Of a stretch of 64,000 nt of DNA, positions 1 to 64,000 are shown in pieces; the first letter of the stretch is position 1; the number at the start of each line of letters is the position of its first letter. Where the stretch lies: positions 6,162,098 to 6,226,097 of the forward strand of contig NC_037261.1 of assembly GCF_000002425.4 (NCBI RefSeq), read 5' to 3'. Both the position numbers and the translations under genes were made by a program. This DNA comes from Physcomitrium patens (Eukaryota; Streptophyta; Bryopsida; Funariales; Funariaceae). The notes below the pieces were generated by a model, which saw only the letters and a list, made by a program, of their open reading frames with translations, was not told where the DNA came from and made no database searches.

Positions 1-334
1 ATATTTTTATCTTATTTTAAAAATAAATAGATTATCCCACTTCTATTGTTGTATTTTAAAGGTTGCAGACTATCCAACTTTTAAAAAAATAAAGACTTAT
101 TTCCTAATATTGATCTTTTTTTTAAAGAGAGTAGATTATCCTACTTTGTGGAATTTTTTATTAAAGGGATTCTTGCTTCTACAAGTTCAAGAGAGGAAAG
201 AATTAGTATCTCTCAGAATTTGGATGGAACAAGATAAAATTTTGAAGATGTTTACAACAAGTTAAGCTCTACTTAAGATTACACCCTTTCTAATATGTAG
301 ATGGATTTAGTCAAGTTGGCTTTATATGTGTACT
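1..334 (+). pseudogene. Family B element remnant: leader and start of gag, left flank of A1
   Basis: The first 180 bases resemble the 62830-63030 stretch: alternating 'gagtggattacc' and 'ggttgc(a)gattacc' blocks typical of the A/B leader. From about 220 a decayed gag-like reading follows (LDGTR, then KLSS..LRLHP), matching the FDGTRSKF region of the A1 gag. The stretch therefore looks like the 5' leader and gag start of a plus-strand B-type element whose 5' LTR lies outside the window. It is cut at 334 by A1. On the far side of A1 the sequence resumes in RNase H, so gag, protease and RT are missing between them. Confidence 0.55.
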
Positions 335-352
335 TGTCATGGACATACATTG

Positions 353-506
353 GAAGATTCTTCAAATATTCTTCTAGAATATTCTCTAAAGATTCTCTAA
401 AGATTCTCTAAAGATTCCTTTAGAAGGTTCTAGAAGATTCTTAGAATATTCCCTAAAGATTCTCTTAGAAGGTTCTAGAATATTCTTAGAAGGTTCTAAA
501 ATATTC
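353..506 (+). promoter_or_regulatory. Array of heat-shock elements in A1 U3
   Basis: Heat-shock elements are alternating GAA and TTC pentamers (nGAAnnTTCnnGAAn) bound by heat-shock factor trimers. Visible here are TTC-GAA-TTC at 372-384, four perfectly phased units at 423-440 (GAA, TTC, GAA, TTC, each two bases apart) and four more at 468-485. Each four-unit block is followed by a further GAAnnTTC pair (444-451, 489-496), and an isolated pair lies at 353-360. The array repeats in the 3' LTR (for example 6164-6181). It suggests heat-inducible transcription, which is inference only. Confidence 0.6.
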
Positions 507-607
507 TGATAGATTCTAGGAAGTTGCTCGAGAAGTTTTCTAATTAGTAGAAGTTGTTGGAGAAGCGTCCTAGTTAGCGGAAGTAGCTCGAGAAGCTTCC
601 TATTCAG

Positions 608-653
608 TAATATATATAGGAGTCGAGGCTGAAGGGTTCTTCAGTCTCGACAA
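608..653 (+). promoter_or_regulatory. A1 core promoter: TATA box, hairpin and predicted self-primer
   Basis: TATATATA lies at 611-618. A 13-bp inverted repeat (arms 622-634 and 639-651, 4-base loop, one G-U pair) follows directly. The 11 bases AGTCTCGACAA at 643-653 begin 32 nt after the start of the TATA box, where transcription should start, and are exactly complementary to the bases just after the LTR (781-791). I read them as the 5' end of the RNA and a self-primer of the Tf1/sushi kind. The start site is predicted from spacing, not observed. Confidence 0.6.
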
Positions 654-780
654 CACATCTCTTGGAGTTCTAGCTCACCGTTCTGGTGTTGTTCTTGTAC
701 TCATCTGTTTAATCTAGTTCTGTTACTTCTTCTTGAACTTCTTATTAGATTTCAAGTCTGTATTTTGTGTCCATGACAGT

Positions 781-791
781 TTGTCGAGACT
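781..791 (+). other. Predicted self-primer binding site of A1
   Basis: TTGTCGAGACT lies two bases after the LTR end, where minus-strand DNA synthesis must start to define the LTR boundary. It is a perfect 11-nt complement of 643-653. The A4 copy (36117-36127 against 35977-35987) is also perfect. A2 (9213-9223) has one mismatch, and family B has a different but still complementary pair. Confidence 0.65.
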
Positions 792-801
792 ACATTTTCA
801 C

Positions 802-813
802 TGGTATCAGAGC
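802..813 (+). other. Initiator-Met tRNA-like primer motif, displaced from the LTR
   Basis: TGGTATCAGAGC is the usual plant primer-binding sequence for initiator-Met tRNA, but it sits 23 nt from the LTR end instead of next to it. Other copies keep only ATATCAGAGC (about 9237, 27481, 36140; B2 minus strand 61886-61897). It may be an ancestral or coincidental motif; its distance from the LTR argues against use as the primer site. Confidence 0.4.
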
Positions 814-830
814 TAGTTCCTTCTTGTTAG

Positions 831-1025
831 AGAGTGGATTACCCCTCTTCTTGAAGGTGTGCTAGTGTTTTAGAGGTTGCGGATTACCCTCCTCTAAACT
901 GATATCTCTTCTTTCTCAATATTGGAGCCTTATTCTTCTTGGAGAGAGTGGATTACCCCTCATCTTGGAGTCTTAAGGCGTTTTAGAGGTTGCGGAGTAC
1001 TCTCCTCTGAACCAATATTGTCCTC
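831..1025 (+). repeat. Two-unit tandem repeat in the A1 leader
   Basis: Two imperfect copies start at 831 and 945 (period 114). Each has 'agagtggattacccctc', a spacer, 'ttttagaggttgcgga(t/g)ta' and 'ctcctct(a/g)aacc/tgatat'. The arrangement is kept in A2 (about 9265-9450), A3 (27500-27700), A4 (36165-36360) and, more diverged, in family B leaders (62840-63030 and minus strand about 61810-61880). It is non-coding leader before gag; conservation across families suggests a packaging or translation role, unproven. Confidence 0.55.
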
Positions 1026-1081
1026 TTGTCAAAACTCTTTTTTCTTCTTTCTGAAGGTTAGCCGAAGGTTAAGACGTTAAA

Positions 1082-2083
1082 ATGGCTGAAAGTTTGGAAT
1101 CCAAACTAGACGCCATCATAAATGCTCTTGCCTCGTTGTCACATAGGACAACAGAGATCGAAGGAGTCATGGTAGGACTCCATAACAATGGAGCATCTGG
1201 GATAGCGCCATCTAAAGCATATCAGCCTCAAACTTCTGCGCCAGAAGAAGTAGTTCTACCTCCATTTCAACAAGATCGAGTAGTCCTACAACGAAAGGAG
1301 CCTCGAGTTAGTCTTCCGGATAAGTTTGATGGAACTCGTTCCAAGTTTCGAGGTTTTGTCAACCAAATCAGGTTGATAACAATTTTACAGCCCGAACGTT
1401 ATCCGACGAAGGAAGCGCGTGTTGGGCTTGTTGGAACCTTGCTTACAGCACAAGCTCTGTCTTGGTTTACTCCCTTGTTTGAGAAGCGATCGCCAATCCT
1501 GAGCAACTTTGAAACGTTCCTGGAGGCGTTTGCAGAAGCATTTGGCGAGCATGATAAAGTTCGATGGGCTACAACAAAGATCCGATCACTACGACAAGGA
1601 ACACGCTCTGCATCAGTCTATGCCTCGGATTTCAGACAATTGGCAAGTGACATTAATTGGGGTGAAGAGGCGTTGGTGAGTCAGTTTTATTGGGGCTTGA
1701 AGGATGATGTGAAGGACTTGCTGTTATCTCTTCCTGATCCTCAAACGCTCAACGAAGCTATTAGCCAAGCTGTAAAGTGTGACAACCGCCTATTCTAGCG
1801 TCGCCAAGACCAACGTCCAAGACACCAAATGACTCGTTACGACGTGACTATGTCTGCAAATAGCTTAAACTCACATTCGGAGGCAACAGACATGCAAATC
1901 GACATGGCGCGTGTCCGATCTCTTACTCCAACAGAGAAGAAACGGCGTATGGAGGAAGGGTTATGTTTGTACTGTGGAGAAGAAGGTCACAAGGTTGGAA
2001 ATTGCCCAAAGAAGCAAAATTGGCACCTTGTCAAGACTAGAAGTGCGATGATTCCGAAAAACGACGATGCCCAGCCACAGTAG
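1082..2083 (+). pseudogene. gag: A1 gag, one in-frame nonsense codon
   Basis: Retrotransposon Gag forms the virus-like particle that packages the RNA. From ATG 1082 one frame runs to TAG 2081-2083, about 333 codons, broken by a TAG at 1796-1798. The A3 copy has CAA at that place, so the break fits a C-to-T change. The N-terminal part has a short coiled-coil-like segment and the gypsy gag core (PDKFDGTRSKFRGF, ALSWFTPLFE, FRQLASDINW). A zinc knuckle CX2CX4HX4C (CLYCGEEGHKVGNC) lies at about 1966-2010, followed by basic residues. A2 has a start further upstream (9491), so the true start of A1 is uncertain. pol follows in the -1 frame with a 43-nt overlap. Confidence 0.9.
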
Positions 2084-5000
2084 GAACCGTGCGGCTGGAC
2101 AATCTAATATCACGACAACAATCAGGTTCCTCCTTCTCTGTCCAACCTGCCCGTTGTTTTACAATTCCTTTGTTTTTAGGCCCTCAAAAACAAAAAACTT
2201 TAGCTTTATTGGATTCGGGGGCATCTACTTGTTTTTTAGATGAAGAGTTTGCTAAACGCCACAAGATCCGTTTAGTACAGAAGTCCAAACCTGTTCACGT
2301 AGAGGTGAAAGATGGACGACCCTTATTGTCAGGCAACGTTACCCACGAATCAGAACCTATAGAAGTGGTGTTTAAGGACCATAGTAGTCACGTTATTTTT
2401 AATATTATTAGAACTCCATCAAGCCCTGTTATCCTTGGTCTTTCTTGGTTAGAAGATCATAATCCGTCCATTGATTGGAGGCTACGAAGGATAACATTTC
2501 CTGAAAAAAATAATAATAATAAACTTGTTGGTAGAACCTACATGAAGAAATCCATGTTTATTGGAGCGAGAGCGTTCCTAAGATCGTCCAAGGAAGGCGC
2601 ACCATTTGTCATTTATGCAGCTCCAACTAGCGGCGAGAATATCTCAACATCGAATATACTAGAGCAATATAGGGATTTTGAAGACGTGTTTCAGAAGAAG
2701 AACGCCGATATACTGCCGGAACATCGACCATATGATTGTGCCATAGACTTAGAGGAAGGAGCGCAACCACCTTTTGGTCCAATATACAACCTATCGCAGA
2801 CGGAGTTGGCAGAATTGCGAAAGTACATCGATGAGAATCTAGCCAAGAATTTTATTCGACATTCAAAGTCGCCAGCTGGAGCACCAATCCTATTCGTGAA
2901 GAAAAAGGATGGCTCACTACGGATGTGCGTGGACTACCGAGGACTCAACAAGGTGACCAAGAAAAATCGCTATCCCTTACCTTTGATCTCTGGCCTCTTT
3001 GATCAACTTGGACGTGTAAGGATTTTTACAAAGATTGATTTAAGAGGAGCCTACAACCTTGTGCGAATCAAAGAAGGAGATGAATGGAAGACAGCCTTTC
3101 GTACAAGGTATGGCCATTTTGAGTACAATGTCATGCCTTTTGGTCTTACCAATGCTCCGGCGGTCTTTCAGCATATGATGAATGACATCTTTCGGGAGTA
3201 CCTTGATGACTTTGTTGTCATCTATCTGGATGATATTTTGATATTTTCCAAGAATGAAGAAGAATATGAGAAGCACGTTTGTTTGGTTCTTGAAAAACTA
3301 CGCGAACGAGGACTCTACGCCAAGTTGGAGAAGTGTCAATTTCACCAGAATGAGATGGAATTTTTGGGCTTCATTGCGACTACAGAGGGCTTGAAGATGG
3401 ATCCAAAAAAGGTAGAAGCAATTATATCTTGGGAAGTTTTGAAGACGGTTAGAGATGTTCAGTGTTTTCTTGGATTTGCTAACTTCTATCGGATCTTCAT
3501 CAAGAATTATTCTCAAGTTGCTGCACCACTCACGCGTCTAACAAGCAAAGACAAGCTCGAATGAGGATCACAAGCAGCAAAAGCATTTCAAGATCTCAAG
3601 ACGGCATTCACTACGGCTCCAATCTTGGTACACCCTGACTTTGCAAAGGCTTTTTATTTAGAGACCGATGCTTCAGATTTTGCTTTGGGAGCTGTGCTTT
3701 CACAGATGGGCATAGACAAGAAGCTTCACCCAGTTGCGTTCTATTCACGGAAGTTCTCTGCTGCTGAGATCAACTACGAGATCCACGACAAAGAGCTGCT
3801 TGCTATAGTGGATGCCTTCCAAGAGTGGCATCACTTCCTTGAAGGAGCTGCACATCCAGTGACTGTTTATACGGACCACAAGAATTTGGAGTACTTCATG
3901 ACAGCTCGAATTTTGAATCGTCGTCAAGCTCGATGGAATATGTCTCTATCACGATTTGACTTTATTATCACCTACCGCCCTGGAAAACAGCAAGGATTAT
4001 CTGACGCATTATCGAAGAGATCGTATCTTGCGCCAAAGGCTGGAGAAGCAGCGTTTGATCAACAATGTACAACATTGTTGAAATCAGAAAAATTCAGGAT
4101 TTTTGCTACTGTTGCAACTATCGATGACGGCTTCCTCAGCGAGGTACGTACTGCGACCATTGAGGATTCTATAGCTCTTGACATCAAACAACGTGTTGAT
4201 AATGACAAGTTTAAGGTGGAAGGAGATCTTCTGTATTTTGAGGAGCGGTTGTATATCCCGAAAGGACCAACTCGACTCCGAGTACTTCAATCTCGCCACG
4301 ACTTTCCAGCTGCGGGACATTTTGGATTCAACAAGACTTTGGAGCTCATTTCACGAGATTTTTGGTGGCCCCAAATGTGGAAGGATGTGAAGGAATTTGT
4401 CCTTTCTTGTGATGTTTGTTCAAGATCCAAGATCCCTCGACATCATCCGTATGGACTTCTCCAGCCATTGCCTATTCCGCACCGACCATGGTCTTCAGTT
4501 TCTATGGACTTCATTACGGACCTACCGCCATCGAATTCATTTGACAGCATCTTTGTTGTGGTGGATCGATTTACAAAGATGGCGCATTTCATGCCTTGCA
4601 AGAAAACATCGTCAAGTGAAGACACCACAAGACTCTTTCTTGATAACATATATCGTTATCATGGCCTACCAGATGATATTGTGTCGGATCGAGGTACTCA
4701 GTTTGTATCCAAGTTTTGGAGGTCCCTCTTTGAGATATTGAAGGTGGATATTAAACTCTCTTCGGCTTTTCATCCTCAAACTGACGGTCAAACGGAGCAG
4801 GTGAATCAAGTTTTGGAACAATATTTACGATGCAGCATCAACTATCAACAAGATGATTGGACTGCATATCTACCGCTTGCTGAGTTCGCATACAACAACA
4901 CTCTTCATGCGTCAACTCAACAAACACCATTCTTCTCCAACTACGGATACCACCCCAAGCTCGATTTATTGAGTTCTTCAGTAAATAACAACCCAGCAGC

Positions 5001-5562
5001 TGAAGGATTTGTGAAGCAACTATCGGAGCTTCAAGCGACGTTGAAGCTTCAATTGCAATCTGCCCAAGAGAGTTACAAGGCATCTGCAGATAAATATCGA
5101 AATGAGGCGCCTACTTTTAAAGTTGGAAGTAAAGTATGGTTTCTTCGACGGAATATCAAGACCAAGTGGCCATGTGACAAATTGGACTATCGGAGATTAG
5201 GGCCATTTGTTATCGAGAAGCAGATCAATCCGGTGGCATATCGTCTGGAGTTACCAGCTACTATGAAGGTACATCCAGTCTTTCACGTGTCTTTGTTGGA
5301 ACCTTATCGAGAGTCAGCTTTTCCCCAAAGAGTACAAAGTCCGCCACCAAGTATCGAAATTGAAAACCATGAGGAATACGAGGTGGAAAAGGTACTAGAT
5401 TCACGGCGTAATAGGAGAAAATTGGAGTATTTAGTGCATTGGAGTGGATACGACATCAATGAACGAACGTGGAAGCGTGTCGAAAAACTTGCCAATGCAC
5501 CAAAAAAGGTACAAGAATTTCATCAACGATATCCTCATAAACCTAAGCCGATTCAACGATAG
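2041..5562 (+). pseudogene. pol: A1 pol: protease, RT, RNase H, integrase, chromodomain; one nonsense codon
   Basis: Pol copies the RNA to DNA and inserts it. Frame 1 is open from 2041 and runs to the stop at 5562, broken only by TGA 3562-3564; A2 has TGG there, a G-to-A change. Protease: DSGAS at about 2212. RT: FVKKKDGSLRMCVDYR, then YLDD at 3223-3234. RNase H: ETDASDFALG, DKELLAIVDAF, YTDHKNLEYF (about 3660-3900). Integrase: HHCC zinc finger about 4298-4425, then D 4507, D 4687, E 4795, giving D-x59-D-x35-E. A canonical chromodomain (EYEVEKVLDSR, LEYLVHWSGYD) fills about 5370-5540 and should direct insertion to modified chromatin. It overlaps gag by 43 nt in the -1 frame, so frameshift expression is likely. 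Confidence 0.93.
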
Positions 5563-5688
5563 CTTCTTGCTGAAGCTTGCTCATCAAGTAGCATAAAAAG
5601 GGGGGAAGGCACCTCCAAAACCCATAGTTCGATAGTGTAGAACTTTGTTAGCAACTATATTTTGCTCTCATCATTTTAGCCTTTGGAC

Positions 5689-6036
5689 ATGGATAGTCAA
5701 GATACTACACTTGTTATGTCATCTCAAGCGACTAGCTCACGAAGGCGACCGCGAGATGAAGAACCGCCTGCACCACGACGACGTCGGAGGATATCGAGCA
5801 ATAGATCGCTAGTAATTGTATTTGAGGTCGAGCCTGCCTACGACGGTTAGCCAGAAGGTGTGTTTGGAGGACAGTTTCACAATGAAGACACAGAAGTCCA
5901 CCCTTGGTCAGAGGTTGAAGGTGTTGATCACTATTGTTGGCTCCAAGGGCCGATGAATCAATTGCCTCGCGAACAAAAATTGGAATTCATAGCGGATGTG
6001 ATGCGACAGATTTTCATTTTCTTGCGTTGGTATTGA
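5689..6036 (+). pseudogene. A1 third ORF (post-integrase), conserved, unknown function
   Basis: From ATG 5689 one frame runs about 115 codons to TGA 6034-6036, broken by TAG 5848-5850 where A2 has CAA. The N-terminal half is Ser/Thr rich, then strongly Arg rich (RRRPRDEE, RRRRRI), then conserved (VIVFEVEPAYDG; HYCWLQGPMNQLPREQ; LEFIADVMRQIFIFL). The same protein can be read in A2 (22654-22997) and, much diverged, in B2 on the minus strand (32420-32001), so it is a real coding region and not chance. No signal peptide or membrane segment is evident; a nucleic-acid-binding or nuclear role is only suggested by the basic patch. I do not recognise the family. Confidence 0.6.
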
Positions 6037-6072
6037 CTGATAACAACATTGCTTCTCGGAGACCTCGAAGTT

Positions 6073-6086
6073 AGAAGAGGAGGTGA
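6073..6086 (+). other. A1 polypurine tract
   Basis: AGAAGAGGAGGTGA abuts the 3' LTR and is the expected primer for plus-strand DNA synthesis. The A2 equivalent is AAATGAGGGGATGA (23040-23053). Confidence 0.85.
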
Positions 6087-6498
6087 TGTCATGGACATAC
6101 ATTGGAAGATTCTTCGAATATTCTTCTAGAATATTCTCTAAAGATTCTCTAAAGATTCCTTTAGAAGGTTCTAGAAGATTCTTAGAATATTCCCTAAAGA
6201 TTCTCTTAGAAGGTTCTAGAATATTCTTATAGATTCTAGGAAGTTGCTCGAGAAGTTTTCTAATTAGTAGAAGTTGTTGGAGAAGCGTCCTAGTTAGCGG
6301 AAGTAGCTCGAGAAGCTTCCTATTCAGTAATATATATAAGAGTCGAGGCTGAAGGGTTCTTCAGTCTCGACAACACATCTCTTGGAGTTCTAGCTCACCG
6401 TTCTGGTGTTGTTCTTGTACTCATCTGTTTAATCTAGTTCTGCCACTTCTTCTTGAACTTCTTGTTAGATTTCAAGTCTGTATTTTGTGTCCGTGACA
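6087..6498 (+). repeat. A1 3' LTR
   Basis: Same TG...CA ends as the 5' LTR, with the heat-shock-element array (6112-6230), TATA box, hairpin and primer sequence (6363-6373) all retained. It is 412 bp against 444 bp for the 5' LTR because repeat units are missing. Confidence 0.95.
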
Positions 6499-8350
6499 CT
6501 TTGAAGAAGGAATTTACTTCTTTACCAACTTTGTATTGTGTTGACTTTTTTAAGGCATCTTTTATGAAAACAAATACATCAAACTTTGCCTTGGGTGTGG
6601 TATTATCACAAATAGGAATAAATGACAAATTCCACCTAATAGCTTTTTATTCTTAGAAATTTTTAGCAACTAAGATTAACTATGAGATCCATAACTAAAA
6701 CTTTCTAGCAATTGTGGATTCATTTCAAGAATGACATCATTATCTAGAAGGTACTTTAAGTCTAATAACAATGTATACAGATAACAAGAACCTCAACTAT
6801 TTCATATTGGCACGTGTTTTGAATCATTGCTAAGCTTATTGGAGCATGTCATTATCAAGATTGATTTCAAGATCATATATCGACCTAAAAAATAATAAGA
6901 TTTATAGATGCTTTTTCTAGACACTCTTATCTTGTACCAAAAGAAGGAGACATATCTTTTGATTAACAAAGAACAATCCTCTTAAAGTCAAAGTATTTTT
7001 CTTCTTGAATAATAAAATCAATATTGACTATTGATTGGACATTTGTCAAAAGAAATTCAATCAAGTATGTTCTTTAATCCTCTTGTTCATGATATCAAGA
7101 ATCTTTATTTTAAGTCTCATGATGTTTTAAAGTTTGAGTTCAAAAACAATATTTTTATTTCAAAAGATGCTTATATGTTCTAAAAAGAGAGCCACATTTA
7201 CGTGTTCTTTATGCATGTCATGACTTTCTAGCATCATGATATTTTGAATATAATAAGACATTAGAACTTATATGTAGAGATTTTTGGTGGCCGCAAATGT
7301 GGAAGGTAGTAACAAACTTTGTCCATTCATATAACATTTGTTCAAGATAAAAAACTTTTCATCATTTACTATATGGACTTCTCCAACCATTGCCTATATT
7401 CAAACAACCATGGTCTTACATTTCTATGTATTTTATTATAAATCTTCTAAATTCAAGTTTATATGATTCTATATTCATAATTATAGATTGTTTCATCAAA
7501 ATGGCACATTTTATAGTATGTAAAAAATTTATTTTAGATAAAGAAATAATTAAGCTTTTAATTAATAATATTTATCGCTATCATGGATTATCAAAGGATA
7601 TTATATCAGATAAAGGGATTTAATTTGTATCAAGATTTTAGAAATCCTATTCAAGATTCTAAAGGTAGATATAAAGCTCTCTTAAACTTTTTATCCTCAA
7701 ATTGATGGGCAAACAAAATGGAAGAATCAAGTTCTGGAGTAATATTTAAAGTATACAATCAACTATCATCAAGATAATTGAACAATTCTTTTGCCATTGA
7801 TAGAGTTTGTATATAATAATTTAATATATTCTTCTATTCAATATAAACTTTTTTTTTTAATTATGGTTATCATCCATGACTTGATACTTTTGACTTTTTA
7901 AAAGTTGATAATTGTATGGTGGAAGCTTTAGCAAATCATTTGTCAGAGCTATATGCAACAATAAAGATACAATTAAAAGAAGTTGAAGAATGACAAAAGA
8001 TTAATGTGGATGCCTATCACAAAGAGCAACCTCAATTCAACGTAGGTAACAAGGTATGATTACTTCATTACAACATCAAGACTATTCATCTTTGTGATAA
8101 GTTGGACTATTGTAGGCTAGGATCTTGGAAAGAAGATAAATGCTACTTTCTCTTATAAAAGTAGATAATAATAAAGAGTTTGAGGTGGAAGAAGTCTTAG
8201 ATTTAAGGTGGTATTAAAATAAGTTGGAATATCTTGTTCATTAGCATAGATATAATATTAGAGAATGCACATCAGAGTCAACAAAGAATCTTATAAATGC
8301 AACAAAGAAGGTTAAGGCTTTTTATTGATACCATCCATAAAATCCAAGAT
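6499..8350 (+). pseudogene. pol: B1 pol remnant: RNase H, integrase, chromodomain
   Basis: Heavily decayed pol continuing on the right of A1. RNase H is readable at 6510-6660 (NTSNFALGVVLSQIG), integrase at 7255-7870 (FWWPQMWK; a YRYHGL motif near 7575; SDKGI before a stop at 7621), and an integrase C-terminus and chromodomain at about 7990-8340 (FEVEEVLDLR; NLINATKKVKAF). There are many stops and indels. It closely parallels A1, but the LTR that follows is of family B. The third ORF is absent here: only about 70 bases separate the chromodomain from the polypurine tract. Confidence 0.8.
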
Positions 8351-8420
8351 GAAGAATTGTAAAGATTCATGAAAGATGATGATTGCTCCTTGTGAAATTT
8401 GTACCTAGAAGGGGGGATAA

Positions 8421-8914
8421 TATCACGGACATAAAAATTTATCCCAATAGTTACTTATATGATTAGATAAAAATAGATAAATATAGTTTAATGTCATAAA
8501 GTCTTCTAGAGTAGCTTTGTAGAAGCTTTAAAAATGCGATTTTGACTTTAGATGTGTTTGTAGGTTAGAAACGTGGCCAACAAGTTAACTACATGTTGAT
8601 AGCTTATGAAACAAGTTAACTCTACATAATAGCTTGTGAAATAAGTTAACTATGTGGCACATATATAGATAATTTGCCTTGCAAGTTAAGACATGTGGCT
8701 AGTAAATTCAACATATTTTGGAGATCTTACAAGATATCACCATGTAGCTCTTAGTTAAGAGTATATATAGAGGCAAGAGTGAAGCCTTTTTCACTCTTGT
8801 CAACACTGTCGTAATACGTGAAGACTTGCTTGAAAATGCTTCGAATATTTGACTATAGAAAGAAGAATAGAAATTGCAATAACAAAATCCTAATTTTAAT
8901 AGAATACTAATAAT
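8421..8914 (+). repeat. B1 3' LTR, truncated by A2
   Basis: A polypurine tract (AGAAGGGGGGATAA, 8407-8420) is followed by TATCACGGACAT, a one-base variant of the family B LTR start TGTCACGGACAT seen inverted at 31952. A TATA box (8762-8768) and a hairpin of 13 pairs (8772-8784 with 8789-8801, two G-U pairs) are present. The LTR is cut off at 8914 by insertion of A2. Confidence 0.8.
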
Positions 8915-9210
8915 TGTTAGGGACATAGTCCTTAGAACCTTCTAGAGACAAGTTTCTAGAACCTTCTAGAAGCAAGTTTCTAGAACCTTCTAGAAGCTTC
9001 CTAGTTGATAGAGTTGCTTGAGAAGCTTCTTAAATAGGAGTATATATTGGAATCAAGGCTGAACAGTTCTTTAGTCTCGACAACACATCTCTTGGAGCTC
9101 TAGCTCACATCTGTGGTGTTGTTCTTGTATTCATCTGATTAATCTAGTTCTTGTCAGTTCTTCTTGAACTTCTTGTTAGATCTTGAGTTTGTATTTCTGT
9201 GTCCATGGCA
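8915..9210 (+). repeat. A2 5' LTR
   Basis: TGTTAGGGAC...CCATGGCA, 296 bp. It differs from A1 mainly in U3, where a 'tttctagaaccttctagaag' unit is repeated. Primer sequence at 9073-9083 and primer-binding site at 9213-9223 (one mismatch). Confidence 0.92.
8935..9000 (+). promoter_or_regulatory. Heat-shock-element array in A2 U3
   Basis: Five perfectly phased pentamers occupy 8978-9000 (TTC, GAA, TTC, GAA, TTC, each two bases apart). Four more lie at 8954-8971 and two at 8935-8942. The repeat unit differs in sequence from A1, yet the GAA/TTC phase is retained. Confidence 0.6.
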
Positions 9211-9490
9211 GTTTGTCGATACTTCACTCACCTCACATATCAGAGCTAGTTTCTTCCTCGTAAGAGTGTGGATTATCCCTCTGCTTGGAAGTGTACTAGC
9301 ATTTTAGAGGCTGCGGATTACCCTCCTCTAAACTGATACTTCTTTTGTTACAATATTGGAGTCTTATTCTTCTTGGAGAGAGTGGATTACCCCTTTTTTT
9401 GAAGCTTTCAAGGCATTTTAGAGGTTGCGGAGTATCCTCCTCTAAACCAATATTGTCTTCTTGTAGAGTCATTTCTGTCCTTCTCTTAGA

Positions 9491-10516
9491 ATGGCCGGGG
9501 GCCAAGACATTAGTATGACGGAAAGTTTGGAGTCCAAATTGAATGCTATCATGAATGCCCTCGCTACGTTATCGCAAAGAACTGCAGAGATTGAAGGAGT
9601 TGTGGTAAGGCTTCATAAAGTCGGAGCATCTAAGATGGCACAATCTAGGTTGCACCAGCTTCAAACTTCTGCACTTGGAGAAGCAACTTTGCTTCAGGTT
9701 TGACAAGCACCACTGGTTCTACAACATAAGGAGCCCCGAGTTAGTCTTCCGGACAAGTTCGATGGTAAGTGTTCTAAGTTTCGAGGATTCGTCAACCAAA
9801 TCAAGTTGATAACAGTTTTACAGCGTAAACGCTATCCAATGGAGGAATCACGTGTTGGGCTTGTTGGAACCTTACTTACAGAGCAAGCTCTATCATGGTT
9901 TGCTCTTTTGTTTGAGAAACGATAGTCCATACTAAACAACTTTAAAACCTTTTTGGAGGCGTTTGCAGAAGCATTTGGTGAATATGACAAGGTTCGATTG
10001 GCTACAACAAAGATCCGATCACTACGACAAGCGATGCACTCTACATCAATCTATGCATCAGACTTCAGGCAATTAGCATGCGACATCAGTTGGAATGAAG
10101 AAGCATTGATGAGTCAATTCTATTGGGATTTAAGGGATGATGTGAAGGATTTGCTGTTAACTCTTTCTAATCTGCAAACGTTCAACAAAGCTATTAGCCA
10201 AGCTGTGCAGTGTGATAACTGCCTATTCTAACGCCGCCAAGACTAATGTTGAAGACAACATACGGTTCGCCACACCCCAACTATGTTGACAAGCAGTGTG
10301 AATTGACATTCAGAGATAGAAGACATGCAAATTGATGCGGTATGTATCAAATCCCTTACTCTAAAAAAAAAGAAGTGGCGTATGGAGGAAGGTCTATGCT
10401 TGTATTGCGTTGAAGAAGGCTACAAAGTTGAAAACTGCCCCAAGAAGAAAAATCGACGTATTGTCAGGACTAGGGGCACGTTTTCTCACAAAAACGAGGA
10501 TGTCCAATCACAATAG
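9491..10516 (+). pseudogene. gag: A2 gag with several nonsense codons
   Basis: One frame from ATG 9491 to TAG 10514-10516, collinear with A1 gag. Stops occur at 9701-9703, about 9923, 10229-10231 and nearby. It retains the gag core (FAEAFGEYDKVR; FRQLACDISW) and a zinc knuckle in which the conserved Gly-His is changed (CLYCVEEGYKVENC, Tyr in place of His), so the knuckle is damaged. The start here (MAGGQD) is nine codons upstream of the equivalent of the A1 start and is also seen in A4 (36395). Confidence 0.85.
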
Positions 10517-10539
10517 GAACCGTGCAGCTAGACAATAAA

Positions 10540-13500
10540 ATATCGCAACAACAATCATATTTCCTTTCTTTCCGCTCAATCTATCCTTTGCTTTACAATC
10601 CCTTTACTTATTGGCCCTCAAAAACTGAGAACCTTAGCATTATGAGATTCAGGAGCATTTGCTTGTTTCTTAAACAAAGAATTTATGAAACATCATAAGA
10701 TCCCTTTAGTACAAAAATCCAAACCTGTTCACGTTGAGGTCATAGATGGGTGACCTTTATTGTCTGGTAGTGTCACCCATGAATCAGAACCTATAGAAGT
10801 GATGTTTAAGGACCATAGTAGTCATATTATTTTCAATATTATTAGAACTCCATCAAATCTTATTATTCTTGGTCTTTCCTAGTTGGAAAAGCATAACCCA
10901 TCTATAGATTGGAAGTTGCGAAAGATGACCATTCCCACAAAACCACCCAAGAGCAAGCCTAGTAGAAAACTCCAAATAGAAAAATCTTTATTCATTGGAG
11001 CAAGAGTATTTATAAGATCGTCCAAAGAAGGCACACCATTTGTCATTTATGTTGCTCTAACTATCGAGGAGAAGATCTTGATAGCAAATATATCGGAGAA
11101 ATATAAGGATTTTAAAGACGTGTTTCAAAAGAAAAATGTTGACATGCTACCAGAACACCAACCATATGATTGCACCATAGATTTGCACGAAGGAGCACAA
11201 CTGTCTTTTGGCCCAATCTACAATCTATCGCAGATGGAGTTGGCGGAGTTGCGAAAGTACATCGACCAGAATCTAGCCAAGAACTTCATCCGTCATTCAA
11301 AATCGCCAACTGGAGTACCCATCTTATTTGTGAAGAAGAAAGATAGCTCATTGCGAATGTGTGTAGACTATTAAGGCCTCAACAAAGTAACAAAGAAGAA
11401 TTGTTACCCGTTACCCTTGATTATTGGTCTCTTAGAATAACTTGGATGTGTAAGAATCTTTACAAAAATTGATCTAAGGGGAGCTTACAACCTGATACGA
11501 ATCAAGGAAGGAGATGAGTGGAAGACAGCGTTTCATACAAGGTATGGCCATTTTGAATATAATGTCATGTCCTTTGGTCTTACCAATGCTCCAACAATCT
11601 TTCAACATATGATAAATGATATTTTTCGAGAACACCTTGACGATTTTGTTGTCATCTATTTGGATGATATTCTAATATTCTCCAAAAATAAGGAAGAACA
11701 TGAAAAGCACGTTCGTTTGGTCTTGGAGAAACTACGCGATCAAAGACTATATGTTAAGTTGGAGAAGTATTTATTTCACCAAATAGAGATGGAATTTTTG
11801 GGATTCGTTGCGACTATGGAAGGCTTGAAGATGGATCCCAAGAAGGTAGAAGCAATCGTGTCTTAGGAAATTTCGAAGACAGTTAGAGACGTACAATGCT
11901 TTTTTGATTTTGCCAACTTCTATCGGATCTTCATCAAGAATTACTCTCATGTTGTTGCTCCTCTCACTTGGTTGACATGCAAGGATAAGCTGGAATGGGA
12001 ACCTCTAGAGGAGAAGTTGTTTCAAAAGCTGAAGACTGCATTTACTACGGCTCCAATCTTAGTACATTCAGACTTTACAAAGGCCTTTTCTTTAGAAATT
12101 GATGCTTCAAATTTTGCTTTAGGAATTGTACTTTCACAAATGAGAGAAGACAAGAAGCTCCATCTGGTTGCATTCTATTCTCGAAAGTTCTGTTCTGCTG
12201 AAATCAATTATGAGATCTATGATAAAGAACTTCTTGTTATAGTAGATTCTTTCTTAGAATGGCATCATTTTCTTGAAAGAGCTGCACACCCAGTGACCGT
12301 ATACACAAATCACAAGAATTTGGAGTATTTCATGTCGACTTGAGTTATAAATCAACGTCAAGCTTGGTGGAATATGTCGCTATCTAGGTTTGATTTTGTT
12401 ATCACTTATCGACCTGGAAAGTAGCAAAGACTATCTGATGCCTTAACGAGGAGATCGTATCTTGTACCAAAGGCTAGAGAAGTAGCGTTTGATTAATAAT
12501 ATATGACGTTGTTGAAGCGAGAGCAATTTTGGCTTTGTGCTACTATTGTGACAATTGATGCTGATTTCTTGAGTCAAGTACGTGCCATGACCATTGAAGA
12601 TTCAGAAGCCATTGATATCAAGCAGCGTGCCAATCACGACAAGTTCAAGGTGGAGGAAGATCTTTTATACTTTGAGGTGTAGTTGTATATCTCAAAAGGA
12701 CTAGCACGACTTCGAGTTCTTGAATCTCGCCATGATTTTCCAGCTGCAGGACATTTTGGATTCAATAATAACTTGGAGCTTATTTCTCGAGATTTTTGGT
12801 GGCCCCAAATGTGGAAGGATGTGAAAGATTTTGTCCTCTCCTACGACATCTGTTCAAAATCCAAGAATCGTCAACATCGCCCTTATGGACTCCTACAGCC
12901 ATTGTCGATTCTATGTCGACCATGGTCTTCAGTTTCCATGGACTTCATCACAGACCTACCATCATCGAACTCTTTTGACAGCATCTTTGTCATGGTAGAT
13001 CGGCTTACAAAGATGGCGTACTTTGTCTCTTACAAGAAGACATCGTTTAGTGAAGTCACAGCAAGGCTCTTTCTCGATAATGTGTATCGGTATCATAGAC
13101 TACCAGATGATAATGTATCAGATCAAGGAATCCAATTCGTATCAAAATTTTAGAGATCTCTCTTTGAAATACTGAAGGTGGATATCAAGCTTTCTTCGGC
13201 TTTTCATCCTCAAACAGACGGCCAAACGGAACGGGTGAACCATGTCTTGGAACAATACTTACGATGTAGCATCAACTATCAACAAGATGATTGGACCACA
13301 TATCTGTCGCTAGCCGTGTTTGCATATAACAACACCCTTCATGTGTCGACTCAATACACACCATTCTTTTGCAACTATGGGTATCATCAGAAGCTTGATT
13401 TATTGAGTCCGTCAACAAATAATAATCCAACAGCTGAAGGATTTGTGAAACAACTATCAGAGCTTCAAAATACGTTAAAGCTTCAATTACAATCCACTCA

Positions 13501-13881
13501 CGAATCCTACAAGGCGTCTGCAGATAGATTTTGGAATCAAGCACATACTTTCAAAATTGGAGATAAAGCATGGCTTCTTCGACGGAATATCAAGACCAAG
13601 CTACCATGTGATAAGTTAGACTATCAAAGATTGGGACCATTTATCATCCAGAAGCAAATCAATCCATTGGCGTACTGTCTGGAATTATTGGCTTCTATGA
13701 AGGTACATCTAGTCTTTCATGTTTCTCTGTTGGAGCCTTATCGAGAGTCGTCTTTTTTTGGAAGAGTACAATGTCCACCATATAGTATTGAGATCGAGAA
13801 CCACAAGGAATACAAGGTTGAAAAGGTCCTGGATTTATAGCGAAGGTGGGGCAAGTTGGAGTATCTTGTTCATTGGAGCGG
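10540..13881 (+). pseudogene. pol: A2 pol, 5' part, up to the D1 insertion
   Basis: Collinear with A1 pol and mostly in one frame. Protease is near 10640 with a stop just before the catalytic Asp. RT spans 11180-11870 ([25 protein letters not shown] at about 11658). RNase H is at 11985-12400, the integrase zinc finger at 12700-12860, and the integrase core (MDFITDLPSS, FHPQTDGQTERVN) at 12930-13250. The chromodomain starts at about 13790. More than ten nonsense codons are scattered through it. The chromodomain is cut at 13881 by D1 and continues at 22403. Confidence 0.88.
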
Positions 13882-15149
13882 TGTCGTGTTGTAACACGAG
13901 TATACCGTGAAAATATAAAGAAAATGGACTTTTATTAATATTCAGTTACCTCGAATATTCGGAGCAACGACCAACTCTAGTGTAAATACTGAGTGGTCAG
14001 GTTCAGTCACCCCGTAACAGTGAGATGGGGCATACTGAAATGCTCCGTTCGATTCCAATAACTGGAGTTAGCAGGAAGGGAAAGGACCAATTCATGCGAC
14101 GGGTGAGCCTGGTTCGAAGAGCCAATTGGATCCAATTTTGAAAATCCAATCCAGGTCCTCTTACCCAATATGAGACGTGAATTGGTCGGGCAACCCAATG
14201 CGATCCAATTTTGAGAATCCAATCTGGGTCCTCTTATCCAATATGAGACCTGAATTGGTCAGGCGACTCAATGTGGACCCAAGTATGGGATTTTGATTCT
14301 GTTTCAGGCTGTCCTATTCTCTGTGTCGTTTCGAAAGCTCTGACGGCAGGAGCCAATTTCGGATCTAAGCTCTGACGGCGAGAGCCAATTTTGAATCTAA
14401 GCTCTGACGGTGGGAGCCAATTTCGGATCCAAGACAGAAGATTGAAGAAATTCAGAGGATAAGGTTAGGGGGAGAATAAGTTTTGGTGAGGGTTTTTTTT
14501 TCAGATCAAGAGGGGGTGGGGTTTTTTGGATCGAAGAGCTAGCTTCAAGTTTTTACAAGGTTACTAGTTCGTTTTCATTGGAGGTTTTTGAAGATCAAGG
14601 AGATTGGAGAGGAGCTTCATGCTTTGGGGTTGGGGAAGAAAAGACAGAGAATTGGATTTTTTTCTTCTTCATAGAGTTTTAAGAAGACTGAGGCAATCGT
14701 TGCTAAAGTCAGTGTTGTAATGGTGAATCGGGATTTTTAATGAAGTGGGTTTGATTACTCTGACTGTTTTGTGAAATCGAGTTACGTCTGTGATTGAAGG
14801 ATTAAAAAGGTGTCTATAGGATTGAGTATGCGGAGTGAATGAAATTTATTGGGTTAATCTAACAAGACAGTCAGTGGATTGAAGATCGTAAGTACAAAGC
14901 GGTATCAGAGATTAGCAGATTGGATTGTTCGAGGTTCTCTATAACGTCTAGAGACCTACCGACTGGGGCAAAAAGGACTTCGACAAGTAGTCGAAGGGCA
15001 TCCGTATAGATTGATGGTATATTCTTGCAGTCGTTTATATTCCAGCAGTCAAAAATTGATAGACTGCTTGACTATTGGTGAATCTCCAAACTACCTTTTA
15101 CAACCAGACGTCCGGCGCGTTCTTGAGCAGTAAAGCTCGTAATACGACA
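13882..15149 (+). repeat. D1 5' LTR, with a gag-derived segment
   Basis: TGTCGTGTTGTAACACG...TAATACGACA. About 13925-14440 resembles the C-terminal gag coding region of family E (43025-44070 in E5): shared strings include 'aggaccaattca', 'ttggatccaatt' and 'tccaagacggaaga'. The rest (G-rich 'gggggtggggtttttt', then R-U5) is family specific. A terminal 'taatacgaca' is common to all D LTRs here. Confidence 0.9.
14129..14432 (+). repeat. Tandem repeats inside the D1 LTR
   Basis: Two copies of a 73-bp unit start at 14129 and 14202 ('gatccaattttg...'). Three copies of a 32-bp unit start at 14337, 14369 and 14401 ('gctctgacgg...gccaattt'). The D1 3' LTR has the same set, while the D2 LTRs have a single 32-bp unit (37258), so the expansion is recent within the family. 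Confidence 0.8.
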
Positions 15150-15153
15150 TAAG

Positions 15154-15171
15154 TAGTGAACCCAACGTGAA
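15154..15171 (+). other. D1 primer-binding site
   Basis: Four bases after the LTR, tagtgaacccaacgtgaa; the D2 equivalent (37951) begins TGGTGAATCCAACG, as expected for pairing with a tRNA CCA end. I cannot assign the tRNA. Confidence 0.5.
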
Positions 15172-15220
15172 AGCTTAAGGTAGAAGGTATTGGATTTCGT
15201 TTGATTTTATTTTTATTTTT

Positions 15221-17593
15221 ATGAAAAATGAAAATAAAAATTTTGAAGGATCTTTGGGAGGAGTTTTTGGTGGGGGTTCTTCTAAAAGATAAGGTATGTA
15301 CATAGATCCGTCTATTGCTAGTATGTTTCAAGCCTTCTCATTATCGATGCAGCAACAGCAAAGCAATGATCGAAAGAAAGCTTTGGCAACCAAAGCATTA
15401 CAAGCAATGGTCAATAAAATTGATCAATTTGATGGAAGGAATATTTTAAGGTATTTAAGATGTTATGTTCGTGAAATGGAATTAAATTAGGTTTTTGAGA
15501 AGAAAATGGTTGAATTATTTGGACTTGCCATGATACCGGTGATAAGAGACCATATTACATCGACTCCGGATCGTTATGGGAATTCATGGGAGGTTTTTTC
15601 ACATGCATTGAAAGACGAATATTTCTTGGAAGATGCTGATCGCGTTACTAAGAAGCTGTTTTTGGAATAGATTCAAAGGCCCAATAAGAATTTGTAAGCA
15701 ATAGAGCTACTAGGAGAATTTAAGAGGCAGTACTCTCAATTATCACAGGTAGAAAAATTGACATTGGAGCCGAACAAAGTTGATCTATTTCTTCAAGCTG
15801 CTCACGGAGAATTGCAAGGGAAATTAGAACTCCTTCTTGAAGACAAAGAAGAAGATGAAGGATTGACAACAAAGAAGAAGAACGTTGAAGATGCGGTGGG
15901 GTTGCTCAAAAAAAGCGAAAGGAGGAAGGATAGGAGCAATATTCCAAAAAAAGTACAAGCACCCAAAGCTCCAGTACGTACAACACCACCAACAATGCGT
16001 ACAGTTCAACCTTCGACATCCTTATCAAAGAAAGCAGATATGGAGATGGAAGAAATTATACGAAGAATGCGAGATCTTCAAATCAAATTGGCAAAACTTG
16101 AAGAGAATACTTCTATAAACAATTCGAAGAATGTTTTGAAACAAGGATATGTATAAAGATGCATTTGGTGTGATGATGCTTCACACACTAGAAAAGATTG
16201 CAATGAATTTAATAATATGATATGGCAGGGAATTATTTGCTGGAAAGATGGGAAGATAGGATTGAAAAATAGAGAGGATCTTCTTCAAACCAATTTTGAC
16301 AAGGGAGGAATGAGAGCATTGGTTCAAGATTATCTAAAAGAGCATGAAACAGTAGCACGAGAAAGTGCAAGTTATGGTGCTAGAGTAGATGATGAAATTG
16401 GTGGAAGTACGGAAACTAGTGAGTTTTGGGCTTCTGCCGTTTCTACAATGCAAGAAGGGAAATTACCTCGAGAAGCGTTATTGAGAACTGCAGCTACAAT
16501 ACGAGGTAGAACAAGTTGGGAGGATCCTGTTGAGTCTCTTTCAGTTCATGCATATATTGCTAAGAGCCAACATGAAGCTTTGATGGAAGAAAAAAGACGA
16601 GGAAATTTTGATGATACTAGAGAAGGAAATTCTTCTAAGAGGCAAACTCGAGGAGACAAGGCTCGGGAGGCAGCTTCACAAGAATTGCCTGTAAAGGATA
16701 CCTCATCATCATTGAGAGAAAAAATAAAGGAAATAAAAGATAAGGGCAAATCAATTGCTTATAAGCTACTTTCTGACATTGAAGCGGCAACACTTTTGAA
16801 AGGGGTGTTGGAAGAACGTATATTAAACGCTAAGGTGGAATTCACATTGAAAGAAGTCTTGGGAATTGCAAAGAAGGAGTTTCATGATGTCATCATTGAC
16901 AGCATTAAGCGAAAGAGGCAATTAATGGGTGAAACTGGAATGAGTCATGCTATTGATGCAAGAATATATAAAGATGAAGAAGAGGTTGATATTGGTTACA
17001 AGCAACCAACAAATGAAAAGAATGGCTATAATCAACGAGTACGTTTCAAAGATTCTAGTGACAAGGAAATGAAAACTTTGAGCCATTATACTCGAAAGCA
17101 TTGGGCAAGGACAACTACTGAAGTATTGGTGAAAGTAAGAGATATAGAAGAACCAATAGTTGCTTTAGTCGACCACGGCTCTGAAATAAATCTTATGTCT
17201 AAAGATCTTTATAAGAAGCAAAAATGGCCAATTGATATGGAACATGGATAGGCAATTCGAGCGGCTAATAACACACGGGGCGAACTATATGGAGCTTGTC
17301 GAGATGTCAAAATTCGGATTGTTGATGTTGTGAGAGAGCAATATTTCTTTGTTCAAGATACAACGTCTTATCCATTGATTTTAGGACAACCTTATATTAC
17401 GGCAACACTGATGGAAACAAAAGTATTCGACAATGATTCTGCTTATGCAAGGGTACGGAGCGAAGATGGGAGGAAAGCTGTACAATTTCTAACAGTACCT
17501 CCTAACTATGAACGGAATCGAGATAGGTTGAGGGAGAAACCATTGCCAAAGATTGTTGAAGGATTTAAGGATTTTGGGGAGGTACCACTGTAA
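15221..17593 (+). pseudogene. gag: D1 gag-protease, several nonsense codons
   Basis: One frame from ATG 15221 to the stop at 17591-17593, about 790 codons. Stops fall at about 15290 (CAA in D2), 15488, 15668, 15695, 16154 and 17249 (TGG in D2). The N-terminus is Gly-rich, then an FDGRNILRYLRCY region and a Lys/Glu-rich coiled-coil-like stretch (about 15830-16130). A CX2CX4HX4C zinc knuckle (CIWCDDASHTRKDC) is at about 16160. A long acidic/basic linker precedes a retropepsin-like protease with DHGSEINLM at about 17170, where DSG or DTG would be usual, and PLILGQPYI at 17371. pol follows in the -1 frame. Confidence 0.85.
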
Positions 17594-20500
17594 AGCGAGA
17601 TTATGGAGGTACAAAAGAGGAGGTACTCTCGCGAGATGAAGGTGCCTTTGATGCGAGTTTTATTGGTATATTAGAGAATGGAAACATTATGTATAAGAAA
17701 GTTGATGATTTTAAAAGAAAAGAAAGAAAAAGATTATATAATATTGAAGGATAATTATGCAAGTTAGGTACATTGCAAGATGATGAGAGGATTTTGGGTG
17801 TTTATGAAGAAAATGGACTGGAAGATTCATTGGAATTGATTACATCTATTGGGTTAGGGGATAATGATAAGATTGTTGAGATTCATGCAAGAGAGGTTTA
17901 TACCATACTTGAATCTTTTCAAGCACCAGAAGTCACTGTAGAGACGAGATATAAAACGGCAGATAAGAAGGTAAAGCCTGTTGTCAGGCCATTACCAGAA
18001 GATTCTAAAGAACAAATGAGAGAAGCATCAAAAGAAGCAAGTTTAAGAGATCCAATGAGTATTGGACATCAGTTTACTAAAGAGACTTTTGAAGAATTGA
18101 AGATTGGTTCTGATGGTTCTTTATTGCCGGAGGAAATTACTTGCTTCAAAAAGATGTTGATTAGACAAGGTAGATCGTTTGCCTTCGAATCTCATGAAAT
18201 TGGGTGTGTGGATTCAAATATTATAACACCTATGGTTATCTTCATTGTACCACATGTCCCTTGGAATCTAAGACCGATTCCAGTACTGGGGACACATTTA
18301 CCTAAATTGGTTGAACTATTAAAGGAAAAAATAAAGATGAAAATATTGAAACCTTCATTTGTGCCGTATTCTAGTCGATGGTTTACGGTACCTAAGAAGA
18401 ATGGGTCACTACGGTTTATTCAAGATATGCAACCGGTGAATGCAGTAACTGTCAGGAATGCAGGAATTGAACCTATTGTGGATGAATTTGCTGAGGCGTT
18501 TGTTGGAAGGGCGATCTATTCAATTGGTGATTTGTATTCAGGTTATGATCAATTTCAACTTGCCGAAGGAAGTAGAGATATGACAATAATGAGGACACCA
18601 CTTGGATTGGTTAGAATGTGCACTCTTCCTCAAGGCGCGATCAACTCAGTTGCGCATATGATGAATGGGATGAATAAGATATTGAGAGATTTTATTCCGG
18701 AAAAGACTATGCATTTTCTGGATGATGTTCCTATAAAAGGGTGCAGAGAAGGAGACAAGGATGAAACTTTAGATTCGAGGGAGTATCGCAGATATGTTGT
18801 TGATCATATACAAGATTGTGAAAAGATTTTAACTCGGCTTGGAGAAGTTCATCTTACAGTATCGGGTATGAAGTCCGTATTTGGAGTACGAGAGGTTGTA
18901 ATTGTTGGACATTTATGTCGATCTTACGGAAGAAAACCAGATCTGACTAAAGTTGATGCAATTGGAAGGATGAAAGAGAATTGTTATTCTTTAACAAACG
19001 TTCGCAGGTTTTTGGGTGCATGTGTATTTTATCGAATCTGGATCCCTCATTTTGCTCACATAGCGGATCCATTATATGAACTGTTACGCAAGGGTTACCG
19101 ATTTAAATGGGAAGAAAGGCATATTCAGGCAATGCAAAGATTGAAGAAATTATTGATGTCACCTCCAATATTGAGGAAGGTTGATTATAAGTGCAATAGA
19201 CCAGTGATTCTTACTGTGGACGCTAGTCCAATTGCCATTGGATGGACTATGGGTCAAGATGATTGCAGTGGGAATAGATTTGCAGTTCGGTTTGGAGCTA
19301 AAGTTTTAAGTATTCGTCAGCGTGCATATTCGCAAGTCAAAAGAGAACTTTGGAGAGTCGTTTCGGCTATGAAAGCTGAAAAGGACTATTTGATTGGGAT
19401 AGTAGTAGTAATTGAAATGGATTGCTTGCCATTGCTTGGAATGATTATTAACTGTTCAATGTCAGATATTGCGATGTGAGATGGATTGCTTATATTAAGT
19501 CAGTAAATCCAGAATTTAAGCATATTACTGGGAAAGACAATTTAGTAGCAGACATGCTATCTCGAGCAAGATACGAGAGGGAGGACGAAATGGTTGAAGA
19601 CATTGATGATGTCAAATTGAAATTCTATTCAATATCAAATCTCAACAGAGAAGACAAACTATTTCTTGAAGAATCTTATGAAGGAGAATTATTGGATATT
19701 GGTCATTACTTGAATACCTTGACTAAGCAGAGAAATTGGTCTACAGAAAAATTCAAACAAATAAGAAAAAAAGCATATGGATTTTTACTTCGAGATGGAT
19801 TCTTATGGAAGAGACCGAAGAAAGGAATTGGGATGCCACAGCGAGCGATAGGCAAAAAAGAAGAAAGACTAAAATTATTAAAGGAGTTTCATGATAGTTT
19901 ATGGGCAGGGCATAGAGGAATCTGGGCTACTTTTGCTAAACTCAAGGAACGATATTAGTAGAAAAATATGTATCGAGATGTGCTCTCATTTGTAGAGTCA
20001 TGTGAAATCTGTCAATCGTATTCTAATATCCGACATTGAGATGGTCTTCATCCTACGTATCCTCTGGCTATTCATTTTAAATGGATTGTTGATTTGGTTA
20101 TTATGTCGGTTGGGTTATGGCAGATGAGATATTTGATTTTAGCTCGTGAAGATTTATCAAATCAAGTAGAAGGAAGAGCATTGAGGACAAAATCTACAGA
20201 GGGGATTTGTAGGTTTTTGCTTGAAGATGTCATTTGCCGCTACGGATGCATACGAAAAATCACTGCAGATCATGGAGAATTAAATGCACAAGAAGCTCGT
20301 AAGTTCTTTGAAAGATGTGGAGTTAAACTATCACTGACTACTACTTATAATCCGGAAGGGAATACGAAAAGCGAACGCGGTCATCTACCAATTGTGAAAG
20401 CATTAATTAAAGCTTGTAATGGGAAAGTTAAAGATTGGCCACGGCTTTTGTCATTTGCATTATGGGCTGATCGAACAACACATAGTTCAGTGACAGGATA

Positions 20501-21068
20501 TATGCCAGTAGAACTTATGACAGGTCAAAAACCAATTATGTCGATTGAAGAAAAGGTACTTACTTGGAGTATGCTACCATGGGAAGATGGATTAATAAGA
20601 GAAGAACTTCTGGCTATTAGGATTCGACAATTAGAGCAAAGAACGGAAGATGTTCAGATAGCATTGGGAAGGTTAAAAAGAGCAAGGTTACGAAACAAGG
20701 CGCGATTCAATAAGCAACATCGATTGAGACCAAAAGCAATCGAGGAAGGTGACTGGATACTTGTTTATGATAATAGTCTGGATAATCAACATAATACTTG
20801 GCGGAAATTTTCAAAACGTTGGTTTGGACCATATGTGGTAACAACTGTTCATGGTAATGCAACTTACTGGTTACGGGAGTTAGATGGTACAAAATTGAAA
20901 ATACCAATTGCAGGGAAGCGAGTAAAAATATTTAAACGAAGACACATAGAGGTGAATATAGAAGACCTTAATGAAGGTATAGAAATTCAGCAGCAAGAAG
21001 ATGAAAGTGATTTGGATAATGAAGGTGACGAAGACAAACAAGACAAAGACGTAGAGGATATATTCTGA
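17594..21068 (+). pseudogene. pol: D1 pol: RT, RNase H, integrase
   Basis: Two frames joined by a 1-base deletion at about 19476. RT and RNase H are open from 17773 to 19479. RT motifs: FTVPKKNGSLRFIQD, YSIGDLYSGYDQFQL, and FLDDVPIKG where Y-x-DD is usual. RNase H: TVDASPIAIGW, YSQVKRELW, then a third Asp in VIEMD. Integrase: zinc finger H-H-C-C (19890-20010, interrupted by TAG 19956), then Asp 20091, Asp 20268, Glu 20373, giving D-x58-D-x34-E. The C-terminus is acidic with no chromodomain. FLDDVP and YSQVKRELW match a gypsy lineage I associate with fungi and early-diverging plants, not the common seed-plant clades. Confidence 0.88.
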
Positions 21069-21116
21069 ATCAAACAGCAATTGGGTAAATTAGTGCATGC
21101 CGGAGGATGCACAGGT

Positions 21117-21129
21117 TCAGAGGGGTGGA
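21117..21129 (+). other. D1 polypurine tract
   Basis: TCAGAGGGGTGGA directly before the 3' LTR; the D2 equivalent is CAGAGGGGGTGGA (40697-40709). Confidence 0.8.
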
Positions 21130-22398
21130 TGTCGTATTGTAACACGAGTATACTGTGAAAATATAAAGAAAAGGGAATTTTATTAATATTCAGTTACCTC
21201 GAATATTGGGAGCAACGACCAACTCCAGTGTAAATACTGAGTGGTCAAGTTCAGTCACCCTGTTATAGTGAGCTGGGGCATATTGAAATGCTCTGTTCGA
21301 ATCTAATAACTGGAGTCAATAGGAAGGGAAAGGACCAATTCATGCAACGGGTGAGCCTAGTTTGAAGAGCCAATTGGATCCAATTTTGAGAATCCAATCC
21401 GGGTCCTCTTATCCAATATGAGACCTGAATTGGTCGGGCAACCCAATGCGATCCAATTTTGAGAATCCAATCCGGGTCCTCTTATTCAATATGAGACCTG
21501 AATTGGTCGAGCGACTCAATGTGGACCCGAGTATGGGGTTTCGATTCTGTTTCAAGCTGTCCTATTCTTTGTGCCGTTTCGAAAGCTCTGACGGCAGAAA
21601 TTAATTTCGGATCTAAGCTCTGACGGCGAGAGCCAATTTCGGATCTAAGCTCTGACGGTGGGAGCCAATTCCGGATCCAAGACGGAAGTTTGAAGAAATT
21701 CAGAGGATAAGGTTAGGGGGAGAATAAGTTTTGGGGAGGGTTTTTTTTTTCAGATCAGGAGGGGGGGGGGTTTTTTGGATCGAAGAGCTAGCTTCAAGTT
21801 TTTGCAAGGTTATTAGTTCGTTTTCATTGGAGGTTTTTGAAGATCAAGGGGATTGGAGAGGAGCTTCATGCTTCGGGGTCGGGGAAGAAAAGACAGAGAA
21901 TTGGATTTTTTTCTTCTTCATAGAGTTTTGGGAAGACTGAGGCAATCGTTGCTGAAGTCAGTGTTTTAATGGTGAATCGGGATTTTTAATGAAGTGGGTT
22001 TGATTACTCTGACTGTTTTGTGAAATCAAGTTACATCTGTGATTGAAGGATTAAAAAGGTGTCTATATGATTGAGTATGCGGAGTGAATGAAATTTATTG
22101 GATTAATCTAACAAGACAGTCAGTGGATTCAAGATCGTAAGTACAAAGCGGTATCAGAGATTAGTAGATTGGATTGTTCGGGGTTCTCTGTAATATCTAG
22201 AGATCTATCGGCTGGGGCAAAAAGAACTTCGACAAGCAGTCGAAGGGCATCCGTATAGATTTATGGTGTATTCTTGCAGTCGTTTATATTCTAGCAGTCA
22301 AAAACTGATAGACTGCTTGACTATTGGTGAATCTCCATACTACCTTCTACAGCCAGATGCCCGGTGCGTTCTCGAGCAGGAAAGCAAGTAATACGACA
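21130..22398 (+). repeat. D1 3' LTR
   Basis: TGTCGTATTGTAACACG...TAATACGACA, 1269 bp, collinear with the 5' LTR including its 73-bp and 32-bp tandem repeats and a longer G run near 21765. Many differences from the 5' LTR are transitions. Confidence 0.92.
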
Positions 22399-22402
22399 GC
22401 TG

Positions 22403-22504
22403 CTATGACATTAATGAGTAAATGTGGGAGCTAGTTGAAAATCTTGCCAATGCGCCATAAAAGATACAGGAGTTTCATCAACAACATCCTCATAAACCTA
22501 AGCC
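22403..22504 (+). pseudogene. pol: A2 chromodomain tail, right of D1
   Basis: Continues the chromodomain cut at 13881: decayed equivalents of the A1 tail, with ENLANAP and QEFHQ..PHKPKP readable. It ends at the same place as A1 pol and is followed by the A-type 3' region (about 22505-22653, non-coding). Confidence 0.8.
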
Positions 22505-22653
22505 CTTTTGACAATAGCTTCCTTCTAAAGCTTGCTCACCCAAGAATATAAGCAAGGGGGAGATTACTACCAAAATTCACAATTGATGTAGTTATTTATT
22601 TTCAAGATAAAATAGAATTTTTTCAGTAGCCATAGTTTGGTCTTTTGATTTGG

Positions 22654-22997
22654 ATGGATAAGAGATAGATACTATGCCAGTCAGATTATCTCAACCGACT
22701 AGCTCACGAAGATGATCCCGAGATGAAGAATCACCTACACTACGACGACGACAAAGGATACCGAGTAACTGATCACTGGTGATTGTATTTGAATTCGAGC
22801 CTGCTTATGATGGTCAACTAGAAGGCATATTTGTAAGATAATTTCACAATGAGGACATAGAAGTTCATACTTGGTTAGAAGTTGAAGGAGTGGGCCACTA
22901 TCGTTGGCTTCAAGGGCCAATGAACCACTTACCTCATGAACAACAGTTGGAGTTTATAGCAGACGTTATGCGACAGATCTTCATTTTCTTGTGTTGA
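22654..22997 (+). pseudogene. A2 copy of the family A third ORF
   Basis: Collinear with A1 5689-6036. After an early indel the reading gives SQPTSSRR, SRDEESPTLRRRQR, LVIVFEFEPAYDGQLEG, HYRWLQGPMNHLPHEQ and LEFIADVMRQIFIFL, ending at TGA 22995-22997. Nonsense codons disrupt the Arg-rich part. Most differences from A1 inside the conserved motifs are conservative (V/F, Q/H, K/Q), as expected if the ORF had been under selection before both copies inserted. Confidence 0.55.
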
Positions 22998-23053
22998 TAC
23001 TGATTAACAATAACATTGCTTCTCAGAGACCTCGAAGCTAAATGAGGGGATGA

Positions 23054-23427
23054 TATTAGGGACATAGTCCTTAGAACCTTCTAGAGACAAGTTTCTAGAA
23101 CCTTCTAGAAGCTTCTTAGTTGGTAGAAGATGTTAGGAATATAGTCCTTAGAACCTTCTAGAGACAAGTTTCTAGAACCTTCTAGAAGTAAGTCTCTGGA
23201 ATCTTCTAGAAGCTTCCTAGTTGATAGAAGTTGCTTGAGAAGCTTCTTAAATAGGAGTATACATTGGAATCAAGGCTGAAGAGTTCTTCAGTCTTGACAA
23301 TACATCTCTTGGAGCTCTAGTTCACCTCTCTGGTGTTGTTCTTGTATTCATCTGATTAATCTAGTTCTTGTCAGTTCTTCTTGAACTTCTTGTTAGATCT
23401 CGAGTCTATATTTTTGTGTCCATGACA
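23054..23427 (+). repeat. A2 3' LTR with a 77-bp internal duplication
   Basis: Starts TATTAGGGAC (the TG is mutated to TA) after polypurine tract AAATGAGGGGATGA, and ends CCATGACA. The first 77 bp are duplicated (a second start TGTTAGGAAT at 23131), making it 374 bp against 296 bp for the 5' LTR. The heat-shock-element units are doubled with it. Confidence 0.9.
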
Positions 23428-25091
23428 ACAATGCTCTAATTAGACCATAATAATACTAAGCAAGCTTAATCAAATTCATAAAAATCTTAAATAAATTTTA
23501 AAAAAATAATAAGAATTTTTAAAGAAATATTAGAAGGATCACAAATATCACTCAAATACATTACAATTCAATCTTAATTTAATTCTAGTTAAAATTCTAT
23601 TAAACTTCATTCAAACTTTAGGCCAAAACTAAGTGAATCTTAAATCCTTATAAAATCCTAAATCCTAAATCAGACCCTAAACAAACCTTAAACAAAATCC
23701 TAAACCAAATCCTAATCAAATTCTAAATCCGATATCAAATCCTAATCAAATCCTAATCCAAATCTTAAATCTTAAATCCTAAATCAAATCCTAATCCAAA
23801 TCCTAAATCCTAAATCAAATCCTAACTGAATCCTAAACCCTAAATAAAATCCTAATCAAATCCTAAATCAAACCCTAAATAAAACCTTAACGAAATCCTA
23901 AATCAAATCCTAAATCAAATCCTAAACAAATCCTAAATTCTAAATCAAATCCAAACCCTAAACCCTAAATCAAATCCTAACCAAATCTTAAATCCTAAAT
24001 CAAACCCTAAACCAAACCCTAACTAAATTGTAAACCAAACCTTAATAATTCCTATTACAGATTTGAACCTCAATAACTAATGAATAAACTATTGATCTTA
24101 ACTCAAATTTTTCACACTTCTAAAAAAGTAAGTTAAAAACAAGTACAAAAAAATTGAAAAGAATCGTAAAATTACCAAATTGACGATAACCTCAAAAATG
24201 TGCTCGAGTATTAGCTGGCCTCCTTCTCCAATCTTGATGCCAATCTTTCAAAGCCAATATCTCTCTATTGCATCGTTCGATTGACCTCAAAATTCTTATA
24301 TATATAGAAAATCAAGTCTTATATCTTTTTATGTAAGTTTCACTCCAATCCAACTAGTCGATTGCAGGATATGTTAAAAATTCCCATTGGACCTAAAATT
24401 CTACTTTCTAAGACCTTGATCCATTTAAATCTCAATATTCCTCATTTAAACCGTTAGATCGAGCTCAAATTCCTAATATGTATTGAAGACAACTATAACC
24501 ATAAACCCACAAAATTTCATCCATAGATCTATTACAAAACTCTTGAAATCACCCAAAACGTAAATCCTATTTTATTTCATAAAATCCAAGTCATCTGAAA
24601 CAAACCTTGACTTTGCAAAGCTCTTACAAAGTCATAATAACTCTAATTTACCCAAAATTAATGCCTATAGAAACCCTAATCAATCTTCTATCAAATCCCA
24701 CTCCTTCTCCAATCTTGATGCCAAAGAATCTCGGAGTCGTTGTCAAGACTCAATTTTGTGCCCCACGGTCTGATTTCGACCCTGGTTCATAACCGGCCCT
24801 CTCCGGGTATCAATATCTAATTTTTCTATTTAATTTTTAGTGAAATTTACTCTTAACTTCTTCCTAAAGATGTCTGTTTTACATATTTTCTAATCTACCT
24901 TTTTTTGCCTTATTTATGGTCCTATAAAGTAAGTAGAAGCTATTTTTTCTAAAAGGGCAGCATTACTACTAAAACTTTTATTACCTCCCTATCTTTTATC
25001 CATATTTTTCTATCATTTCTTTTAACTTCGCTCTTCTATAATAAGATCCATATTATCATCTTTCACCATATAGTCATATTACAACACGACA
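23428..25091 (-). repeat. Non-coding stretch, possibly a solo D/F-like LTR
   Basis: No gene is visible. At 25073-25091 the minus strand reads TGTCGTGTTGTAATATGAC, the start motif of D/F-type LTRs, followed by acac (25092-25095). At the other end acaa (23428-23431) precedes TGCTC. This fits an old solo LTR 23432-25091 with an imperfect 4-bp duplication, but the left end coincides with the A2 border and no second copy is available for comparison. A 24-bp exact direct repeat (24220-24243 and 24701-24724) lies inside. Confidence 0.3.
23641..24046. repeat. Degenerate telomere-like minisatellite
   Basis: About 400 bp made of variants of AAATCCTAA and AAACCCTAA, including two adjacent perfect plant-telomere units (CCCTAAACCCTAAA, near 23957). 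Most units carry T for C (TCCTAAA). It is either an interstitial telomere-derived array or a locally grown satellite. Confidence 0.7.
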
Positions 25092-26930
25092 ACACCTTTC
25101 TAATTATGAGCTAAAATAAACCTCCACTAATTAGAAGTTTATTCTAACTCACAATAAGTGAATTAACTATGTAAATTTAAAAATAAATCTATTATTTAAA
25201 TTCTAATCCAATCATTATTTGTTCTTCTTAAAATACTTAGTTACTAATCAAATTTCTTAACGTTATTCACATTCACAATGATAATTCACTCTTTAAACTT
25301 CATGAAAAGAAATTATTTCTTTTATTTCAAATTAAATAATTTAATTTTAATTTTTTAATTTAAATTTATCTTTATTATTTTTATTTTTATTTTTAGTTTT
25401 TTTTATTATTTTATTATTTTATTATTATTTTATTATTTTATTATTATTTTATTATTTTATTATTATTTTATTATTTTATTATTATTTTATTATTTTTAAA
25501 ATATATATATTATTACTTCTTCAATAACTAATGGTAAAAATAATTAATTAAGTTATTATCTTTAATCCATAGTAAAGATAAAATCTTAGGTATAAATTAA
25601 AAATAAAAGTTAAAAAATTGAGATAAAAATTAAATTTTAAAATTTAAAGTAAAGATTAAGTTAAAGTTAAATTAATTTAAGAGTTAAAAGTTGACATATG
25701 GAAGTTATAAATTACTAAAAAAAATAAAATTAAAAATTGAACTAAAGAAGGGAAAAAACGAAAGTACCTTAATAATGCCCAAGAATTGAGGCAACAATCC
25801 CCTTCTACTCCAAAAATTGCTAAAAATTGTGATGAATTCTAAATTAAATATTTTTTTATTTTTTTATTTTTTTTCAAAATTAACTTGAAGATATTCTTGC
25901 TTCAATAACTTTCAATTCAATCTAGTATCTAAGCTTTGAGAAATGCTCCTCTAATATTGAGTGACTAAGACTACCATGATTGGCAACCTCTTTCTACTTG
26001 GAAATTTATTAAAAAACCAATTTGTCTTTAAATTTGATAAAAATTATGTCACTAAATGCTCAGCTTAGAGATGCACTTAATTTTTTAAATTTCATAGTAA
26101 TCCAATTCAAAAGCACTGAGAAATGACTTGTCAACTTTGGATGATCTAACTCCCAAGCAACCAATTCTCCATGCACTTAAAAATTCACCAAAAATTTGTC
26201 CTTACTTTGAATCAAGCGAAAAATACTTTTTTGAAAAGCTTATACCAAAAGCTACAACTATAAAAAAAAATTATATTAAAACTACATAATCTGAATGATT
26301 GATTGAGGAAAATCTGAAGCTCTTAAAATCCTTGATGTATATAAGAGGCCGAGGGAGCTATCTACCTCAATGAAGCATATTTTAAAACTTGATGACCATT
26401 CTTCATAATTTAAAATCCATACACACATAATCACAAGGTTTAGAATGAGATTAAAAATCTAAATAAAATTAAGATTATGATTTTTGCCAAATTTTAGCAT
26501 GGCTTCGTCCTTCACCCAAAAGAGGAAAGAAAGAGGGCTTGGAAAACCAAGCCTCTCTTATACAATTGAGTGGAGGCTTGTAAAAGGGTGGCTGTATCTC
26601 CACCTTTGTTTTCTAAGATCCCTAATCTAGATCTATGGCCTTTATTCATGCAAAAGTCAATCTCGTTACTAAGGCTTATGGCTCTTGTAAGTGGTCAATA
26701 AAGCATTTTTTGGTAAATCTAACTTTACCATTGTATTCAAAACACCTTTTTAAGCTAAGATCGACTATTCATATGCCTCAATCCATGCTAAATTATAATT
26801 TTCATCAAAGTTTTTATTTACAAGGATCTTGGTAATTTTTTTATAAAATTCTTTAAAATGAGAATTTCATTGCTTCACTTGTATTTTGAAGGAGAAGGTG
26901 CTCATCTTATTTTCTTCACTCCAGGAGGTA
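25092..26930. other. AT-rich non-coding stretch, nothing recognised
   Basis: No coding similarity or LTR structure was found. It is very AT rich with poly-A/T runs. The only open frame of note nearby (26635-26835, 66 codons) has no recognisable motif. Confidence 0.5.
25401..25497. repeat. AT microsatellite, 19-bp period
   Basis: About five copies of a TTATTATTTTATTATTTTA unit. Confidence 0.85.
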
Positions 26931-26978
26931 AATCCAATGTTTTATAGGATCTCTAACATGTGTTGATTTTGCTAAATA

Positions 26979-27018
<40 letters not shown>

Positions 27019-27094
27019 TATATGGTTAGTTTTTTCTACAACTTATAAATATATATTGCACATGGTTAATTTTTTGATTAAGTTTTTAACCTAT
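26931..27094 (-). repeat. Diverged family B LTR fragment with (TA)n
   Basis: 'ttttataggatctctaacatgtg' onward parallels the B2 LTR at 31632-31800 and 62155-62320, in the same minus orientation, but is interrupted by a (TA)18 run (26981-27016). It ends where A3 begins. Confidence 0.5.
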
Positions 27095-27453
27095 TGTCAA
27101 GGACATACACTAGGAAGTTGTAGAAGATTCTAGAAGATTTTAGAGAAGCTTTGTAGTTTATAGAAGCTACTTGAGAAGTTTTCAAGCTCGTGGAAGCTGC
27201 TTGAAAAGCTTCCTAACTTGAGGAAGGTGCTTGAGAAGCTTCCTAGTTTGTGGAAGCTACTTGAGAAGCTTCTTAGCTTGTAGTATATATATGAGCTAAG
27301 ACTAAAAGGATCCTCAACCTCAACAACACACCTCTTGGAACTCTAGCTCACCTCTCTAGTATTGTTCTTGTACTCATCTGACTAATCTAATTCTTGTCGA
27401 TTCTTCTGGAGCTTCTTGTTTAGATTTCTAGTTAGTATTCTAAATTTTTTAAT
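27095..27453 (+). repeat. A3 5' LTR
   Basis: Starts TGTCAAGGACATAC. U3 contains GAAgaTTCtaGAA (27129-27141) and repeated GAAgcTTC pairs. The TATA box is at about 27283. The end near 27453 is judged from the leader that follows. The hairpin and primer sequence are largely lost. Confidence 0.75.
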
Positions 27454-27733
27454 AATTTATTGAGACTGCATTCATCTTTCATATCAGAGCTAGTTCTTTC
27501 TTATTAGAGTATTGATTATCTCTTGGCTTGAAGATGCTCGCATTTTAGAATTTGTAGATTACCCTCCTCTAAATTGATATTTCTTCTATTATAATATTAG
27601 AGTCTTATCTTTCTTGGAGAAAGTGGATTATCCTTCTTCTTGAAGGTTTTAAGGTATTTTAGAAGTTGCGGAGTATCCTCCTCTAAACCAATATTGCCTT
27701 CTTGTAGAGTCATTTCTTTCCTTCTCTTAAAAT

Positions 27734-30700
27734 AGCTGGAGGTCAAGATATTAGTATGACTGAAAGTTCAGAGTCCAAGTTGGATGCTATTATGAATCCT
27801 CTTGCTATGTTATTACAGAGAACTAGAGAAATTGAAGGAATTATTACAAGACTTCATGATGATAGAGCATCCAAGATGGCACAATCGAGGATTCACTAGC
27901 CTTAAGCTTTAGCACTAAGAGAAGCAGCTTTGCCTCTAGTTCAACAAGAATTGTTGGTCTTACAATGAAAGGAGCCTTGAATTAGCCTTCCAAATAAGTT
28001 TGATAGTACGTGTTCCAAGTTTTGATGTTTTGTCAATCAAATTAGATTGATAACAGCTTTACAACCTAAATGCTATCTGACGAAGGAGTCACGTATTGGA
28101 TTAGTTGGAACTTTGCTCATGGAGCAAGCTCTATCATGGTTTTCTCTTTTATTTAAAAAAATATTGTCAATTTTGAACAACTTCAAAACCTTTTTGGAGG
28201 CATTTGCAAAAGTATTTGGCGAACAAGATAAGGCACAATATCGGGGTAGAGAGAGTTTGCTTAAAAATAGCGCTGGGCTTTTGGCTGCCACTAAATATTC
28301 AATTAAGTCTAAGATATAAAAAACCAAGTTTATACATATAATATATTTCTCTTTTTAGGCAATTTCATCAAAACACAAGCCCAAGTACCAAGAAAACACC
28401 CAAATGTATAATAAAGATCTTAAAACCTTGTATATCCTTATGAGAGACGTTTTTTGAATTTCAACAACTCATATCTCATGATCGGACTATCCAAACAATC
28501 CCAAATTTTAAATAAAGTACTAATATACTTTCAAAAACTTCCAAAACAAAATTCAACTACCAATTCATTACGAATCTTGAGATATCATCAAAACCCTAAC
28601 ATTTGCTTTAAATCCTACCTTACATACACTTGCATGCTAATTTCTTCATATCTCACAAAATAAGTACTCAAATACCATGAAACTTTGATCTATAGCTTTT
28701 TAACTTAATATTTCATACTTTTAGAAATTTTGAGCCAAAAATTGTCCAAAAACTTAAGATATGGCTCCAAAAATTATTATCAACAAAATGACTAACTACC
28801 TTTGAATTACATGTGCTGTCTTCAATGCCCTATAACTCCTTCATCCAGACTTGAAATTTATCAAACAGTATATATAAAGTATAGCCAAGAAAGTGTTCTC
28901 TCCAACTCTAGTTTCTGATCTTTCATTGCTCTCCGTATGCATATGTTATGCTTCAAAGAGTGATAGTAGGTACAAATTTGACACCTTAACTTGAATACCT
29001 ATATCTCTTTCACAAAAACTCTAAATCATACAAACTCTTAACCCAAATTATACCCAAAACCTTGAACTTTCTGACCTTAGCCTCAAAAGCTCCAATGAAT
29101 TCGAAAAAGAAACCCTAATTTCTAATAAGGCCTCGGGCAGCCTCCTTGAAACCCATTAGGCAAGGCCTTCACCTAATAGGAATGAAGTTTCCCATTCCTT
29201 GCCTTCAACCAACCATGCCTTGCTTTCATCCCTCCCAATAAGCCTCTTATTATTTAAGATTTTCTTTTTTAGGCTCAAATATCCTCTCAAGGCTTTATAC
29301 TAAACATTTAAGTCTTATAATTATTTTAAATGCTATAATCAAAAAAGATAAAACTCAAAATAAAGTTTCTTAATTCCCTTTTCTTTAAATTAATCTATTA
29401 ACCATTTTAACATACATCTAGATTTATTAACATATAATATATTTTAACTAATTTTTACATATTATAAGCTTTTATAGTATGACAACGATGGGCTACAATA
29501 AAGATCCAGTCACTACAAGAAAGGGCACTCTCTGCGTCAGTCTATGCATCAAACTTCAGACAATTAGCATGTGACATCAAGTGGGACAAGGAAGCATTGA
29601 TGAGTCAATTTTATTGGGGCTTGAGGAACAACATGAACGATTTGTTATTAGCTCTTTCTAATCCGTTAACACTCAATGAAGCCAATAGCGAAGCTATGAA
29701 GTGCGATAACCGCTTGTTCCAACGTTGCAAAGACCAATGCTCAAGACAACATACAGCTCACTATGCTCCAACTATGTTAGCAAGTAGCTTGAATTCACAT
29801 TCAGAGGTGGAAGACATACAAATTGATGAGATACATGTCAAATCCTTAACTCTAGAAGAAAAAAAGCGGCGTATGGAGGAAGGACTATGCTTGTATTGAG
29901 GTGAAGAAGGCCATAGAACTAGAAACTGTCCCAAGAAGTAAAATCGATGCATTGTCAAGACCAAAGGTACATTTATTCAGAAAAATGAAGATGCCCAGTC
30001 ACAATAAGGACTGTGCAGCTAAACAATTCAATACCACAACAACAATTAGGTTCCTCTCTTTTCGCTCAGCTTACCCATTGCTTTAACATTCTTCTATCTT
30101 TTGGCCCTGAGAAACTAAAAACCTTAGCATTATTAGATTCAAGAGCATTTGCTTACTTTTTAGATGAAGAATTTGCTAAGCGTCACGAGATTCATTTAGT
30201 ACAGAAACTTAAATCAATTCATGTAGAAGTAATAGATGGATAACCTTTATTGTTTGATAGTGTCACCTATGAATCAGAACCTATAGAGGTGATGTTTAAA
30301 GACCATAGTTGTTATATTATTTTTAATTTTATTACAATCCCATCAAACCCTATTATTCTTGGTCTTTCTTAATTAGAAATGTATAATCCTTTGATAGATT
30401 GGAGGTTAGGAAGGATGACATTTCCTATAGAACATTCTGAGAGTAAGCTTGTTAGAAGATCTCGAATCAAAAAACCCTTATTTATTAGAGCAAGAGCATT
30501 TGTAACAACATCTAAGGAAGGCACACTGTTTGTCATTTATGCGACTCCAACTCGCAAAGAAAAGATTTTGACAATAAGTATACCAGAGTAATACAAGCAT
30601 TTTGAAGACGTGTTTAAAAAGAAAAATGTCGATATGCTACCAAAGCATCGACCATATGATTATGCCATAGACTTGGAAGAAGGAGTACAACCATCTTTTG

Positions 30701-31368
30701 GCCTAATCTACAATTTATCGCAGATGGAATTAACGGAGTTGCGAAAGTATATTGATAAGAATCTAGCCAAAAACTTCATTTGTCATTCAAAGTCATCAGT
30801 TGTGGCACCAATTTAATTTGTGAAGAAGAAAGATAGTTCACTCCGGATGTGCATGAATTATCGAGGTCTCAACGAGGTGACAAAGAAGAATCGTTATCCA
30901 TTGCCCTTGATATCAGGTCTTCTAGAGCAACATAGGCGTACAAAGATCTTTACAAAGATTGATCTAAGGGGAGCTTACAACCTTGTACGAATCAAAGAAA
31001 GAAACGAATGGAAGACAACTTTTTGTACAATGTATGGCCATTTTGAATATAATATCATGCCTTTTGGTCTTATCAATGCTCTAGAAGACTTTCAACTTGT
31101 GATGAATGACATCTTTTCGAGCACCTTGACGATTTTGTTGTCATCTATCTAAATGATATTTTGATATTTTCCAAGAACATAGAAGAGCATAAAAAATAAG
31201 TTTGTCTGGTCTTTAAAAAACTTCGTAAGCAAGGACTTTATGCCAAGTTGGAGAAGTGCTTGTTTAACTAAACTGAGATGGAATTTTTGGAATTTATTGC
31301 AACTATGGAAGGCTTAAAGATGGATTCTAAGAAGGTGGAAGTAATCAAATCATGGGAAGTTTCAACCC
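27734..31368 (+). pseudogene. A3 gag, protease and partial RT, interrupted by F1
   Basis: gag begins at 27734 with ATA in place of ATG, runs to 28238, is interrupted by F1, and resumes at 29489 (ATMGYNKDPVT, then QFYWGLRNNMNDL). A zinc knuckle near 29885 has its second Cys codon changed to a stop (TGA). Protease at about 30110-30400 reads LDSRAFAYFLDEEF, so the DSG triad is lost. RT at 30630-31368 keeps [23 protein letters not shown] but is damaged at the YLDD region (about 31145). Confidence 0.8.
28239..29484 (-). repeat. F1: solo LTR of family F in A3 gag
   Basis: 1246 bp. On the minus strand it starts TGTCATACTATAAAAGC and ends CCCCGATA (CA mutated). Flanks acaa (28235-28238) and acga (29485-29488) form a 4-bp duplication with one change, and removing it rejoins A3 gag. 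It aligns over its length with F2 at 33704-34978 in the opposite orientation, for example the shared 'ctccttgaaacccatt' block. No F internal sequence is present. Confidence 0.85.
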
Positions 31369-31624
31369 TCCCAATTAACCTCCTACTAGTTTAAATCTTC
31401 ATCTTTAGGCCCCTATCTCCTCTCAAGGCTTCATACTTAACATTAAGGTTCTATAACTTTTATATACTATAATCAAACTAAGAAAGGAAAACAAAATAAA
31501 GTTTTTTTTTTATACCAATTCTTTTTAATTTAATCTATTATCCACTCTAACATACATTTAGATTTATTAACATTTAATGTATTCTAACTAATTTTTACAT
31601 ACTATAAATATTTTCACTATGATA
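31369..31624 (-). repeat. Family F LTR fragment between A3 and B2
   Basis: About the first 255 bp of an F LTR in minus orientation, ending at 31624 with GATA (mutated GACA). On its left it is joined to truncated A3 RT, on its right it interrupts the B2 3' LTR. The rest of this F LTR and the rest of the B2 LTR are not found next to it, so a deletion or rearrangement happened here. Confidence 0.7.
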
Positions 31625-31952
31625 ACGTAGCGACATTTTATAGGACTTCCAATATGTGTTGACTTTGTAGAATACATGCCTTGACTTATAAGGTAAGTTT
31701 TTCTACGTGTAGGCTACATAGTTAGCTTGGTCTTCAAGCTAACAACATGTGTGGCACATGGCCAACTTATTGACCACGTTTCTAATTCCAAAAAGTCAAT
31801 TAAAGACACCTATAAAGTCAAAGCAACATCTATGTAGCTTCTAGGAAGCTTTGATATCAAATACTATAGAACTAAATTATTTTTATCTACTTTTACTTAT
31901 TTCTATCTATTTATATATGTAATTATTGGCTTACATAGATATGTCCGTGACA
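31625..31952 (-). repeat. B2 3' LTR, partial
   Basis: On the minus strand it starts TGTCACGGACATATC at 31952, right after polypurine tract TAGAAGGGGAGATAA (31967-31953), and matches the 5' LTR at 62476 down to about 62150. It is cut by the F fragment at 31624, before the TATA box. Confidence 0.82.
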
Positions 31953-32000
31953 TTATCTCCCCTTCTAGAAATGAGTTCCATGAGGAGCGATAATCATATG

Positions 32001-32420
32001 TTAAAAAAATCTATGATGAGACGAATTGTATTCGCCACATACTCTGATCTTTGTTCTCTTTGAAGATGATTGATAGAGCCTCTCAACTATTGGTAGTGTC
32101 CCATATTAGGGTGGGAAGACCACCCAATTATTTGATCATTGTTGAGGCCTTCAAAACTTCCTTTGAATAAAATATTTGTAACACCATCAAGAGTTGTTTC
32201 TACCTCTAGTAAAATCACCAAAAATTGGGAGTCCCTTCCAAGGTTGTAATACCAAATGCATTGTATTTTGCCATTTATTTGAGGAAGAACATGTCGTTCT
32301 TCAAGATCTTCATCTTGATTACATCATCTTGAAGGTTGTGACAATTGTAATGTCTCATCGAGCAGGTCAAGAAACAAAGGCTCTTGAGACAAATCCACTA
32401 GTTGTTGGTTTTCCATCTCT
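32001..32420 (-). pseudogene. B2 copy of the A/B third ORF
   Basis: Between chromodomain and polypurine tract, the minus strand reads LVILLEVETTLDG, then GSFEGLNNDQIIGWSS, HYQ-LRGSINHLQREQRSEYVANTIRLIIDFF, ending at TAA (32003-32001). It aligns without gaps to the A1 ORF (LVIVFEVEPAYDG; HYCWLQGPMNQLPREQKLEFIADVMRQIFIFL) over about 70 residues at roughly one third identity. One stop falls at the position of the conserved Trp. The N-terminal part is acidic instead of Arg rich. B1 lacks this region. Confidence 0.5.
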
Positions 32421-32519
32421 TGAGCATCATAACTATAAAGAAGCTACAAACAATAATTGAAAGTAGAATGATATCTTGCCTAGATCTTGTTTCTTTTATA
32501 AAGAATATTTTCATCTTAA

Positions 32520-33576
32520 TTTTGATAGATGTCATCAATGAAAAGCCTCCACCCTCTTTGTTGTATTTGCAAGATTCTTTATTGGCTTCCATGTACGTTT
32601 ACTAATATCATATCCCTGTCAATAGACAAGATATTTTAATTTATTTTGGCGCCGCCTTGAATCTAAAACTTCTTCCACTTCAAACTCTTTATTATTGTCC
32701 ACTTTTATAGGAGGAGGTGGAGCTTGTCTTCTTCTTGGTATGTTTACTATCCTGTATGATTCAAGAAGAGATATGTGGAATACTAGATGAATTTTCATTG
32801 ACTCTGGTAGATATAAATGATATGCAACTGGATTGTTTTGTGCAAAAATAGAAAATGGTCTAAGCTTTTGATAGTTGAACTTGTAACAAAGTCGAGTGGT
32901 CTTTATATTGTGATGAAGTAACCATACCTTATCACCTAAGTGGAATGGTAGTTGTTCCTTTTGATAGACATCCGAATTGACCTTTTGTTCTTCTTGAGCT
33001 TCTTTTAATTGTGCCTTTATCGTTGCATGTATCTCTGAAAAATGAATTGCCAAATCTTTTACAGCAAGATTATCAACTTTTGAAAAGTCAAAAGTATCAA
33101 GTCATAGATGATAACCATAATTGGCAAAGAAAGGTATTTATTTTATAGAAGAATATATCGTATTATTGTAAGCAAACTCTGCCAATGGCAAAAGAGTTGT
33201 CCAATCATCTTGTTGGTAGTTAATAGTACATCTTAAATATTGCTCTAAAACTTGATTAATATGCTCTGTATATCCATCAGTTTGAAGATGGAATGCCAAT
33301 GATAGTTTTATATCCACTTTTAGAATCTTGAAAAGAATCTGCCAAAATCTTGATACAAATTGAGTTCCCTTAGCTGATATAATATCCTTGGGTAATCCAT
33401 AATAGCGATAGATATTGTCAAGAAAGAGCTTAGCTATTTCTTCACTTATGATAAATTTTGTACATAGTAAAAAATATGCCATTTTGATAAAACAATCTAC
33501 TATCACAAGTATAGATTAATAAGAACTTGAGATTGGAAGATCCGTGATGAAATCCATAGAAATAGAAGATCATGGT
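32520..33576 (-). pseudogene. pol: B2 integrase core, C-terminus and chromodomain
   Basis: Minus strand, continuing across E5. Integrase core: MDFITDLPIS at about 33560, then KMAYF, YRYYGLPKD with SAKGTQF (the second catalytic Asp is replaced by Ala) at about 33385, then FHLQTDGYTEHINQVLEQYLR. Chromodomain reading FEVEEVLDSRRRQNKLKYLVY is at 32690-32619, with the tail (GYDISKRTWK, LANTTKRVEAFH) to about 32535. Frames are open in two blocks (33506-33138 and 33053-32619) with a frameshift between them. Confidence 0.85.
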
Positions 33577-33860
33577 TGTAGAATAGATATTAATTAGTTT
33601 TTGAAAGATATTGGTAAAATATATTAATAGTTCATATAATAGAAAATTCAGGAGGACGGATGAGTGATTTAGTTCTTAAAAGTGATTAATTATAGAATTA
33701 CAGTGTCATACTGTAAATGCTTATAGTATGTAAAAATTAGTTAGAACATATTATATGTTAATAAATCTAGATGTGTGTTAGAGTGGCTAGTAGATTAAAT
33801 TAAAAGAAGTTGGTGTAAGAAACTTTACTTTGTTTCTTTATTTATTTTGATTTTGACATT

Positions 33861-33898
<38 letters not shown>

Positions 33899-35619
33899 AC
33901 CTAAATGTTTAGTATGAAGCCTTGGGAGAAGGTAAAAGCCTAAGGATGAAAATCTAAACTAATAAGAGGCTAATTGAGAGGGATGAAAGTAAGGCATGGT
34001 CGGATGAAGGCAAAGAATGGAAAACTTCATCCCTATTGGTCGAATGCCATATCCAATGGGTTTCAAGGAGGCTGCCCGAGGTCTTATTAGGGATTAGGGT
34101 TCTTTTTTCGAGAGCATTCGGAAATAACAAGCTAGGATTGTAAATTTTAGGATTTGAGATACAATTTGTGTGCAAAAATTAGAGGATTTGGAGTTAGGGT
34201 GAAAAAGTTATAGCCGTTTGAAGTTAAGGTGTTTATTTAAGACATACTATTATTCTTTTGAGGGTACGAGGAGTTTTATAGCAGCTTTTGAAGATCAAAA
34301 GGTGCGAATGGAACGGCGATTTCAAGGCCTACCTCTTTTACAAAGGAATCATTGCTTTTGGAGTTCTTATAAAGGAGTTGTAGGGAGTTGAAGGCGGCGC
34401 TTCCAAATCAAAGGCAGTAAGTAAGCGGTTTTGTTTGTAGTAATGGTTGGAGCCATAACTTGAGTATTCGGACGAATTTTTGGCTCAATTTTTTGGAGAA
34501 TGTAAATTTTTGTGTTAAAAAGCAATACATACAAATTTCGTAGCATTTGAGCTTATATTTTGTGAGATATGAAGAAAATTGCATGCAGATGTATAAAAAC
34601 AAGGGTTTGAAGCAATCGTTAGGGTTTTTAAGATATCTCAAGATCTGCAACGAATTTGTAGTTGAAATTTGTTGTAGAAGTTAATAAGAATACATTAGTA
34701 TCTCATATAAAATTTGAGTTTGTTTCGACAGTCGGATTAGGAGATATGAGGTGTTGAAGTTTTAGAAAATGTCCACATAAGAATAAACAAGGTTTTAGAA
34801 GATTTTATCATATTTTGGAAGTTGTAGGTTACTTGAGGATTGTGTATTTGGTGTAATTACTCAAACGGAAAAAATTATATATAAACTTAGGGCTTTCCTT
34901 ATTTTCAAGCTTGATTGGATAATTAGTGACAGCCAAAAGCCCAACGTTTTCTTGATGCAAACTCTTTCAATCCCAACAACAGTTAGAATCTGGAGAATCA
35001 AGGGAAAGGGTATAGGAGTTGTAGAAGTTAATTAAGGTACCAGACTGTGATAGTCATGAGCCAAGATAAGCTTGGTGCTTCTTCTTTTCTTTTGTTTGTT
35101 ATTTTCTTTGAATAAGAGGATTGAGAGTTTCTGAATATTGTGAAGTGAATTATGGAATGAAAATGTAATTGGTATTATTTGAGAAGAAAAAAGATTGAAT
35201 GCTGAAATCTGATTGTATTTCACAACAGAGAGAATGAGTCTATGTTTGTGTGAAACACTGTAATGTGAATGGCAGTTCTGTGTGAAGAATTCCAGTGATT
35301 GGAATGAGGGTAATTGTGTACTGAAAGCTGTGAGGGCACAGTATTATAGTTGGAGATTATGAGGGTGAATATATTGGTAGAAATAGCAGTTATTGATATG
35401 ACTAAATTGCTGCAAAGAAGAGACCGATAAGGTGAAGGAGGAGATTATAGTTTCTTTGTGTGTTTAGATATTGGAAATAGAGACGATACATTTAGGAGGT
35501 AATTGATTGTGTGACCCTAACGTGAACGCTAAGTAACTAATCATTCCCCGTGTTTGAATCTCCCTATACGGATTTATTCCTATTAGATTATTTTGGAATA
35601 AGTAAAACGAGCAATCACA
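33577..35619 (+). repeat. E5 5' LTR, split by F2
   Basis: TGTAGAATAG at 33577 to 33703, then 34983-35619, ending GCAATCACA. It matches the 3' LTR at 45979-46770. Family E LTRs begin TGTAGAAT and end with ACA. Confidence 0.88.
33704..34978 (+). repeat. F2: solo LTR of family F in the E5 5' LTR
   Basis: TGTCATACTG...CCCAACA, 1275 bp, flanked by perfect 4-bp duplication ACAG (33700-33703 and 34979-34982). The uninterrupted E5 3' LTR reads 'agaattacggttagaatc' at the same place. A (TA)n run occupies 33866-33895. Confidence 0.9.
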
Positions 35620-35622
35620 TTT

Positions 35623-35640
35623 TGGCGCCTGTGCTGGAGA
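35623..35640 (+). other. E5 primer-binding site (tRNA-Asp type)
   Basis: TGGCGCCTGTGCTGGAGA, three bases after the LTR. The first seven bases match the tRNA-Asp primer site typical of Athila/Tat elements, as in E4. The leader 35641-35837 is decayed. Confidence 0.7.
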
Positions 35641-35837
35641 GTGATAATAGCTTTGAGTGTTAGGAATTAATTACCAAGAATGAGAGAAAATTAGAAATGG
35701 ATGACGATTTTAGTAGTGTTTGAAGCAAGATTACGGTTAATAAGAACGAAAGCATTGCATCGAGGAAAATAAATCAGTTGAAAGAAAGACAGAGAAGAGC
35801 ATAAGGAAGGAACTTGCTTATAGAGGAGCAAGAATGT

Positions 35838-36736
35838 TGTCATGTTGTAACACGAGTATACCGTGATAATATAAAGAAAGGGGACTTTTATTAATGTTCA
35901 GTTATCTCGAATATTAGGATCAACGACCAATTCCTAAATAGGAGTATATATTGAAATCAAGGCTGAAGAGTTCTTTAGTCTCGACAACACATCTCTTGGA
36001 GCTCTAGCTCACCTTTGTGGTATTATTCTTGTATTCATCTGATTAATCTAGTTCTTGCCAGTTCTTCTTGAACTTCTTGTTAGATCTCGAGTTTGTATTT
36101 CTATATCCGTGATAGTTTGTCGAGACTTCACACACCTCAGATATCAGAGTTAGTTTATTCCTCGTTAGAATGAGGATTATCCTTCTACTTGGAAGTGTAC
36201 TAGTATTTTAGACGTTGTGGATTACCCTCCTCTAAACTGATACTTCTTTTGTTACAATATTGGAGTCTTATTCTTCTTGGAGAGAGTGGATTACCCCTTT
36301 TCTTGAAGCTCTTAAGGCATTTTAGAAGTTGCGGAGTATCCTCTTCTAAACCAATATTGTCTTCTTATAGAGTCATTTCTGTCTTTCTCTTAGAATGGCC
36401 GGAGGCCAAGACATTAGTATGACGAAAAGTTCAGAGTCTAAGTTGGATGCTATCATGAATGCCCTCGCTACATTATCGTAAAGAACTGCAAAGATTGAAG
36501 GAGTCGTGGCAAGGCTTCATAATGATGGAGCATCTAGAATGGCACAATCTAGGTTGCACCAGTCTCAAACTTCTGTACTTGGAGAAGCAACTTTGCCTTA
36601 GGTTCGACAAGCACCACTGGTTCTACAACATAAGGAGCCCCGAGTTAGCCTTCCGGACAAGTTTGATGGTACGCATTCCAAGTTTCAAGGATTCGTCAAT
36701 CAAATCAAGTTGATAACAGTTTTATAACCCGAACGC
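35838..36736 (+). mobile_element. Chimeric D LTR stub joined to a family A fragment (A4)
   Basis: 35838-35934 is the first 97 bp of a D LTR (TGTCATGTTGTAACACG). At about 35935 it switches, within shared 'attcctaaa'-like bases, to the middle of an A LTR (TATA box, primer sequence 35977-35987, LTR end 36114, self-primer site 36117-36127, leader) and A gag (from ATG 36395 to 36736, with stops), where the D2 5' LTR begins. The left outer flank atgt (35834-35837) matches acgt after D2 (41900-41903), so the whole 35838-41899 block behaves as one insertion into E5. Confidence 0.75.
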
Positions 36737-39700
36737 TGTCGTGTTGTAACACAAGTATACCATGAAAATATAAAGAAATGAGACTTTTATTAATGTTCAG
36801 TTAGCTCGAATATTGAGAGCAACGACCAATTCCAGTGCCAATATTGAGAGGCCAGGTTCAGTCATCCTATTACAATTAGGCAAGGCATACTGAAATGCTC
36901 CATTCGATTCCAATAACAGAAGTCAGCAGAAAGAGAAAGGACCAATTCAACGATGAGTGAGCCTAGTTCAAAGAGCCAATTGGATCCAATTTCAAGACAT
37001 CCAATGCAGGTCCTATTATGGGCCTCTTACTCAATATGAGACCTGACTTGATCGGGCAACCCAATGCGGTCCAATTACGGGAACATCTAAGTCTTACTAC
37101 GGGCCTCTTAGCTAATATGAGACCTAAATTGGTCAGGCGACTCAATGTGGTCCCGATTATGGGGCTCCAATTCTGTTTCAAGCTGTTCCATCCTTTGTGT
37201 CGTTCCGGGAACGTCCTTTCGGTAAAAAGATCTTTTAAAGGTAAAAATGGAGGAAAAAGCTCTGACGACAGAGCCAATTTTGGATCCAAGACGGAAGATT
37301 GAAGAAATTCAGAGGTTAGGGTTTGAAAGAGGGGAGAAGTAGGGTTAAAGGAGATGATAGGTTGAGAAATGAAAGGGGGAGAATAAGTTTTTTTTGAAGG
37401 GTCGGAGAGCTAGCTTCATGCTTTGGACGAGAAAAAAAGATAGAGAATTGGGGTTTTTTTTCTTCATAGGGTTTTGGGAAGACAAAAGCAATCATTGCTG
37501 AAGTCAGTGTTGTACTGGTGAATTGGGGTTTTAATGAAGTGGGTGAGATTACTCTTGACTGTTTTGTGAAATCGAAGTTACGTCTGTGATTGAAGAATTA
37601 AAAGGCTGTCTATAGGATTGAGTATGCGGAGTGAATGAAAATTTTTGGATTAATCTAACAAGACAGTCAGTGGATACAAGGTCGTGAGTATAAAGCAGTA
37701 TCAGAGATTAGCAAATTGAATTGTTCGAGGTTCTCTATAACATCTAGAGACCTATCGGCTGGGACAAAAAAAGATTTCGACGAGCATTCAAAGGACATCC
37801 GTGCAGATTTACGATATATTCTTGCAGTTGTTTATATTCTAACAGTCAAAAACCAATAGACTGCTTGAATATTAGCGAATCTCCATACTACCTTCTACAG
37901 CCAGACGTCCAGCGCATTCTCGAGCAATAAAGCACGTAATACGACATAAGTGGTGAATCCAACGTGAAAGCTTAAGGTAGAAGGTATTGGATTTCGTTTG
38001 ATTTTATTTTTATTTTTATGAAAAATGAAAATAAAAATTTTGAAGGATCTTTGGGAGGAGTTTTCGGTGGGGGTTCTTCTAAAAGACAAGGTATGTACAT
38101 GGATCCGTCTATTGCTAGTATGTTTCAAGCCTTCTCATTATCGATGCAGCAACAGCAAAGCAATGATCGAAAGAAAGCTTTGGCAACCAAAGCATTACAA
38201 GCAATAGTCAATAAAATTGATCATTTTGATGGAAGGAATATTTTGAGGTATTTAAGATGTTATGTTCATGAAATAGAATTAAATTAGGTTTCTGAGAAGA
38301 AAATGGTTGAATTATTTGGACTTGCCATGATACAGGAGATAAAAGACCATATTACATCGATTACGGATCGTTATGGGAATTCATGGGAGGTTTTTTCACA
38401 TGCATTGAAAGACAAACAATTCTTGGAAGATGGTGATTGCGTTACTAAGAAGCTGTTTTTGGAATGGATTGAATGGCCTAGTAAGAATTTGTAAGCAACA
38501 CAGCTACTAAGAAAATTTGAGAGGCAATACTCTCAATTATTGAAGGTAGAAAAATTGACATTGGAGCCGAACAAAGTTGATCTATTTCTTCAAGCTGCAG
38601 ATGGAGAATTGCAAGGAAAATTAGAACTCTTTCTTGAAGACAAAGAAGAAGATGAAGGATTGACAACAAAGTAGAAGAACGTTGAAGATGCGATAGGGTT
38701 GCTCACAAAAAGCGAAAGGAGGAAGGATAGGAGCAATATTCCAAAAAAAATACAAGCACCCAAAGCTCCAGTACGTACAACACCACCAACAATGCGTACA
38801 GTTCAACCTTCGACATCCTTATCAAAGAAAGCAGATATGGAGATGGAAGAAATTATACGAAGAATACGAGATCTTCAAATCAAATTGGCAAGACTTGAAG
38901 AGAATACTTCTATAAATAATTTGAAGAATGTTTTGAAACAAGGATATGTACAAAGATGCATTTGGTGTGATGATGCTTCACACACTAGAAAAGATTGCAA
39001 TGAGTTTAATAATATGATACGGCAAGGAATTATTTGCTGAAAAGATGGAAAGATAGCATTAAAAGATAGGGAGGATCTTCTTCAAACCAATTTTGGCAAG
39101 AGAGGAATGAGAGCATTGGTTCAAGATTACTTAAAAGAGCATGAAACAGCAGCACGAGAAAGTGTAAGTTATGGTGCTAGAGTAGATGATGAAATTGGTG
39201 GAAGTGCGGAAACTAGTGAGTTTTGGGCTTCTGCCATTTCTACAATGCAAGAAGGGAAATTACCTCGAGAAGCGTTATTGAGGATTGCAGCTACAATACG
39301 AGGTACAACAAGTTGGGAGGATCCTATTGAATCTCTTTCAGTTCATGCATATATTGCTAAGAGCTAACATAAAGCTTTGATGGAAGAAAAGAGACGAGGA
39401 AATTTTGATGATACTAGAGAAGGAAATTCTTCTAAGAGGTAAACTCGAAGAGACAAGGCTCGGGAGGCAGCTTCACAAGAATTGCCTATAAAAGATACCT
39501 GAGCATCATTGGAAGAAAAAACAAAGGAAACAAAAGATAAGGACAAATCAATTGCTTATAAGCTACTTTCTGACATTGAAGCGGCAACAAATTTGAAAGG
39601 GGTGTTGGAAGAACGTATAGTAAACGCTAAGATGGAATTCACATTGAAAGAAGTTTTCGGAATTGCAAAGAAGGAGTTTCATGATGTTATCATTGACAGC

Positions 39701-41899
39701 ATTAAGTGAAAGAGGCAATTAATGGGCAAAACTAGAATGAGTCATGCTATTGATACAAGAATATATAAAGATGAAGAAGAGGTTGATATTGATTACAAGC
39801 AACCAACAAATGAAAAGAATGGGTATAATCAACGAGTATGTTTCGAAGATTATAGTGATAAGAAAATGGAAACTTTGAGCCATTATACTCGAAAGCATTG
39901 GGCAAGGACAACTACTGAGGTATTGGTGAAAGTAGGAGATATATAAGAACCAATTGTTGCTTTAGTCGACCATATTTCTGAAATAAATTTCATGTCTAAA
40001 GATCTTTATAAGAAGCAAAAATGGCCAATTGATATGGAACATGGATGGGCAATACTAGCAACTAATAACACATGGGGCGAATTATATGGAGCTTGTCCAA
40101 ATGTCAAAATTCGGATTGGAGATGTTGCAATGGAGCAACATTTCTTTATTCAAGATACAACATCTTATCCGTTGATTTTAGGACAACCTTATATTACGGC
40201 AACACAGATGGAAACAAAAGTACTTGACAATGGTTCTGCTTATGCAAGGGTATGTAGCGAAGATAGGAAGAAAGCTGTACAATTTCTAACAGTATCTCCT
40301 AACCATAAACGGAATTAAGATAGGTTGAGGGAGAAACCATTGCCAAAGATTGTTGAAGGATTTAAGGATTTTGGGGAGGTACCACTATAAAGCAAGATTA
40401 TGGAGGTACAAAAGAGGAGGTACTCTCGCGAGATGAAGGTGCCTTTGATGCAAGTTTTATTGGTATATTGGAGAATGGAAGTATTATGTATAAGAAAGTT
40501 GATGATTTTAAAAAAAAAGAAAGAAAAAGATTATATAATATTGAAGGAGAATTATGCAAGTTAAGTCCGCAGCAAGAAGATGAAAGTTATTTGGATAATG
40601 AAGGTAACGAAGATGAACTGGACAAAGACGTAGTGAATATATTATAAATCAAACAGCAATTGGGTAAATTGGTGCATACCGGAGGATGCACAAGTTCAGA
40701 GGGGGTGGATGTCATGTTGTAACACGAGTATAGCTTGAAAATATAAAGAAAGGGGACTTTTATTAATGTTCAGTTACCTTGAATATTAGGATCAATGACC
40801 AATTCCAGTGCAGATACTGAGAGGCCAAGTTCAGTCACCCCGTTATAGTCAGCCGGGGCATACTGAAATGCTCCATTCGATTCCAATAACGGGAGTCAAC
40901 AGAAAAGAAAAAGACCAATTCAATGACGGGTGAGCTTGGTTCGAAGAGCCAATTGGATCCAATTTCAAGACATCTAATCCAAGTCTTACCCAATATGAGA
41001 CCTGATTTGATCGGACGACCCAATGCGGTCCAATTACAGGAACATTGAGGTCTTACTGCGGGCCTTTTAGCCAATATGAGACCTAAATTGGTCGGGCGAC
41101 TCAATGTGGTCCCGATTATAGGGGTTCCGATTCCGTTTCAGGCTGTTCCGTCCTTTATGCCATTCTAGGAACATCCTTTCGGTAAAAAGATGTCTTAAAG
41201 GTAAAAACGGAGGAGAAAGCTCTGATGGCGGAGCCAATTCCAGATCCAAGACGGAAGATTGAATTAATTCAAAGGTTAGGGTTTGAAAGAGGAGAGAATT
41301 AGGGTTAAAGGGGAGGATAGGTTAAGAAATGGGAAGGGAGAGAAGGGTTTGAAGGGTCGGAGAGAGCTTCATGTTTCGAACGGAGAAAAAAGACAGAGGA
41401 TTGGGATTTTTTTTCTTCATAGGGTTTTGGGAAGACGAAAGCAATCATTGCTGAAGTCAGTGTTGTACTGGTGAATTGGGATTTTAATGAAGTGGGTGAG
41501 ATTACTCTTGACTGTTTTGTGAAATCGAAGTTACGTCTATGATTGAAGAATTAAAAGGCTGTCTATAGGATTGAGTATGCGGAGTGAATGAAAATTTTTG
41601 GATTAATCTAACAAGACAGTCAGTGGATATAAGGTCGTGAGTATAAAGCAGTATCAGAGATTAGCAAATTGAATTGTTCGAGGTTCTCTATAACATCTAG
41701 AGACCTATCGGCTGGGGCAAAAAAAGATTTCGACGAGCATTCGAAGGACATCCGTGCAGATTTACGATATATTCTTGCAGTTGTTTATATTCCAACAATC
41801 AAAAATTGATAGACTGCTTGAATATTAGCGAATCTCCATACTTCCTTCTACAGCCAGACTCCCGGCGCATTCTCAAGCAGGAAAGCACGTAATATGACA
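36737..41899 (+). mobile_element. D2: internally deleted family D element (gag-protease only)
   Basis: 5163 bp with LTRs 36737-37946 (1210 bp) and 40710-41899 (1190 bp), primer site 37951 and polypurine tract 40697-40709. Compared with D1, everything from the start of pol to near its end (about 3.2 kb, RT through integrase core) is missing, with the junction at about 40565-40575 in similar 'caaga(a/t)gatga' sequence. The left flank is A gag and the right flank is E5 gag, so its two ends do not sit in the same host sequence. Confidence 0.88.
38018..40390 (+). pseudogene. gag: D2 gag-protease
   Basis: One frame from ATG 38018, collinear with D1 15221-17593. It starts intact where D1 has a stop (SSKRQGMYMDPS), but carries its own stops at about 38286, 38493, 38672, 39038, 39365, 39440, 39500, 39707, 39944 and 40316. 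The zinc knuckle CIWCDDASHTRKDC is intact (about 38958-39000). The protease Asp region reads VDHISEINFMS, further from consensus than D1. The two D copies have different sets of stops, so both were inactivated after insertion or were mobilised in trans. Confidence 0.82.
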
Positions 41900-41903
41900 A
41901 CGT

Positions 41904-44900
41904 AATCTTAAAAAGAAGCATCGACAGAATTGGATTAAACCATGGTTGCAAGCTTATTGGTGCATTCGAACATATCAAGAACCGGACAAACTCTTAATTA
42001 TGCAGTTGTATGTTCCATTAGAAAAACTTCCAAAAATACTTGCGGAAAATTTTGTTAACATTCCAGTGGAAATCTTGAGGCCATTAACTGAAAGAGAAGG
42101 AGGCGTAGAAGAATTTGATACTCTATTGGATATTTTTCCAGTAGGAGGTACTGCGGAAACAAACAATAGTCGCTCTTCAGATTGGCACAAATTGGTCGCC
42201 AATAAAGATAACTATATTATATTTTAAAATCTGATATTTTCAATTGTAATTCAACCAATAAAACTAATTACAGAAAATAACAATAAATCGAGGAGCATTG
42301 AGAGCTCAAAAATTAGAATAAGGAAAAGCAGAGATTATTTTAAAACGGAGTTTAGCGGAACAAGAAATTTAATGGCGTTAGTAGGACCAGCCATTCCGAT
42401 TGCAGTACAAATGGGTGCAGTAGGTGATCATATGACTAGTGTCGTACCACTACCTACTTTTTGGGGATTTTTGGGTGCGAATCCCGATTAACATTTGTCT
42501 CAGTTTCTTACAGCATGTGTAGCTAATAATGGCAAAACTAAAGATATTTGGTTGCAATGGCTACCAGCGACCTTAAAAGACATGGCATTTGAATGGTACA
42601 ACTACCAACCAATGGGTCAATTTCCGAATTGGGAAGCATTGAAGAATGCATTTTTATCTCATTTTCGGCTAATTGGTTTTGAGGACCGCCTTCGAGAGAG
42701 GTCAATGAACAGTAAAATGATCTTAGGAGAGGTGGTGGAATCGTACTATGGCCGAATGGCTGATATACTCAGTAAGTGGCCAAATCACCAAATGTCGGAT
42801 GTATTTATCTTATCCATATTAATCAATGGTTTGCACCCAGCAAAGCTAAAAATATTTGTAAAAGAAGCTCAACATGTTACGGTGGTTGCGTCCCTTAATA
42901 GAGCCAAGGTTTGGGAGAAATACCATTATGATCAGTTTTTAACTACAGGAGCCACGATGATTCCAATTCAAGGTAGATATCAAAATCCGACTTAAAACGA
43001 ATCAATAGGTAGTTATCCACAAATGTTAGAAATAGGGGCCAATTCCAATACCAATATTCAAGGCCCAGTTAATATCATCCCATTGCAAGCTATACCACCG
43101 AATGTGACAACAATGTATGCTCCATATTTTCCGTATCAACAATAAGCGTTAACTACGGCAGAGATATTAATAATGCTAGCCCTAAAAGATTCCAATGAAA
43201 CCTTGTTATTGAATTTGATGAAGAAAATGGAAAAAACAACCATCAATATGGCTAAAGATAAGGAGAAGAGGCAAAAGTCTACCAATACTAGGACCAATGT
43301 ATGGTGCAGTAATTATAAGGGCCACGGTCATTCTATAACAAAATGTCCCTTACCCTCATAAATAATGCGTCAATGTACATTTTACAGAGGAAAGCACCTA
43401 ATAGCAAATTGTTGGAATTGACAAAGACAACAATAATAATTTAATAATCAGACCATGAACTCACCAACCCAGTGAGACGTGAATCAAGTACAAATAGAAA
43501 ATATGTTTGGATGGAATGGAAATCAATTTAATTGATAAAATCGAGCATTCAATAACTTTCAAAGTTCCAATTTTAATCAAGGGTCTACATCGAACCCCCA
43601 GAACTACGATAAGGAGCAGCAAAGGTATCAGCAATATGCTCCACCAACGTCATCAAACCAAGTTCCCTCAATACCAACGGGATAACCAGGATCATTTTCT
43701 AACCCTATATGGAACAAGCCTAGTAGGTATATACCAGTGGAGGCACCCAATATGCCTGATGGGGGTACAAGAAGACCACTTCAACAAAAGAGAAAAGGAC
43801 CAATTCAACATTTGGGTAATCCCGATGCAAAAGACCAATTTGATCCAATTAGGAGACCATCCAATCCAGATCCTATTATGGGCTTCGTACCTAGTATGAA
43901 ACTTGATTCAGTGGCACAATCCAATGAGGTCCCAATTACGGAGGCCTCGATTCTGTTCCAAGCAGTTCCGATCTCTATGTAATTCTAAGAAACGTCTTAT
44001 CCATTGAAAGATCCTCTTGAGGGTAAAAATTCCAAAGAAGCCCCGGTTGTTCTTCTAATTCCGTGTCCAAGGCGGAAGAATATCTTACCTCACGGAGTTA
44101 AACTCAAACCAATGAAAAGTAAGAAGATATTGGAAATTATCCTAAATATGGAACCCTATGATATTTTGAAGGATCTAGATGCTATTCGACCCTCTATTTC
44201 TATGAAGCAACTTCTAGCAGTCGCACCAGAGTGTCGTTCTATACTGAATTCATCGTTAACACAGCATGGGCATCGTAATAAAAAATTTTGTGAAGTCAGT
44301 TTGAACCCTGACCCAGGTGCATCAACTATCGATGTTTCGATTGACGGTGTTATGATCTCGGGTGTTCAAGTACATGGTGGTTCCAGCATCAATTTAATGA
44401 ACGTTGATACAATAGATGCTTTAGATTTGGAACACTTAGTACTCACGACATTGGTATTACGGATGGTAGATCATAGCCGGATTAAACCAATGGATATCTT
44501 ATGGAGTGTTCAAACTATGATTGCCGATATTGCATATGAAATTGACTATATCATCTTTTGATTACAGTGTTTGACTTTATTGTATCTAATTTTATTGAGA
44601 CGACCTTGGTTTTATCAAGCAAAGGTCAAGAACGATTCGAGTTGGGGTACTTTGATAATTGGCAAGGATGGAGATAAAATTGTATTACAAATATATCCAA
44701 AATAATATCATGGGGAGTCTCAATTGTCAGCATCTGAATTAACATCGGACGATGACCTTAGCTCTGATGATGATGTAGTAGTACCAATTACGGAGGTGCC
44801 TGTGGAGGCAGCACTATACCTTGGAGTGGTGTACCAATGTAGAGGTCCTGACGAATATTTACTGTATTAGGAGGATGCGACTAACTCGGATCATGCTATT

Positions 44901-45480
44901 GCCGAATGGATGAATAATTTTGTAGCCAATAGAGTCAGCACATTGGAACCAGATTTGGGTGGTTTTCATATGTTGAATAATATAAGATATTCAGATCAAG
45001 AGAAGATAATTAAATCAGAGGTTGTTGAAGACCCTGTGTGTCAATCCATTAACCTAGGTACCAACAAAATGCCACAATTAATTAAAATATATGCCAATAT
45101 TATAGGTACAGAATTGGATGCTTGGAAACAGTTTTTTGTCCATCACAAATCTACCTATGTGTGGTCGTATGTGGATTTAAAAGGGATTCTAGTTGACATG
45201 TGTGAGCACCAAATTATTTTAGAGGAAGACGTTATGCCAGTTTGCCAGAGACAATATCGACATAGTCCAAAATATTCTCTTTTAGTGAAAGAAGAATTGG
45301 ATAAACTTCTTGCTGTGGATTTTATTTATCTTGTTCTGTATTGTGCATGGATGTCGCCAATCGTGATGGTACTGAAGATGAATGGAAAAACCTGAATTTG
45401 TCAGGATTTTTGAAAACTTAATGTGGCCATCAAGAAAGATTACTTTTCATTACCTGTCACGGACAGTATGGGTAACATGT
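41904..45480 (+). pseudogene. gag: E5 gag, protease and RT start
   Basis: One frame throughout, collinear with E4. N-terminus IKPW..A...IRTYQEPDK at about 41930. Gag core at 42495-42980 (FLTACVANNGKTKDIWLQWL; FEWYNYQPMGQFPNW; FRLIGFEDRLRE). Damaged zinc knuckles lie near 43300-43420. PNMPDGG and the segment captured by the D LTR are at 43740-44070. The protease has VHGGSSINLMN at about 44370, where E4 has VDGGASVNLMN, so the catalytic Asp is lost to His. RT begins at about 45230 (VKEELDKLL, SPIVMVLKMNGK) and breaks off near 45475. More than ten nonsense codons. Confidence 0.82.
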
Positions 45481-45978
45481 TGTCATTATAACCAAGTAGT
45501 AAAAAAATAGGAGTGGGGCACTAGTTAAAGTCATTTTGTGGTATTATTTTGGATTGGCTAGGGTGCCATTTTCTTGTATTTCTTGTATTTTTGAGAGTAG
45601 TAGTTCTAGTTAAGAGTTAACAGTGAAGAGCTAGTCACAAGTATCGATTAAAGATATTCCAGAATAGATGAGTCAGCAACGACAACAATTGGAACTTCGG
45701 GATGTCCAGAACTTGAAATTGGATGCTCAAATCCATGTACTAGGTGAGTATAATGAAGATCTATCAAACTACTTGAGGAAGGAGTCGACTGACTGGAGGA
45801 AGAAGAAGAAGATGTGTAATTGGAACTAGATTTGGTCGAACCTACATTCGATAATACAGCAAATAATTAATTAGGTGGGCCAGAGGAACTAGTAACTTTG
45901 TGGAGATTTTTTAAGTAATTTTTAGATAGGTATCAATTGAGTGTTTGCGAAGACGCTGCATAGATAAGAGTGGGGCTA
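45481..45978 (+). other. E5 deletion scar, third-ORF remnant and polypurine tract
   Basis: RT beyond 45475, RNase H, integrase and most of the third ORF are missing. 45660-45830 reads QQRQQLELRDVQNLKLDAQ, then LGEYNEDLSNYL, a match to the coiled-coil C-terminus of the E4 third ORF (LKERDTQIALLE; LGALNEDLTALL). Polypurine tract AAGAGTGGGGCTA occupies 45966-45978. 45481-45660 has no recognisable content. Confidence 0.6.
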
Positions 45979-46770
45979 TGTAAAATAGATATTAATTCAT
46001 TTTTGAAAGATATTGGTAAAATATATTAATAGTCCATATAATAGGAAATTCATGAGGATGGATGAGTGATTTAGTTCTTAAAAGCGGTTAATTACAGAAT
46101 TACGGTTAGAATCTGGAGAATCAAGGGAAAGTATATAGGAGTTGTAGAAGTTAATTAAGGTGCCAGACTGTGATAGTCATGAGCCGAGGTACCATCGCTG
46201 TGATAGTGTAAGCTGGGGTAAGCTTGGTGCTACCTCTTTTCTTTTGTTTGTTATTTTTTTTGAATAAGAGGATTGAGAGTTTCTGAATATTGTGAAGTAA
46301 ATTATGGAATGGAAATGTGATTGGTATTATTTGAGAAGAAGAAAGATTGAATGCTGAAATTTGATTGTATTTCAGTAGAGCAAATGAGTCTATATTTATG
46401 TGAAATACCGTAATGTGAATGGCAGTTTTGTGTGAAGAATTCCAGTGATTGGAATGAGGGTAATTATGTGCTGAAAGCTGTGAGGGCATAGTATTACAGT
46501 TGGAGATTATAAGGGTGAATATAGTGGTGGATATAGCAGTTATTGGTATAACTAAATTGCTACAAAGAAGAGACCAATAATGTGAAAGAGAAGATTATAG
46601 TTTCCTTCTGTATTCAAATATTAAAAATAGAGACAATACATTCAGGAGGTAATTGATTGTGTGACCCTAACATGAATGCTTAAGCAACTAGTCATTCTCC
46701 GTATTTGAATCCCCCTATACGAGTTTATTCCTATTAGATTAATTTGGAATAAGTAAAATGAGCAATCACA
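45979..46770 (+). repeat. E5 3' LTR
   Basis: TGTAAAATAG...GCAATCACA, 792 bp, followed directly by duplication ATGGT. It is uninterrupted and serves as reference for the F2 insertion point. Confidence 0.9.
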
Positions 46771-46775
46771 ATGGT

Positions 46776-48568
46776 TATTTTGGAATGGATAATGGCTCAA
46801 AAAGTCCGTAAGGTCAATGATGAGGAGTTTTTGATCTCGAAAAAATATCCCAAGATTGTACAAAATCTTTGACTATTTTTCACATTTGTAGCCACCAAAA
46901 GTCCTTCAATATTAGTTTCAAAGTTTTATTGTATCGACAATGTCTTACTGTTGGAAAATCATGACAAGCTTAAAAAACACATAATCAAACTTCACCTTTT
47001 GGAACATATATGCATCTCTCAAAATATAGTAGATTCTTCTTGAATTCAAAATTGAAAGTATAATGAGACTTTGAAGGATTTTCCTTAATATCATGAACAA
47101 GAGGTTCAGAAGACATACTTAATTAAACTTGCTTAATGAAAGTTGAATCAACAGTTAGTGTTGATTTCATTGCTCAAAGATAAAGATGCTCTAGCTTCAA
47201 GAGAATTATTCATTGTTAATCAAAAGCAACATTTTCTTCCTTTGGTGGAAGATAAGATCGTCTAGAGAGTGCATCTGACAAACCTTGTTGTTTTTTTGGT
47301 CGATAAGTAATCTTGATTTCCAATCTTAACAAAGACATACTCCAACGGGCTTGGCGACGATTCAAAACAAGTGCTGACATAAAATATTCAAGTTTCTTGT
47401 GATTCGTATATACTATGATTTGGCAAAAAGTACCTTTTAGATAATGGTACCATTCTTGAAATGAATCCATGATTGGAAGAAGCTCTTTATCGAAGATCTT
47501 GTAGTTAATCTCGACTGCTAAAAATTTTGTGGGATGAAAAGCTATTGGGTGAAGTTTATCATTTTTTCCCATTTGTGACAATACAGCACCTAAAGCAAAG
47601 TTTGATGCTTCTGTTTACATAAAAAATGGCTTAGAAAAATTGACGTGATACAAGATTTGCACAGAAACAAAGGCTATCTTCAAAGCTTCAAATGCTACTT
47701 CTGCTTCTTGATTCCATTGAAGTTTGTCTTTACAAATCAAACGTATAAAGTAGAGTTGTAACTTGAAAGAAGTCTTTGATGAAGATGCGAAAGTAGTTGG
47801 CAAATTCTAAAAAGCATTGGACATCTCTTATCATTTTTGGAATCTTTTAAACGATAATAGTTTGAACTTTCTTAGGATGCATCATAAGTCCATCATTTGA
47901 AATGATGTATCCTAAGAAGTCAACTTGAGTAGTGTAAAATACATATTTTTCTATCTTGACATAGAGTCCTGCATCTCTTAGTTTTTGTAATACTTGGCAA
48001 ATATGAAGTTAATGTTCTTCTAAGTTCTTAGAATAGATTAAGATATCGTCTAGGTAACAGACAAAAAAATCATCTAACAACTCTCAAAAGATATTATTCA
48101 TTAAATGTTGGAATGCTGCTAGTACATTTGTAATTCCAAAAGGCATGATGTTGTATTTGAAATGTCCATACCTTGTTCAAAATGCAGTCTTCCATTCATC
48201 TCCTTCTTTGATGCGTACTAAATTATATGCTCCCCATAGATCTATTTTTGTATAGATCTTAGCTTGATTTAATTGATCAAGAAGTCCAGATATCAAAGAT
48301 AGGGAGTGCCTATTTTTGATAGTAATTTTGTTGAGTCCTCGATAATCAACACACATCTGCAATGATCTATCTTTTTTCTTCACAAATAAAATTAGAGCTC
48401 CTACTAGAGATTTGAAATGGTATATGAAGTTCTTGGCCAAATTCTCTTCAATATATTCTTTGAGTTCACCCAACTCATTTTGAGATAAATTGTAGATTGG
48501 TCCAAATCGTGGTTGTGCTTCTTCTTAAAGGTCAATTGAGCAGTCATAGGAATGATGTTCTCGAAGAG
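46776..48568 (-). pseudogene. pol: B2 RT, RNase H and integrase N-terminus
   Basis: Minus strand. [37 protein letters not shown] (48473-48177), YLDDILIYSKN at about 48050. RNase H: 47620 region, then SQMGKNDKLHPIAFHPTKF, KELLPIMDSFQEW, YTNHKKLEYF (47581-47216). Integrase zinc finger region and FGGYKCEK at 47000-46870. It ends at E5. The E4 insertion at 48568 separates it from protease. Confidence 0.85.
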
Positions 48569-49288
48569 TGAAGAATGTATAAATGACTTTACTGGTTCGT
48601 TATCGATTAAATAGTAGTAATGTTGGGATTTAGATGAATGGTTAGTTCGATTAGTTGTTAATAGTAGGAAGTTAGGAACATACGCGGTTAAGAAGCCAAA
48701 GTTTCACAACCTGTGGAATCTGCTGAATGACGATTCATATTTTGGTAGGATAAAGAGGTTGAGGAAGAAGGAATGAGGGCCAGACTGTGATAGTCGTGAG
48801 CTAGGGTAAAGCTTGGAGCTACCCTTTTGTTTTCTTTGCTTTTGTGTTTTTCTTTAGTATTGGATTTAAGAAAAGGATTGCTGAAACTATGATTGAGATA
48901 TTGAAAATTATGAATTCGAATTAATTAATTTGGAGAAAGAAAGTGTGATTGTGATAATAGAGATTATTGCATTGTCATAGTAGCACTGGAAGATTGAGTA
49001 AAAGTAAAGGAATTGAGAATTGAAGTACTGTGGAAAGAGATTAAGCATCCTGTAGATGTCAGGAATGTCAATGATATTGAGTAGCTGCAGGGCAGTGAAC
49101 GATTGTAGAAATTGTGAAGGGATTGAATTGAGATGAGGAAGAGAACTTTGGAAGTTTTAGATAATTAATACATAATCAATTGTGACATAACATATCCAAT
49201 TCATACAACGAATCTTTCTCCGAGATCGAACCCACCTATAGTGATCAAATATCTTGGTGTTTTGAGTCCGAGTCAAACGACGATTACA
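48569..49288 (+). repeat. E4 5' LTR
   Basis: TGAAGAATGT (one change from TGTAGAATGT of the 3' LTR) to GACGATTACA, 720 bp. It contains a 'gccagactgtgatagtcgtgagc' motif also present in the E5 LTR (35043-35062), a family E hallmark. Confidence 0.95.
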
Positions 49289-49292
49289 TTTT

Positions 49293-49310
49293 TGGCGCCG
49301 CTGTCGGGGA
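49293..49310 (+). other. E4 primer-binding site (tRNA-Asp)
   Basis: TGGCGCCGCTGTCGGGGA, four bases after the LTR; this is the primer sequence typical of Athila/Tat-type plant gypsy elements. Confidence 0.85.
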
Positions 49311-49368
49311 TTGACAACAGTATGAAATGTTAAAGAATTGATGGTACAAAAGACGAGATCGAAGGAGT

Positions 49369-52300
49369 ATGAGCGGTGATTACGACTATGATAATCACAG
49401 AAGGAATCAACAAGTAAAGGAAAGACAGGAGCGATTTTATTTCAGAAATTTATTACGACAACAACAAGAAGGGATTCAACGTAAGAAACGTCGATGGAGT
49501 TGGATAAAGCCGTGGCTGCATCCATGGGCGAGTATTCGAGCATATCCAAGTTCTGAAAGAAGTACAATATTGCACCATTATATACCATTGGAGAAATTAC
49601 CGCGAGCGCTTGTAGGGGATACCGCGAGTAACGAAGCGTCAGAGTCAAGTTCAGTAATTATAAGAAGTTTAAGTACAGAAGAATTGAATAATAGCGATAG
49701 TTTACAAGAAAGAAGAGTGAGCAAATATCAAATTTGAACAAAAAGAAGAATTCATATTAATATAGCAAGAAGACCAGCGCAAGCACCAATGACAGAAGAA
49801 GCACCCGCAGTGCCAATAGCGGTACAGATGGGAGCAATTGGAGATCGCACCACCAGCGTGGCTCCATTATCCACGTTTAATAGATGGCCGGGTTCTGATC
49901 TCGATCAATACCTGTTCCAATTTTTGACAGCGTGTGTAGCCAATAATGGCAGAACTGAAGATGTCTGGTTGCGATGGCTGCTAGCGACTTTTAAGGATAT
50001 AGCGTTTGAATGGTATATTCGACAACCAGTGGGACAATTTTCTAATTGGGAAGCATTGAAAAATGCTTTCTTAACTCATTTTCGACTAATAGGATTCGAA
50101 GATCGTCTTCGAGAAAATTTGCTGAATAGTAAAATATTTGTGGGAGAATCAGTGCAGTCGTATTATAGCCGAGTTGCGGATATATTACGTAAATGGCCAA
50201 ACAATCAAATGCCAGACGCATTTATATTGTCAATAATAGTGAATGGGTTGCATCCCCCAGAATTGAAGATGTTTGTTAAGGAGTCTCAACTAGTTATGGT
50301 AGCTGCCTCTTTAGCACGTGCAAAGGTGTGGGAGGAGTGCCATTATGATCAATTATTGATGGTGGGAACCACAATGATTCCTAGTGTAGGAAATCAAGTT
50401 CCAATGATCAATACGATGATAGGGAGCTACCCACGAATGATTGCGCCTAGTATGAGAAATCCCAATTCTCAAGGAGTAGTTAATGCCACTTCTTTGCAGG
50501 CGATACCACCCGTGGCAACTTATCCTTCACCGATGGCATATCGACAACCTGAAGTACCAATGAATGCAACAATTAACGATTCTAACGAAGCTCTATTGTT
50601 AAATCTAACAAAGAAAATGGAAGAATTAGCCGTGCATATGACTAAAGATAAAGAGAAAAGGCATAAACCTTCTAATATGAGACTTAATGTATGGTATAAC
50701 AACTGTAAAGGGTAGGGACACTTTGATACGGAATGCCCCTCCCCTCATCAGAAGATGGGACAGTATATGTATTGTGGAGGAAAGCATAACACTGCCAATT
50801 GTTGGTACTTACCAAGACAACAAACAATGATACAACCAACTGTATGGGATGTAAATCAAGTGCAAACAGGAAATATGGATAGATGGAATGGAAATAGAAA
50901 TAATAGAGTGAATCGTGGTTTTGGAAATTTCCAAAATCCTAACTATAATCAGCCCTACGGGACCAATATGCAGAATGGTGGCCAAAATCAAATGGGAAAT
51001 CAACCATCGATGCCAATACAACAGACCAATTCAGCAATGGCGACAACTAGTCAACCTGGATCCTTTACTGCACCAACATGGAACCGACCTGGAAGGTATG
51101 TCCCGACGGAGACTCCCAATGTACCTGACGGGACAAGAAGAAAACCAGTTTGTTGTTTTCGATGCCACCAATTGGATCATTATGCAAGTGATTACAACAA
51201 CCCAAGATTTATCAAAGAATACGCACCTCTTTGCACAAATTGTAAGCAATCTGGTCATTACCACTACCAATGTAATGTGCCTTTTAATCCAAATAGTAGG
51301 AACCAGCACATGATATCAACAGTGCAAATTATAGAAGAAACAAACAAACCACACAAATCACCGGTACATCGGGTGGAAGCGATTGATGCAATATTGACAA
51401 GAAATCAGCAAAAAGGCAAAGAACCAATTCAAATATTGGAGAAATTGATACCAGCCCTGATCAACAGACCAATACCAAAATCTGCTCCATTATTGGACGA
51501 AGCGTCACCGTCACAACCCAATTCGACCAATATATTGGTGCGTCCACCAATTTCACAAGTACCAATATTACACCAATACGGTGGACAGTCGCATCAGTTA
51601 AAGGATCCAATTTTCAAGGAGCAGTTGCAACCAGAAATCGAGGAAGTACTAATTCCTGATATTGGAAGTACCAATATATGGGGACCGGGATCCGAAATCC
51701 GTAAGAAAAAAAAGACATTGGAAATCATGACCAATATAGAACCCTATGATATTCTGAAGGATTTAGGTTCAATTCAACCAACAATCAAAATAAAGCAATT
51801 ATTGGCAGTAGCACCAGAATGCCGTAACACCTTAAACTCTTCTTTGATTCGACGAAGAACTCGTCAAAAAGAAATTCGTGAAGTAAGTTTGAATCCGGAT
51901 CTAGGCGCGTCGACTATTGATGTATCAATTGATGGAGTATTAGTTTAGGGTGTACAAGTGGATGGCGGGGCTAGCGTTAACCTCATGAATGTGGATACAA
52001 TGGAAGAATTGGGATTGGACTAATTAATGCCAACTACGGTTGTTTTACGAATGGTAGATTCAAGTCGAGTCCGACCTATGGGTACTTTACAAGGAATTGA
52101 TACAGTTGTTGCGGGGATTATATACACAATTGATTATATTGTATTCCGATTGCAAAGCATAGTATTGTCATATCCAATTTTGTTGGGTCGACCGTGGCTA
52201 TATCAAGCTGAAGCTCGGAACGATTGGGGTCGTGGAACGCTAACAATTAGAAAGGGTAAGGATAAAATAGTGCTTCAAATGTATCCTATCCAGTATTATG

Positions 52301-52647
52301 GAGAAACTCAAATTACCAGTCCAGAATATACATCGGACTGGAAACAGGAATATACGGAAGAAGAACTGGTTGTTTCCAAATCAAAGGCTGTCGAGGTACG
52401 GGAAGTTGTAGTACAAAATAGGAATATTTATCATTGTGGAAGACTAGGAGAATATTTTGTTCCTCCAGACGTTATTGATGATTCAGATCATATGATTGCA
52501 CACTGGATGCAACGAAGAGATGTTAATCAAGTTGGTGCTATAGATCCCGAATTGGAAAGCTCTAATTTATCGGAGTTTATGAAAGATCCCAAACAGAGCA
52601 GAAGATTACCGCTGAAGCTCTTAATGGACCAAAGTGTCAATCAATAA
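49369..52647 (+). pseudogene. gag: E4 gag-protease
   Basis: One frame from ATG 49369 to 52647, about 1090 codons, with stops at 49735, 50713, 51946 and 52021. The basic N-terminus is rich in Gln and Arg. Gag core at 49860-50340 (FLTACVANNGRTEDVWLRWL; FSNWEALKNAFLTHFRLIGFED). Three Cys-His knuckles: a damaged one at about 50695, one near 50770 (CGGKHNTANC) and CFRCHQLDHYASD plus CTNCKQSGHYHYQC at 51155-51270. A Pro/Gln-rich linker follows. Protease VDGGASVNLMN is at about 51960 and YPILLGRPWL at 52171. A DGG(A/S)S active site is usual for Athila/Tat proteases. Pol is in other frames. Confidence 0.85.
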
Positions 52648-55423
52648 ATCTAGGCACAAAGGATAATCCCAAATTGATTCAAATTTATGATGGTATAACG
52701 GGTAAAACTATAGAGCTTTGGAAAGATTATTTTATAAAATATAAATCACCTTTTGCTTGGTCTTATAAAGATTTGAAGGATATTCCAGCTGAAGTTTGTG
52801 AGCATTGAATAAATTTGGAGGACACGGCTACACCAGTACGACAAAGGCAACATCGACTGAATCCTAAATATTTGTTGATGGTAAACGAGGAATTGGATAA
52901 GCTTATGAAGGTGGGATTTATATATCCTATACCACATAGAGAATGGGTTTCGCCGATAGTTATGGTTCCCAAGAAGAACGGGAAAGTCCGAATTTGCCAA
53001 GATTTTTGAAAGTTGAATGCTGCTACAAAGAAGGATTACTTTATTTTACCATTTACAGATAGTATCTTAGACGCAGTAGCAGGCCACGAATGTTATTCAT
53101 TTCTTGATGGTTTTCCGGATATAATTAGGTACAAATTGCAAAGGAGGATCAATTAAAGACTATGTTTACTACGGATTGAGGAACTTTTGCTTATAAGGTC
53201 ATGCCTTTCGGACTTTGTAATGCGCCAGCTACATTTCAGAGGGTGATGATGCAAGCATTCCAAGATGAGCTACAGGTTTCAATGGAAATCTTTTTAGATG
53301 ATTTCTACACATTCAGAACCAGAGAAGAACACTTAGACAAATTGGGCCGGTACTTAGGCAAATGTGCTTAATTTGGAATTTTGTTGAATTCAAAAAAATA
53401 TAAATTTGGGGTACCCTCAGAAAAATTATTGGATCATATCGTATCGGAAACAGGTATCGCCACCGATCCGGATAAAATAAAAATTATACTAGAACTCCAA
53501 ATACTCGATACAGTGACAGGTGTTCGCACCTTTATTGGGCATGTTAGCTATTATCGACGTTTTATTTATCTATTTGCTATTATCTGTATTCCATTGACAA
53601 ATTTGTTGAAAAAGCAACTTCCGGACAGTCTCGAACCAATTTGGACCAAAGAATGTACAGTTGCGTTTGAAGCATTAAAACAAAAATTGGTTTCTGCACC
53701 AATATTGGTTGCCCTTTGTTGGACAAAATCTTTTGAGGTTTATGTTGATGCCTCTAATGTTGCGATTGGTTCGGTATTGAGCCAGAAGGATGACAAGGGC
53801 CACGATCATCCTATTTATTATGCAAGCCGTCAGTTGGTGGCTGTCGAACGGAATTACACTACAACTGAGCGAGAGGCTTTGAGAATGATTTATTCTGTCC
53901 AAAAGTTTCGGCATTATCTTCTTGGATATAAATTTGTCTTCTACGTGGATCATGACGCTTTAAAATATATGATTAACAAGCCCCAGTTGAGTGGCCGCAT
54001 CGCAAGATGGGTATTGCTTTTACAAGAATTTGATTTTACTATTAATGTACGGTCGAAGAAATCGCATGCCAATGCGGACCATCTATCGCGACTGTCCAAT
54101 ATATTGGGAAATGAACCCATTCCTGATGCATTACCTGACGCTGAGTTATTTCTTGTCAACCTAAGTACGCCGGAATATAGCAAATTGATACAGTATTTGA
54201 CTTTTCAAACTTTTCCTTTCCATTTTACGAAGAAGCTTAAGAGAAGATTGGTTTTGAAAAGCGCACCTTATACTATGATTGGCGAAACTTTATATAAATA
54301 AGGGAAAGACGGTATTTTACGCCGTTGTGTTTATCAAAATGAAGCACGCACTATATTGGAAGGATGTCATTTGGATAGTTGTGGTGGACATTTTGCAGGC
54401 GACAGCACAGCATGTAAAGTTTTACAGGCGGGATATTGGTGGCCGACACTGTTTGCGGAGGCTCACCAATTTGCACATCGTTGTGACCCGTGCCAGCGAA
54501 TTGGTCGTCCTACGGATACATCCGCAATGCCGTTAGTTCTAATTTTGGCACAGGCATCTTTTGAAAAATGGGGTATTGATTTCGTGGGCCCAATTGCACC
54601 TGCCTCTTGCCATGGACAAAAACGGTATATATTGGTTGCCACGGACTATGTTACCAAATGGGCCGAAGCGAAGGCAACAAAATCTAATAGTGCTAGTGAT
54701 GTAGCCACATTCTTATATGAAAATATTATTACATGGTTTGGCTGTCCAAAAGAATTGGTCAGTGATCAAGGAACCCATTTCATTAATAGTACAATTGAAG
54801 CATTGACTGCTAAATATGAGATTAAACACCGCAAGACGACACCGTATCATCCCAGAGCAAATGGCCAAACAGAAAAGACCAACGGCATATTATGTACAAT
54901 TATCACCAAGACAATATCTGGTGCAGGCACGGATTGGGACACTAAATTGTTTGCCGCTTTGTGGGCATACCGTACTGCATATAAAGTTACGACTAATGCC
55001 ACACCCTTTCAATTAGTTTATGGTCAGAAAGCAATATTACCTATCAAATTCGAAGTTCAAAGTTTGCGCATTGCACTGGAGGAACGATTGGGGGGTACGG
55101 AGTCGTTACAAGTTCATTTCACACAATTGGAGCAGTTGGATGAAACTCGAACCAATGCCCTATTGAGACAGGAGGCCACTCAAAGGCGACGAAAAAGTTA
55201 TTATGATAGTTAATAAAAACCAAAATTTTTTATGTCCAATGATTTGGTACTGCTTTATGACAATCGTTTTAAAAAATTTCCAGGAAAATTTCATATTCGG
55301 TGGCATGGGCCGTACAGAGTCATTGAGAGTTTTTCGAATGGCTCAGTCCAATTGGAAGACTTTATGGGTGCTAAATTTACCACGCATATAAATGGGAATC
55401 GGCTACGTCTATATGCTACATAA
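52648..55423 (+). pseudogene. pol: E4 pol: RT, RNase H, integrase
   Basis: RT starts in frame 3 (52815-53009: QRQHRLNPKYLLMVNEEL, SPIVMVPKKNGKVRICQDF) and continues in frame 2 after frameshifts near 53010-53380; FLDGF and IFLDDFYTF are readable at 53099 and 53290. RNase H: YVDASNVAIGSVLSQ, ERNYTTTEREALRM, FYVDHDALKYM (53740-53980). Integrase from 54356: Cys-rich N-terminus, then Asp 54578, Asp 54764, Glu 54872, D-x61-D-x35-E. An integrase C-terminal segment (YDNRFKKFPGKFHIRW) runs to 55423. No chromodomain, consistent with an Athila/Tat position. Confidence 0.9.
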
Positions 55424-55733
55424 ATCCGGGACGGATTTTATATCGGTGGGGGGGGAGAGAGAAAGCCAATTTAGTATTGAAGTGACAGCGCAAGAGTTGT
55501 GATGGGAAGGAAAGAGTGTGTGATGATGAGATTATGGACGGGTTGAGTGATGGTGAGTCGTTAGGAAGACACTAGTAGGATAGGTTGTTATAGGCCTGTT
55601 AGGTTAAGTCATATCAGGATAAGAACCAGGGTAGAAGTTAGGAGTGGGGCTCTGAGCTGGCATTGTTTACATTGTAATTTTTTGATTCACGTTGCTAAGC
55701 ACAAATTTTAGAGGATTATCGTGAGTAGCGAAG

Positions 55734-57428
55734 ATGGTGATTGAGCGTAAGAAGAGGACAGCTATGAGAGAGGAGCGACAGCGTAATGTTAAGACGAAGG
55801 GAGCATTGCCACCAATGGAGTGCGTGATAGTGACCAGCATGGAGCCGATCGCTATGGACATTTTTTGGTCGCAAAGGAGACAGAGAGAGTTTTGCACGGC
55901 ACAGATGTATGGGTTTCTGAAGTTTTCGCAGAGGCTACTACCAATAGATATAGCATTGTTAATGGAATATGTGACGAATTATGATCCAGAAGACGGGTCC
56001 AGTGTGGTTCATGGGAGAATTATTGGTATAGATGAGGTAACGTTGAACAAGGTTCTATATCTTCCCATAGGTGAGCTACCGGTATCGGGAGACTTAGAGT
56101 CTGATTTTGTTCCAAGCAAGTACTTCAAGTTGGGAAACGAAGCGTTTGAGAAAAATCAAGGGTGAAAGACAACGGATGCGCTTACGCCGGAGCTGGGAGA
56201 ATGGATGCGATTTGTGCAGAAGCGATTAGGGCTGAACCGACATTCGACGTATATGGCAAGGAGGTTATTGTTTTCAGCAATTGCGACGCTGGAGGGGATG
56301 GTCTTCAACTGGGCAGCGTATGTTGCGACCAGAATCCATGCAGAATTGGACATGAAAAGAAGAACAAGGAAGGTTACCACGATGTTATGCTCCAACTACG
56401 TGTGTGAAGCAATTAGATATCAACTGAAGCAACCTTCAATGGTGGAGAGACTAGACGCTGTAGCAATAGAGACAAGAGTAGAGTCAATGCCATTGCTATC
56501 AAAATAAGTCGAGGAAGCGGCGATAGCAGAGTGCAGCCAAGCTAGAAATTGTGAACGGACCAATGTCAGCTCGTCATCTAGAGAATTGGGTCGTCCCAGT
56601 ACCAATATGGCCGTCACTCCACCAGTACTGGTAGAGTATTATCAACAGGTGGGTTTATCGGGAGCTGGCCAGCAGGCAAGAGAACTCAAGGAGTTAATCT
56701 CGGTACAAATTACTCAATTACAGATGGCCGTTAACAAAATGGGCAATGAGTTCAGCCTTAGAGAGGTACTGGAGGAGAAGGACAAGATCATTGAGGATCA
56801 GAAGAAGAAGATTGGGGATTTATAACGTGCTTCAATAACGGATGCTCTCAAATATTCAAGATTAGAGCACCAATTCAAGGAGGTCCAAGCGGAATGGGCT
56901 AAGGAGAACAAGTTGGTAAAGAGTCTGATGGAGCTTACCAAGCAGGAGTGTATGGAGTTGCGGAACCAATACTAAGAGGAGAAGAATAGGGTGGCGGAAT
57001 TGGAAGCCGGGAGATCCAAATTGGAGGACGATTTTTGGAGACAATTGAAGAGCTCGAAGACGGAGAACGAGCAATTGAAGAGAAGGATTGCCGAATTGGA
57101 GGCAGAAATGATTACAGTTACCACGCAGCAAAGAGAGGTCAATCCAGCAAGTACATCTTTATGGGAATTAGAGAAACAGGTGCATGCCCTGGAGGAGCAG
57201 CTGAAAGAGCGAGACACCCAAATTGCGCTTTTGGAGTCTCAGGTTCGAGAATTGGGAGCACTTAACGAGGACTTGACAGCTTTATTGAACGGAGAGCAGG
57301 TGGGAGAGGGAGTTGGAGAAGAAGCTCAAGAAGTCGAAACCAATCTCACTTATACAAATGATGAAACTGACCAAGGCGGACCAGAGCTTCAGACATTGGA
57401 GGAAGCCAATGATGTGGTCATATTATAA
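55734..57428 (+). pseudogene. E4 third ORF: unknown N-terminal domain plus long coiled coil
   Basis: One reading frame of 565 codons after pol, with four stops (56163, 56505, 56823, 56973). The N-terminal part (about residues 30-220) has a folded-domain look (FLKFSQRLLPIDIALLMEYV; NYDPEDGSSVVHGRIIGIDE; LYLPIGELPV; FNWAAYVATRIHAELDM). This is faintly like plant-mobile-domain-type sequences found in other plant retroelements, a weak match. The rest (about 56680-57330) is heptad-like coiled coil (LEEKDKIIEDQKKKIGDL; LEKQVHALEEQLKERDTQ). There is no signal peptide or clear membrane anchor, so an env role is not supported. E5 keeps a scrap of the C-terminus. The 55424-55733 spacer is non-coding with a G run. 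Confidence 0.75.
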
Positions 57429-57466
57429 AACGTAATACGAGGTGGTTTACGAGGACGCTGCACAGT

Positions 57467-57480
57467 AAGGAGTGGGGCTA
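57467..57480 (+). other. E4 polypurine tract
   Basis: AAGGAGTGGGGCTA directly before the 3' LTR; E5 has AAGAGTGGGGCTA. Confidence 0.85.
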
Positions 57481-58200
57481 TGTAGAATGTATAAATGACT
57501 TTTCTGGTTCGTTATCGATTAAATAGTAGTAATGTTGGAATTTAGATGAATGGTTAGTTCGATTAGTTGTTAATAGTAGGAAGTTAGGAACATATGCGGT
57601 TAAGAAGCTAAAGTTTCACAACCTGTGGAATCTGCTGAATGACGATTCATATTTTGGTAGGATAAAGAGGTTGAGGAAGAAGGAATGAGGGCCAGACTGT
57701 GATAGTCGTGAGCTAGGGTAAAGCTTAGAGCTACCTTTTTGTTTTCTTTGCTTTTTTATTTTTCTTTAGTATTGGATTTAAGAAAAGGATTGCTGAAACT
57801 ATGATTGAGATATTGAAAATTATGAATTCGAATTAATTAATTTGGAGAAAGAAAGTGTGATTGTGATAATAGAGATTATTACATTGTCATAGTAGCACTG
57901 GAAGATTGAGTAAAAGTAAAGGAATTGAGAATTGAAGTACTGTGAAAAGAGATTAAGCATCCTGTAGATGTCAGGAATGTCAATGATATTGAGTAGCTGC
58001 AGGGCAGTGAACGATTGTAGAGATTGTGAAGGGATTGAATTGAGATGAGGAAGAGAACTTTGGAAGTTTTAGATAATTAATACATAATCAATTGTGACAT
58101 AACATATCCAATTCATACAACGAATCTTTTCTCGAGATCGAACCCACCTATAGTGATCAAATATCTTGGTGTTTTGAGTCCGAGTCAAACGACGATTACA
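57481..58200 (+). repeat. E4 3' LTR
   Basis: TGTAGAATGT...GACGATTACA, 720 bp, followed by AAGAG. Differences from the 5' LTR are mostly G-to-A and C-to-T. Confidence 0.95.
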
Positions 58201-58205
58201 AAGAG

Positions 58206-59324
58206 TATCCACATTCTTTTTCTCAAATACATCTTGAAAATCTAGATATTAGCTTGGAATGCCACTTGGAGTCTTTCCATCAGTAAAAAAAAGGTGTGGC
58301 ATAAATGACACAAGGTAATCCTTTTTTTACAGCATACAAGAAAGTACTTACACCTACAAATATAGGTTTAATTATACTAGACTTATGACTTTCTACTTAA
58401 TTAACTATCCTCTTAATTATACTTTCAAAAAATTCAAGACTACGAGAAGTCCAATTTATTTTAGGATTATATTTTTTTTTAGCCATGTTAAACCTTAAAT
58501 GACTGGATTAGAAAGAGATCTAATGATATTAAATATTACAAAGTTACTATGACCATTAGCTACTATTTCTATACAAAGGGTTTCATGAGTAACATCTCCT
58601 GAAGACAATGGACGACCATCTATGACTTCTACATGAATAGGTTTAGTTTTCTTTACTAAAAATATGCTATATCTTTAAGCAAATTTTTCATCTAAGAAAC
58701 ATGTTGAGGCTGCTGAATCTAGTAAGGTAGAGGCTTTGAGATTTTTGGGTGCTAGAATAATATTTATCGTAAAATATAGAAAAGGTTATGAAGAGAGGAT
58801 AGGACCTTCACTAGGAATTGTACAAGGTTTTAGTCACACGGTCTTTATTGTAGCTAGACAAATTCATTTTTCGACATGCTATCTTCTTGGATTGCTGTAC
58901 TCCTCATTTTATGGTTATGTCACTTCTTTGGACAATGTTGAGTAGTGTGCTTAGGTTCTCCATAATATAAGTATAATCCTTCTTGATGATGAGTCTTTTC
59001 TTGCTCAGTAAGAGGTTTGAAATGTACTGCATCAATTTGCATATCCTCTACTTCCAAATGTATGTGTTGAAGAGATGTTGGTGTTGCTATTGAATTATAG
59101 TTACATTGAGGTCCTACTTGTATGATTCTCAGATCAAAATTCAAAAAGGCAATTGTCGCACTTCACAACAAAGTCAATTGCTTGACTCAAAGTTGAAGAT
59201 CAAGTAAGTTGAGCATTAATTCTTTTACCTCATATTATAATTCATAGGAAAATTGGCTAATAAGTATAGCATCATGCCACTTGATATCAGTTGCAAGTTG
59301 TCAAAATTGTGAAATATACAACGT
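58206..59324 (-). pseudogene. B2 protease and gag C-terminus
   Basis: Minus strand. Gag C-terminus with a knuckle-like LYLYYGEPKHTTQHC at about 58965-58925, where the first Cys is lost and the second is Tyr. Protease at about 58760-58600: LLDSAASTCFLDEKFA (DSAAS in place of DSGAS), then KKTKPIHVEVIDGRPLSSGDVTHE, almost identical in layout to A1. It is interrupted at 59324 by solo D3; gag continues at 61181. Confidence 0.75.
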
Positions 59325-59560
59325 TGTCATATTACGTACTATCTAGCTTGAGAACGCATTGGGTGTTTAGTTGTAGAAGATAAAATGATGTTTTGCAAGT
59401 ATCCAAGTAGTCTAGTAGGTTTCAACTAACAAAACACAAACTATTTCGAATTTCAATATAAAAGCTTAATTCTAATACAAAATGTATAGAATACTATTTT
59501 TAATAGCTTTTGGATATTATAATTTTAGATTCTTTTGTTATTTATTATTTTTATTTCTAT

Positions 59561-59561
59561 T

Positions 59562-59593
<32 letters not shown>
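59561..59593. repeat. (TTTA)n microsatellite
   Basis: Eight TTTA units inside the D3 solo LTR. Confidence 0.9.
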
Positions 59594-60359
59594 ATCCTAA
59601 TCCTATATAATGAACCTCGACAAGGTCTCATTCTCAATCTGATTATACGATTGTTGTGAGACTTCTACCACTAGTATCTTTACAAGTCTTCTAAATGCTC
59701 AAGAAGTTCAATCCAATCCAACTTACACATTGTAAGAAAATACCGTAAATCCATGCTGAAGTCCCTTGATTGCCACCTAGAAGGTTGATGACAAACTTTA
59801 ACTTGCAATTTTTTCTTTTCTGACCATTAATTCTCATTCAAACTTTGTGTCAGCTCTGCCTTTAAGTCCTCGACTTATCATGTCAAAATTCACCTTATTC
59901 CAGCCGATAGATCTCAGATATTACAAAAAGCATAAATAACTCTAATATGCCAACTTCTGATACCTCTTTACACTAATGATCAAATATCCTCTATACGTAC
60001 TATAAGATTAACAAAAAAATTTATATGCACTTAGTATACTCAATTATCTAGACATCTCTAAAATTTCAACCACAGACGTCTCTCCAATTTTATAAAATAG
60101 ACAGAAATATTAGCCTTTACTTTATTGCAAAAATCCAATTCATCAATATAAATACTGATTTTGAGCAACGATTGAAAAGTCCTCCCAAATCCTATAAAAT
60201 CCAATTCTACACCTTTCAAAGGAGCTTGAAGCTAGCTCTCCGACCTCAAAATCCTGATCTTTGAATGCCTTCTTTTGTTTCTTCTCTCTTCCTTTAACTC
60301 TGTGAGGTCCCCTATTCTTCCATTCTGGACTCCGAATTGGAATAGTAGACCCATCTCCA

Positions 60360-61110
60360 TGGAATTCCTATCTCTAAGAGGATCTTTCAATGAAAAAGAC
60401 GTTTTTCCAAAACGGTATAGAAAATAGAATAGCTTGAAATAGAACCAAAGCCTCTATATTCGGGACCTCATTGGATTGTCCAATCGAGTCAAGTCTCAAA
60501 TAGGGTAAGAGGCCTATATCAGGACCTGGATTGGATGTCCCCGTAATTGGATCAAATTGGCCTTTTATATAAGACTCACCTGACAATTGAATTGGTCCAT
60601 TCATCTTTTGCCGATTTTTGGTAAAGGCTTGGACTTATTCCGCCCGATTTATTAAAAAATCTTGAAGACCTCGATTTATCCCCTCAATTTTTTCTTGGCT
60701 TTGGATCTACTAATCCCAATTATTGAAATTAAATGGAGCATTACATTATTGATAAGTATACCCCGACTACTTGCTATTTCCACATATTAGTACGTAATTG
60801 TCACTGGCTCTAGGATTGCGACATTCACTAGCATAATGACCAATCTCTCTGCAAGAAAAACAATGAAGTGGTCTTCTTGCACCCCCATCAGGCATATTGG
60901 ATGTCTCCACCAATATATACTTATTAGGCTTGTTCCATATAGGATTAGAAAATGATCCTGGTTGTCCCATTGATACGGAGTATACTTGGTTCGATGACAC
61001 CGGTAGAGCATATGCTGTTGTCACGTATGGTGGTACAGCTTACAATGGAGTGACATTAACTAGCCCTCGAATATTGGCATTGGATTTAGCCACTGTTTCT
61101 AACATCCAAG
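60360..61110 (-). pseudogene. E-family gag fragment inside the D3 LTR
   Basis: Minus-strand readings NANIRGLVNVTPL, VSMGQPGSFSNPIWNKPNKYI, SNMPDGGARRPLHCFSCRE and IGHYASECRNPR (intact CX2CX4HX4C) at 61024-60767. Then NGPIQLSG, GQFDPITGTSNPGPDIGLLP at 60604-60374. The order and sequence match E5 43025-44000 and E4 51030-51290. It lies wholly inside the LTR, not in an internal region. Confidence 0.8.
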
Positions 61111-61180
61111 ATGACTAAATATTAATAAATCTTTTCTATTTATATTTTCACCATAAAGTCGTGTTGCAACATGACAATGT

Positions 61181-61705
61181 TACTGATCAATTGCCTTATT
61201 ATAAACTATAGATCTTATTGATTGCAACATGAATTACATCATGTTTTTCATACATGGATCAAAACTCTGCCAAAAAAGCCTCTAGATTATCCAATATTAG
61301 ATCTCGTCATTCAAAAAAAGATGAAAACCATGATAATACTAAATCTGAAAAGAGCATACCAATGAATCTAACTAGCGATCCTAGAATTGGATAGCTTTGG
61401 GATTGAAGTTCAATCACAAGTTGTACTTGAGTGATAAATCCTCTAAACTTTGATCTGGTGCCATCAAACTTCTCGGGTAGTATAATTCTTAATTCTCTAA
61501 CACTAGAAGGGTGTTCTACCATAAGAGAAGGGACATGATTTAGTGCACATGTTGAAGCAGCTCCAATCATTTCTATATCTTCACTTCCTACCAATCTTGT
61601 TGCTCCTTGTGGTAGAAAATAAAATTGATGCATCGCAAGCATTAACTCCCTCAATTGCTCTTGCATTAGTGCCATTGCACTCTTCATTTCAGCAAGTTCT
61701 GCCAT
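61181..61705 (-). pseudogene. gag: B2 gag, N-terminal part
   Basis: Minus strand, open from ATG 61705 to 61307 (132 codons), then decayed to 61181. N-terminal helix (MAELAEMKSAMALMQEQLRE) followed by the gag core LPEKFDGTRSKFRGFITQVQ and LVLSWFSSFFE, the clear counterpart of A1 gag (LPDKFDGTRSKFRGF; ALSWFTPLFE). The best-preserved part of B2. Confidence 0.85.
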
Positions 61706-61917
61706 GATAACAATTAGTAAAGAGAAGATGTCTAATATCGCTCAAGACAAATAGAAGAGAGGACTTGAAAACAAAGAAAATACTAAAGACAATATCAGTT
61801 TAAAAGAAGGTAATCTGCAACTTCTAATATGCTTATGTCTTATTAAAAAAAAAAGATAATCCACTCTTAATCAAGATTAGACAAAGCTCTGATATTGTAA
61901 GTGTACTCTTATCAATC
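61706..61917 (-). promoter_or_regulatory. B2 leader with predicted self-primer binding site
   Basis: Two bases after the LTR (61916-61917), minus strand TTGATAAGAGT (61915-61905) pairs with the predicted RNA 5' end ACTCTTGTCAA (62099-62089) over all 11 positions, with one G-U pair. An ATATCAGAGC motif follows (61895-61886), then one leader repeat unit (agagtggattatc ... gttgcagattacc). Confidence 0.6.
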
Positions 61918-62476
61918 TGTCAATGACAAGAACATGATAAAGATAAATAACAAGTGAGACTTCTCTAAAAGAAAGATGACAAAATAGAAATAACTTGATA
62001 TATATATTAAGAAAGAAACTGGAATGGCTATTATCAAAAGCTAAGAAAACTAGAGACCCTTGAAATTAGATAGGAAGTAAGAAAGGAGTTGACAAGAGTG
62101 AAGAAGGCTTCACTCTTGTCTCTATATATACTATCTAACTAGGCACTATGTGGCGACATTCTATAAGACCTCCAATATGTGTTGACTTTGTAGGAAACAT
62201 GCCTTGACTTATAAGGTAAGTTTTTCTACGTGTGGGCCACATAGTTAGCTTGGTCTTCAAGCTAACAACATGTGTGGTACATGGCCAACTTATTGACCAC
62301 ATTTCTAATCCCCAAAAAGTCAATTAAAGACACCTATGAAGTCAAAGTAATGTCTAGGAAGCTTCTAGGAAGCTTTCATATCAAATACTATAAAATTAAC
62401 TTATTTTTACCTAATTTTACTTACTTCTATCTATTTATACATGTAATTATTGGCTTACATGTGTATGTCCGGGACA
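61918..62476 (-). repeat. B2 5' LTR
   Basis: Minus strand TGTCCCGGACATAC at 62476 to CTTGTCATTGACA at 61918, 559 bp. TATA box (62130-62122), then a perfect 13-bp hairpin (62120-62108 with 62103-62091, 4-base loop). The predicted start at 62099 is 31 nt after the TATA box start. Confidence 0.85.
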
Positions 62477-63723
62477 TGAAGATATGATTACACCAAGTAT
62501 CTTTTTATAAGGTCTCAATTATACTCTAAAATTTAAATTTTTGTTATTTTTCTATTTTATGATAATTGAGTATGTTAGATTAGGTCTAAATACTCTTAGT
62601 TAGATAGTATATATGGAGGCAGGAGTGGAGCCTTCTTCACTCTTGTCTATGCCTTTTTAATCATTAATCTTATTTCAAGACTTTCTAATCTTTTAATCTT
62701 TGGTAATATCTATTCTAATTCAATATATTATTATCTTTGAGTGATTTTGTAATCTTTTTGGATAACATAAGAGTATTTTAAGAATTTCTTTCTTGAAAAT
62801 TCATATCTTTGGCAATTTGATAAGAATGCTAATTTATTATTCTTATCTTATTTTAAAAGTGAGTGGATTACTCTTTTTCTATTGTCTTGTTTTGAAGGTT
62901 GTAAACTATCCACTTTTAAACAAATAGTTTAGTTTTTTTATATTGATTTTTTCATTAAAGAGAGTGGATTACCTTTTTTTATAGAAATTTTTATTTGATA
63001 TTAAAGATTGCAAATTATCTTCCTCTAATTTAATTTTTTGAAGTTGTTTGAGTTGTCTACGGAAGGAAAAATTATAGATGTTATTTTTAACGAAAGTAAA
63101 AATAGATTTATAACTATTATAGATCTTCACAAGCTTGTCAATATTCTAAGAGTAAAAATATCTCACTTATTTCTAATATGAATCATGGAAGTATTATTTC
63201 TACATATATATAGCAAGTATAAAGTCCATGCCAAGAAGTTGTGCAGTTGAAAGAAGCAAGTAGATTAGCCTCATAATCAAATCTTGAAAGTCTTATTTCT
63301 ACAAGCACAAGAGACACAAGGATTAATATGCATAAAAAATTTGATAGAAAAAGATCAAATTTTTGAAGATTTTTACAAAAAATTAAGCTCTATTTAATGT
63401 TGCATCTTTTTTAAGATTTTGATAGATTTTCTAAAGTTGGATTTTTAAGCATATTTCTATAAAAAAGTGATCACCTGAATGGTCGCAGCCTCCTTAATGA
63501 TAAAGGTTTGTTGCTAGATCCTTCTCTCTCTTATTATTTTCTTTTTAGATCATCATAAGCTTAAGGTGCTTTGAAATATTTTTATTAGATTTTCTTTAAG
63601 TGGTGGAAATATTGTAGTACAATATTTTTTTTCTCATATTTTCATTTTCTTAGATTTGAATTGATGAGGTCCAATCAAATAGTTGAGAGCATAAAATTTT
63701 TTTGACTGTATGTGTGGTTATGG
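62477..63723 (+). repeat. Plus-strand B-type LTR end, leader and gag start
   Basis: 62510-62815 resembles the U3-R-U5 end of a B LTR in the opposite orientation to B2: TATA box (62607-62614), a 13-pair hairpin with three G-U pairs (62618-62630 with 62635-62647), and a TTGATAAGAAT primer-site-like sequence at about 62817. 62840-63030 is the leader repeat; 63280-63470 has decayed gag like 200-334. The 5' start of this LTR is not clear, and 63480-63723 has no recognisable content. Confidence 0.6.
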
Positions 63724-64000
63724 TGTCATATTGTAATTCCTTATAGTATGTAAAATCAATTAGAACATATAATATATTCATAAGTCTTAGTATATGTTAG
63801 AATGGTTAATAGATTAATTTAAAAAGAGTGGATATAAGAAAATTTATTTTAAATTTTATATATTTTGATTATATCATTTGAAAAAATTGTAAGACCTAAA
63901 TATTTAGTATGAAACATTGAGAGGAGATTAAAGCCTAAAGAAAAAAATCTTAACTAGTAGGAGGCTTATTAGGAAGGATGGAAGTAAGGCATGCTTGTAT
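63724..64000 (+). repeat. F3: start of a family F LTR, cut by the window end
   Basis: TGTCATATTGTAA at 63724, collinear with F2 33704-34010 (shared 'cttatagtatgtaaaa', 'gacctaaat(g/a)tttagtatgaa', 'gatgaaagtaaggcatg'-like blocks). Preceded by atgg. Confidence 0.8.

Follow-up and report, generated by a model that had tools for sequence, protein, structure and literature searches.

How the LTR retrotransposons in this part of the Physcomitrium patens genome prime their reverse transcription is the question that the locus raises. The window, by which we mean the whole 64,000-nucleotide stretch that was analysed, is crowded with nested LTR retrotransposons. In two of its families, A (copies A1 to A4) and B, a complement to a stretch of the LTR, of the kind expected of a primer-binding site (PBS), begins 0-5 nt past the LTR. 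A first-pass annotation had read this arrangement as a self-priming signature of the Tf1/sushi type. The features on which the argument turns are the following.

335-778, plus strand: 5' LTR of A1 (TGTCATGG...CCATGACA)
611-618, plus strand: TATA box of A1, starting 32 nt 5' of the predicted +1
622-634, plus strand: left arm of the A1 start-site inverted repeat (loop 635-638)
639-651, plus strand: right arm of the same repeat, overlapping the primer
643-653, plus strand: predicted self-primer of A1, AGTCTCGACAA, the predicted first 11 nt of the RNA from an inferred start site
781-791, plus strand: predicted self-priming PBS of A1, TTGTCGAGACT, 2 nt past the LTR
802-813, plus strand: tRNA-iMet-like motif of A1, TGGTATCAGAGC, 23 nt past the LTR and judged not to be the PBS
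1082-1798, plus strand: gag ORF of A1, stopping at a TAG judged premature
2089-3564, plus strand: protease-RT ORF of A1, stopping at a TGA
3625-5562, plus strand: RNase H-integrase-chromodomain ORF of A1
6073-6086, plus strand: purine-rich tract of A1, picked out by eye, the probable PPT
6087-6498, plus strand: 3' LTR of A1, with a copy of the primer inside at 6363-6373
9073-9083, plus strand: primer of A2, with its PBS at 9213-9223 and one mismatch between them
35977-35987, plus strand: primer of A4
36117-36127, plus strand: PBS of A4, the exact complement of the A4 primer
62089-62099, minus strand: primer of B, ACTCTTGTCAA
61905-61915, minus strand: PBS of B, TTGATAAGAGT, with one G-U pair; genome-wide, the perfect TTGACAAGAGT is the most frequent form
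62091-62120, minus strand: start-site inverted repeat of B, 13/13 pairs and a 4-nt loop

A1 encodes gag, protease, RT, RNase H, integrase and a chromodomain. A domain search of this element placed the chromodomain (PF00385, E 4.8e-13) at the C-terminus of the integrase, and also found a Tf2-like SH3 domain. Two of its frames end, at 1798 and 3564, short of where they would be expected to, so the copy in the window looks nonfunctional. No target-site duplication surrounds it (GTACT at 330-334, CTTTG at 6499-6503). We infer that A1 is RLG1, which is described as the commonest element of P. patens, bearing a chromodomain and transcribed in protonema (PMC7466625).

As had been claimed, the 11 nt at 643-653 of A1 and those at 781-791 are exact complements, and A4 repeats both sequences identically. 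The two-base gap after the LTR holds too, and the TATA box starts 32 nt before the predicted +1 in A1, 31 nt before it in B and 31-34 nt before it across the intact families. For B, the differing sequence and the 11-nt length stood, but the pairing in the window is not fully Watson-Crick, with 10 such pairs and one G-U. A3 is visibly decayed. When 20,000 random 17-mers were drawn at the base composition of the A1 LTR, 14 had an 11-nt complement (offset 0-5 nt) anywhere in that LTR, and a chance match would be even rarer if the distance from the TATA box were fixed. A scan of CA..TTG contexts on both strands of the window (99 + 118 = 217) found at least 10 Watson-Crick pairs together with an upstream TATA-like motif at A1, A2 and B only, against a background that reached 9 pairs; A4 was missed because its LTR ends in TA instead of CA. 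In LTR element D and in both copies of LTR element C, also in the window, no such complement reaches 8 nt.

Relatives of A1 were recovered from outside the moss assembly. One scan of bacterial genome contigs picked up related pol genes on seven contigs from two bins, which we read as plant contamination. The first bin (G001), labelled AVDCRST_MAG81, is moss-like in its plant content and contains element L001 (the same locus as L008), whose RT is 94% identical to that of A1 over 289 residues and whose 11-mers are the same as those of A1, with no tRNA-like motif. By eye, the A1 leader appears to hold at 817-1030 a tandem copy of the stretch around 'gagagtggattacccctc', whereas L001 has a single copy at 290-420, without the part that bears the motif. 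The second bin (G002) is a Trichormus bin, in which TGGTATCAGAGC occurs 21 times and its reversed control 0 times; G001 has 0 copies. Trichormus is a symbiont of Azolla. The host of the G002 plant contigs is probably this fern, for which a metagenome study exists (PMC5901025). Counting repeat fetches of the same contig once, six of the seven G002 contigs that carry both parts pair exactly over 11 nt, 2 nt past the LTR end: L004, L006, L007 and L012 share one primer/PBS sequence, L005 differs from it by one compensated pair, and L038 has a quite different sequence that again forms an exact 11-nt pair, while L002 is decayed, with 7/11 pairs. On contig C16 of G001, L041 has an RT within the clade and no primer/PBS pair was found on the contig; L039, L043 and L044 likewise show none, apparently because the contigs do not reach their leaders. 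Two scans of viral contigs gave no relative, and 217 and 386 bacterial genomes (G002 and G001 included) gave no further clade-like match, other matches being at most 43% identical.

By their RT sequences, A and B belong to the Tf1/sushi (Tcn1) clade. In the RT trees, whose references include no Tf1, Tcn1 or sushi-ichi sequence itself, A1, L001, the G002 elements that were included and the B pieces group with the frog and Trametes rows at 100/99, and the Tanacetum, Closterium and Ty3 rows fall outside this group in both trees. The second tree was built without the winC, L017, L013, L015 and frog_Mixophyes rows of the first. B is represented by stop-free pieces, three of 92-124 residues from two copies (five B stretches were retrieved, of which the second tree draws on two), and we are unsure of the exact position of such short pieces.

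The other LTR elements of the window differ in their organisation. Element D (48569-58200; LTR 48569-49288) is flanked on both sides by the 5-bp repeat AAGAG and carries the PBS-like word TGGCGCC 4 nt past its LTR; unlike A and B, it looks conventional. Element C (13882-22398) has LTR ends TGTCGT...ACGACA, with neither a TGG word directly past the LTR nor a self-complement; its RT is 70% identical to that of L017 (G001) and distant from chromovirus RTs.

The claim that the two 11-mers covary between families proved stronger than it had been made, since plant contigs in the bacterial bins add three primer/PBS pairs (F1, F2 and F3) to those of A and of B (window sequence). Over these five pairs 8 of the 11 positions vary, the last three nucleotides (CAA/TTG) being invariant, and 54 of the 55 cells are Watson-Crick, with one G-U. 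Averaged over the 120 possible assignments of primers to PBSs, 34.4 of 55 cells are Watson-Crick, compared with 54 for the true pairing; the next best assignment, at 52, swaps the near-identical F1 and F2. Because A and L001, like F1 and F2, are close relatives, the independent changes are fewer than 55 cells would suggest.

Covariation is present between families and absent within A or B, where the changes seen in genomic copies are uncompensated. The A1 RT query gave 87 scored rows out of 48,377 first-look candidates in the 470-Mb, 101-contig genome, 86 of them at 97-98% identity, and the B leader query gave 40 out of 5,251; matches are spread over contigs numbered 1 to 27. The copies examined are the best-scoring matches to these queries rather than random samples. 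From the 86 other A rows 40 were fetched, 38 of which contain the PBS and 37 both primer and PBS; among these best-scoring copies the full 11-nt pairing is kept in 32/37, with a single change in 5/37. All 39 other scored B rows were fetched, and pairing is perfect in 16/39 of these best-scoring copies. The commonest B primer (28/39) and the commonest B PBS (26/39) are exact complements; the PBS of the window copy recurs in 4/39 and looks like a C-to-T decay product. No compensated change within a family was found among the 5 imperfect A and 23 imperfect B copies, and we read the uncompensated changes as the ordinary decay expected of dead copies. Across the B copies (L093-L131), primer nucleotide 7 and its partner, PBS nucleotide 5, are the most variable positions (8/39 each), with mirror-image spectra (A6/C2 and T6/G2); both are altered together in one copy (L107), without forming a pair.

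A further feature shared by these elements is an inverted repeat of 12-13 bp with a 4-nt loop at the predicted start site, found in A1, B, L001, L004-L007 and L012. Taking the first nucleotide of the RNA as 0, its right arm spans -4 or -3 to +8 (+9 in L005) and so overlaps the primer; imperfections are limited to one mismatch in L005 and one G-U each in A1, L001, L007 and L012. Its folding energy is -14.5 to -22.5 kcal/mol in these eight elements, compared with -12.5 to -16.2 for primer:PBS, and the repeat is the stronger in all eight, barely so in L005 (-14.5 vs -14.1). It is the weaker in A2 (-7.5 vs -9.8) and A4 (-10.7 vs -16.2), and is missing from L038 and the decayed L002. In the genome, 23/39 B copies keep all 13/13 repeat pairs and 33/37 A copies an intact left arm. 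Between L004 and L006, one repeat pair outside the primer is altered on both sides.

Taken together, the covariation, the RT clade and the placement of the motifs uphold self-priming of the Tf1/sushi type as the best explanation, and we consider it very probable, judging from sequence, that A1-A4 and B are self-priming moss chromoviruses of the Tf1/sushi group (plant Tcn1 clade). Priming by tRNA-iMet at 802-813, with the 11-mers serving some other role, is in our judgement improbable. The motif at that site is what we take to be the complement of the 3' end of plant tRNA-iMet, and its 12-nt match is exact in 34/38 A copies, a degree of conservation equal to that of the PBS, so that young A copies alone cannot decide the matter. 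Such priming is, moreover, the common mode among plant chromoviruses (PMC6317226). The motif nevertheless lies 23 nt from the LTR end, where, as had been pointed out, a cDNA end would not define the LTR; it is absent from L001, and in L045 (G002) this word is found at the usual position, 2 nt past an apparent LTR end. No PBS beginning with TGG lies 0-5 nt past the LTR of A1 or B. TGG is missing from A2-A4 and from all 39 B copies, none of which contains the full motif (0/39), although 23/39 keep TATCAGAGC, the remainder after the loss of TGG. We therefore reject tRNA-Met priming, given the wrong place of the motif and the lack of TGG in B.

Another explanation is that a promoter palindrome has given rise to the match incidentally, the likeness between PBS and left arm having an unrelated cause. 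That likeness is indeed seen in A, B and F1/F2. Across families, however, the match begins 2 nt past the LTR and ends at 11 nt (in L001 and L038 it runs one base longer), and L038 has an exact 11-nt pair with no such palindrome, on which ground we reject this explanation and hold it to be very improbable. Chance complementarity does generate 8-9 Watson-Crick pairs in the window scan, and a scan of 37 loci produced one 10-nt background match (L025). Against it stand the 14 successes in 20,000 random trials, counted for a single element with the position left free, and the five different sequences with nearly fixed geometry; we reject chance, whose probability we regard as negligible, viewing the covariation as excluding it.

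The pairing, its position, the covariation between families and the RT clade are observed directly; how self-priming would proceed from them can be sketched from Tf1 and general knowledge. Pol II would start at an A 31-32 nt past the start of the TATA box, and the first 11 nt of the RNA would fold back onto the PBS two bases past the LTR. RNase H would presumably release the 11-nt primer, as in Tf1, and the released 11-mer would prime minus-strand cDNA. Removal of two bases by the integrase may follow and would account for the 2-nt gap. During plus-strand synthesis the primer RNA would itself be copied, so that the PBS could be renewed from the RNA start in every round, and primer and PBS would thereby stay matched while both drift.

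Predicted RNA folds give a mixed picture. The minimum-energy fold of the A1 leader lacks primer:PBS, which is present in the A1 centroid and forms in the leader folds of L001 and B; z-scores of the leader folds relative to shuffles are weak (-0.93, -1.27 and +0.50). For the side duplexes of a Tf1-like pretzel, we counted the shuffles, out of 300, that did as well (22 tests, uncorrected). The 3' side beats most shuffles in A1 (7), A2 (2), A4 (25), B (35) and L012 (10), and not in L001 (285), the other counts being 288 for L004, 135 for L005, 263 for L006, 185 for L007 and 112 for L038. The 5' side does so only in L004 (2), L005 (0), L007 (16), L012 (0) and L038 (6), the other counts being 273 for A1, 226 for A2, 177 for A4, 109 for B, 278 for L001 and 74 for L006. 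There is a hint that part of the tRNA-like motif may pair with R-U5, as one of the arms does in the Tf1 pretzel (PMC10085805).

The start-site inverted repeat is conserved and calls for a function. With its left arm upstream of the predicted +1, it could form only in read-through RNA and at the RNA 3' end. We tentatively suggest, as a possibility that we think more apt to fail than to hold, that the repeat acts as an RNA safety catch: where the left arm is present, as in read-through RNA and the copy within the 3' LTR, it would sequester most of the primer in a 12-13-bp hairpin stronger than the primer:PBS duplex, and only RNA starting at +1, which has no left arm, would be free to prime. If true, self-priming elements of moss and probable fern families would have a way of their own to verify the RNA 5' end. 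The alternative is a promoter role of the repeat. As far as the literature was searched, we found no mention of such a start-site repeat, and a search for mapped start sites in P. patens returned nothing on RLG1.

The first-pass annotation had been aware of no description of self-priming for plant elements, but the idea had largely been anticipated. Neumann et al. 2019 (PMC6317226) predict it for 12% of plant LTR elements, among them most members of the moss and club-moss Tcn1 clade as well as TAR copia elements, and refer to older suggestions of the kind for Houba and Osr-1, two plant copia families. They report the Tcn1 clade in mosses and club-mosses only, the main text being without the word fern. 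Novikova et al. 2010 (PMC2864245) place P. patens elements with Tcn1, describe a Selaginella member with evidence of neither tRNA nor self-priming, and name mosses and Selaginella as plant hosts in a survey that included ferns; our G002 elements, probably from a fern, suggest that the Tcn1 clade extends to ferns. With RLG1 being transcribed, a one-line prediction for plant Tcn1 gains a sharp, testable case in P. patens. The tRNA-Met look-alike could also mislead PBS callers: under a published rule (12 bp or more matching the 3' end of a tRNA perfectly, at most 50 bp from the LTR; PMC6317226), RLG1 would probably be classed as tRNA-primed.

Set beside known systems, A and B share their chromodomain (in the case of A) and Ty3 affiliation with the tRNA-Met-primed Tekay, Reina, CRM and Galadriel, and A has a downstream tRNA-Met-like motif; they differ in that the Tanacetum rows fall outside the A/B clade, the motif is 23 nt off and B is without TGG. 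The TAR copia elements (Houba, Osr-1) are also plant elements with predicted self-priming, but are Ty1/copia rather than Ty3/gypsy. Tf1 of Schizosaccharomyces pombe, whose primer is 11 nt long, and the Tf1/sushi group resemble A and B in RT clade, chromodomain (A1), the 11-nt length and a PBS beside the LTR that is complementary to the predicted RNA start. Unlike Tf1, A and B have a moss host, and the pretzel side duplexes are not consistently found in them and their relatives. A1 and B also carry the start-site repeat. Reviews of the Jia type on the Tf1/sushi group count nonseed plants among the hosts (PMC10085805). The closest counterpart is the plant Tcn1 clade, as described in the accounts cited above, with moss hosts and self-priming predicted for the majority; to those accounts our analysis adds the between-family covariation, together with the start-site inverted repeat and the probable fern members, both of which are new as far as our searches show.
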